From Aliiruegeria lutimaris (GTDB lineage: Bacteria > Pseudomonadota > Alphaproteobacteria > Rhodobacterales > Rhodobacteraceae): a stretch of DNA of 38,588 nt. Within the stretch, counting starts at the first letter, position 1. Every line of letters begins with the position of its first letter. Below are positions 1 through 38,588 of this stretch, in pieces. Where the stretch lies: the NCBI RefSeq assembly GCF_900099935.1, contig NZ_FNEK01000049.1, positions 1-38,588 of the forward strand. Direction: 5' to 3'. The notes beneath the pieces are model-generated. The model was not told where the DNA came from. It did no database searches and saw only the letters and a list, made by a program, of their open reading frames with translations. Position numbers and translations under genes: made by a program.

Positions 1-194
1 CCTCGATTGGGGCCTGTGAGCCAAGTCACCCGACCATCGAAACGTTTGATCTCGTCCAGACTGCCATCGGTCGAACCGTCATCGATTACGATAACTTCGC
101 AGCAATGGGTCTGTTTCAAGGCGCTTTCAATCGTGGCGCCGACATAGGATTGTTTATTGTAGCAAGGGACGATGATTGAGACACTGTTTTGCAT
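1..194 (-). CDS. Glycosyltransferase family 2, N-terminal part (runs off window)
   Basis: Only the first 64 or so residues are inside the window. The protein begins MQNSVSIIVPCYNKQSYVG and continues with the GT-A nucleotide-binding signature VIVIDDGSTDGS, which is diagnostic for GT2 inverting glycosyltransferases. The Asp residues of IDDGSTD are the usual UDP-sugar binding positions. The ATG at 192-194 is chosen because it lies directly before the first beta strand. It is the last gene of the minus-strand EPS operon visible here. Acceptor and sugar cannot be predicted from this fragment. Confidence 0.85.
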   Translation of the reverse strand, partial: MQNSVSIIVPCYNKQSYVGATIESALKQTHCCEVIVIDDGSTDGSLDEIKRFDGRVTWLTGPNR

Positions 195-409
195 TTCTTT
201 GCTCGATTTTGGTATCTTTCAGTCGACCCATCCGGGGTTGCGGAGAAACTCGCTTGAGTAAAGCGGGCCGTACCTCGCCGTCCGGAATTCGTTTATCACT
301 GGCCTCATGGCCGGTTGCGCGGCGGCTAAGGTTGCTCCGGAAAACTCCCCATCATAACAGCAACCGACGTCCCAAAAGAGACAGACCACAGAGTGGGCTC
401 GTGGTTAGG

Positions 410-655
410 AACTGATCTCAGAATTTGGTGAGGTCCAATTACGGCACTCCGTGTTGCCAACGCGCTGCTTACTCTCCCCAATTCGGTCCGCTTTCCCAAA
501 CTAATCGTCGACAATCCCCGCGAGAACCTCAGCGGTCGAATCTGAGGAGCCATCATCGATGGCAATGTTTCGTATTTAGCCACCGTGTGCAGGATTGAGG
601 TAATGAATGGCTCGGACGATATACTGTGTTGCACTATGACAAGGTATGATCACAC
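410..655 (-). pseudogene. Decayed glycosyltransferase family 2 N-terminal domain
   Basis: Reading the minus strand gives recognisable GT2 pieces in three successive frames. VIIPCHSATQYIVRAI is in the first frame, then SILHTVAKYE in a second, then IAIDDGSSDSTAEVLAGIVDD in a third. A further stretch ending in the C-R-N/N-S-E-I region resembles the next GT2 strand. Stops interrupt every frame, so no intact protein can be made. The order and spacing match a functional GT2 N-terminus like the gene at 1-194. It lies between two intact glycosyltransferase genes, so the EPS assembly line has probably lost one transferase here. Confidence 0.7.
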
Positions 656-708
656 ATGCAGGCGCGGCTTTCTGCTTACGGCACTTCAAGCCTTCTGACC
701 TCGTCCGC

Positions 709-1920
709 CTATCCGGGTTCGGAATTCGGCACTACGGGCGGGTGCGGCTGGGAGTTCGACGAACCATCATTGCTTGCTCTGAGCCCCATGATTGCACGCA
801 GTCGTTCAGCTACAATTATTTGGCTGAAATACTTCTGTGCGCGCACTCGGCCAACAAGCCCCATTGACTCGGCTTCGTCCGGTGTGCTGAGCAAGCGAGA
901 AATTGCGGCTGTCATTCCGACCTCGTCATGCTCGTCGACTAGCAATCCAGTCTTCCCCTCTAGCACCGCCTCTGGAATGCCGCTATGCCGTGTGCTCACC
1001 ACAGGGATACCGGAAGCCATCGCCTCGAGAATTGCAACAGGCAACCCCTCGGTGTCGCCATCCTTTGCAACCACTGAATGCTGAATGAAAAGAGATGCGC
1101 ATTCCAGCAGCGCGCGCACCTTATCATGTGGCTGGGCTCCGTGTAACGTCACCATGGATTCCCAACACTCAGACGCGACTAGGTCTCGCGCCTCATCGAG
1201 GAGCGGACCTTCTCCGACCATGTGCAGATGAGCGTTAGGATGGTTGCGCGCGGCTTCGACAAATGCGCTTATCGTAAGGAGCGGCGCCTTTTTTTCAACC
1301 AGCCTGCCTACCGCCACCACCTGCCCAGCCTTCCGACGCGTGAGAGGGAAAACTTCCGGCGCAATGCCGCAAGGCGATACGTGAAGCTTGTTTCGTGGGC
1401 AGCCCAGTGCCGCCAAACGATCGGCTATGTAGCGTGAAGGAGCGATTATGCCGTCAGCGCTGGCGAAAACTCGACGGTAGTGCCTTCGCCAGGTGCGATG
1501 TCGCGGTAGTACTGTAGCATCATAACCGTGGAAATGAACGAAGAGCCGTACACCTGCGCGAGCCGAAAAGAGCTCCGATCGGCAGCCCGAAGGCCCGAAC
1601 TCCGCGAGACAATGTGTTACACCGTTCCGCTGCAAAAAGGCCCGTGCACGCCGTTCGTTGGCTCCACCTATACGTTGGTCAAACGTCACGCGCCAACGGT
1701 AGCGCAAAGCGTTCCAAATTCGCTCTACTGATGTCAAGGGAGTTGGATATGAGTCTAGGTCGCTCAAAACAGGGAGTTGGAATCTTTCGGCCCCGCTCCC
1801 ATCTTCACATAGTAGAACAGTACATTTTGGCATTATAGTTTCAACGTGAGCGTGAATAAAGGTTTCCGAAGGCTGATTGAAAGAAGGAGCCATAATTGCG
1901 AGCATTGGCGGGGCTTTCAT
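709..1920 (-). CDS. GT4-type glycosyltransferase (colanic-acid WcaL-like)
   Basis: Predicted GT-B fold retaining glycosyltransferase of about 403 residues. The N-terminal acceptor domain contains PSFNQPSETFIHAHV near residue 12 and a VHFHGYDAT motif near 128. The C-terminal donor-binding domain has VGRLVEKK (about 204-211) and the E-x7-E element EGLPVAILEA (about 291-300), typical of GT4. Architecture and the GRLVEKKAP signature resemble the WcaL/AmsK group that extends colanic-acid-like repeat units. An in-frame ATG at 1950 is also possible. 1920 is preferred because homologous N-termini usually start close to the first beta strand, but neither start has a strong ribosome binding site. The donor sugar is unknown. 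Confidence 0.85.
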   Translation of the reverse strand: MKAPPMLAIMAPSFNQPSETFIHAHVETIMPKCTVLLCEDGSGAERFQLPVLSDLDSYPTPLTSVERIWNALRYRWRVTFDQRIGGANERRARAFLQRNGVTHCLAEFGPSGCRSELFSARAGVRLFVHFHGYDATVLPRHRTWRRHYRRVFASADGIIAPSRYIADRLAALGCPRNKLHVSPCGIAPEVFPLTRRKAGQVVAVGRLVEKKAPLLTISAFVEAARNHPNAHLHMVGEGPLLDEARDLVASECWESMVTLHGAQPHDKVRALLECASLFIQHSVVAKDGDTEGLPVAILEAMASGIPVVSTRHSGIPEAVLEGKTGLLVDEHDEVGMTAAISRLLSTPDEAESMGLVGRVRAQKYFSQIIVAERLRAIMGLRASNDGSSNSQPHPPVVPNSEPG

Positions 1921-2040
1921 CGGAAAATAACCACGGCTAGTTCTTGCCATGCTTTCTTATACAACCAGAGCTTCCGACAAAACCACATTGCAAGATCGAT
2001 TCGAACGGATCCCTCTCGGTCATTTGCGCAGGTACTCAGG

Positions 2041-3204
2041 CTAGAGGACGCCATGATCTTCAAATGCCTGTTCTAGAAGGCGTGATTGAGTGAATGGATG
2101 ATACTGGTTGGCAAATTCCCGACAGGCTAGCTGGAGAGCCAAATGCTCAGTAGGACTCATCGCGCATGCGCGTTCAATAACTGTAGCTAGGCCATCAGGG
2201 ATACTGGGATCGTAAAGCAAAGCATGATTTTCTGGCGGCACAGCCTCCTTCAATCCACCACGGTCTACACCGACAATTGGCTTTCCCATTGTCATTGCAA
2301 GCGCCGCAAACCCTGATGTAAGCACTCGTTGATAATTGAGTACCGCAAAATCGGTGTCGGCAAAAATGGAAGAGACGTCCTCGTCTTTGACGATTCCGTA
2401 CCGCAGGTCAACAGTGCGATTGTTCGGAATATGAGCTTCAAGGTCGGGGCTCCTACCCTTCAGGTATTCACCAGCAACAACGAGTTTGTCAAATGTGGCA
2501 TCGATCTTCGCGTGCCCAAGAGCATCGAGGAACTGCTCAATTCCTTTAAAGGGACGGATCGTCCCAAAAGAAAGAAACCTTCGGCGATCAGGTGGGGGCT
2601 CGCTGACTGGTGCGTCGCCGTATGCGCCGATATAGCTTGGGTGCGGGATCACTACGATACGTTCAGGCGTAATTTTCATAACATTTGTAGCGTACTGTGC
2701 TCCAGCCGAACTGAAAGTGTGAACAACATGAGCCGAATTAGCCAAAAATGAACGAATTTCGCGAATGCTTTTAGAATGAAAATCCTCATAATGGCTCTCT
2801 GCATCGTGAAGGGTCCACGCCAGATGACCGCCGCTTGAAATATAGTCGTCAAGCATCTCAATGAACTCAGCGCTCGCTTCTCCCTCCGTTCGCTTTGGTT
2901 CGAAGCGGGCACGACGCCAAAACTGATCTTCGAACTGTATGTGCAGTGCGTCAACGTGCCCGAGATTCGCGAGTCGGATCCCTCGCCTTAAACTAGGAAG
3001 CGCAACTACTTCCGCCCGCATGTTCGAATATAGCAGCGGCAGGAATGGGTTCTTGAGCGGATACGGAAAGACACCAATTCGCTTGCGTTGTCGCGGTAGT
3101 ATCGCAGGCCAAAAACGAGCGCGAAGCGCCTTCGCACAAGCCATGTGCTCGCGGGCGATATCCACTGCGGGGCGCATTTTTTCCATCGATGTGTTCCGGG
3201 TCAT
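2041..3204 (-). CDS. Glycosyltransferase, GT-B fold (family 1/4-like)
   Basis: Predicted 387-residue cytoplasmic glycosyltransferase. The N-terminal half contains RIGVFPYPLKNPFLPLLYSN and HLAWTLHDAESH, a substrate-domain pattern seen in GT-B mannosyl- and glucosyltransferases of EPS operons. The second half has FLSFGTIRPFKGIEQFLDAL followed by a C-terminal region (PIVGVDRGGLKEAV) that binds the nucleotide sugar. The usual GT4 E-x7-E motif is not obvious, since the region reads LNYQRVLTSGFAALAMTMGKP. This is a divergent family and its sugar cannot be assigned. It lies 30 bp downstream of the ABC exporter, probably in the same operon. A second ATG 18 bp downstream is an alternative start. Confidence 0.8.
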   Translation of the reverse strand: MTRNTSMEKMRPAVDIAREHMACAKALRARFWPAILPRQRKRIGVFPYPLKNPFLPLLYSNMRAEVVALPSLRRGIRLANLGHVDALHIQFEDQFWRRARFEPKRTEGEASAEFIEMLDDYISSGGHLAWTLHDAESHYEDFHSKSIREIRSFLANSAHVVHTFSSAGAQYATNVMKITPERIVVIPHPSYIGAYGDAPVSEPPPDRRRFLSFGTIRPFKGIEQFLDALGHAKIDATFDKLVVAGEYLKGRSPDLEAHIPNNRTVDLRYGIVKDEDVSSIFADTDFAVLNYQRVLTSGFAALAMTMGKPIVGVDRGGLKEAVPPENHALLYDPSIPDGLATVIERACAMSPTEHLALQLACREFANQYHPFTQSRLLEQAFEDHGVL

Positions 3205-3234
3205 TATATCAAATGGCGATCCGAAAACCCCGGA

Positions 3235-5070
3235 TCACGTGCTAACAGTGTTATGGGGGCGGGCTTTAACGATTTTTCGAAAGATATCGCATCGATCCAT
3301 TAGATCGTCCCAATGCCCGACATCGGCAACCGATCCGTTTTCCATGACTACTATTCTGTCGCACCGCTTCACCGTATCCAGTCGATGGGCAATTACCAAA
3401 ACGGTCTTGTTACCTGGGAGCGCGTCGATTGAGGCCATAACTTCGCTTTCCGTGACATTGTCAAGCGCGCTTGTGGCCTCGTCGAAAACGATCAAGTCCG
3501 CATCCCGATAAAGTGCGCGGGCGATTCCAATGCGCTGTCGTTGGCCACCGGAAAGCCGAACACCACGTTCGCCAACGATAGTTTGGTAAGCCAAGGGCAA
3601 ATTTGTACGTACAAATGTGTCGAGTTGCGCATCTCTCGCCGCTACTTTGACTCGGAATAAATCAATCTGACTCGGCAAAAGGCCCAAGGCGATGTTTTCT
3701 GCAATCGTTGTATCGGTCAAGAACACATCTTGTGGGACGTAACCAACGCTTTGCTGCCACTTGCGTACACATTCATCTGTGACTACGGTTCCGTCAACTT
3801 TTAGTGAGCCACTGCCCGGTCGGAGTAGCCCAAGGATAACGTCCGCCAACGTCGTTTTCCCCGCACCTGTACTTCCAACCACACCGATCCTTTCACCGGC
3901 CGCAATCGTTAGATTTACGTCCTTGAGTCCGGCTACTTCCGCATCAGGGTAACCGTATGATACTGCGTCGACATGTAGATTTTTTTGCAGAGCAATCCTA
4001 TGGGGGGCCTGATCCGCCAAATGTCCCTCCGGTACACTTTGCATCAAATCGGCGTAGACTGAATTGACAGCGGCTTCACCATATTTAATTGTGTTCAATC
4101 CTCGATAGGCCCTATATAGCTCGGGCATCATCCTCTGCCCGGCAAAAGCAAAGACGCCCAACAAAGGGAGTGTTCGGGCGACTGCATCACCGGAGGCCAG
4201 GCTCTCCGGTGATGTCAGAGCTATGCTTAGGGCTAACATACCACCAAAAATAGATGTCTGCACAACAAATTGGGGTATTTCAAGCCATAATTTGGATTTT
4301 GTCGCCGACTTTTTTGTGTGAAGAGAGGCTTCGGAAAATCGGGAGACATAACTATGCTCGCGACCAAGTAGCTTAATTTCTTTGATCCCCCCAAACACTT
4401 CACTGGCGACGTGAAAACGTTTAGCGTTTTCTTCGACAAATGACTTTCCCAGTCGACTCATTTTACGACGGCTGAGATAAAACGTGACACTGTAGAGGGT
4501 GCCAAGAATCAGAAACGACGCCAGTGCGACTGTCGGATCGATCCAAAACAACAGTAAAACAATTGCGAAAACTGTGCATGATGAAGCAATCAATTCAGAT
4601 GCGGGTTGAAAGAATTGGTCAACCACCTGTTGGGCCTCGGCCAGAATCCGAGTACTCAAAGATCCACTGTGGTGTTGCAAAAAGAACTCGTATGGTTGAT
4701 GCATGTAGGTCGCCAGTAGGCGGCAGCTGATAACGTGTGCACGCATCGTCGTGAAGCGCACCAATGCCCATGTACGCAATGCCTGTAACAAATTGGAGAT
4801 CAAGATAACGGCGATTGAGCCCACCGCTAGAGCGACTAAGAAGTTATAGTCTGACGAAAATCCACCAACGGTAAACAGCCAAGAAAGAGCAGGCGTGCTA
4901 TGAATTAAATCAGGTGCCGCGAGCACGCTAAGGAACGGCGCAACTGAGCCGACCATTAATGCGGCGAAGAGGGCGGAAAGAATCACAATTGAAAGAACAA
5001 CACCAGCGACTCGTCTTTCATGGTCGCTCAACAAACGCCAAGCTTTTATCCAGACAGTGGGCTCTTTCAT
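3235..5070 (-). CDS. ABC exporter with fused membrane and ATPase domains (MsbA/PglK-like)
   Basis: Half-size ABC transporter of about 611 residues. The N-terminal membrane domain has about six hydrophobic segments. The nucleotide-binding domain has Walker A GSTGAGKTT (about 399-407), the Q-loop at YVPQDVFL, signature LSGGQRQRIGIARAL (about 506) and Walker B LIVFDEATSALD, all intact. In an EPS operon such half-transporters commonly flip lipid-linked glycans (PglK type) or export a glycan precursor; that role is inference. An in-frame TTG lies 27 bp upstream. The ATG at 5070 is chosen because GGAG sits 6 nt in front of it. Glycosyltransferase genes follow closely on the same strand. Confidence 0.88.
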   Translation of the reverse strand: MKEPTVWIKAWRLLSDHERRVAGVVLSIVILSALFAALMVGSVAPFLSVLAAPDLIHSTPALSWLFTVGGFSSDYNFLVALAVGSIAVILISNLLQALRTWALVRFTTMRAHVISCRLLATYMHQPYEFFLQHHSGSLSTRILAEAQQVVDQFFQPASELIASSCTVFAIVLLLFWIDPTVALASFLILGTLYSVTFYLSRRKMSRLGKSFVEENAKRFHVASEVFGGIKEIKLLGREHSYVSRFSEASLHTKKSATKSKLWLEIPQFVVQTSIFGGMLALSIALTSPESLASGDAVARTLPLLGVFAFAGQRMMPELYRAYRGLNTIKYGEAAVNSVYADLMQSVPEGHLADQAPHRIALQKNLHVDAVSYGYPDAEVAGLKDVNLTIAAGERIGVVGSTGAGKTTLADVILGLLRPGSGSLKVDGTVVTDECVRKWQQSVGYVPQDVFLTDTTIAENIALGLLPSQIDLFRVKVAARDAQLDTFVRTNLPLAYQTIVGERGVRLSGGQRQRIGIARALYRDADLIVFDEATSALDNVTESEVMASIDALPGNKTVLVIAHRLDTVKRCDRIVVMENGSVADVGHWDDLMDRCDIFRKIVKARPHNTVST

Positions 5071-5216
5071 GATTTTCTCCGGATTGAGCGCGTGCAAAAC
5101 TTAGCTAGCTACGACTAGCGAAATTGTGAATATGGGTGGGTTCTCTGGAGCGTCGACATCTTCGCATAATTGACACGACCATCCAGCAGTTCAATTTCAC
5201 CCAATTGGTCACTAAG

Positions 5217-6071
5217 TTACTGCCTGAGCAGAAGGTCTCTCAAGGCAAGAGCTACATCTGGGTGGTATTGCTTTAGGTACCACCAAAAACGATACTTTAA
5301 TTTCCACTCTGGCAAAGGCAATTGTTGATATATGTCTACGTTCGTTTTTCCATGCTTATAACTGCCGGTCATGAAGAGTTTTAGAATTCTGCTTTCCAGA
5401 AGTGCGTCTTGGTAAAAGGATACTTGCTCTTTATGGCAGAAATAGGCCTTGTTGAATCCAATGGCAAACATCACTGAATCTCCTTTAATGAAGGAATCTG
5501 TTCTGAAAATGGCGGCGGCTACATCCGGCCACTCTGGCCTGAATGCATCGTCAACGCAAATAACTCCAGGATCAGATTGCACTGCCAACGCAAGATTAAT
5601 GTCATGAGAAACTGTTTCGAAGTTATGTCCTCCATCAACATGAAAGAACCTGGACTTCCCTACTTTTGAAACAATGTCCGCCGGCAACACGTCCGTAGAG
5701 GGCCTTTGATCAATTGTAATGGAGCTTGTATCAATGCCTGCTTCTTCAATGTTCTTTAGGAAACGTTCTTTGTTTCCAGTTCCTGAAGAGTCAATATTGT
5801 AGTGTTGATCTTCAAAAATATCGATTACATAGCTATTCTTACTATTGTTCGAAAGCGCCAGCGGAATGAAGGATTTTCCATGATGTGTTCCAATTTCAAC
5901 AACTGAGCCCTCAATGCCGTTGGTCATTTGGGTGTCTAGAATTGCACCAAAAATCTCCGCATCACATCGCGAGAACCAACCTTTTACACGATTTCTTCCA
6001 CTTTTAATGTATTTATGTAGATCTGGTTTCATGTCACAAATTCCAATAGATGCAAGTTCGTTAAGAGTCAT
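5217..6071 (-). CDS. Class I SAM-dependent methyltransferase (Methyltransf_24-like)
   Basis: Predicted Rossmann-fold methyltransferase of about 284 residues. SAM motif I is VVEIGTHHGKS (about 57-67). An acidic YVIDIFEDQ follows at the end of the second strand, and FFHVDGGHNFE with ICVDDAF marks the later strands. The VDGGH element is typical of the Methyltransf_24 group found in cell-surface glycan loci. It probably O-methylates a sugar of the repeat unit, but the acceptor is unknown. Base composition is more AT-rich than the neighbours, suggesting separate acquisition. Start alternatives are a TTG at 6083 and an ATG at 6032, and the ribosome binding sites do not decide. It is probably the first gene of the minus-strand EPS operon. 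Confidence 0.78.
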   Translation of the reverse strand: MTLNELASIGICDMKPDLHKYIKSGRNRVKGWFSRCDAEIFGAILDTQMTNGIEGSVVEIGTHHGKSFIPLALSNNSKNSYVIDIFEDQHYNIDSSGTGNKERFLKNIEEAGIDTSSITIDQRPSTDVLPADIVSKVGKSRFFHVDGGHNFETVSHDINLALAVQSDPGVICVDDAFRPEWPDVAAAIFRTDSFIKGDSVMFAIGFNKAYFCHKEQVSFYQDALLESRILKLFMTGSYKHGKTNVDIYQQLPLPEWKLKYRFWWYLKQYHPDVALALRDLLLRQ

Positions 6072-6567
6072 CCCGTGGAGCAAACGCTTAGACTTCCAGT
6101 CGGATTTGCTTCAGCGGAAGGAATCATTTCTTTTTTACCTCCACGAATAGGACACTGGGCCGGATCGAAGGTCCATATTCGGGAGAGTGTGAATTTGCAA
6201 TTTGACGCCGGAGTGCATTGCGTCTTCTATCACCGCTACCACATCGTCCGGTCTAGGAAATAAGGTTACAAGGTGCTGATCGGCTCGCTGCGCCTGCGGA
6301 TTCGCGTTACCTGGGGTGTCGGATTTGAGATCGGGGCTACTTTATCAAGAGCTAAGTGCGCCATTACAGAAGACATCGCTCTTCAGTACCTCGAAAAGCC
6401 CATTGCTGATCCGGCCGTCGCCAGCCGGTAATCGTTCAATTGGCGGGATGGTATGGAAACTCTAATGATTACGGCTTTGATCACTCACGCTCTGTACGTT
6501 GTCAAAGTTTAATCTGCAAACGCCCGATAACGCAAAGTGTGATTACCAAAATGAAAACGTCTCGGCG
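6072..6567. other. Gene-poor stretch upstream of the EPS operon
   Basis: About 500 bp between the methyltransferase start and the vapC stop. It should hold the promoter or leader of the minus-strand EPS operon, but no convincing -35/-10 pair was found. It contains one ops-like motif (6522-6534). On the plus strand a GTG-initiated 52-codon frame at 6273-6431 reads smoothly (ending EKPIADPAVASR) but has no ribosome binding site and no recognised family. I treat it as a possible gene fragment. Confidence 0.4.
6522..6534 (-). promoter_or_regulatory. ops-like motif, copy A
   Basis: Minus-strand TGCGTTATCGGGC. It is one of four exact copies in the window, all in the same orientation, and is identical over 20 bp to copy B at 7332-7344. 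It lies 33 nt downstream of the vapC stop and about 450 nt upstream of the minus-strand EPS operon. The core CGTTATCG can fold as a 2-bp CG hairpin with a TTAT loop, like the CG-GTAG-CG core of the E. coli ops element. A regulatory role is inference. Confidence 0.5.
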
Positions 6568-6969
6568 TCACCTTGCCCAGTTCACGAGACGCAGCCCGCT
6601 GACGCGGATAAACTCGCTTTCATTGTTCGTGACGAGGCACAAGCCTTTGGAGCGCGCATGACCCGCAATCATGACATCGAAGGGTCCAATCGGATTTCCA
6701 GCCGCAGCAAGCTCGGCGCGGATGTGCCCGGCATGTTCAGCCGCTCTGAGGTCGAAGTCCAGGACATCGATGCGCCCAAGCAGACCCTCGATGACGTCAA
6801 GATTGCGGCGAACGGCTTGTGACTTGTGCGCACCATAGAGAAGTTCCATGGCCGTGACGCTTGATGCGCAGATCTCGCCGTCATGCGCCTCGAACTGCTG
6901 CCGAACCATCTCAGGCTTGTTCTTAATGGTGTATATTAGAATATTTGTATCCAACATGTACCGCAGCAT
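6568..6969 (-). CDS. vapC: VapC-type PIN-domain toxin ribonuclease
   Basis: Predicted 133-residue PIN-domain endoribonuclease, the toxin of a type II toxin-antitoxin pair. It starts MLRYMLDTNILIY, which supplies the first catalytic Asp (D7). The conserved Glu is in AMELLYG (about residue 42), and the later acidic cluster is in IGPFDVMIAGHARS followed by LVTNNESEF. Length and motif spacing fit the VapC/FitB group that cleaves tRNA or mRNA. Its ATG overlaps the vapB stop by one base (TGATG), so translation is coupled to the antitoxin. All key acidic residues are present, so it should be active. The pair lies between two 20-bp direct repeats. Confidence 0.92.
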   Translation of the reverse strand: MLRYMLDTNILIYTIKNKPEMVRQQFEAHDGEICASSVTAMELLYGAHKSQAVRRNLDVIEGLLGRIDVLDFDLRAAEHAGHIRAELAAAGNPIGPFDVMIAGHARSKGLCLVTNNESEFIRVSGLRLVNWAR

Positions 6970-7199
6970 CAGATCGCTGCGCGCTCTTGGTCTGCCGGCT
7001 GCTCACGATCCATCATGAAATCGCCGCTCACACCCTCACCATCGAACCATTCCGCCCAGCTTTGATCAGAGGGCGTGATGACCCAGCTTCGGCCGCGGCG
7101 CTGAATATCCACACTCGTGACGCCGTCAGGCAAGCGGACAGACTTCGGGAAACGGACGGCTTGCGTCTTATTTGTCATAAACACCGATCCACGTTCCAT
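6969..7199 (-). CDS. vapB: VapB-type antitoxin (AbrB/SpoVT DNA-binding fold)
   Basis: Predicted 76-residue antitoxin beginning MERGSVFMTNKTQAVRFPK. The NKTQAVRFPKSVRLP segment is the swapped-hairpin (AbrB-like) DNA-binding signature of VapB. The acidic, Trp-containing C-terminus (WAEWFDGEG) is where VapB normally wraps the toxin. The frame is open further upstream, but the ATG at 7199 is chosen because the AbrB-like domain begins there and a promoter-like sequence lies just before it. VapB probably represses its own operon together with VapC. Confidence 0.88.
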   Translation of the reverse strand: MERGSVFMTNKTQAVRFPKSVRLPDGVTSVDIQRRGRSWVITPSDQSWAEWFDGEGVSGDFMMDREQPADQERAAI

Positions 7200-7245
7200 G
7201 TCACATTTTCCACTTCTGATTCCGCGCCACGCAGGTGCTTGTACA

Positions 7246-7276
7246 TACATGTAGTATATACTTTCGCTGACGTCAA
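7246..7276 (-). promoter_or_regulatory. Candidate vapBC promoter and operator
   Basis: On the minus strand TTGACG (7271-7276) and TACATG (7248-7253) are separated by exactly 17 bp, about 50 nt upstream of the vapB start. Two perfect 8-bp palindromes, TACATGTA (7246-7253) and GTATATAC (7254-7261), overlap the -10 region and adjoin each other. This arrangement is expected for VapB autorepression, but the site is inferred from sequence only. Confidence 0.4.
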
Positions 7277-7331
7277 CCTGTCGCGCCCTGCCAGGCGCCG
7301 TTTCCGTCAATTGGCCCTTTGGGGTCCAAAC

Positions 7332-7344
7332 GCCCGATAACGCA
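7332..7344 (-). promoter_or_regulatory. ops-like motif, copy B
   Basis: Minus-strand TGCGTTATCGGGC beginning 2 nt after the stop codon of the MarR-type EPS regulator, so it is transcribed at the end of that message. The 20-bp sequence CAAACGCCCGATAACGCAAA (plus strand) is identical at copy A, giving a direct repeat around the vapBC cassette. Confidence 0.5.
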
Positions 7345-7346
7345 AA

Positions 7347-7715
7347 CTACCGCTCCCCAGTCCGGACCGGCGTGCCGTCCTCGCCGTCCTCCGCCTGAAG
7401 CGCCGCGATCTCCGCCTTCAGCGCCTCGAATTCCGCCAGCTTCCGTGCCAGGAAGCGCCGCGTGATTACTGCCTTCTCCGCGATCCCCTTCGGCGTCAGG
7501 ATGTAGGCGTAGCGCCGCTTGTCCTCGGCGGCGGTGAAGTTACCCAGCTTCACCCAACCCTTCTCGACCAGCGCGTTCAGCACGTAGTGCATGCCTCCAA
7601 CCGAAACCCCGACGGCGTCTGCCAATTCCCTTTGCGACATCTCTGGGTTGTCATGGAGCAGCCGAAGAACGCGGAAATGGGTGTCTTCCTGCAACTTGCT
7701 ACGCTTTCCGGGCAT
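7347..7715 (-). CDS. MarR-family EPS-associated transcriptional regulator
   Basis: Predicted 122-residue winged-helix protein. The helix-turn-helix region is MSQRELADAVGVSVGGMHYVLNALVEKGWVKLGNF (roughly residues 25-60), followed by a wing (DKRRYAYILTPKGIAEKA) and a Glu/Ala-rich C-terminal helix likely used for dimerisation. Length and sequence match the MarR-like family found specifically in exopolysaccharide loci (MarR_EPS). It is transcribed away from the RfaH-like gene on the other strand, an arrangement that suggests joint control of the EPS genes. Ligand and operator are unknown. The ATG at 7715 fits the family N-terminus. Confidence 0.85.
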   Translation of the reverse strand: MPGKRSKLQEDTHFRVLRLLHDNPEMSQRELADAVGVSVGGMHYVLNALVEKGWVKLGNFTAAEDKRRYAYILTPKGIAEKAVITRRFLARKLAEFEALKAEIAALQAEDGEDGTPVRTGER

Positions 7716-8053
7716 CGCAGATCTCAGAAATCTCGCAGGCTACCGCACAAGGCCTGCCCACGGGGCGCCTTGGGTTTGGAACGCAATCTTTGGGACATAT
7801 CCAGCATCGTTCAGTTTCGAGCGGTAGCATGGTGCTGCACGCGCATGCAAGCCGGAAACCACCCGCCAACCGAGGCGTTTTCGACAGTTTTGGCAACACG
7901 CTCTCGTCCACAGATGCTACCAACGACGACATTGAAAGGTTCAGGATTGAGGCGACGTCACGCTGTTATGGCCAGGTCGGCTCATTCGCCATTCCAGCTT
8001 GCCTTCGTTCGAAATTGAGCGATAAAACATCCTTGGAATGGAAGAGGTGCAGG
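7716..8053. other. Divergent intergenic region between the MarR-type and RfaH-like genes
   Basis: 338 bp that must carry the promoters of both regulators. Next to the MarR start there is a short repeated sequence, ATCTC at 7721-7725 and again at 7730-7734, flanked by CGCAG on both sides. It could be an operator but is too short to claim. The frame of the RfaH-like gene stays open upstream of its ATG without family-like sequence. Nothing else was recognised. Confidence 0.35.
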
Positions 8054-8566
8054 ATGACAACCCATCGTCCGAGTTTGAGCTGGTTCCTCGCACAGCTAAA
8101 GCCGAATTGCGCCGCGATTGCCGACAGGAACCTGCAACGGCAGGGCTTCCAGACGTTCCTGCCATTGACTGAAGAGACCCGCCCGCGAAACGGCAGGTTC
8201 GCCACCACCACGCGGCCGCTTTTCCCGGGCTATATTTTCGTCGCCTTCGATCCCGCGCTCGGTCCCTGGCGCAAGGTGAATGCGACCCAAGGCGTCACGA
8301 GGCTGGTCAGCTTCGGCAAGGCGCCGGCACCCGTGCCACACGACCTTGTCTTGCACTTGAAGCAACGCTGCGACACCGACGGCCGGCTTTTGCCCCCCAA
8401 ACTCCCAAAGCCCGGAGATCAGGTCACGCTTGCCACCGGCCCCTTCGCCAACTTCGTGGCGCAGGTCGAGAAACTCGCGCCCGACCAGCGTGTCTGGGTT
8501 CTGATGGATATCATGGGGGGGCAGACGCGCGTGGCTGTCAGCGCGGAGCAGCTGAGGGCTTCGTGA
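8054..8566 (+). CDS. RfaH/NusG-type transcription antitermination factor
   Basis: Predicted 170-residue specialised NusG paralogue. The NGN domain starts at WFLAQLKPNCAAIADRNLQRQG and runs through RPLFPGYIFVAFDPALGPWRKVNATQGVTRLVSFG. The C-terminal KOW segment is PKPGDQVTLATGPFANFVAQVEKL. RfaH-type factors bind RNA polymerase at ops sites in the non-template strand and suppress termination across long polysaccharide operons. The ATG at 8054 is used because the NGN domain follows at once. An in-frame GTG lies 6 bp upstream. It is divergent from the MarR-type regulator and next to an EPS island carrying repeated ops-like motifs, so it probably controls this locus. Confidence 0.87.
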   Translation: MTTHRPSLSWFLAQLKPNCAAIADRNLQRQGFQTFLPLTEETRPRNGRFATTTRPLFPGYIFVAFDPALGPWRKVNATQGVTRLVSFGKAPAPVPHDLVLHLKQRCDTDGRLLPPKLPKPGDQVTLATGPFANFVAQVEKLAPDQRVWVLMDIMGGQTRVAVSAEQLRAS

Positions 8567-8775
8567 CCGGCTTCTGGCCAAGTGGGGGCACGGGTTTCCC
8601 ATAACCCTTTGCGTTCGAACGAAACGCCGGGACGCGTGGGCGGCTCGCAACTCGTTAGTGTCCGAGGACGTGGTGTAATTTCATCGGCGGTGCCGGTGTA
8701 ATCCTGGGTGGCCATCGAGGTGTATGGTCGAGGTGGAGTTTCGACGCTTCAACCACGAACCACACGGAGACCCCG

Positions 8776-9216
8776 ATGACCAAGACCAACATGGACCTTT
8801 CTGAGCTTCTGGCAAAGCAAGACGGAGGCGACTTCCTGCGCTCTGTTGCCGAGGCCGTTCTGCAGCTGATCATGGAGGCCGATGTCGAGGGGCTGATCGG
8901 TGCGGGCAAGCACGAGCGGGCCGATCAACGGACGACGTGGCGAAACGGGTATCGAGAGCGCGCTCTCGATACCCGTTTGGGCACGCTCAATCTCAAGGTT
9001 TCGAAGTTGCGGCAGGGCAGCTACTTCCCCGGCTTTCTGGAACCACGCAAGACCTCGGAGAAGGCTCTGGTGGCCGTGATCCAGGAAGCGTGGATCGGCG
9101 GTGTCTCGACCCGCCGCGTCGATGAGTTGGCGCAGGCGATGGGGCTGTCGGGCATCTCGAAGAGCACCGTGTCCAAGCTGTGCAAAGACATTGATGAACG
9201 CGTGAACGAGTTCCTG
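8776..9216 (+). pseudogene. IS256-family transposase, N-terminal fragment
   Basis: Begins MTKTNMDLSELLAKQDGGDF and contains the family signatures WRNGYRERALDTRLGTLNLKVSKLR (about residues 55-79), GSYFPGFLEPRK, and GISKSTVSKLCKDIDERVNEFL. A complete IS256 transposase is about 400 residues with a DDE catalytic core. Here everything after about residue 147, including all catalytic Asp/Glu positions, is missing. The open frame continues to 9480 but as unrelated sequence. It cannot be catalytically active. Confidence 0.85.
8943..8978. repeat. Perfect 36-bp palindrome inside the IS256 transposase
   Basis: The left arm AAACGGGTATCGAGAGCG is followed immediately by its exact reverse complement, with no spacer. 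The palindrome covers codons for WRNGYRERALDTRLG and so reads as protein while being fully self-complementary. The flanking bases do not pair. Confidence 0.9.
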
Positions 9217-9456
9217 AAGCCGTTTGCCCTTCAACTTGCGACACGTCGTCGTCTTGGGAACCTCGTGAACCGCAGCAATGCGTCCCGAACCGATATCGAT
9301 CGGGAAGAATGTGAATACCGAAAAGGTCACCGTAGAGCTGTTTCACATCAATTTAGGGCGTGTTCGCTCTCTCGACATCTCAGGCCGTCGGCCAGGACGA
9401 ACCGGTCGGCTCCGATGTCCATACGCCCGCGAGCAGGTGCATCTGCATTCGAGCAA

Positions 9457-11358
9457 TCAACTATCCAGGCGCATCTTTAGAAAGCGCAGGAAAATCAATG
9501 GTTCATCGGCAAAGACAAGCTCCATCGACGGGCTTGATCCACCCGACGCCTCCGCGTTGAATGCCGCTTTCACCTCATCAACATCGGGTACTTGCCGCAG
9601 GGTCTGTTCGACAGCGTCAAAATCAACAACCCTTGTCAGGCGGGGATCTCGTCGCATCTGCTGTAGTTCTCCGAGGTAGTCGTCCCTTTGTTCGGCCAGG
9701 CGCAACAGGTTACATGGAAATGGCGTCTGTTTCTGGCGCAGGGTGCGGACGCTTTCCGGAACCAGGTCCCTGATCGCCTCTCGAAAGATGGCCCGCCCAA
9801 GACCGTCTTTCCTTAAAAACCCCGCAGGCAACCGAATGGCGTACTCCAAAAGATGCCGGTCAAGCATCGGGAATGTATATTGGATGCCCCGCGCGGCCCC
9901 TTGCATCGCCCAATTTTCAAGGCGGTAGGCGACGAACCCGTCATTGAACCGATTTAATCGGTTCTTACGGGTGTTTGCTCCCGGGCGCGTCGCGCGCTTT
10001 GTGGTTTTTCGGAACGCGGGTTGGAGCATTTTGATGAGTTTTTCATCGACCGTTTCTGGCACATCTTTCTTCCCGGCAACCCGTCTCAGGGTGTTCCACA
10101 GCCTGGGCGGCACAAGCGTTTCTGCGACCTCGTTTGCCAGGATGCTTGTCTTTCTGGCGCCCGTTCGCTCGGACCTGGCGTGGATCTCCTGCAAAAGCTG
10201 TCGCCACCGGCCGCGCAGGAAAAGCTCTCCATAGGCTCCCTGACCGGCAAATGACACGACCTCGTCACCGCCCCAACCGGAGAGAATGACGTCGACGGTG
10301 TCGCGTTCGGCTGCATCCAGGATCCTTTCCTCCGCGCCGAAATACACCGCCATGCGATCCCGTAACGCACCGATGTGATCCGCAAAATCTTCGGGAGGCG
10401 CGATCTTCGTGTTGTAGATGTTGGGCTCACCCTGAACAGTGGCGTCGCTGTAGGGTCTCTCATCGAGAAGATGAACATCGGGTCGCGTTCGCGAGACGAA
10501 AGAATAAGTGTGGAGCGGCCTTCCATCCTGTTGCAAGGCGCGGGCTGCCAATACCGAAATGGCCGTAGAATCCAACCCGCCGCTCAGATGCGCTCCGATT
10601 ACCTCCCGTTTCGGGAGCCGACGAAGCACGGCTTCAGACAAATACCTCTTCAAGGTTTGGGCACATTCTTCGAATGACGCGCTTTCGGGAATGGGGTCTT
10701 TACATTTCAGCTCCCAGTATCTGCGCATTGTCACGTCTCCGGACGCGGTCACATGCATGGCGTGCGCGGCCGGCAGACGCTTGAGGCCCTTCACCAGCGT
10801 GCCTTCGACGTCGGACGCATCGTAGACGAAATTCGCCACGGCCGTGCCGAGGTCGAATTCCTCCGAGATCAATCGACTGTGCAGAATGAGGGTTGAATGT
10901 GACGCCCATAAAAGGAATTTTCCGGCTTCGTGAACGTAAAACAAGGGGCGTACGCCGACGTGATCACGGATCAGTGACAAGCGCTGGGATTTCTCATTCC
11001 AAATCGCGTAGGCAAAGTCCCCGTCGATCGGCCTTGCGGCGTCATCCCCGTAGCGTGCATGAAGACGGCACAAGAGACGCTCGCGTTCCTCCGGTGAAAG
11101 ATCTTTCGGGCTGTCTGCCCCGGGCGCAGTGTAAAGCCGTGCATCCGCAACACAGTGGAGGCCCGCCTCTTGGGTCAGCTCGCGACGTAGACTGCGGCGC
11201 CCGAGCGTCAGACGTCCCATCCCGAGCGGGCCCTGGCAGTGAAGATCGAGCGACCGCTCAATATCTGGCGCGACAGGCAGACCATCGGCCATGCGGTTCA
11301 ATACGCCGTCATCGACCGGTCTGCCATCTAAGTGTAAAATTCCGAAAATCAAATCCAT
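9457..11358 (-). CDS. Lasso peptide cyclase C (asparagine synthetase B-like)
   Basis: Predicted 633-residue ATP-dependent amide-bond-forming enzyme. Residues 1-200 form a class II glutaminase-like domain (GDFAYAIW, RDHVGVRPLFY), but residue 2 is Asp, not the catalytic Cys of true asparagine synthetases, so it should not hydrolyse glutamine. The synthetase domain has the PP-loop HLSGGLDST (257-265) and a second conserved region ILSGWGGDEV. This combination is the hallmark of lasso cyclases, which adenylate an Asp/Glu side chain and join it to the core N-terminus. It is the last gene of the RiPP operon, 6 bp after the ATP-grasp gene. Housekeeping AsnB is unlikely given the context and the missing Cys. 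Confidence 0.88.
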   Translation of the reverse strand: MDLIFGILHLDGRPVDDGVLNRMADGLPVAPDIERSLDLHCQGPLGMGRLTLGRRSLRRELTQEAGLHCVADARLYTAPGADSPKDLSPEERERLLCRLHARYGDDAARPIDGDFAYAIWNEKSQRLSLIRDHVGVRPLFYVHEAGKFLLWASHSTLILHSRLISEEFDLGTAVANFVYDASDVEGTLVKGLKRLPAAHAMHVTASGDVTMRRYWELKCKDPIPESASFEECAQTLKRYLSEAVLRRLPKREVIGAHLSGGLDSTAISVLAARALQQDGRPLHTYSFVSRTRPDVHLLDERPYSDATVQGEPNIYNTKIAPPEDFADHIGALRDRMAVYFGAEERILDAAERDTVDVILSGWGGDEVVSFAGQGAYGELFLRGRWRQLLQEIHARSERTGARKTSILANEVAETLVPPRLWNTLRRVAGKKDVPETVDEKLIKMLQPAFRKTTKRATRPGANTRKNRLNRFNDGFVAYRLENWAMQGAARGIQYTFPMLDRHLLEYAIRLPAGFLRKDGLGRAIFREAIRDLVPESVRTLRQKQTPFPCNLLRLAEQRDDYLGELQQMRRDPRLTRVVDFDAVEQTLRQVPDVDEVKAAFNAEASGGSSPSMELVFADEPLIFLRFLKMRLDS

Positions 11359-11364
11359 GACGAT

Positions 11365-12537
11365 CTAGATGTATTCTTCCACGATAGAGGCGAAAGGCGT
11401 GTCTGCAATCGGATGGTCAGGCACGGCCTGAAAATGAAAACACCCCCATCCTGCATTGGCCTCCAATAAAACCGGTCCCCCATCGCCAAAGGCTATATCC
11501 CATCCTAAAAAGATGAAGTGTGGCAGTTCGCTGTGGCCTTTCCGAACATAGTCCAACGCCTCTTGCCAATTCGGGAGCTGACTTCCCTCAAGCTGGCGGC
11601 TGGCGCAGGTTTCCGAGGCCTCATAGACGGGGCCAATCTGTCCGGAATGCAGTTCGATCATTGCAATGTGTCCGCCTTGTGTGATGTCTGATCCCTCGCG
11701 CGGCCAAACGGCCATTGCATCAATGATGTCCACGTCTCCATTCCGGCGCCGGCCGGTCACGATCCGCGCACATAGCGGAGACGGACCAATTATCGGCGCA
11801 TGGCTCGGCCAGGCTTTGATCACCTCCTGTACCAGAGTTTCACTGTGTTGTCGGGCATGTTCCGCAATATGCTCAGCCATCGCGTCGGGTGTCAAAACCA
11901 GCGCTCCGCGCCGATAGCCTCCGTCTTTCCAGCGCCACCGCTCTGCGCCGATCCCCTGAGATCCGCAGGATGGTTTTAGCCAGAGGTTCGCTCGGGGCAG
12001 GCTGTTCTCTCCCACGGGATCTCCCTTTTTCCAAACGCCGAAACTCCGAGGCGAAGGGAGGTCAAGTCCGTCACAGAATTCGGAAAAGAATTGCTTGTTG
12101 GCCACCGGGCCGAGTTCGCCATCCCCGCCTACGACCGCGTTCAACCCGGCCAGGGCGGGTCCGTTCTCATGCCAATAAAGGTAATCGTCCAGGCGGGCTC
12201 GCCGCTCCGACCGCCAAAGCTGATGCAGGAAATATTCCAGCGGCGGCACATTGTACCGTATCGCGAGCCACCAGGCGTCGATGATCCTCACAGGGGATGC
12301 CCGCTCCCTTAGTCCGACAGAGGCAGCCGTGCTGGCGGCCCCCATCGGCCATAGGACACTCATCGCCAACATTGCAACCATCCGTCGCCAAAACGGGCGC
12401 CCGGAAAACAGGTTCCGTCGCGCCATGACACGCAGGCGATGCATGGCAGGGCGGCCGCGCGGGATCCGGCAGGGGTGAAATGGGAACCCCGATTGGCTGA
12501 ACTGGGCCCACCGTGCCTGGAGCCGGCTTCCTGTCAT
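11365..12537 (-). CDS. ATP-grasp enzyme (sugar-transfer-associated type)
   Basis: Predicted 390-residue protein. The N-terminal 70 residues are basic with a hydrophobic stretch (MVAMLAMSVLWPMGAAS). The ATP-grasp fold follows: LWLKPSCGSQGIGAERW is the nucleotide-binding strand and loop, TLVQEVIKAWPSH the hinge strand, and LGWDIAFGDGGPVLLEANAGWG the metal-binding E/N region. The pattern fits ATP-grasp proteins classed as sugar-transfer associated (ATPgrasp_ST). Such enzymes ligate a carboxylate to an amine or other nucleophile via acyl phosphate. Its ATG overlaps the B2 stop (ATGA, 12534-12537), so the two are translationally coupled. It is not a standard lasso component and may be an extra tailoring ligase. 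Substrate unknown. Confidence 0.75.
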   Translation of the reverse strand: MTGSRLQARWAQFSQSGFPFHPCRIPRGRPAMHRLRVMARRNLFSGRPFWRRMVAMLAMSVLWPMGAASTAASVGLRERASPVRIIDAWWLAIRYNVPPLEYFLHQLWRSERRARLDDYLYWHENGPALAGLNAVVGGDGELGPVANKQFFSEFCDGLDLPSPRSFGVWKKGDPVGENSLPRANLWLKPSCGSQGIGAERWRWKDGGYRRGALVLTPDAMAEHIAEHARQHSETLVQEVIKAWPSHAPIIGPSPLCARIVTGRRRNGDVDIIDAMAVWPREGSDITQGGHIAMIELHSGQIGPVYEASETCASRQLEGSQLPNWQEALDYVRKGHSELPHFIFLGWDIAFGDGGPVLLEANAGWGCFHFQAVPDHPIADTPFASIVEEYI

Positions 12538-13004
12538 CTGAATGCCGCAAGCGGCACGTAGTCAAACACATCCGGACCACCCACCACGATGGTCTCTCCG
12601 ACTTCAAGCCATGCATGTGCATTGGCGCCACTAGGGTGTGACACCCGCTGAACCGGATCCCGATGGACACCGATGTAAACCGTCCCCGGCACAGCACGAA
12701 GACGCAGCATGATCCGGGCCGCGATGGCTTGCTCCATACAGAGGGCTTTGAATGGCACAACCGCGGCCGCTCTCTGAACGGCTGATCCCACGACCCGTGC
12801 CGTCTCTATTTGCGCGTGCGAGGCGTCAAACAGCGTGTCTGTGTCTTTTTGCGGAATTCCGCAGATGCGTGAATAAAACCGCATCGGAAGGCAGGTTAGA
12901 ATCCGTGCAATGCTCAGGGCAACGGAGGCTTCCAGTAATCGCAGCTTCCGTGCCGTGGGCGCGCGTAGAAAGGAAGTTACCATCGCAAGCATTGAACCGG
13001 TCAC
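12534..13004 (-). CDS. Lasso leader peptidase B2 (transglutaminase-like Cys protease)
   Basis: Predicted 156-residue member of the lasso B2 / Transglut_core3 family. The catalytic triad is visible: Cys89 in FKALCMEQA, His130 in GANAHAWLEV, and Asp145 (or Asp148) in GGPDVFDYV. The preceding RFYSRICGIP region is also typical. It removes the leader peptide of the precursor after delivery by the RRE protein B1. The GTG at 13004 is chosen because AGGCGAG lies about 6-8 nt before it. An in-frame ATG 12 bp further in is the alternative. It overlaps the ATP-grasp gene by 4 bp and follows B1 by 82 bp. Confidence 0.88.
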   Translation of the reverse strand: MTGSMLAMVTSFLRAPTARKLRLLEASVALSIARILTCLPMRFYSRICGIPQKDTDTLFDASHAQIETARVVGSAVQRAAAVVPFKALCMEQAIAARIMLRLRAVPGTVYIGVHRDPVQRVSHPSGANAHAWLEVGETIVVGGPDVFDYVPLAAFR

Positions 13005-13086
13005 TCGAGCTCGCCTGAATGCGTCATCTGCGGCCTGGTATCTTTATGCTTCAACGAACACCGGGAAGTCGGCGACGTGAGACTTC

Positions 13087-13377
13087 TCACCCGCAATCCT
13101 GCACCCTTTCAATGAGATCATGCGTCATCAGATCGTTCAAAAAACGCAGGGTCTCCGCCTCACACTCCATGCGGCCGACGTCATAGGTGCCGAGCAGCGC
13201 ATCAACGATGGAAGAGACGCGAACCTCGCCGTCCATCTCTCGCCAAATCGCCAGGCCCGTTTCACTCACAGAGAAGTACCGCCCAGAATCAATCCGCATC
13301 ATCAGAGTTTCAGCCCCGATATCGGCCTCCATCTGGCCCGCGCGTTTCGTTACGATGTCATCCAATGACAGGTGCAT
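13087..13377 (-). CDS. Lasso RRE protein B1 (PqqD-like)
   Basis: Predicted 96-residue PqqD-fold protein, a RiPP recognition element that binds the precursor leader. It shows the family pattern ETLMMRIDSGRYFSVSETGLAIWREMDG (beta hairpin then helix), followed by the winged-helix part VSSIVDALLGTYDV and CEAETLRFLNDLMTHDLIE. No PQQ biosynthesis gene is nearby; the partners are a lasso protease, a cyclase and a precursor, so the role is leader recognition for B2. The ATG at 13377 starts the conserved fold. It is separated from the precursor gene by 91 bp containing a small stem-loop. Confidence 0.88.
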   Translation of the reverse strand: MHLSLDDIVTKRAGQMEADIGAETLMMRIDSGRYFSVSETGLAIWREMDGEVRVSSIVDALLGTYDVGRMECEAETLRFLNDLMTHDLIERVQDCG

Positions 13378-13399
13378 TAGAGCTATATTCCGACAACCT

Positions 13400-13414
13400 G
13401 TGAGGGAGGCTCAC
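13400..13414 (-). terminator. Stem-loop between precursor gene and B1
   Basis: GTGAG-GGAGG-CTCAC, a perfect 5-bp stem with a 5-nt loop in the gap between the precursor stop and the B1 start. Stem-loops at this position in RiPP operons can stabilise or partially terminate the precursor message so that more precursor than enzyme is made. There is no T-run, so it would be an attenuator or processing site at most. Confidence 0.3.
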
Positions 13415-13468
13415 TGCAGAACGCGTCAATCGGGTCAACGCAGTCAGACTTTACTCCCGAAGCGAGGC

Positions 13469-13624
13469 TCAGGACAGGGAGGCATTGTGCTTGGAGTTAC
13501 CACCCTCGTTCGTATTTGTCTTGGATGCAGCGGGGGTTGCCTTCGAGACATTGAGCACAGGGGTCTTCCACGCTTTTTTTGCAGCTTCAATGTTGATTTT
13601 AGCACTTTGATCCGTCTTCGCCAT
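13469..13624 (-). CDS. Lasso-type RiPP precursor peptide A
   Basis: A 51-codon gene read directly from the minus strand, starting MAKTDQSAKINIEAAKK. A GGGGAG-type ribosome binding site lies about 9 nt upstream. The leader contains W19-K-T-P22-V-L24, matching the Y/W-x-x-P-x-L element bound by B1 proteins, and Thr30 stands at -2 relative to the predicted core. The core would be AASKTNTNEGGNSKHNASLS (20 residues) with Glu at position 9 to close a ring on Ala1. The C-terminal residue is Ser, the residue phosphorylated in paeninodin-type lasso peptides, and an HPr-kinase homologue is the neighbouring gene. Cleavage and ring assignment are inference. The core lacks the bulky plug residues usual in threaded lassos. 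Confidence 0.82.
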   Translation of the reverse strand: MAKTDQSAKINIEAAKKAWKTPVLNVSKATPAASKTNTNEGGNSKHNASLS

Positions 13625-13984
13625 CTGGCCTGCTCCCCCCCACTGAACGACGTATGGTCAATTTCCAAAACCCTACAACAAAATGCGCTGAAGTAAATAG
13701 GTCGGATGTGCTCATCAGTGACCCAAGTTTTCAAAACCTGTCTGTTCCAAGCGAAACGATGCGAGCTGCCAGGCGGCGCGTAGATACAAAATCGGGCTCC
13801 CCCCCTCAAGCGCGACCCGTCCAACTCCGTGGCGTTGGGGCGGAGACCCAGGGCACCGGGATCGACAACGTGATATCTGGAAGGTGACTATCTTTTCAGA
13901 AGCGAAAGTCCTTTTCAGAAGCGAAAGTCGCCCCACCGAGCCAATATGTAGACGGGCTTCCCAAGCCTCGGCGTCCACAAGGTG
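13625..13984 (-). other. Leader region between the kinase gene and the precursor gene
   Basis: 360 bp without a convincing gene in an otherwise tight operon. The precursor may have its own promoter here, but no clear -35/-10 pair was found. The region contains a perfect 19-bp tandem repeat next to the kinase stop (13892-13929). Confidence 0.4.
13892..13929. repeat. Two perfect tandem copies of a 19-bp unit
   Basis: CTTTTCAGAAGCGAAAGTC occurs at 13892-13910 and again at 13911-13929 without a mismatch. Each unit is itself a rough inverted repeat (CTTTTC ... GAAAG). It lies upstream of the precursor gene, so it may be an iterated regulator-binding site, or simply a recent slippage duplication. 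Confidence 0.85.
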
Positions 13985-14899
13985 TTACTTGTCTAGACAC
14001 TGCACGTGGCGCAGCACCAGGTCCACGACCCGGTCGAGCTCGTCGAAATGGTGCTTCCGCACCACTCTGTATATCTCCGACTGCCGGAGAAGGGCGGTTG
14101 CGGCCTCAAAGTACAGCTCCTCGTCCTTCAAATGTTGAACAAGGAAGGGACGATAGGCATTTCTTCTGATGCAAATCGCGGCTTCCGCCAATGGGAGAGG
14201 CATGCTGCGTGGATCGCCCTTTGCGTCTTCAGTCGTCAACTCGAAAATCGCCCGGATAGGAAACCGGTCTCGTGGCAGAACGCCCCCATCGACGAAAAAC
14301 TTGTCATATCTGCGATGGACCGCCCTCCCCTTTGCGTCCTGCAAGCCCAATGCCTTGATCGTGTCTTCCCATAATTTTAGCTTACGGCCGTCCGAGTGCG
14401 CGATCGCTCCGTCGTCCGAAACCTCGATAGCGCAAAGATCATCACACAAGAGCGTGAAACCTCGACGATGCAGCGACGCGGCCATGGTCGATTTGCCAGA
14501 ACCCGATGGGCCGCAAAGCAGGACGGCGCCGCCCGCGATCTCCACGGCGCTCGCGTGCAAAGTGACAATCTTGCGCATATGAAGCGCGATCCCCAGCACG
14601 GAACCAACCAGGTAGGCCGCAATTTCGTCTGGGTTTTCGGATTTCGGCCAAACGGAAACCGTCCCCTCCGCCGAAATATCGAACACAGCAACATCGGGCT
14701 CCGTGAAATGGAAGTGGGTTCCGTCGCTTTGCCAGTATGGCCCCGTGCTGGTGGGATCGACGAGAGCCGTGGGTGCGCATTTCGCATGCACGAAGCGCAG
14801 TTGAGGCACTCCTGCGCCTTCGGTGTCCTCGACCAGGCCCGGCAAATCAAATTCGCTTTCGATCACCAGCCCGGCACTTCTGTAGGTCTTGACTTTCAA
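13985..14899 (-). CDS. HPr-kinase-like lasso peptide kinase
   Basis: Predicted protein of 304 residues with the HPrK/P C-terminal kinase fold: HASAVEIAGGAVLLCGPSGSGKSTMAASL carries the P-loop (Walker A 130-138), and LLCDDLCAIEV (about 150-160) the conserved acidic pair. No phosphotransferase-system gene is nearby, and the partner is a precursor ending in Ser. HPrK homologues in lasso clusters such as paeninodin phosphorylate the C-terminal Ser side chain, so that is the likely reaction. The TTG at 14899 is chosen because AGGA sits 7 nt upstream and the fold begins there. The frame is open to 15016 but overlaps the nucleotidyltransferase. 34 bp separate it from that gene. Confidence 0.82.
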   Translation of the reverse strand: MKVKTYRSAGLVIESEFDLPGLVEDTEGAGVPQLRFVHAKCAPTALVDPTSTGPYWQSDGTHFHFTEPDVAVFDISAEGTVSVWPKSENPDEIAAYLVGSVLGIALHMRKIVTLHASAVEIAGGAVLLCGPSGSGKSTMAASLHRRGFTLLCDDLCAIEVSDDGAIAHSDGRKLKLWEDTIKALGLQDAKGRAVHRRYDKFFVDGGVLPRDRFPIRAIFELTTEDAKGDPRSMPLPLAEAAICIRRNAYRPFLVQHLKDEELYFEAATALLRQSEIYRVVRKHHFDELDRVVDLVLRHVQCLDK

Positions 14900-14933
14900 A
14901 TTGACATCCTGAGCGGCCAGCAACGGCCTCGTT

Positions 14934-16172
14934 TCATTGACCTTCGGCGCGAGCAGGGAGTGCACGACCGAGCATGCGCGCTGCCCGAATAAACAGGTAC
15001 CCGACTTCGAGGCCACGAGGCAAATCGATCATCACCAGCTCTGGTGGGGTGGGAGCAAACAGCAGACGAAAACGAGAGACACGCTCCTGGCGGGTGTGGG
15101 AGGCCGAAAGCGCCGTGTGACGCAGCAGCGACCGGGCAATTTTCAGCGGATGTCGGGAATGAAGGGGATCTTCCCGCAAGCTCGCCGTTTCAAGCATCCA
15201 GTCGAGGGATTGCTCTGCTAGTATTTCGCACCGCGGCAAGGACTGAACCAATCGCTCAATGGGGGGCGGGAGGGGGACGTTATCTATCCGAGCTGCAACG
15301 AGGGCGGCCGCACCGACAGCGCCGGACATGCCGATTTCCCGGGCGCGGTCGACAACGCCCTCCCAGTCGTTTTGATTGAGCCGCCCATTTTGCAATGTCC
15401 AGCGGATATCATTGAGCCATTTCAACCGCATCCACCCGTGTGACAGACCATGCGCACATAGATAGATAAAATGCTCGATGCGGTCGGGGACCAGGATTTC
15501 GCCCATTCCGGCCATGACCATGGGTTGAGCCCAGGCACGGTGAGGATCGGTTGGCATCATTCCTTCAACCTTCTGCCAGCGCCAGTGCAACTCGACGCCG
15601 ATCTCCTTGGACGGCGCAAGAAAAGCAAGTTGGTTTGTCACCCGCATCAGGCGTTTCCGCTGACGGTCGGAGCTTAGCAGGGCGCCAAAGTCGGCGCGAT
15701 AGTCCAGGCCCTCCAACTCGACCGCCGCCTCACGCGCCTGGCTTGGCGGAAGCAATATATCGATGTCGCCGGGATCTCGAAGGGCGAGATCATAATGGAT
15801 CATCAGAGACAACGGTGCCCCCTTCATCACCGCAGCCTTTATGCCGGCATCCCTCAGCGCACTCGCAACCAGACACGTCTCGCGGGCCAGCAAGAGTGCG
15901 CGAAAGGCTTGCGCCCTGGCGATGTTTTCCAACTGACGGCGCGCCGGGTCCGGCATTTGAATCTCCGGCATCCTGTCCAGGTTACGCCGTAAAAGCAGAA
16001 CAGACTTGTGTCGGAAAGCCAGGTTGATCAAACGGCTCCAGTCCACGGGCCCGACTGGAACACGTGGAGCGGGTCCTGTCAGCTGGACGAGCGTCCACCA
16101 CACCGCACTGTCCGCATCCAATCTGTCCGCGTCTTCTGCATTTTGGGTCACGGGGCTTCGATACGTTTTCAA
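14934..16172 (-). CDS. Nucleotidyltransferase-family protein (NTP_transf_5-like) of the RiPP operon
   Basis: Predicted protein of about 412 residues with a nucleotidyltransferase (pol-beta-like) core: IKAAVMKGAPLSLMIHYDLALRDPGDIDILLPP, where K117-G118 and the D136-x-D138 pair form the expected metal/nucleotide site. A helical C-terminus (RIEHFIYLCAHGLSHGWMRLKWLNDIRW) is typical of this family, which often accompanies HPrK-like kinases in lasso clusters. It may act on the phosphorylated peptide. The start is uncertain: TTG at 16172 overlaps the stop of a 9-codon minicistron that begins on the exporter stop (TGATG at 16196-16200), suggesting coupled reinitiation. The frame is open up to 16268. 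Confidence 0.75.
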   Translation of the reverse strand: MKTYRSPVTQNAEDADRLDADSAVWWTLVQLTGPAPRVPVGPVDWSRLINLAFRHKSVLLLRRNLDRMPEIQMPDPARRQLENIARAQAFRALLLARETCLVASALRDAGIKAAVMKGAPLSLMIHYDLALRDPGDIDILLPPSQAREAAVELEGLDYRADFGALLSSDRQRKRLMRVTNQLAFLAPSKEIGVELHWRWQKVEGMMPTDPHRAWAQPMVMAGMGEILVPDRIEHFIYLCAHGLSHGWMRLKWLNDIRWTLQNGRLNQNDWEGVVDRAREIGMSGAVGAAALVAARIDNVPLPPPIERLVQSLPRCEILAEQSLDWMLETASLREDPLHSRHPLKIARSLLRHTALSASHTRQERVSRFRLLFAPTPPELVMIDLPRGLEVGYLFIRAARMLGRALPARAEGQ

Positions 16173-16197
16173 TAGAGTGGATCCAACTTCGACGTCA

Positions 16198-17886
16198 TCA
16201 TTGTTCTTCGAGGGACGCGCGTGCCGTCCCGATGCGGGGTGCCATTCGGTCCTCGTCGATCTTGCCACCCCGGAGGTTCAAAACGCGGTCCGCCAGTGCG
16301 AGGCTGGCCGGTCGATGTGTGATCAGGATAACCGTACTTCCTGCCAAAGCCTTGCGCGCCGTTTCAACGAACCGGGCTTCGCTCTCAGGATCGAACATCG
16401 CGGTTGGTTCGTCCAGCACGAGGATCGCGGGTTTCTTGAGAAGCGCCCGCGCCAGGGCGACCCGCTGACGCTGGCCACCAGACAAGCGGATGCCCGCCTC
16501 ACCGATTTTCGTGTCGAGACCTTCCCGAAGCTCGGAAATAAAGGCCCAGGCTTCGGCTTCACGCGCGGCGTGCTCGACCTGATCGCGCGTTGCGTCCGGC
16601 AAGCCCAGACGGATATTGTCTGAGATCGTTCCATCAATCAGTGCCACCCGCTGCGGCACGAGGGCGATGGTCTGGCGATACGCAGAAAGCTCGACAGTCG
16701 ATATGTCCCTTCCATCGAGGCGGATTGTTCCTTCATCCGGAGTTCGGAACCGGAGCAGCAGATCGACCAGCGTGCTTTTCCCGGCCCCATTTCTCCCAAG
16801 AATGGCGACAGTCTGTCCTGCGGTTATCTCGAAACTGACGTCTCTCAGGAGTTCCGGACGGCCGGCATAGCGAAAGCGTATGCTCTCGAAACAAAGGTTG
16901 CCCTTCACCTCTTTTGGCAGCGGATCTCCCTGTCTGGCTTCCGGGGACATGGCGAGCACGATGGTCATATGGCGCAGCGCGCCGCGCGCATGCTGAAACT
17001 GCCCCCAAAGATCGGCAAAGCGCGCAACGGGCCGCGTCAACAAGCCCGCATAGAGCAGGAAGCTGACGAGCTCCCCGGCTCCCATCTCGCCCTCGGCGAC
17101 CTTTCCTCCGGCCAGCCAGAGAATGAGGACGACCGAGGCTGCGGCGATGAAGTTGACGATTGGGCCGAGAAGACTTTGGTACGCAATCATGCGCTCCTGG
17201 AGGTCGCGGTGGCGCAAGACACTGGTTTTGATGCGCTGTGCCTCGATTGTTTCGCGCGTGTAAGCCTTTATCACTGGCAAGATGGACAGGTTTTCGTCGG
17301 CCAGAGAAACCCAGGTCGCGTAGGCATCGCGGATCTGTCCGGCAAGCGGGCGAATATTGCGACCGAAGATCTTCATGAAGATGTAGAAGGCAGGCACACC
17401 GAGAACGATCGGGATCGTCAGGATCGGATCGATCGTCAGCATCAGGGCCAAAGACCCCGTCAGCACGATCAATTGTGGCACGATGCCAAGAAGAGACCCC
17501 GTCACGAATTCGCTCAGGACATCGACTTCGCGTGTCATGAGCGACAAAAGCTCACCTCGTCGCTGATCTTCGAGCCAGGGCAAGGGGAGGCGCTGAAGAT
17601 GATCGTAGATCCCGATCCGAAGTCCCGCGGTCAATCGCTCGACCGTGCGCTGCAACACGCGCCGTTGAAGGATCTGCAGGCTCGATTGCAGGAAGAGAAG
17701 GCCGATCAGGCCGCCGGCAAGCAGGCCGATCGAGACGTCGTCTTGTGTAAACAATCCGCCGATAATCAATCCGCCAAGCCATGGAACGAAAAGGACGGCA
17801 CCGCTTTCCACCAGCATAAGCAACAGGCAAAACGCAAGGGGCCAGCGATAGCGCCAGAGATTTTGCCGAAGGAATGCTGTTCTCAC
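16198..17886 (-). CDS. ABC exporter D of the lasso operon
   Basis: Predicted 562-residue half-transporter. Six membrane segments (first at WPLAFCLLLMLVESGAVLFV) precede a nucleotide-binding domain with Walker A GRNGAGKST, Q-loop LVPQRVAL, signature LSGGQRQRVALARAL and Walker B ILVLDEPTAMFD. D proteins export the mature lasso peptide and often confer immunity. There is no N-terminal C39 peptidase, as expected because B2 removes the leader. It is the first gene of the operon, with a GTG start at 17886 and a GGGG stretch upstream. The next gene follows within about 30 bp. Confidence 0.85.
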   Translation of the reverse strand: MRTAFLRQNLWRYRWPLAFCLLLMLVESGAVLFVPWLGGLIIGGLFTQDDVSIGLLAGGLIGLLFLQSSLQILQRRVLQRTVERLTAGLRIGIYDHLQRLPLPWLEDQRRGELLSLMTREVDVLSEFVTGSLLGIVPQLIVLTGSLALMLTIDPILTIPIVLGVPAFYIFMKIFGRNIRPLAGQIRDAYATWVSLADENLSILPVIKAYTRETIEAQRIKTSVLRHRDLQERMIAYQSLLGPIVNFIAAASVVLILWLAGGKVAEGEMGAGELVSFLLYAGLLTRPVARFADLWGQFQHARGALRHMTIVLAMSPEARQGDPLPKEVKGNLCFESIRFRYAGRPELLRDVSFEITAGQTVAILGRNGAGKSTLVDLLLRFRTPDEGTIRLDGRDISTVELSAYRQTIALVPQRVALIDGTISDNIRLGLPDATRDQVEHAAREAEAWAFISELREGLDTKIGEAGIRLSGGQRQRVALARALLKKPAILVLDEPTAMFDPESEARFVETARKALAGSTVILITHRPASLALADRVLNLRGGKIDEDRMAPRIGTARASLEEQ

Positions 17887-17936
17887 GAAACGCCCCGTTG
17901 GTGACCAGGAAGTGGAGCCTGACGACTGCTTTTAGC

Positions 17937-17964
17937 GTTTTAGCGTTCGAGCCGGAAACAGCAA
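17937..17964 (-). promoter_or_regulatory. Candidate promoter of the RiPP operon
   Basis: On the minus strand TTGCTG (17959-17964) and TAAAAC (17937-17942) are 16 bp apart, about 50 nt before the exporter start. Each hexamer matches four of six consensus positions. The -10 lies in a short direct repeat (CGCTAAAA twice). Weak evidence; a promoter beyond the hexanucleotide repeat is equally possible. Confidence 0.28.
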
Positions 17965-18024
17965 CGTCGTGCTGCCTAACAAACGAATCCAATGTCGGCA
18001 TGTCCGAACCGTTGGTGATCCGGA

Positions 18025-18126
18025 CACTGACACTGACACTGACACTGACACTGACACTGACACTGACACTGACACTGACACTGACACTGACACTGACACT
18101 GACACTGACACTGACACTGACACTGA
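18025..18126. repeat. Hexanucleotide microsatellite, 17 perfect CACTGA units
   Basis: 102 bp of uninterrupted CACTGA, with no mismatch, ending just before AGCGCGCC. On the plus strand one frame encodes Thr-Leu repeats and runs directly into a gene-like sequence (KRAEILVRVKAFEAR). The minus strand gives Ser-Val or Cys-Gln repeats. It lies 139 bp upstream of the RiPP exporter start. A unit of six bases changes length without shifting frame. Confidence 0.97.
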
Positions 18127-18480
18127 AGCGCGCCGAGATCCTTGTTCGGGTCAAGGCCTTTGAGGCCCGGATCGCTCAAGCGAAACACGACCTGGCGCAC
18201 GTGAACACGAGAATAGAAATGCTTGCCGAGCCGCGCCGCAGAACCAAAGGGCGCGCTACATGGTCAGCCATGGCTTCTGCAAGAAGGGCGAGATCGCCGA
18301 CATCTGCATCCGCCATCTCGATGTCGCGGAGGCGATGACCAACCGCGAACGCGCCGAACGCGTCGAGGCCGAAGAGAATCTCGACATCCCGGATACTGCC
18401 CTGAGGAACTCGGTGGTGTCCAAGCTTGTGCAGGCGTTGTGCAATGCCAAGCGCAAGGGATGTGCGCCTGGGCGGCGAGC
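18127..18480 (+). pseudogene. Frameshifted gene of unknown function
   Basis: Two pieces of a plausible small cytoplasmic protein lie in adjacent frames. KRAEILVRVKAFEARIAQAKHDLAHVNTRIEM is one, immediately after the hexanucleotide repeat. RYMVSHGFCKKGEIADICIRHLDVAEAM, then LRNSVVSKLVQALCNAKRKG, is the second, after a shift near 18240. The composition (basic coiled helix, then a helix-turn-helix-like part) resembles small conserved proteins of unknown function in alphaproteobacteria, but I cannot name a family with certainty. The N-terminal start is lost or replaced by the repeat, so it is probably non-functional. Confidence 0.45.
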
Positions 18481-18914
18481 GACGCCGTCACGCTGCGCGT
18501 CGTTGTCAGTGTCCCCTCCACGCCCGGCTGACCGGTAGAGCGAGCGCCCCGCCGATCAGGCGTTCCGCCGGGCATCCGTTGCTTTCCTCCCGGCAATCGT
18601 CGAGCCAGACCGCATGAGGATCGCCCAGCCCTCGGCGCACAGAGGCCAGAATATCGTCGGTTTCCAACCGCAACCTCCTTTTGAACTGCAGGAGATTGAT
18701 ACCCAATACCGCCAATAGCTCTTCGCCAGCCGGATCATGGCGAGGCGCAGCTCATTCTCGTTATTCTCGACGGCTCCGCGGCAGAGAGGACTTCACTCAC
18801 GGGTCTGAACTTGTGGTCGGCCATAGGGCCGGATTTATCACCCATGCCGAAACCTCGTCAGACGGCCCTCGCCGGAGGAATACCAACCAAGTCCCTGGGT
18901 TCTCATTTCCAAAT
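18481..18914. other. Gene-poor junction between the RiPP operon and the glycan block
   Basis: No intact gene. Short minus-strand pieces around 18690-18770 (ENELRLAMIRLAKSYWRYW in one frame) look like a degraded coding sequence, perhaps a transposase relic, but are too short to assign. The stretch ends at an ops-like motif. Confidence 0.35.
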
Positions 18915-18927
18915 GCCCGATAACGCA
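18915..18927 (-). promoter_or_regulatory. ops-like motif, copy C
   Basis: Minus-strand TGCGTTATCGGGC. Together with its flanks (18 bp, AATGCCCGATAACGCAGG on the plus strand) it is identical to copy D at 27217-27229. On the minus strand it is about 1 kb upstream of the RiPP exporter; on the plus strand it is 122 bp upstream of a GT2 gene. C and D bracket the 8.3-kb glycan block. Confidence 0.5.
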
Positions 18928-19049
18928 GGTCCGAATCGCTGTTTGGGAAGCTTGTAATCCAGTGAAGTTGCCCGCATTTTCCCCTTTCCGCGATGTGGTT
19001 GGGGGTGTTAGAATTCGCGGCATGCGGAATGATGAGATTTCCCAGTGAC

Positions 19050-20033
19050 ATGACACGAAAACTCAGCATTTCCATTATCAACTTTCGCACAGGAAATATG
19101 ACGCTGGCCTCCGTCCAATCGGCCTTGGCCGACCTCGCTGGCGTGGAGGACAGGAAGCCAATTGATGGCTGGGTCATTGTGGTTGACAACGACTCCGGCG
19201 ACGGTTCAGCGGAGCAGATCGAGGATTGGATCGAGGCCAACCCCGAGGAACCTGTGGAACTTGTCCGGTCGGCTGTCAATTCCGGCTTTTCCGGCGGTCA
19301 CAATCAGGGGCTCGCGGCGATGGAGGCCGAGTTCACCCTCGTACTGAATTCGGATGCAGAAATCCGGCCGGGTTGTCTCGGGGCGTTGCTTGATGCCGCC
19401 GAAACTCACCCCGGTTTTGGGCTTTTTGCGCCGCGACTGGAAGACGAGGACGGTACGCCGCAAATCAGCAGTTTCCGCGATCACAGCCCGTTGAGCGAAC
19501 TAATCCGGGCGGCCGGGACCGGCCAATTGACAAGGATGCTCAAGAGGTTCGACGTCCCAACTTGCACTGCTCCGAATCCGGGCAGAATCGACTGGTCGAG
19601 CTTTGCCGCCGTGCTGCTGCGTCGAAAGATGGTCGACGAGATTGGTTCACTCGACGAGGGATATTTTCTCTATTTCGAGGATACCGACTATTGCCGCACT
19701 GCTCGGAAGGCTGGCTGGGGTGTGATGCATGTGCCAGAGGCCCGCGTGGTGCACCATCGTGGCGGCAGCGGTCCGGTGAAAGGGCTTGAGGATGCCCGAA
19801 AACGCTTGCCGCCCTATCTTTATGCTTCGCGTACACGCTTCTTCTTCAAGGCCTATGGCTGGACTGGAATCGTAGCGGCCAACCTGATGTGGCATCTCGG
19901 ACGCGGTATCGCTCAGTCCAGGCGGCTGTTTGGCAAACCGGTTCCGCCGGCGAACGAAGCGGAATGGCGGGATATCTGGACCAATGTCGCGCATCCTTCC
20001 GGACCGCGCCGGGCGCCTTGGGAGGACCGATAG
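19050..20033 (+). CDS. Glycosyltransferase family 2 (rhamnosyltransferase WbbL-like)
   Basis: Predicted 327-residue GT-A enzyme. It starts MTRKLSISIINFRTGNMTLASV and contains WVIVVDNDSGDGS, the NSGFSGGHNQGL loop, LNSDAEIRPG (the DxD-like metal site), and the acceptor-side GYFLYFEDTDYCRTARKAGW, in which the ED pair is the usual catalytic base region. This order is typical of WbbL-type GT2 enzymes that add deoxyhexoses such as rhamnose, but the donor is not certain. ATGs at 19029-19032 are alternative starts. The stop overlaps the GTG of the following sulfotransferase (TAGTG). Confidence 0.88.
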   Translation: MTRKLSISIINFRTGNMTLASVQSALADLAGVEDRKPIDGWVIVVDNDSGDGSAEQIEDWIEANPEEPVELVRSAVNSGFSGGHNQGLAAMEAEFTLVLNSDAEIRPGCLGALLDAAETHPGFGLFAPRLEDEDGTPQISSFRDHSPLSELIRAAGTGQLTRMLKRFDVPTCTAPNPGRIDWSSFAAVLLRRKMVDEIGSLDEGYFLYFEDTDYCRTARKAGWGVMHVPEARVVHHRGGSGPVKGLEDARKRLPPYLYASRTRFFFKAYGWTGIVAANLMWHLGRGIAQSRRLFGKPVPPANEAEWRDIWTNVAHPSGPRRAPWEDR

Positions 20034-20857
20034 TGGAAGAAATCCCCGATTTCGTGATCATAGGCGCAATGAAATGCGGCACCTCTACGCTGCAGGCACA
20101 GCTGGCAATCCAACCGGGCATCTTCATGACCACGCCCAAGGAACCGAACTACTTCTCGGACGATGACGTCTTCGCCCGGGGGAAAGCCTGGTATGCTGGG
20201 CTCTTTGCGGAGCGGCAACCAGGAGATCTCACCGGCGAGGCCTCCACGCATTATACCAAGCTTCCGACCCATCCGAGAACGCTCGATCGCATGGGTGCGC
20301 GCCTCAACTCACCAAAACTAATCTACTTGATGCGCGACCCGCTGGAGCGGGCGATATCGCATTACATACATGAATGGAGCATGGGCGTGATGGGAGAGGA
20401 TCCGGCCGAGGAGTTTGAGCGCCATCCTGAACTCACTGACTATAGCTGCTATGGGATGCAACTTGCTCCATATGTCGAACGCTATGGGCGCGAGGCGATC
20501 CTGCTTCTGCAGATGGAAGACATGAAATCCGATCCCCAGGGGACACTCGACCAGGTTTCCAGGTTTCTTGGTCGGGAAGGGTTTCAGTGGGATCCGGATC
20601 TTGGCACGCAGAATGTCTCAGCTGAACGGGTTCGGCGCCTGCCATTTCATGACCTGATCGTCGACAACGAGGTTGCGACGCGGCTGCGGCGTGCGCTGGT
20701 GCCGAAATCGGTTCGTCGATGGATTCGCAGCAGCCGGCAGATGCGAGATCGACCAGAGCTTCCCGAAGATCTCAAGGAGCGGTTGCGCGTTACCTTCTCC
20801 GAAGACCAAGAGAAGCTCCGGGCACTCTTTCCCAGCGACCGGACGATATCTTCATGA
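20033..20857 (+). CDS. Sulfotransferase (PAPS-dependent), first copy
   Basis: Predicted 274-residue cytosolic sulfotransferase. The 5'-phosphosulfate-binding loop is FVIIGAMKCGTSTLQAQL (about 7-24), and the 3'-phosphate-binding segment is LIYLMRDPLERAISHY. Typical linking elements are PKEPNYFSDD and GEASTHYTKLP. It would transfer sulfate from PAPS to a hydroxyl of the glycan. The GTG at 20033 overlaps the GT2 stop and has GGAGGA 7 nt upstream. Its own stop overlaps the next GT2 start (ATGA at 20854-20857), so three genes form a coupled unit. Confidence 0.9.
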   Translation: MEEIPDFVIIGAMKCGTSTLQAQLAIQPGIFMTTPKEPNYFSDDDVFARGKAWYAGLFAERQPGDLTGEASTHYTKLPTHPRTLDRMGARLNSPKLIYLMRDPLERAISHYIHEWSMGVMGEDPAEEFERHPELTDYSCYGMQLAPYVERYGREAILLLQMEDMKSDPQGTLDQVSRFLGREGFQWDPDLGTQNVSAERVRRLPFHDLIVDNEVATRLRRALVPKSVRRWIRSSRQMRDRPELPEDLKERLRVTFSEDQEKLRALFPSDRTISS

Positions 20858-21822
20858 CCGCGTTTGCAAAAAACCCTGCTGCCGCCATCGCGATCGGCCG
20901 CAATGAGGGCGAACGGTTAGAGCGATGTCTCTCTTCGCTCGTGCGGCAGTTCGACCAAGTTATCTATGTCGATTCCGGATCCTCGGACGGTTCTATCGAA
21001 TACGCGCGCGCCCAAGGCGCCGAGGTGGTCGAGCTTGACCCATCGATCCCATTTACCGCGGCGCGAGCTCGCAACGCCGGGTTCGAGGCGTTGAGATCGC
21101 GCGGTCTGCCGGAGTTTGTCCAGTTCATCGACGCAGATTGCGAGCTGGATCCTGACTGGGCGCCGACAGCTCTGATGGCGCTAGAACTCGACCCGAAACT
21201 CGGAGTGGTCTGCGGTCGGCGTCGCGAGCGGTTCCCGGAAGTCTCGGTCTATAACCGTCTGGCGGATTCCGAATGGGACACGCCGATTGGCCCGGCGAGA
21301 GCGTGTGGCGGCGACGCCATTTATCGAACCGCAGCCTTTGAGGGTGTCAATGGGTTCAACCCCGATCTTATTGCCGGCGAGGAGCCGGAGCTATGTTTGC
21401 GTCTCGCACGTGCAGGCTGGGGGATCGAACGTCTGGATGCAGAGATGACGCTGCATGACGCCCAGATGACCCGTTTCGGTCAGTGGTGGCAACGCTCGCG
21501 CCGCGCCGGTTTCGCCTTTGCTGAAGGCGCTGCCATGTATGGCAAAGACCCCGAAAGGCATTGGGTGGCCGAAACACGCCGGGCATTGGTCTGGGCACTG
21601 ATCCTACCGCTGACGGTCCTGTTTTTCGCATTTTTTCTAAACCCGTGGGCGCTGCTGGGGTTCCTTGTCTACCCGCTGCAGGTGATGCGTCTGCAGCGGA
21701 GTATGGGATGGGAACGGGGTTTGTTCCTGACACTCGGGAAATTCGCCGAGATGCAGGGGATCACCGATTACTGGCGAAAACGCATCCTGGGGGGAAAACA
21801 GGCACTGATCGAATACAAGTAG
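20854..21822 (+). CDS. Glycosyltransferase family 2, membrane-associated
   Basis: Predicted 322-residue GT2. The catalytic domain has AIAIGRNEGERLERCLSSL, YVDSGSSDGSIEYAR (nucleotide binding) and VQFIDADCELDPDW (DxD metal site), followed by RACGGDAIYRTAAFEGVNGF and a conserved GEEPELCLRLARAGW acceptor region. Near the C-terminus there are one or two membrane segments (LVWALILPLTVLFFAFFLNPWALLGFL). The ATG overlaps the preceding sulfotransferase stop by 4 bp, so it is translationally coupled. Sugar specificity cannot be read from sequence. Confidence 0.88.
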   Translation: MTAFAKNPAAAIAIGRNEGERLERCLSSLVRQFDQVIYVDSGSSDGSIEYARAQGAEVVELDPSIPFTAARARNAGFEALRSRGLPEFVQFIDADCELDPDWAPTALMALELDPKLGVVCGRRRERFPEVSVYNRLADSEWDTPIGPARACGGDAIYRTAAFEGVNGFNPDLIAGEEPELCLRLARAGWGIERLDAEMTLHDAQMTRFGQWWQRSRRAGFAFAEGAAMYGKDPERHWVAETRRALVWALILPLTVLFFAFFLNPWALLGFLVYPLQVMRLQRSMGWERGLFLTLGKFAEMQGITDYWRKRILGGKQALIEYK

Positions 21823-21987
21823 TACCGCCGCCCATCGATTTCGGGGCGTCTTCCTGCCGCCCCGACAGGAATGTCGAACAGGGCTCCAAACGGTTCAGAC
21901 AAACGAACCACCTCCGATCGCGGAGAAAACACACTTCCCGCCCGACTGTCCAGCTGGGCCCGCAATGCACTGTCCATTGGTCGGAAA

Positions 21988-23430
21988 ATGGCCTACTCGT
22001 CCAGTATGCCCACCGCCTCTTCTAATCGAAGGGCAGGGCAAAAGGTTCCGTCGTCTCACCACGAGGCTTGCTTTTTGAGAAGATTTCTCAACAGGTTTTC
22101 CGGGGAAAGCGTAGCCGCTCGCACGCTGCGAGGATCACTGTGGACGGCTCTCGCATTTGGTGGTGAGAACCTTCTGCGCCTGGTCTCCAATCTCGTCTTG
22201 ACGCGTTTGCTCTTCCCAGAGGCGTTCGGCCTAATGGCAATTGCACAGGTCTTCCTGACTGCGATGCAGATGCTTTCGGACGCCGGATTGCGCCCGGCCG
22301 TCATCAAGGACTCGCGGGGAGATGACCCCGCCTTTCTCAACACTGCCTGGACCGTTCAAATCCTGAGAGCAAACTTGCTTTGGCTCTTGGTCTTCCTGTT
22401 GGCCAGTCCGGCGGCAGCGATCTATGGCGAACCCATTCTGGCACAGCTATTGCCTTGGATGGGTTTCACAATCATCTTGCAGGGCCTCACTCCAACCGCT
22501 GTCTGGACCGCTGAGCGCCATCTTCATCTTGGTCGGCTGACCATAATCCAATTGGGCGTTGCGGCCTTTCATATCGTTGTGGCCTGCTTGCTCGCGTGGC
22601 AGATGCAGTCGGTTTGGGCGCTGGTTTTCGCAGCGCTTGTCTCTTCGGCCTGCAAGCAAGCCGCGTATTGGAAGTTTGTTCCGAATGCTTCCAACCGCCT
22701 GTTTTGGGAGCGCGAAGCTCTGCAGAGCTTGTTCCATTTCGGCAAGTTCGTCTTCGTGAGCAGCATCGCAGGATTCCTCGTTGGACAGGGAGACCGTGCG
22801 TTGCTCGGCCTTTACACGTCGATGGCCGAACTTGGCGTGTACAATATCGGCTATTTCATGGCGATGGCCCCGTCCCTTCTAGCTGTTGCGGTCCAGAAGA
22901 GCGTGATTTTCCCACTCTATCGCTTGAAGCCAATTTCGACCGATCCAGACAGCCGCGAAAAGGTTTTCAGGGCGCGTCGCCTACTCGCAACGACGATGAT
23001 TGTCTTCAGTTTGACCCTGTCGGCCACAGGTCCCTGGCTGGTGCGTTTCCTCTATGACGACCGCTACGTATCTGCCGGCCCGATGATGGCGCTGTTCGGA
23101 TTAACGATCGTTCCCCTGCTAACGCTTCGAACGACTGGCCAGATGTTGCTGGCGATGGGAGACTCGAAAAGATTCCTCAACACAGTCCTGGTAGCGGCGA
23201 TATTCCAGACTTTTCTGTTGTTTGTGGGAGTACGCGAACTTGGCGTGGTTGGTGCAATCCTGGCACCCGGAGTGGCTTGCGTCATCTCGTACCCGCTGCA
23301 CATGCAATACGCGAAGATCTACAAAGGTTGGGATCCGGTGCATGATGTCGGCTTGACGATACTCGGAATGCTTGGTGCCCTCGGTATCTGCATCTGGCAC
23401 GCCGAAACTATTTCGACGCTGTTTCCCTGA
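21988..23430 (+). CDS. Wzx-type polysaccharide flippase (MVF/MATE-like)
   Basis: Predicted 480-residue integral membrane protein with about 12 hydrophobic segments. The first conserved part is ARTLRGSLWTALAFGGENLLRLVSNLVLTRLLFPEAFGLMAIAQVF, typical of the oligosaccharide flippase family, and the later LVGQGDRALLGLYTSMAELGVYNIGYF is the conserved middle loop. It would flip undecaprenyl-linked repeat units to the periplasm. The start is uncertain: the frame is open from 21871. 21988 is chosen because the weak GGAAA lies just before it and the family normally has a short cytoplasmic N-terminus. Confidence 0.85.
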   Translation: MAYSSSMPTASSNRRAGQKVPSSHHEACFLRRFLNRFSGESVAARTLRGSLWTALAFGGENLLRLVSNLVLTRLLFPEAFGLMAIAQVFLTAMQMLSDAGLRPAVIKDSRGDDPAFLNTAWTVQILRANLLWLLVFLLASPAAAIYGEPILAQLLPWMGFTIILQGLTPTAVWTAERHLHLGRLTIIQLGVAAFHIVVACLLAWQMQSVWALVFAALVSSACKQAAYWKFVPNASNRLFWEREALQSLFHFGKFVFVSSIAGFLVGQGDRALLGLYTSMAELGVYNIGYFMAMAPSLLAVAVQKSVIFPLYRLKPISTDPDSREKVFRARRLLATTMIVFSLTLSATGPWLVRFLYDDRYVSAGPMMALFGLTIVPLLTLRTTGQMLLAMGDSKRFLNTVLVAAIFQTFLLFVGVRELGVVGAILAPGVACVISYPLHMQYAKIYKGWDPVHDVGLTILGMLGALGICIWHAETISTLFP

Positions 23431-23735
23431 CATCAGACGGTCCCATTCATTTGAACACTCCAAGTCTGGTAGGCACACCTTGATCATGAAGGCACCGGGC
23501 TTCTTCCGTCCATTCGGGTTCCGGCGACAGAAACTGGGAGCAGGTTTATCTCCTCGCCCGAGAGAAAACCCAGCGGCGAGAGCAAAGCCCTCCCAAAGCG
23601 CCGAACGAGAACGGTCTATAGGCTTGAAAAGGTAGCCATCAAACCTGACCCATAGGAACAGGGCGTGGCTTGAACCGCCAATGGTCCGGTTCGAGTTTAA
23701 AAGAACAGCTTGCAGGCATATTCAACTCTGGCGGC
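23431..23735. other. Convergent intergenic region between flippase and GT4 genes
   Basis: 305 bp between the plus-strand flippase and a minus-strand glycosyltransferase. No gene, no clear terminator hairpin and no repeat were found. Confidence 0.4.
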
Positions 23736-24800
23736 TCAGCCTTCCAGTAGCGCGGCCTCAAAGAGCTTTGTCGCATCATCCCAGCTATACTGTTCAACCT
23801 GTTCAAGTGCCGATTGAGACAGGGTACGCCAGAGAGCATCATCCAGCGAAAGGACCTTGATCAATCCCTCTGCAAGCAACTCCCAGTCTTCGACATCCGC
23901 AAGATAGCCATTCACTCCATTGACAATCACATCAGGTGCACAACCTGTCCGCGTGGCAACCACCGGCGTGCGGCACGCCATTGCCTCGAGGATCGGCAAC
24001 CCGAAACCTTCGACGCGACTGGCCGCAAGGAACACATCACAGCTGGCATAGATATTGCGGATTTCCTCCTGTTTGGGTGCCAGGTGAAACTCGGTTTCAG
24101 GAGGCAGTCCCAGCTGTTTTCCAGGTGGAGACGCGCCAAACGCCACGAGATGCACGTCAGGAACCGACTTTCTTGCATGTTCGATCGCTCTCAAGGCGGT
24201 ATCTACACCCTTGAACGCGACTGGAGAATACATGAGGCCGATTGTGGGATTTGCCTGGCGCCCGCGCTCTTTCGCATGGAACAATGACTGATCTACGCTG
24301 TTGGGGACCACAATGGTATCGGTGTCTCCGTAGGTATGGGCCATTGTATCGCTCAGCCATCGGGCAATGGTAATCTTCTTCAAGGGAAGATGATAACTGC
24401 CCGCAGATATATGGTTCGGCAGCGCCTCATGAACTTCGTGGTGCTGCACAAAATAGAATTTCTGTCCCTTGGTCGGAGACAAGCGAGAGACCGAGAACGC
24501 GGTTTCCCACCAAGTGGCGATCACGACATCGGCATCCGGCAGATCGTGATCTGTGACCGGGTCGGGATGGTCCAATGCTATCCATTTGGCCTTCATGCTC
24601 TCGAAATGGTTGGATGAGGGCGGCCGCGACCAACGCCCGCGCAGTACATCACGCAATACGTCACAACGGCTTGGTTTGCGTGGACGGGTTGTAACCACGG
24701 TAACGTCATGCCCAAGCGCCGTCAGGCGATCCGCATAGATTGAGACAACTCTACAACCTCCAGAGAGATTGGCTTGCGGATGGATAAAGGTGATTTTCAA
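23736..24800 (-). CDS. GT4-type glycosyltransferase
   Basis: Predicted 354-residue GT-B enzyme. The N-terminal KITFIHPQANLSGGCRVVSIYADRL is the canonical GT4 glycine loop region, followed by DVVIATWWETAF and FYFVQHHEV. The donor domain has IGLMYSPVAFKGVDTALRAI and the E-x7-E motif EGFGLPILEAMACRTPVVATRTG. Start TTG at 24800 is supported by AAGGGG 8 nt upstream and by the family N-terminus. That TTG overlaps the stop of an upstream minus-strand frame (TTGA), suggesting it was once the second gene of a minus-strand unit. It is now isolated among plus-strand genes. Confidence 0.86.
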   Translation of the reverse strand: MKITFIHPQANLSGGCRVVSIYADRLTALGHDVTVVTTRPRKPSRCDVLRDVLRGRWSRPPSSNHFESMKAKWIALDHPDPVTDHDLPDADVVIATWWETAFSVSRLSPTKGQKFYFVQHHEVHEALPNHISAGSYHLPLKKITIARWLSDTMAHTYGDTDTIVVPNSVDQSLFHAKERGRQANPTIGLMYSPVAFKGVDTALRAIEHARKSVPDVHLVAFGASPPGKQLGLPPETEFHLAPKQEEIRNIYASCDVFLAASRVEGFGLPILEAMACRTPVVATRTGCAPDVIVNGVNGYLADVEDWELLAEGLIKVLSLDDALWRTLSQSALEQVEQYSWDDATKLFEAALLEG

Positions 24801-25216
24801 CGCACCTGCCCCTTAGCGAAAATCAGATCTTGCCCTTTAGGTGCGTAGCAGTCGTCAAAGCGTTTGTCAGAGAGAATTTTACCCAAGGAGCAAGGACTTG
24901 CCGAATGCTGAGCGAAGAAGCCAGCCCATGCTCCAGAAGACGTCGAAAAAGCTCTGCAACCAGGCAGGAGCGCGTTGGTTACCGCTTTTACATCCTCTCC
25001 GAATTGACCATAAATTGACTTGGTGGTTCCACCAAATGGAGCACCCGCATTGCTGACATTCGATGTCTTTGTGCCAATGAGGCTTCGTAACACAACAGGG
25101 CCATGAAAGAGAGGCAATGCGTGGCTCCGATCGGTCGTTGGAGAACTGAGTGCGATGACAAAGGGCAACCCGGAAACCAGTTCACGGACGGGGCAGACCA
25201 GTTTTGAAGTCCCCAT
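24797..25216 (-). CDS. Possible C-terminal remnant of an unknown gene
   Basis: Minus-strand frame of about 139 codons whose stop overlaps the TTG start of the GT4 gene. The last 100 residues look protein-like (FGGTTKSIYGQFGEDVKAV, GAWAGFFAQHSASP, DKRFDDCYAPKGQDLIFAKG) but I recognise no family. The start is arbitrary (an ATG at 25216), and the 5' part is adjacent to or overlaps the opposing sulfotransferase gene. It may be the tail of a gene truncated when the plus-strand genes arrived. Confidence 0.3.
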   Translation of the reverse strand: MGTSKLVCPVRELVSGLPFVIALSSPTTDRSHALPLFHGPVVLRSLIGTKTSNVSNAGAPFGGTTKSIYGQFGEDVKAVTNALLPGCRAFSTSSGAWAGFFAQHSASPCSLGKILSDKRFDDCYAPKGQDLIFAKGQVR

Positions 25217-25277
25217 CTGGGCACGAAGCCGCAACGGTGTCGCTTTCGCAGACGTGCCAAGACGTGGTGGTGGGCGT

Positions 25278-26150
25278 ATGCCAGATTTCTGTATCATCGG
25301 TGCGGCCAAAGCTGGCACCACGGCGCTCAATCAGATTCTGGACCGACATCCAGATATCTATATGAACCCTCTGAAAGAGCCGCATTACTTCTCCACAAAG
25401 GCAATCCGGAACTACGGCGAAGACTGGTATCGAGGCTTGTATTCTGACGCATTGCCCGACCAGATTTGTGGAGAGGCATCAACCTCCTACACCCGCCATC
25501 CATTGGTATATGGAACAGCGGAGCGAATGGCCGCCGCCAACCCTGCCATGAAGCTGATCTATCTATTGCGGGAGCCGGTCAAACGGATCGAATCCGAATG
25601 CCTCCAGATCCAGAAATACTGCCAGAACGTCCTCGGCGTGAGTTGCGTCGAACACTCTCTCGACGAGGTTCTTGACGCAGTCGAAAACCCCGACGACCCG
25701 CGCTACTCAGCCGTGATCGCTACAAGCCGGTATATCGAGCAGATCGAAGCCTTCGAAACCCACTTCCCAGGCGAACAACTGCTGGTTGTTTTTCAGGATG
25801 ATCTCTATCGCGAAGCCGATGCGGTGATACATCGTGTGTGCGACTTCCTCGACGTCGATCCTTTCCTGCTTGCCGGCGAAGCCACACGCTTGAATGTAAC
25901 CGCGGACTTCATTAACGCCAGCATGTGGGCGCGCCAAACCGAGAAGTTCCGTCGACTGCCATTCTATGATGTGGCGAAATCGTTACTCCCCATGAGCGCC
26001 AAGTCACGCATTCTCTCGTTTATGTCGAGCACTGGAGAGGAAGAGTTCAAGCTGAGCGAGAAACGGCGATGCAGCCTCGTAGAGGCTTTTCGCGAACCAA
26101 ACCGCAGACTCGAGGCACGCATTGGAAATCTTCCCCGTAGCTGGGAATGA
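25278..26150 (+). CDS. Sulfotransferase (PAPS-dependent), second copy
   Basis: Predicted 290-residue sulfotransferase starting MPDFCIIGAAKAGTTAL, which is the 5'-phosphosulfate-binding loop. LKEPHYFSTK, GEASTSYTRHP and LIYLLREPVKRIESECLQIQ (3'-phosphate binding) follow in the usual order. It differs in sequence from the first copy, so it probably sulfates a different position or sugar. The ATG at 25278 is chosen because the family begins just before the PSB loop and GGTGG lies about 10 nt upstream. The frame is open from 25155. Confidence 0.87.
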   Translation: MPDFCIIGAAKAGTTALNQILDRHPDIYMNPLKEPHYFSTKAIRNYGEDWYRGLYSDALPDQICGEASTSYTRHPLVYGTAERMAAANPAMKLIYLLREPVKRIESECLQIQKYCQNVLGVSCVEHSLDEVLDAVENPDDPRYSAVIATSRYIEQIEAFETHFPGEQLLVVFQDDLYREADAVIHRVCDFLDVDPFLLAGEATRLNVTADFINASMWARQTEKFRRLPFYDVAKSLLPMSAKSRILSFMSSTGEEEFKLSEKRRCSLVEAFREPNRRLEARIGNLPRSWE

Positions 26151-26188
26151 CAGGTAAGGTATTCGGCTGATCCTGGCTCTTTTCTTCC

Positions 26189-27142
26189 GTGCGATTGCCT
26201 TTGCAGGGCCGTCGGCTATTGTCCGCTCAACTCGACCAATCAGAGCATGTCATCGTGTTTGAAAGATTAAAAAAGGCTACCGCGCCGACAGTTCTGCTCT
26301 TGTCGGCATCAATGTTGCGCGGGACATCAATTGGCGCTGACACGAAGGATCGCCTTTGGAAGATCCTACAACGCTACGCTGCCTATTTCGACGTTTTCAC
26401 CGAGGCAAGTCTGGTCAACGGGATGAAGGTTCGGGTGTCCAGCAACCCGAGGGTAGAGCAGGAGATTTTCTTGTTCGGCGAATGGGAACCACTCTTTACG
26501 CGTTACCTGAGAAGCATCCCCCCGAACGATGGCATTTTTCTCGATATAGGCGCCAACATCGGATATTTTTCCTTGGTTGCCTGCTCCAGTTTTCGCGAGG
26601 TCCATGCCATCGAAGCGTCTCCCTCCACGAACCGCCGATTGGTCGAGAATATTGCAGCCAACAATATCGACAACATACACGTGTACCAGACGGCAGTCGG
26701 GGGGATCGAGGGGCATATCGATTTCTACCAGAATAGGGAGCAGAGTGGCGGCGCTTCGGTTTTTCGAACTGAAGCGAGCCTCTTCGAGGCCAGTGTCCCC
26801 ATTGCACCTGTCGAAGTCATCCTCGATGGCATTGACTGGGGACGGGTACGCTTTGTCAAAATAGACGTCGAAGGGCTCGAGGCGCCGGTGCTTGACAGCC
26901 TTTTGAGGCTACGAACGCTTCTGCACCCAGGAGTCGAAATCTTTGTAGAGTACTCTCCCGATCGCCGCGATTCCTGGCCAAGCATCAAGGCATTCTTGGA
27001 GAACGGCTTTTCTGCTTTCCTGTTACAGGGGCCCTATGATCGCCGGGACTACCTGGAGCCTCTTCGTCGTTCAGCTCTGAAGCCCGTCAACAATCCGCCA
27101 GTCGAATTCTGCGATATTCTTATTCGCCGCGACACAAGCTGA
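26189..27142 (+). CDS. FkbM-family methyltransferase
   Basis: Predicted 317-residue SAM-dependent methyltransferase. Motif I is GIFLDIGANIGYFSLVACSSF, followed by VHAIEASPSTNRRLVENIAANNI, the GGASVF loop and the diagnostic FkbM motif RVRFVKIDVEGLEAPVLDSL. FkbM enzymes O-methylate sugars or polyketides; in this locus a sugar of the EPS is most likely. The upstream GTG at 26189 gives the longest frame. A second GTG at 26255 may be the real start, and neither has a clear ribosome binding site. It is the last plus-strand gene of the glycan block. Confidence 0.85.
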   Translation: MRLPLQGRRLLSAQLDQSEHVIVFERLKKATAPTVLLLSASMLRGTSIGADTKDRLWKILQRYAAYFDVFTEASLVNGMKVRVSSNPRVEQEIFLFGEWEPLFTRYLRSIPPNDGIFLDIGANIGYFSLVACSSFREVHAIEASPSTNRRLVENIAANNIDNIHVYQTAVGGIEGHIDFYQNREQSGGASVFRTEASLFEASVPIAPVEVILDGIDWGRVRFVKIDVEGLEAPVLDSLLRLRTLLHPGVEIFVEYSPDRRDSWPSIKAFLENGFSAFLLQGPYDRRDYLEPLRRSALKPVNNPPVEFCDILIRRDTS

Positions 27143-27216
27143 GCTCTCGTCCTGGTTCCGGTCGGAAGAAACCAGGTACGCGAGTTGGGCAGGTGAAAAC
27201 TGTGTCTCGGCCGAAT

Positions 27217-27229
27217 GCCCGATAACGCA
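27217..27229 (-). promoter_or_regulatory. ops-like motif, copy D
   Basis: Minus-strand TGCGTTATCGGGC beginning 10 nt after the stop codon of the Wza-like gene, so it would be transcribed as the tail of the export operon. Over 18 bp it is identical to copy C. Confidence 0.5.
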
Positions 27230-27239
27230 GGCTCCCGCC

Positions 27240-28610
27240 CTATCGAGCCAGCGCATTGATGGTCGAGTTGAATACACCCGGTGTAATCTGGGTAATCACG
27301 CGGTTCCACTGGGTGACCGGTTGTTCAGCCACGAAGATCACGTCATTGGGGCGCAGCTCGAACCGTGTCGCCAACAGAAGCGATGCGGCATTGCCCGCGT
27401 TGAGCTTCCAAGCCGTGATCGAGCCGAACTCCTCCGCCGCCTGCGAGCCGCGGAGCACATAGATTTCCGACACGTTGCCGGTGATCGTGGGTATGCCACC
27501 CTCGGCATAGATGGCATCTGCCAGGACGGCGCGCTGCTCGAACGGCAGCGGGAACCGGGCCTGCTTCGTGACCTCTCCCGCGAGGTAGACATAGTCGCGA
27601 TCAACTGCCCCAAAATCCACCCGATCCTCGAAATTCTCGCGCGCCTCGTCCAGTTCCGCCCGTCGCAGGGAAATCTCGGTCTGAAGCTCCGAAATCGCCT
27701 GCTGGCGCGCGGAACGGCGGGTTTCGTTCAGCGTCAGCTGTTCCTGGAAATAGGCCTGTGCATTGTCCAGCCTGTATTCCAGGTCGACATAGACACTGTC
27801 GCCATCAATCAGGCGGATGCGCTGAAGCTTCCGTTGCGAGTAAAGCTCGGCCAGGGGAACCTGGTAGAGGCTGCCATTTCGATAGATCCGTACCGTGACG
27901 TATTCATTATCATCGCTCGTTGCACCGCCGGCTTTCGAGATTGCCTCGTTCAGGTAGAGCGGCTGCAACCCGATCGGCAGCACCCCAGGCGTCCTCACCG
28001 CACCACCGACGGAAACACGCTGCGAATTGAACGCCGCCACTTCGAGGCTGAAGGACGGATCAATCGAGCTGTCCACCAGCGCCTGAAAAACATTCTCATT
28101 CGCTTCCTCGAGGGTCAGGCCCGCAAGCCTCACGCGGCCGACGCTCGGAATGGAAATACCGCCATCATCCTGGACCGTGTAATTCTGCTTCTGGTTCTGC
28201 ACGGCCACCAGGCCCGAAAGTTCAGCAACAGAATCTCCGCCCGTCGGGGTCGCCAGAACAACAACATCTCCGACCCCGATCCGATAGGGAGAAATCGGCA
28301 CATCTGCCGGGATACGGGTTTCGATCGACCCGGGCCGGGTTTCCGGATCGACGGCGGGGTCCGGTAGCGTTCCCGCGCCGCGCAAACCGGAGCCTCCCCC
28401 TGCCGTCTGGCTGAAGACTGCCGGCAAGCTGTCCGGCTGGTAAGGAGAGCGGTTGGCGGCAAGCGTCGTCTCCGCGGTAATCGGAACCACGCGCACCTTT
28501 GCATCATTGACAATCCCCTGCGAGACGGTCGGGGAATTGTAGATGACACCACAACCTGCCAGCGTGGCGGCCACGCCCGCGAGAAGGGTGATCAGGATGG
28601 ATCGGCGCAT
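27240..28610 (-). CDS. wza: Wza-like polysaccharide export lipoprotein
   Basis: Predicted 456-residue outer-membrane lipoprotein that forms the export channel for the EPS. The signal peptide MRRSILITLLAGVAATLAGC ends in a lipobox with the lipidated Cys20. Next come the Poly_export domain (YRIGVGDVVVLATPTG, GGISIPSVGRVRLAGLTLEEA) and SLBB-type repeats (VSVGGAVRTPGVLPIG, YLAGEVTKQARFPLP). A helical insert of about 60 residues (FQEQLTLNETRRSARQQAI) separates the repeats. The ATG at 28610 is chosen because AAGGGGA lies 7 nt upstream and the signal peptide starts there. It is the last gene of the minus-strand export operon, 26 bp after YjbF-like. Confidence 0.9.
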   Translation of the reverse strand: MRRSILITLLAGVAATLAGCGVIYNSPTVSQGIVNDAKVRVVPITAETTLAANRSPYQPDSLPAVFSQTAGGGSGLRGAGTLPDPAVDPETRPGSIETRIPADVPISPYRIGVGDVVVLATPTGGDSVAELSGLVAVQNQKQNYTVQDDGGISIPSVGRVRLAGLTLEEANENVFQALVDSSIDPSFSLEVAAFNSQRVSVGGAVRTPGVLPIGLQPLYLNEAISKAGGATSDDNEYVTVRIYRNGSLYQVPLAELYSQRKLQRIRLIDGDSVYVDLEYRLDNAQAYFQEQLTLNETRRSARQQAISELQTEISLRRAELDEARENFEDRVDFGAVDRDYVYLAGEVTKQARFPLPFEQRAVLADAIYAEGGIPTITGNVSEIYVLRGSQAAEEFGSITAWKLNAGNAASLLLATRFELRPNDVIFVAEQPVTQWNRVITQITPGVFNSTINALAR

Positions 28611-28636
28611 GGGCGGGTCCCCTTTTGTGTTCTGGC

Positions 28637-29248
28637 TCATGGATAGCGATGTTGCAGGCGGATATATCCGAGATCGTCGCCGAGCCACTGACGTGATTGC
28701 ACCAGCTCTCCGGAATTGTCGAGCCAGTAGGAGTTGGTAAAGGATTGATCTGCGTTGAAACAGCTCTCGTCGGTTCGACTCACAGGGCGAGATTTTCCGG
28801 CGATCGTCACGATATCAGAAACACCTTGGGAGATTTCACACTGGTAGCCGCGAATAACGACCTTTTCCTCGCCATCAACGTGGCGGTGCAGCCGCGTTGT
28901 CTCGAGCGGTCGTGCCATGGACCGCCAGCGCGACGGGAAGAGCCCTTCCACCGACAGGATATCTGGCGTCAGTGACTGCGTCGCAACGATAATCCCGTCC
29001 TCCAGGGACAGCGTGTCGCCACCAGCTGAACGCCAGGTCGTTACGTCGCCATTGCGTGCCACCTGGCGAAGGACCGCGCCTCCATCCCTGCTTTCGAGGA
29101 TTGCCGCTATCTGTGGCGCCTCGCTGTGCGGGGTGCCGGCCTGGCCGCCAAGTTCCTGCGCGCCAGTAAGAGAACGAAACCCGGTTCCACAGCCAGAACT
29201 GCCCAGGACAAGAGCGGCAAGTGCCAGAATATGCCAGGTAGACCTCAT
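28637..29248 (-). CDS. YjbF-like lipoprotein (GfcB family)
   Basis: Predicted 203-residue periplasm-facing lipoprotein. The signal peptide ends at LGSSGC (Cys20). The mature part contains MARPLETTRLHRHVDGEE and the conserved ending FTNSYWLDNSGELVQSRQWLGDDLGYIRLQHRYP, characteristic of the YjbF/GfcB family in yjbEFGH and group 4 capsule operons. These proteins are needed for EPS secretion but their activity is not defined. The ATG overlaps the YjbH-like stop by 4 bp (29245-29248), showing operon coupling. The YjbG/GfcC partner normally found in this family of operons is not seen here. Confidence 0.85.
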   Translation of the reverse strand: MRSTWHILALAALVLGSSGCGTGFRSLTGAQELGGQAGTPHSEAPQIAAILESRDGGAVLRQVARNGDVTTWRSAGGDTLSLEDGIIVATQSLTPDILSVEGLFPSRWRSMARPLETTRLHRHVDGEEKVVIRGYQCEISQGVSDIVTIAGKSRPVSRTDESCFNADQSFTNSYWLDNSGELVQSRQWLGDDLGYIRLQHRYP

Positions 29249-31449
29249 CTCCAGAAACCGGCCCAGCGTTGTCGCAATTCGGGGTCCCTGTAATCCTTGA
29301 CCACATCATGGAGGCGGTTGCGCACAACCAGGCGTGCGCCGCCATCCCGAAGCACGGGCCGAAGAACCGATGAATAACCAGCCCGGGAAGGCTCGCCGCC
29401 CAGCCAGGAAAATGGAATTTCAAAGAAAATCCCCTTGTCGAAGGATCCCTCGCCGAAGTCTTCAAAGCTGACATCGGTGCGCGTGGCGAAGGCGCCTACA
29501 CGTACGCCATTGGCGAAATCGCGGCTGATCGTCAGCGTCGCTCCCCAGTCTTCTGCCAGGTAGCGACCAGCATCGACCTGCGCGAAATAGCCTTCGCCAA
29601 AATCATAATAGGCTGAGGCATGGCCGGTGATCACGTCGTAGTCCTGGAAACCAAGACCGCCGTCGAAATCTCGCTGCCGCGCGTAGTTGACATCGACACC
29701 AAGGGCGAGGGGTCCCGAGATCGGGTTCCAGAGCAGCTCAGCAGAGGCGCCGCCATACATGCGTTCGAGGTAACCGATCGTCGTTCTTCCAAAGAGGTTG
29801 GCGCCGGGCCGGAAGAAATACTCTGCCGTAAGATGACTGAGATAGGAACTGCCTTCCTTGTCATAGAGGTTCAGGTCGGACCGGACACGAGGCAGGACAG
29901 AGGTCGAGTCCCGCGTGGATTCCGCGCGATTGCCCGCGAGCTTGGCGCGGTAGATCCCGGAGAACACGAGACCAGGCGTGGGCGAGTACTGCGCACCGAA
30001 ATCCAGGCCGATATCGGCACGAACCGGCGCGTCGGGGTCGAAGAAGACGGTCGCGATATAGGGCCGCACCTCGAAATTCCCGTCCGGGTAGGCTTGAGAG
30101 GCGAACTCGGCAAAACCCGGGGCGTCGCCGGCGTCTTCGATATCGGCCCGAACATAGGAACTCCAGACCCTGTCAGGGGCAAATTCGAGGCGCTCGAGAT
30201 CGGAACGCTCGACGGTCACCAAGGACATGGGGCGGCCAAACTCCACTGGCTGCAACTCGAACGACTCGACAGCTTCCGGCAGGATGGCGGCCAGAACACG
30301 CGACGCGCGTCCAATCGCCTGCGGAACGGAATCGTAGGTCTTGTTCCTGAACCCCACCCGCACGGATGTGGCTCCAAGCTCGAAACCTTCGAGCTCCAGT
30401 CCCTGTGACCTGAAAGCGGCGTCAACACGCTCGCGGATTTCTGTCGGATCACGTCCCGCGAGCTTGTCTGAGGGAAGTCCCCAGGCTGCCAGGTCGACAT
30501 TTCCATTGCCGCGCACTGCCACCGGGGGAGGCGCAGGTTCTCTCCCGCCCCGGAATGGCGGAGATTTCGGGTTGGCGCTGAAAGACAATCTGATGCCAAG
30601 TTCCGAGCCGTACAGTGAATAGAGCCCCAGATCGATCCCGGGGCGCAGCCGGTAGTTCAGGCCGAAATTGAAGGGTGAACGGTGCTCGAAATCCGTATTT
30701 GCCTCCTCCCGTTCATAGGCATCCGATGAGTACTCGGCCGAGAGGGTCAACTTCTCGCTGGCCTGCCATTCAATGCCTCCGAAGAAAGCCGCGGGACCGC
30801 CAAACCAGTCGCCCGCATTGAAATCGCCACCTTGTCCCGTGTCTGCTTCTCTTTCCTTGAAGCTGTCAGATAGCTGCGACAGGGGATTGTTGAAGCCATT
30901 GTAGGAGCCAAGGCGGCCCCATCCAATGCCAGCCGTTAGCCTGAACCTGTTCTGGATTGTCTTGGATGCTACAAGATACTCGGAGGCAAATACGCCAGTG
31001 CCGGCAATGTCGTTCAGTCCTAGCACGAGTGACGGCCAGATTTCGCCTTCTTCCATGAGGCGCAAGGCCAAGTTAAAGCCGCGATCGTAGAGATCCCCCG
31101 ATCCGTCGACTCCAACCAGGCCCTTTGTGAAGGAATATTGATAGGATGCATAGAGCCAGGGAGCAAACTGGAAGCCAAGGGTCGTTCGCCAGAAGCCATC
31201 CCGCGCGGCAATATTCACTGACGCCTGGCCATCCGGTTGCATCACGGCCGAAGGCATATCGATCACGCCCGGGGGACCGTAGAATGACAGCGGGGGCCGG
31301 ATTGCCGGGAGATGCGCAGCGTCCTGAGACGACGCTTGTTCGGTCAACAGGGCACTAAACACAATGACAGCGACCGCCATTCCTGCGGCGTGCCGGGCCA
31401 CGTTCCTCGATCGCACAAAGCGGTCGGCGTTATAGTCTGACTGCCCCAC
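29245..31449 (-). CDS. YjbH-like outer-membrane EPS secretion protein (GfcD family)
   Basis: Predicted 734-residue exported beta-rich protein. A signal sequence (MAVAVIVFSALLTEQASSQ) follows a basic N-terminus. The mature part starts PPLSFYGPPGVIDMPSA, the family entry motif, followed by many aromatic-ended amphipathic strands (LYASYQYSFTKGLVGVDGSGD, GDWFGGPAAFFGGIEW). The C-terminal half reads as a second beta-barrel. YjbH/GfcD proteins are thought to form an outer-membrane route for secreted polysaccharide. A weak start at 31449 is accepted because the signal peptide lies 20 residues in. 142 bp separate it from the Wzc-like gene. Confidence 0.87.
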   Translation of the reverse strand: MGQSDYNADRFVRSRNVARHAAGMAVAVIVFSALLTEQASSQDAAHLPAIRPPLSFYGPPGVIDMPSAVMQPDGQASVNIAARDGFWRTTLGFQFAPWLYASYQYSFTKGLVGVDGSGDLYDRGFNLALRLMEEGEIWPSLVLGLNDIAGTGVFASEYLVASKTIQNRFRLTAGIGWGRLGSYNGFNNPLSQLSDSFKEREADTGQGGDFNAGDWFGGPAAFFGGIEWQASEKLTLSAEYSSDAYEREEANTDFEHRSPFNFGLNYRLRPGIDLGLYSLYGSELGIRLSFSANPKSPPFRGGREPAPPPVAVRGNGNVDLAAWGLPSDKLAGRDPTEIRERVDAAFRSQGLELEGFELGATSVRVGFRNKTYDSVPQAIGRASRVLAAILPEAVESFELQPVEFGRPMSLVTVERSDLERLEFAPDRVWSSYVRADIEDAGDAPGFAEFASQAYPDGNFEVRPYIATVFFDPDAPVRADIGLDFGAQYSPTPGLVFSGIYRAKLAGNRAESTRDSTSVLPRVRSDLNLYDKEGSSYLSHLTAEYFFRPGANLFGRTTIGYLERMYGGASAELLWNPISGPLALGVDVNYARQRDFDGGLGFQDYDVITGHASAYYDFGEGYFAQVDAGRYLAEDWGATLTISRDFANGVRVGAFATRTDVSFEDFGEGSFDKGIFFEIPFSWLGGEPSRAGYSSVLRPVLRDGGARLVVRNRLHDVVKDYRDPELRQRWAGFWR

Positions 31450-31591
31450 TGACGCTTGCCCGTCTTGCTCTCAAATCCCCGACGATTCTACACGTCCCTT
31501 CGACGGCACCTTACGGCTCCAGGAGTGGCGGCGACAGAAAAATCAAGCTCCTTGCAGCAAGATATATGCAATAGTGGTTGTTTGGACCACA

Positions 31592-33769
31592 TCATCTGCT
31601 CCCGTAATACCCGGCTCGGCCGTAACCGTAACCGCCATAATCCTTTCCGTAGCCGTAACGGCGCATCCCCTTCGGGTCGACATTGGTCAGCACAATACCC
31701 GCAACCTTTGCATCCACGGACGCAAAGGCACCAAGCCCTTGCTCGAGTTGCGTTCCAGTTGTGCTGTCCCACTTGACGTTGACCAGCACAACATCCGAAA
31801 GCATCGCAATACTCCTGGCATCAGGTACCAGCAACACCGGCGGAGTATCAATGATGACCTGATCGTACTTGTCGCGAAGCTGCATGAGAAGCTCTCTGAA
31901 CTTCTCCGAGGCAAAGAGATCAGCCGCGCTGACGGAGGTGTTCTCACCGGGAAGGATATCGAAGCCTGTTTTCTCGTCCGAATGGATCACATCCTGCAAT
32001 TCCGCGTCCCCCGAAAGCACGGACACGAAGCCAAGGTTGTGTTCGAGATTGAAATACTGATCCATCACCCTCCGTCGGATATCTCCTTCGAGCAGAAGAA
32101 CCTTTCGGTTGAGGGCGGCGTAATGGTAGGCCAGCGTGATCGCGGTTGTTGTCTTTCCTTCGCCCGGAACGCAGGAGGTCGACAGGATGACCTTGGGTGG
32201 ATGATCGACATTCGACAGATCGATCGATGTCCTGAGGTTTCGGGTCGCCTCCGCTGCCGGCGAGGTGACATTCTTGACAATATGGGGCACGAGTTTCGAG
32301 CGATCCCTGATCGGCATGACCGGAATTTGCCCCAGGACCGGGTAGCCGGTGGCCTGTTCGAGTTGCTTTGCCGTCCGGAAACCGCGATTGAGCATTTCAC
32401 GCAGCAATACGATACCACTGCCGACCAGGACGCCCAGAATCAGCGCCATCATGACGATACGAGACTTGCGGGGAGCGAAGGGAACTTTCGGCACCACGGC
32501 TGGGGAGATGACACGGGCATCCGCCTTCTGGATACCCTCTTGGATCGAGATTTCGCGAAAACGCACGAGGAAGCTTTCGTAAATCAGGCGGTTGGCCTCG
32601 ACCTCGCGCTCGAGCTGCTCAAGCGTTACGAGATCCTGGGACTGCTTGTCGACCCTCAAGGCCATGCGCGCAGCCGAACTTTCGAGCGCAGATGCCTGTT
32701 CTTCGAGGCGCGAGAGTTCGCCGACAAATCGTGCCTGCACCTGTGCCAGTCGCGTGTCGAAAGTCGTTTGGCGTGCCAACCCCTGCTCAACGTCCAAGGC
32801 AATTCTTTCTAGCCTGGGATCGTTGGCCGCCTCGAGAATGGCTTGCCGACTGCCTGAAGCCACGGCAGTCTCCAGTGCCGATTGCTTCTCCTTTGCCTGC
32901 TCTGTTTCCCGTCGCGTCGCCAGTGCTCGTTCCCGCAGATCCTTGAGCTGCCTGTTCATAGCCGTCAGCGTCTCGGCGCTCACCAAATCGATGGATGCAT
33001 TGAATTCCTTCGCCGCGGTTTCGGAGGATTCCAAATCTGCGCGCAGCTCGACGACCCTATCCGATAGCCAGACAGAGGCCTGTTCCGTGGCGTCGTATTT
33101 TTGCTGCAACTGGTCTTCGATATAGACTTGGGCAAGCGTATCCGCGAGCAGGGCGGCCTTGTCCGGGGAGGTCCAGTCGGCTCGGATAGAAAAGACGAGC
33201 GAATAATCCCTGTTGTTAATCGAAAAGACTGACAAGGCCTTCGTAATCGTGTTTTCCAGAATCTCCTCGTCACTTGGGGGAGGGGCAGGCATCGCTTCTT
33301 CAACCCCCAGGGTCGCCATCAGTCCGCTTCTCACCAGTGAGCGCAGCGACGTCCTGGGACCGTCCGATGGCGGCGGGTTGAACTCTGGATCATTCACGAG
33401 GTCGAGCTTCTCGACAAGTTTCCGCCCGAGCGCCCGGGATTGCAGGATTTCGACCTCAGTATAAAGGGCCATCCCGCTCCCGCTTGCTGGAAAGCCTGCA
33501 ACAACAGCTTCGATTGGACTGACATTTTCCGCCCGGTCGATAAGCGCAACAACACTCGTCGCGCTGTAGACCGGTACAGTCATCCTAAAAGCATAAAATC
33601 CACCGGCCAGCATGGCCAATACGGCGCAGAATCCGATAATCCATTTCCCGCGCCACAGCGTGCGAAAAACGGCAAGCAGATCGATTGAATCATCGTCGGC
33701 ATAGCCCTCCGGAAGGCTCCGGTTTCTTGCCTGGTCTTGGTTGTCTCGCACTTTGTTGTTCACCGACAT
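31592..33769 (-). CDS. Wzc-like polysaccharide co-polymerase and tyrosine autokinase
   Basis: Predicted 725-residue inner-membrane protein. The Wzz domain spans two membrane helices (first at about 43-62; second near PRKSRIVMMALILGVLVGSGIVLL) with a long periplasmic coiled coil. The cytoplasmic BY-kinase has Walker A VPGEGKTTT (about 534-542), Walker A' VLLLEGD and Walker B VIIDTPP (about 638). The C-terminus is a Tyr cluster (RRYGYGKDYGGYGYGRAGYYGSR contains seven Tyr), the usual autophosphorylation tail controlling chain length. The ATG at 33769 is preferred over one 27 bp upstream that lies within a palindrome. No dedicated tyrosine phosphatase gene is seen in the window. Confidence 0.92.
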   Translation of the reverse strand: MSVNNKVRDNQDQARNRSLPEGYADDDSIDLLAVFRTLWRGKWIIGFCAVLAMLAGGFYAFRMTVPVYSATSVVALIDRAENVSPIEAVVAGFPASGSGMALYTEVEILQSRALGRKLVEKLDLVNDPEFNPPPSDGPRTSLRSLVRSGLMATLGVEEAMPAPPPSDEEILENTITKALSVFSINNRDYSLVFSIRADWTSPDKAALLADTLAQVYIEDQLQQKYDATEQASVWLSDRVVELRADLESSETAAKEFNASIDLVSAETLTAMNRQLKDLRERALATRRETEQAKEKQSALETAVASGSRQAILEAANDPRLERIALDVEQGLARQTTFDTRLAQVQARFVGELSRLEEQASALESSAARMALRVDKQSQDLVTLEQLEREVEANRLIYESFLVRFREISIQEGIQKADARVISPAVVPKVPFAPRKSRIVMMALILGVLVGSGIVLLREMLNRGFRTAKQLEQATGYPVLGQIPVMPIRDRSKLVPHIVKNVTSPAAEATRNLRTSIDLSNVDHPPKVILSTSCVPGEGKTTTAITLAYHYAALNRKVLLLEGDIRRRVMDQYFNLEHNLGFVSVLSGDAELQDVIHSDEKTGFDILPGENTSVSAADLFASEKFRELLMQLRDKYDQVIIDTPPVLLVPDARSIAMLSDVVLVNVKWDSTTGTQLEQGLGAFASVDAKVAGIVLTNVDPKGMRRYGYGKDYGGYGYGRAGYYGSR

Positions 33770-33787
33770 CTGCCTGCAACTATTGGA

Positions 33788-33801
33788 GCCGAACATTCGG
33801 C
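33788..33801. promoter_or_regulatory. Perfect inverted repeat just upstream of the Wzc-like gene
   Basis: GCCGAA-CA-TTCGGC, two 6-bp arms separated by 2 bp, 19 bp before the preferred ATG of the kinase gene. It could be an operator or a short mRNA hairpin affecting translation start. The size is also compatible with chance. Confidence 0.3.
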
Positions 33802-34138
33802 GCCAAGTGTCGATACCAACTCCACGTAAACAGGTTAACTTGTTGCCTTGTGGCGCGACTGCTGCATTTCAGTTCTTCCCTTCGAGGGGATTAGGGCTTT
33901 CGCAACGTTCATGCAACCATTCGGTAACAACAGCTCTGGCACACGCATCTCCGTCTGCGATGCTGCGCAATCGAAGATGAGTTCCTTCCTGCCACGAACC
34001 GAAAAGCGACTCAATGACGCCAATTGACCTCGATTCCTGCAGAAATCTGGTTGTAAGCCGACGAACCCCGACGGCCTAGCTAAGCCAAGCGACCACCGCG
34101 CCGGCGCAACCTGCCGACGCCGCGATAACGACACCGTG
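33802..34138 (-). other. Leader between the YjbE-like and Wzc-like genes
   Basis: About 340 bp on the transcribed minus strand without a gene. It includes the degenerate ops-like core at 34123-34130, right after the YjbE-like stop. No other clear promoter or hairpin was seen. Confidence 0.4.
34123..34130 (-). promoter_or_regulatory. Degenerate ops-like core
   Basis: Minus-strand CGTTATCG, the exact 8-bp core of the four ops-like motifs, placed 8 nt after the stop of the YjbE-like gene and upstream of the Wzc-like gene. The flanks differ (GTCGTTATCGCGG rather than TGCGTTATCGGGC), so it may be a weak site or coincidence. Confidence 0.3.
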
Positions 34139-34441
34139 TTACTGCGTGTCGGAGGTTGAATCTCCATCGCCACCGCCACCGGCACCCGCCGCAAGACCAA
34201 GTAGCAAGAGCCCGCCAACTGCAATGGCGACCGTCTGTCCGTTCAATCCGGCACCACCGCAGACCACCTCGACCTCGGTCTCCGTTTCGTCCTTGAACTT
34301 CGCCTCGAGGATCGGAAGATCCTTGCAGGCGTTCAGGTCCACTGCAAGTTGATAGGCGCGCTCCTCAGCAGTTTGGGCGAGAACCGGCAAGCCTGACGCG
34401 ACAAGGGCAAGGCCGCTTACAAAAGAGAAAAAAGACTTCAT
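34139..34441 (-). CDS. YjbE/GfcA-like small exported protein
   Basis: Predicted 100-residue protein. The signal peptide MKSFFSFVSGLALVASGLPVLA is followed by a short acidic domain with two Cys (C39 in LNACKDLP, C61 in EVVCGGAG) that could form a disulfide. A Gly/Ala/Leu-rich hydrophobic segment (AVGGLLLLGLAAGAGGGG) and a polar tail GDGDSTSDTQ end the protein. The tail matches the layout of YjbE and GfcA, the first genes of the yjbEFGH and group 4 capsule operons, where it is a small EPS-associated membrane protein of unknown function. Here too it precedes the kinase, YjbH-, YjbF- and Wza-like genes. Confidence 0.72.
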   Translation of the reverse strand: MKSFFSFVSGLALVASGLPVLAQTAEERAYQLAVDLNACKDLPILEAKFKDETETEVEVVCGGAGLNGQTVAIAVGGLLLLGLAAGAGGGGDGDSTSDTQ

Positions 34442-34781
34442 GACAAGATCCCTACGCGCAGTTTATTTCCAGCTAGCACACACGAAGATTCCGGTCCAGC
34501 CGCAAAGGTGAATATCTTTCGTACAGGCGAAAAACTTGATTTTTTCGCCATGCGACACTTTGTATCACCGCCTTGCGTTTCAAGATCAGCGATCAATTTC
34601 CGTGCATTACGCTTGCCAATTGCACCTTTTCTTGACCTGGCGCAGCGATCGTGAGTGTGCCCCGTCGAAATTGCCCTTATGTTAGAAATTTCGCTCGGTT
34701 GTGCTTCGGAAGATATCTGTCTAATTCTACGGTCAGGGACGCGATGACGGTGTTTAGTTACCGCATTTGAGAGATCAGTCG
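34442..34781. other. Divergent intergenic region of the export operon and the initiating transferase
   Basis: 340 bp that should hold the promoters of both the minus-strand export operon and the plus-strand sugar transferase. The one clear structure is the hairpin at 34526-34549. It is more AT-rich than the surrounding genes. No -35/-10 pair was convincing. Confidence 0.45.
34526..34549. promoter_or_regulatory. Perfect hairpin in the divergent promoter region
   Basis: GGCGAAAAA-CTTGAT-TTTTTCGCC: a 9-bp perfect stem with a 6-nt loop, 85 bp upstream of the YjbE-like start. As DNA it could be an operator for a dimeric regulator such as the MarR-type protein. As RNA on the minus strand it could attenuate the export operon. 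No long T-run follows outside the stem, so a classic terminator is less likely. Confidence 0.4.
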
Positions 34782-35471
34782 ATGAAACACTATCCGGTAC
34801 CCCTGTCGGTGCCCGTTATCTTTACGTCCCGACGACGGTATGTTTACGACGCAATGGATACGGATGTCACACATTGGAGGCTCCGTTTCAGGATCTGCAA
34901 ATTCTGTTTCGACAAGGGATTGGCCCTCATTGGGCTGGGCTTGGTCGCTGTCGTTGCTCTCCTCCTTCTTTTCCTGAATCCATTCCTGAACCCTGGCCCA
35001 CTCTTTTTTCGGCATAAGCGCTTGGGAAAGAAAAAGAAACCTTTCATGATCTGGAAGTTTCGAACGATGAGCGAAGCCACTGCGATCGAGCAGCGCAGTG
35101 CTGAAGACGGTGTTGAAAACGCACGGATTACACCGCTCGGTTGGGTCATGAGGAAAATGCGGGTTGACGAGTTGCCGAACTTTATCAACGTCCTGCGTGG
35201 AGACATGTCGGTCATCGGCCCACGCCCGGATGCCGCGAACCACGCTGAAACCTATTCCTTTCTCATTGAGCATTACGATATTCGTTTCAAGGTCAAGCCG
35301 GGCATCACCGGTCTCGCGCAGATTGAAAGCGGTTATGCGGAGGGCATAAAGGCAACGGCGGTCAAGGCGCATTATGACCAGATCTACGTGGAGACCTCCT
35401 GTGGAAGATTGGATCTCTACATTGCCCTACGTACGATCCGGGTGATGTTGACAGGGTTCGGCGCCAAGTAA
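34782..35471 (+). CDS. Initiating sugar transferase (undecaprenyl-phosphate phosphosugar transferase, ExoY/WbaP-like)
   Basis: Predicted 229-residue member of the bacterial sugar transferase family that starts repeat-unit synthesis by moving a sugar-1-phosphate to undecaprenyl phosphate. One membrane segment (GLALIGLGLVAVVALLLLFLNPF) is followed by the catalytic domain: PLFFRHKRLGKKKKPFMIWKFRTM, ITPLGWVMRKMRVDELPNFINVLRGDMSVIGPRP, and KPGITGLAQI. The DELP and GPRP motifs are intact. It lacks the extra N-terminal membrane domain of full-length WbaP and so is ExoY-sized. The ATG at 34782 follows GAGAG by a few bases. It is divergent from the export operon. Confidence 0.92.
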   Translation: MKHYPVPLSVPVIFTSRRRYVYDAMDTDVTHWRLRFRICKFCFDKGLALIGLGLVAVVALLLLFLNPFLNPGPLFFRHKRLGKKKKPFMIWKFRTMSEATAIEQRSAEDGVENARITPLGWVMRKMRVDELPNFINVLRGDMSVIGPRPDAANHAETYSFLIEHYDIRFKVKPGITGLAQIESGYAEGIKATAVKAHYDQIYVETSCGRLDLYIALRTIRVMLTGFGAK

Positions 35472-35603
35472 GGCATATGACACAAGCTCCGGCTCTGAAG
35501 AAAGCCAGGCTGATCTGAGGCTCCCGAAATAAAATCGTCCCCCGCTGACTGTAACATGAAGAGGCGTCGGGATCTTTTCCCGCTGCGGGCCTCTCCCGAG
35601 ATC

Positions 35604-35617
35604 AAATGCCGGATAAC
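35604..35617 (-). promoter_or_regulatory. Degenerate copy of the ops-like motif
   Basis: Plus-strand AAATGCCGGATAAC matches copy C (AAATGCCCGATAAC) in 13 of 14 positions and has the same orientation. It then diverges, and the CG-TTAT-CG core is broken. It is probably an inactive relic. Confidence 0.3.
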
Positions 35618-35742
35618 TTGCCACCCGGCTTCTTTGGCGTCAGTTCAGAAAGCCCGACCACCTGGATTCTCGGCAGCCTTCATTAGGGCTTTCTTAGCTG
35701 TTCTGACGCACACCCTTTGTTCAAGCAAGCAAGGGAGTGAGC

Positions 35743-35943
35743 ATGAAGCGTTGGGAATTCAAGGTGGGCTGCACACTTCTGGGGTGGTGTCCGGTAGAGG
35801 CGGCCATGGAACTCGATACGAGCCCGGGCACGATTCTGAAGCATCTCGAAGGCGAACTGGATGCTGAGTTGCAAGGAAAGGTCATCGAGAATGCAACGAA
35901 AGTCTTTCAAAGAAAGCGCCTTTCGATTGAAAGCCGGATCTGA
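35743..35943 (+). CDS. Small protein of unknown function (possible helix-turn-helix)
   Basis: A 66-codon frame starting MKRWEFKVGCTLLGWCPVEA with GGGAG 5 nt before the ATG, the best ribosome binding site in this stretch. VEAAMELDTSPGTILKHLEG could form a helix-turn-helix, and the rest (ELDAELQGKVIENATKVFQRKR) is a charged helix. I recognise no family. It sits between the sugar transferase and a GT2 gene, so it may be a small regulator or an unrelated insertion. A GTG 6 bp upstream is an alternative start. Confidence 0.45.
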   Translation: MKRWEFKVGCTLLGWCPVEAAMELDTSPGTILKHLEGELDAELQGKVIENATKVFQRKRLSIESRI

Positions 35944-36088
35944 AATACAAATGACTTGAACTGATTGGTCCGGTTTGATCTCTGGTGCCGGATCAACTTC
36001 GTCGTCTGACGTCGGCGTGCTTCCGAGAGATCCAAGGGACAACTTAGGCCTGTGACGTCAAAGGTCGTAAGGGAGTACTGCTGCCGCA

Positions 36089-36829
36089 ATGAAATTCTCT
36101 ATTATCACGGCAACCTACAACCGCGAGGACACGGTGGCAGACGCCATCGAGAGCTTGCATGGCCAAAGCTTCGGAAACTTTGAGCATCTGGTCCAGGATG
36201 GAAGGTCTGCAGACCGTACAGTGGAAATCGTCAAAGCCAGCGCAGACGCGCGCACATTTCTGGAATCGAAACCGGATTCAGGGATCTACGATGCCATCAA
36301 TCGAGCCATTTCTCGTGCGACCGGAGACGTCATAGGGCTGCTGCACTCGGATGACTTTTTTGCCAGCGACCGTGTTCTGGAAAAAGTCGCAGCCGCCTTT
36401 GCCGATCCGGAGGTGGACGCTGTCTATGGCGACCTGCACTATGTTTGCAAGCATGATCCAAAGCGGATCGTGCGCAAATGGGTCTCGTGCCCCTTCTTGC
36501 CCGACCTGCTGAAAACCGGTTGGATGCCAGCCCATCCGACTCTTTTCCTGCGTCGTTCGATTGTCGACCGTCTAGGGGCCTACGATACCAGCTATTCAAT
36601 AGCCGCCGACTACGATGCCATTCTTCGATACTTCAGCGAGCCAGGCTTCACTGCAGTCTATCTTCCGGCCGTGCTCGTGAAGATGCGAGTTGGCGGTGAA
36701 AGCAACCGCTCTCTGGAACGGGTTCTCAGAAAGAGCCAAGAAGACTATCGGGCCCTGCGTGGGAATGAAATCGGTGGAATCGCAACTCTTGTCCGCAAGA
36801 ACGCAAGCAAGGTGAGGCAATTTTTCTGA
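36089..36829 (+). CDS. Glycosyltransferase family 2 (WcaE-like)
   Basis: Predicted complete 246-residue GT2. It starts MKFSIITATYNREDTVADAIESL and has VQDGRSADRTVEI in place of the usual DDGS nucleotide site, SKPDSGIYDAINRAISRATGDVIGLLHSDDFF (the DD pair binds metal), and the acceptor region WMPAHPTLFLRRSIVDRLGAYDTSYSIAADYD. This pattern, including the SGIYDA-NKG-like element and HPTLF, is typical of the WcaE/AmsE-like group acting in EPS assembly. The sugar is unknown. It ends at an inverted repeat shared with the convergent gene. Confidence 0.88.
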   Translation: MKFSIITATYNREDTVADAIESLHGQSFGNFEHLVQDGRSADRTVEIVKASADARTFLESKPDSGIYDAINRAISRATGDVIGLLHSDDFFASDRVLEKVAAAFADPEVDAVYGDLHYVCKHDPKRIVRKWVSCPFLPDLLKTGWMPAHPTLFLRRSIVDRLGAYDTSYSIAADYDAILRYFSEPGFTAVYLPAVLVKMRVGGESNRSLERVLRKSQEDYRALRGNEIGGIATLVRKNASKVRQFF

Positions 36830-36864
36830 ACCGGCATCGGCTTACATGCGAAAAAGCTGAACCG

Positions 36865-36884
36865 CCAGAGACAAGAGTCTCTGG
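36865..36884. terminator. Hairpin between convergent genes
   Basis: CCAGAGAC-AAGA-GTCTCTGG: an 8-bp perfect stem with a 4-nt loop, between the GT2 stop (36829) and the opposing stop (36889). On the minus strand the stem is followed after a few bases by CTTTTT, so it could serve as a terminator for the minus-strand gene and possibly for both. Confidence 0.5.
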
Positions 36885-36888
36885 GAAC

Positions 36889-37758
36889 TCACGGATCTTC
36901 TTCCCACGCCAGACATGCGGCCCCTCCTACAGCTCTTTCCCAAGAGGAAGCATATAGATCGAGAGTGATGGCTTTGTGGGTCACCTGACCGGAGCCACCA
37001 AGCGTCCGACTCAGCATCACCTGCGCAACAGCAGCCGGCTGTCCACCCAACATATCCAAAAACTGACTTTGCCGTCCCGGACTTTCAAAAACCCACAACA
37101 CGATCAGGTTCGCCTTCAGCCCGTAATGCTGTTTGTAGATCGCTTCTTCGAGCAGGCGACGATATTGCTCGACCGATTTCTGGAGCGACTTTCTCGCCGC
37201 GGTTGAGCGCAACGGCTCGGTGCCCCGGTCGACTTCGAGCGCGAAGACCCGATACCTTCCGCTGTAATCCAGGGCGAAGAGCTGGTCCGGGATCAGCTTC
37301 ACTCGCCCGAGGGAAATGGCGAGGTCGGCGCCCCTGATCGCCAGGATGTCATGGGCTGGGATGTAGCGGACGCCTGCGCGTGCCGCGGCGATGTCGATCG
37401 AACTCGTCACGGAGGAGACCGCGTAGCCATGCCACCAGTGCCCGGTTGGGCGGACCGACGGCTCGTCCAGGCCGAGATCTCCGAGACGGTCCTTCGTCAG
37501 CCGTGTCAGATCGTAGATATACGGGTTGAACTCCGCCTTTGCCACCTGCCGCTGTTGCGGCGGCAAGCGCAGGAAGCCGCCAGCGCGGAGTTTCTGCAGA
37601 TCCCGCAGCGCCGTGTCCCGGCAGCGATGCGTGTCCCGCGTCAGCTCGAAGAGGAAGGTCGAGGATTGCGGCCCATGCCGTTCGATATGCTTCAGCCAAC
37701 GGATTTTTCCGCTCCCGATCCGGCAGCGATGCCGGGAAGAAGGAGCGAAAGATGGCAA
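36889..37758 (-). CDS. Replication-relaxation-like protein, 5' end replaced by IS3
   Basis: From about 37705 downward the frame reads as a protein of the replication-relaxation type seen on plasmids and mobile elements. It has a winged-helix start (RWLKHIERHGPQSSTFLFELT, then TALRDLQKLRAGGFL) and the conserved LIPDQLFALDYSGRYRVFALEVDRGTEPL. The first 18 or so codons come from the IS3 left end, so the native start is lost and expression is doubtful. It suggests that the EPS island borders plasmid-like or integrative-element DNA. Confidence 0.6.
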   Translation of the reverse strand: MPSFAPSSRHRCRIGSGKIRWLKHIERHGPQSSTFLFELTRDTHRCRDTALRDLQKLRAGGFLRLPPQQRQVAKAEFNPYIYDLTRLTKDRLGDLGLDEPSVRPTGHWWHGYAVSSVTSSIDIAAARAGVRYIPAHDILAIRGADLAISLGRVKLIPDQLFALDYSGRYRVFALEVDRGTEPLRSTAARKSLQKSVEQYRRLLEEAIYKQHYGLKANLIVLWVFESPGRQSQFLDMLGGQPAAVAQVMLSRTLGGSGQVTHKAITLDLYASSWERAVGGAACLAWEEDP

Positions 37759-38060
37759 GACGTCCGAGAAGAAACCACAGCGCCGTGTTCAAGGCGAAGG
37801 TCGCACTGGCGGCACTAAAGGGCGACAAGACGATGAGCGAGCTGGCCACCCAGTTCGACCTGCACCCGAACCAGATCAAGCAGTGGAAAGACCAGTTGCT
37901 CGATGGCGTGACGGATGTGTTCGAGGACTGGCCGAAGAGCAAGGAACCGGAGATCGACATCACCTCCCTGCACGCCAAGATCGGTCAACTCACCTTGGAG
38001 AACGATTTTTTAGAGGGAGCGCTCGCCAAGGCCGGTCTGTTGCCGAGCGCAAAGAGATGA
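37752..38060 (+). CDS. IS3-family transposase OrfA
   Basis: Predicted 102-residue DNA-binding subunit. MARRPRRNHSAVFKAKVALAALKGDKTM introduces the helix-turn-helix (SELATQFDLHPNQIKQWKDQLL), and the C-terminal leucine-rich coiled coil (LHAKIGQLTLENDFLEGALAKAG) is for oligomerisation with OrfAB. A ribosome binding site (AAGGAG) lies 8 nt before the ATG. In IS3 elements a fusion OrfAB is usually made by a -1 frameshift. Confidence 0.92.
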   Translation: MARRPRRNHSAVFKAKVALAALKGDKTMSELATQFDLHPNQIKQWKDQLLDGVTDVFEDWPKSKEPEIDITSLHAKIGQLTLENDFLEGALAKAGLLPSAKR

Positions 38061-38588
38061 CGGATCGAGACCACACGCTGAGCCTGACCCGGCAGGCCGA
38101 GCTGCTCGGGATCAGCCGGGGCAGCCTGTATTATCAGCCCCGCCCGGTCAGCGAAGACGACCTGCGGCTGATGCGCCGGATCGACGAATTGCACATGGAG
38201 TTTCCCTTCGCGGGCAGCCGGATGATGAAGGGCCTGCTGCGGCAGGAGGGTTTCACCGCCGGTCGGCTTCACGTTGGCACGCTGATGAAGCAGATGGGCA
38301 TCGAAGCCTTGTATCGGAAGCCGAACACCTCGAAACCGGCGCCCGGCCACAAGATCTACCCATACCTTCTGCGCAAGCTCGCTGTGACCCGGCCCAACCA
38401 TGTCTGGGCCATGGACATCACCTATATCCCCATGGCGCGCGGGTTCGTCTACCTGACGGCGGTCGTGGACTGGTTCAGCCGCAAGGTGCTGGCCTGGCGG
38501 CTCTCGGTGACGCTGGAAACGGAGCCATGTCTGGAAGCTCTGAAGGAGGCGATGGCCAGATACGGCAAGCCGGAAATCATGAACACCG
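38057..38588 (+). CDS. IS3-family transposase OrfB, N-terminal part
   Basis: Starts MTDRDHTLSLTRQAELLGIS and overlaps the OrfA stop (ATGA, 38057-38060). It contains the HTH_21 region (GSLYYQPRPVSEDDLRLMRRIDELHMEFPFAGSRMM) and the beginning of the DDE integrase core: NHVWAMDITYIPMARGFVYLTAVVDWFSRKVLAWRLS, with the first catalytic Asp in MDITYI. The second Asp and the Glu lie past the window edge, so activity cannot be judged. Confidence 0.9.
   Translation, partial: MTDRDHTLSLTRQAELLGISRGSLYYQPRPVSEDDLRLMRRIDELHMEFPFAGSRMMKGLLRQEGFTAGRLHVGTLMKQMGIEALYRKPNTSKPAPGHKIYPYLLRKLAVTRPNHVWAMDITYIPMARGFVYLTAVVDWFSRKVLAWRLSVTLETEPCLEALKEAMARYGKPEIMNT

Follow-up and report, generated by a model that had tools for sequence, protein, structure and literature searches.

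The window, a stretch of 38,588 nucleotides from Aliiruegeria lutimaris, carries a compact operon next to exopolysaccharide genes and raises the question of whether this operon makes a lasso peptide and, if so, what an ATP-grasp ligase, here called X, contributes to it.

Gene content of the operon

An earlier note had read eight minus-strand genes in the order D-N-K-A-B1-B2-X-C, and we found all eight ORFs at positions 9457-17886 in this order and place:

9457..11358, minus strand: C, Asn-synthetase-like macrolactam cyclase without Cys2 (PF00733)
11365..12537, minus strand: X, ATP-grasp ligase (PF14397 ATPgrasp_ST, 63.4 bits, cut-off 31.4)
12534..13004, minus strand: B2, cysteine leader peptidase (PF13471 and NF033537 over cut-offs)
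13087..13377, minus strand: B1, PqqD-like leader-binding protein (PF05402 over cut-off)
13469..13624, minus strand: A, precursor of 51 aa (W-x-x-P motif, Thr at -2, Glu9, C-terminal Ser)
13985..15016, minus strand: K, HPr-kinase-like peptide kinase (PF07475, 33.7 bits, cut-off 33.3)
14934..16268, minus strand: N, nucleotidyltransferase-fold protein (PF14907 NTP_transf_5, 148.8 bits)
16198..17886, minus strand: D, ABC exporter (PF00664 and PF00005)

The starts of N and K are uncertain, because the longest ORF of N overlaps D and that of K overlaps N. The reading of B1, B2, C and D as a lasso set is borne out by Pfam and NCBIfam matches, with the cyclase model scoring below its cut-off. B2 reaches 74.3 bits against NF033537 lasso_biosyn_B2 (cut-off 33) and B1 70.4 bits against NCBIfam lasso_PqqD_Bac (cut-off 80). 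The top NCBIfam model for C is lass_lactam_cya at 235.6 bits, below the cut-off of 525; the likeness of C to lasso cyclases rests on this sub-threshold score alone, without a tree including reference cyclases.

The precursor A has no match in the Pfam or NCBIfam libraries. Its leader ends in ...KKAWKTPVLNVSKATP and its predicted core is AASKTNTNEGGNSKHNASLS, with a predicted ring between Ala1 and Glu9. The WKTP leader motif, Thr-Pro directly before Ala1, and Glu9 within the range of positions 7-9 for Asp/Glu satisfy the criteria for a lasso precursor. A ends in ASLS, of which the C-terminal Ser is the expected site of K. We rejected a chance match, since the leader motif, the acceptor Glu and the terminal Ser stand at the same place in relatives; K-x-W-x-x-P and the C-terminal Ser are common to A and the precursors of related clusters.

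The kinase residues His154, Lys175, Asp192 and Asp193 are invariant in an alignment of 12 rows and, on this sequence evidence, are taken to be the kinase motif described in PMC9266682. An HPr-like kinase with His-Lys-Asp-Asp and a precursor with C-terminal Ser together meet the paeninodin-type criterion, and N is perhaps of the PsmN kind, a likeness proposed without direct comparison with PsmN. The resemblance to the paeninodin group that the earlier note saw thus holds, resting on kinase, nucleotidyltransferase and C-terminal Ser. With the B2 peptidase, the B1/PqqD-like RRE and the precursor layout all present as lasso criteria, the sequence data support a real lasso-peptide gene set, paeninodin/pseudomycoidin-like, whose threaded product is inferred.

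X recurs in lasso clusters

The ATG of X overlaps the stop codon of B2 (ATGA), a gap of 6 nt separates the end of X from the start of C, and X lies directly before C in 11 of 15 loci. We observed an X clade (support 99/96) of which all 13 members (13/13) stand in lasso clusters, with sources including Sphingomonas, Pseudomonas, Methylobacter and Methylomonas. Three lasso-associated X proteins fall outside this clade, which counts against the explanation that we favour below. Judged from tree and gene order, a set of lasso clusters has X as a recurring component; the ATP-grasp gene had been described as an extra, and while its presence stands, it is not merely extra.

Six residues of X (K148, K188, R258, D347, E359 and N361) are invariant across 16 rows, and we take them to be the ATP-grasp catalytic positions. 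Foldseek matches the predicted model (pLDDT 87.8) to amide ligases, among them Ddl, RimK, LysX/ArgX and PylC; a phmmer comparison of X with PDB sequences gave no match at E <= 1. Two further ideas were considered. The tree and the recurrent position weaken the view of X as a passenger of polysaccharide loci. Replacement of the cyclase by X, an idea taken from L041/L058, where the examined stretch has no cyclase, was dropped because that genome encodes on another contig a Cys2-less Asn-synthetase-like protein that could serve.

X accompanies a lysine in the predicted ring

We compared precursors from kinase-lasso loci with a readable precursor, counting a locus as X+ if the X profile scored >100 bits within the locus stretch. 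As these stretches were mostly 10 to 20 kb, a more distant X would be missed; a whole-genome check for X covered 39 genomes. Precursors were chosen by pattern (leader motif, end Ser) and by eye. The Lys count omits 21 of the 60 loci L138-L197, in which K is present and the precursor unrecognisable (L140, L145, L146, L152, L162, L163, L164, L166, L168, L173, L175, L176, L181, L184-L188, L191, L193 and L195; of these, L162 has X). Also omitted are L054 (X present, precursor not found) and L200-L207, L210 and L211 (precursor not found, or a repeat of L141).

Counted from the leader Trp/Tyr, positions 16-21 hold a Lys in 17 of 18 X+ loci and in 3/35 X- loci (p 6e-10 by Fisher's test). This ring Lys is Lys4 in the window peptide and mostly Lys2 to Lys4 in relatives. 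Two controls are unlinked to X, namely leader Lys (p 0.77) and Arg at the ring-Lys place (p 0.46). Three loci stand outside the main count. L107 and L159 speak against the link: a precursor lacking the ring Lys lies there next to a remote X-like protein (91 and 57 bits). L197 speaks for it: both of its precursors have the ring Lys with no X beside them, and a sister lasso locus ~50 kb away carries X. With these three added, the ring Lys is found in 18/19 X+ and 3/37 X- loci. The kinase tree also speaks for the link, as it places the window together with three X- clusters that have no ring Lys (L138, L139 and L158).

Several observations weaken the association. The positions and the hypothesis were fixed after most X+ data were known, and tail Lys also differs (4/18 X+ against 0/35 X-, p 0.01). 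L041/L058 have a divergent X and no ring Lys, while L150, L160 and L177 have the ring Lys and no X at the locus; the L177 genome holds a distant X-like match on a different contig, within an ORF of 1382 aa. The kinase tree contains only five changes of X, with 3 independent pairs on supported branches and 5 on all branches. None of the 3 supported pairs is opposed and some are tied, and with so few independent origins a tree-corrected test cannot reach 0.05, for which at least six pairs pointing one way would be required. A sulfotransferase, S, was rejected as partner of the ring Lys: many X- loci that lack the ring Lys have it, and the window operon, which encodes a peptide with the ring Lys, showed none.

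Proposed pathway and competing explanations

The recurrence of X mostly with a ring Lys suggests an undescribed chemical modification of this residue. We give about even chances to a phosphorylated lasso peptide with one undescribed tailoring step, in which X acylates the ring Lys amine. In the proposed pathway, B1 would bind the WxxP leader, K would phosphorylate the C-terminal Ser and N would modify the Ser phosphate, probably with hexose, by analogy to PsmN, for which PMC9266682 reports hexose addition to phosphate and likewise the kinase chemistry. B2 would cut off the leader after Thr-Pro, C would form the ring from Ala1 to Glu9 with the tail threaded through it, and D would export the product. 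X would act as an amide-forming ligase with the epsilon-amine of the ring Lys (Lys4 in the window) as acceptor. The activated carboxylate that X attaches would not be supplied by another acidic side chain of the peptide; candidates are amino acids, sugar acids and the C-terminus of the peptide itself. Gene content, the recurrence of X in lasso clusters, its ATP-grasp fold and residues and its association with the ring Lys are observed; all reactions, above all the substrate of X, are inferred. The most likely product of X is an amide at the ring Lys, with nothing to indicate the acyl donor.

An ordinary phosphorylated lasso cluster could instead have captured X as a sugar-transfer ATP-grasp gene that acts on glycans and not on the peptide. 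X-like proteins do exist without lasso genes in their examined stretch, and the operon of the window lies in an EPS locus. This explanation is unlikely, however, given a lasso-specific X clade, the company of the ring Lys, the ATGA overlap with B2 and the place that X keeps in L047, L049, L050, L053 and L096, where no clear polysaccharide locus is seen (flanks scanned in part). In graspetides, ATP-grasp enzymes link acidic side chains to Ser, Thr or Lys of the core and so also make Lys-Glu cross-links; ring Lys and Glu8/Glu9 recur together in the precursors studied here, so that X could yield a Lys-Glu macrolactam instead of, or besides, a lasso. Yet in X+ loci, with L197 counted among them, 20/24 precursors offer just one acidic residue in the core, and the cyclase needs it; in X- loci the figure is 19/40. 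The window also retains Thr at -2 along with B1, B2 and C, and on this evidence a cross-link is improbable.

X could also work at the other end of the peptide, its target being the carboxylate of the C-terminus or else the phosphate or hexose carried by the Ser; shared descent alone would then account for the correlation with the ring Lys. The expected sites of K and N lie at that end, independent origins are few, and L041/L058 combine X with a core lacking the ring Lys. We nevertheless give this possibility little credence, as leader Lys shows no association with X and the window has the ring Lys that its nearest X- kinase relatives lack.

Relation to known systems

Phosphorylated lasso peptides of the paeninodin/SyanK type share B1, B2, C, D, the HPr-like kinase and the C-terminal Ser with the window, and pseudomycoidin (psm) combines, as the window does, a kinase (PsmK) with an NTP-transferase-fold protein (PsmN). 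The window has X, whereas the review text consulted mentions no ATP-grasp protein for the paeninodin/SyanK type or for pseudomycoidin, which is from Bacillus; original gene maps of the former and the original paper on the latter lay outside our scope. Linear polyphosphorylated peptide (LPP) and paeninodin-like clusters of Bacilli have an HprK-like kinase, NTP transferase, RRE and exporter and lie in capsular polysaccharide loci, according to PMC13381572; LPPs are described there as lacking a cyclase and as using a signal-peptidase-like protease.

Graspetide synthetases, RimK, LysX/ArgX and PylC exemplify the ATP-grasp amide-ligase chemistry that fold and residues lead us to expect for X, which differs from them in belonging to PF14397 and in its location in lasso clusters. 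In the open-access literature we found no description of ATP-grasp tailoring of lasso peptides, the primary papers on paeninodin and polyphosphorylated lasso peptides being outside this scope. The analysis defines a recurrent lasso cluster set with a candidate tailoring enzyme, X, and names the residue on which X probably acts, so that the modification is testable by mass. For the window peptide, the calculated [M+H]+ is 1969.93 as an unmodified lasso, 2049.90 with phosphate and 2211.95 with both phosphate and hexose.

Polysaccharide setting

Two features lie beyond D:

18028..18123, plus strand: TGACAC repeat, 16 exact units, ~140 bp upstream of D
18993..36829, no strand assigned: exopolysaccharide genes on one side of the operon (glycosyltransferases, sulfotransferase, flippase, Wza-, YjbH- and Wzc-like)

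The glycan-gene setting had been called unusual, but it has precedents: in Bacilli, capsule loci harbour paeninodin-like clusters (PMC13381572), and the same setting is found among the relatives that we scanned, 4 of 11 of which lie amid polysaccharide genes (flanks scanned in part, 3 to 10 ORFs per locus). The setting was seen in relatives from Pseudomonas, Methylobacter and Burkholderiales. Kinase-type lasso clusters in surface-polysaccharide loci, known for Bacilli, are now extended to Pseudomonadota.

That peptide and polysaccharide are functionally linked is an inference. It is very doubtful that X joins the ring Lys to a carboxylated sugar of a surface polysaccharide or its precursor, giving a polysaccharide that bears phosphorylated lasso peptides; if true, such decoration would explain the recurrence of the clusters in polysaccharide loci. 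Among the neighbouring genes, WecG-like genes adjoin two clusters and O-antigen-ligase-like genes lie near two. The flanks of the window operon also hold a NusG-family gene.

Architecture of the operon

The operon belongs to the phosphorylated class of lasso-type clusters; new here are its recurrent ATP-grasp partner (X) and the association of this partner with a lysine in the front part of the predicted macrolactam ring (ring Lys; Lys4 of the Ala1–Glu9 ring in the window), while the X-dependent modification itself is inferred only and remains a prediction. The genes form a single block of eight ORFs, bordered by two further features:

9457–17886, minus strand: exporter D, nucleotidyltransferase N, HPr-kinase-like K, precursor A, PqqD-like B1, Cys protease B2, ATP-grasp X and cyclase C, in this order
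18028–18123: hexanucleotide repeat TGACAC, 16 exact units, ~140 bp upstream of D
8776–9480, strand opposite to C: shortened Mutator-family transposase ORF (profile positions 17–152 of 379), its end overlapping the 3′ end of C

A genome-wide search with four exact TGACAC units found no second site; slippage of the repeat might tune operon expression. Within the block, B2 ends and X starts in a shared ATGA, 6 nt separate the end of X from the start of C, and the longest ORFs of N and K run into the preceding genes. Family scans gave every enzyme a family: B2 passed the NCBIfam lasso B2 model (74.3, cut-off 33), and B1, K, N and X were assigned to PqqD, HPr-kinase-like, NTP_transf_5 and ATPgrasp_ST (63.4, cut-off 31.4), respectively. 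The closest model for C was the NCBIfam lasso cyclase, at a score well under its cut-off (235.6 versus 525).

The 51-aa precursor A carries a WKTP leader motif, Thr at −2, Ala1, Glu9 and a C-terminal Ser, a plan shared by relatives such as Hyphomicrobiales UR115 (LTE followed by GKAFANPTEASPATGS) and Pseudomonas sp. T1-3-2 (LTE followed by GAKFGFPNETTFSAGPAS). In K, His154, Lys175, Asp192 and Asp193 are invariant in an alignment of 12 rows and are taken, from sequence, to be the His-Lys-Asp-Asp motif of lasso kinases. This motif is described as essential, kinases of this kind are reported to phosphorylate the C-terminal Ser, and PsmN to add a hexose to the Ser-linked phosphate (PMC9266682). 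By analogy, K and N fit Ser phosphorylation and hexose addition to the phosphate, both reactions being inferred.

Predicted reaction class and recurrence of X

Across 16 aligned rows, X is invariant at the positions that catalysis by an ATP-grasp enzyme should require. The AlphaFold model is confident (mean pLDDT 87.8), and its best Foldseek matches in the PDB were Ddl, RimK, LysX/ArgX and PylC, with E-values as low as 6e-9; among the matches listed, TM-scores were 0.33–0.42 by query length and up to 0.57 by target length, at 10–18% identity. Searching X against PDB sequences returned nothing at E of 1 or below, and the X profile had cyanophycin synthase as its sole PDB match (0.014). From this fold likeness and the invariant residues, carboxylate-amine ligation is the likely class of reaction, with the substrate undetermined.

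Screening a single genome of each species with an X alignment of three rows, by means of two short peptide patterns, yielded 18 relatives, 13 of which adjoin lasso genes: Pseudomonas (2), Sphingomonas (3), Methylobacter, Methylomonas, an unclassified alphaproteobacterium, Verrucomicrobiales, Burkholderiales, UR115, Thermohalobaculum and an unclassified proteobacterium. The other five had no lasso genes within the fetched stretches, two of which were short. A class-level sample (match in 21 of 385 genomes) added loci L096 and L107; the other ten stretches fetched alongside were without lasso genes by profiles. The window X shares a clade with 12 others (support 99/96) in a tree built from 40 X-like proteins, and all 13 members sit in lasso clusters; three further lasso-associated X proteins, those of L041, L054 and L107, are placed outside this clade, on branches that are long or weak. 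X immediately precedes C in 11 of 15 lasso loci. In 11 loci, K and B1 flank a sulfotransferase gene; a profile search found none of this type in the window operon.

Several loci carry further features. In one genome (L098), three X-like ATP-grasp genes adjoin one another, without lasso genes. The precursors of L107 and L159, whose cores read GNGTSGME and GRGTSGVE and which have a Lys close to the C-terminus, are each accompanied by a remote X-like ATP-grasp; lasso clusters may thereby include a second kind of this enzyme. By Pfam, a 2OG-Fe(II) oxygenase gene adjoins X in L060 (6533–7192) and lies one gene from X in L052 (8431–9072); an ORF of L039 (11114–11965) resembles such an oxygenase by eye only. 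Some of these clusters may include a hydroxylation step.

Association of X with the ring lysine

A Lys at core position 2–4 in precursors accompanied by X was first noticed when kinase-type clusters with and without X were listed. To test this, more kinase loci were sampled. With E 1e-12 as the limit, 56 of the 398 genomes in a phylum sample gave a match, in many cases a weak one; with a limit of 1e-35, 62 of the 298 genomes sampled from a single family did so. From these, 60 loci and then 14 further stretches were fetched. We scored loci as X+ at an X profile score >100 bits within the fetched stretch, and ring Lys as Lys at positions 16–21 counted from the leader Trp/Tyr. Ring Lys occurred in 17 of 18 X+ loci versus 3 of 35 X− loci (Fisher p 6e-10; 1.4e-9 to 1.3e-8 for five alternative position windows). 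Two controls showed no difference: (i) leader Lys (8/18 versus 18/35, p 0.77) and (ii) Arg at the ring Lys positions (2/18 versus 8/35, p 0.46). Tail Lys differed weakly (4/18 versus 0/35, p 0.01).

The test is not clean, since precursor sets from 17 of 18 X+ loci and 12 of 35 X− loci were already known when the hypothesis was noted. Seen afterwards were L096 (X+, ring Lys present), 23 X− loci with ring Lys in two (L160, L177), and L197, which has two Gly-Lys core precursors and no X at the locus; its genome has X in a sister lasso locus ~50 kb off. Exceptions are L041/L058 (X without ring Lys) and L150, L160 and L177 (ring Lys without X at the locus). An X-like match was present in 9 of 39 genomes checked whole. 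In the genome of L162 and L197, one locus holds the enzymes with X and the other a kinase, B1 and the two Gly-Lys precursors, and the lasso pathway may be split across these two loci ~50 kb apart.

On the kinase tree, five state changes are counted for X and seven for ring Lys, with three independent pairs on supported branches and five on all branches. Of the three, no pair runs against the association and some are ties, a number too small to reach significance. The window kinase groups (98/94) with those of L138, L139 and L158, which, unlike the window, lack both X and ring Lys.

A single acidic residue from position 16 on was found in 20 of 24 X+ precursors (L197 included) versus 19 of 40 X− precursors (rank test, p 0.003). 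Most X+ peptides therefore offer no second acidic side chain, and, judged from the precursors alone, the acyl group for X should in most of them be supplied externally or by the C-terminus.

Polysaccharide setting and distribution

The operon neighbours polysaccharide genes and a NusG-family gene. Two sulfotransferase-like genes lie in the polysaccharide locus:

19889–20857: sulfotransferase-like gene, PF00685
25155–26150: second sulfotransferase-like gene, by eye

The lasso-cluster sulfotransferase profile listed neither at E 1e-4. We scanned the flanking ORFs of eleven relatives in part, and at least two polysaccharide genes lay near the cluster in four (no chance expectation).

Polysaccharide genes in the partly scanned flanks of relative loci
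L046: WecG, Wzy_C
L048: WecG, epimerase
L051: several glycosyltransferases, Bac_transf, Wzy_C
L055: YjbH, GfcB/GfcC-like
L052: one glycosyltransferase
L047, L049, L050, L053, L060, L096: none, or epimerase only

Paeninodin-like and LPP clusters occur within capsule loci of Bacilli, where their role is described as unknown (PMC13381572). Given the four relatives, this precedent and the relatives without such genes, the polysaccharide setting of kinase-type lasso clusters is recurrent, not obligatory.

The genome measures 5.8 Mb in 193 contigs, and the window covers 1–38588 of contig C143. A relative of the YjbH protein encoded in the locus is present in 8 of 9 genomes of the genus, its own counted, whereas the operon's B2 is confined to its own genome among the nine, three others giving just weak matches (E 8e-5 to 6e-4); the operon thus looks like an accessory of the A. 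lutimaris strain, as far as such matches tell. The same genome holds a second lasso locus (L038, contig C163 40000–58000; order D-C-K-B1-B2), in which no X, N or precursor was seen; its cyclase and kinase ORFs are far shorter than usual, and it looks degenerate from its sequence. At the window end, DNA at 37701–38587 resembles annotated IS3-family transposases of plasmids.
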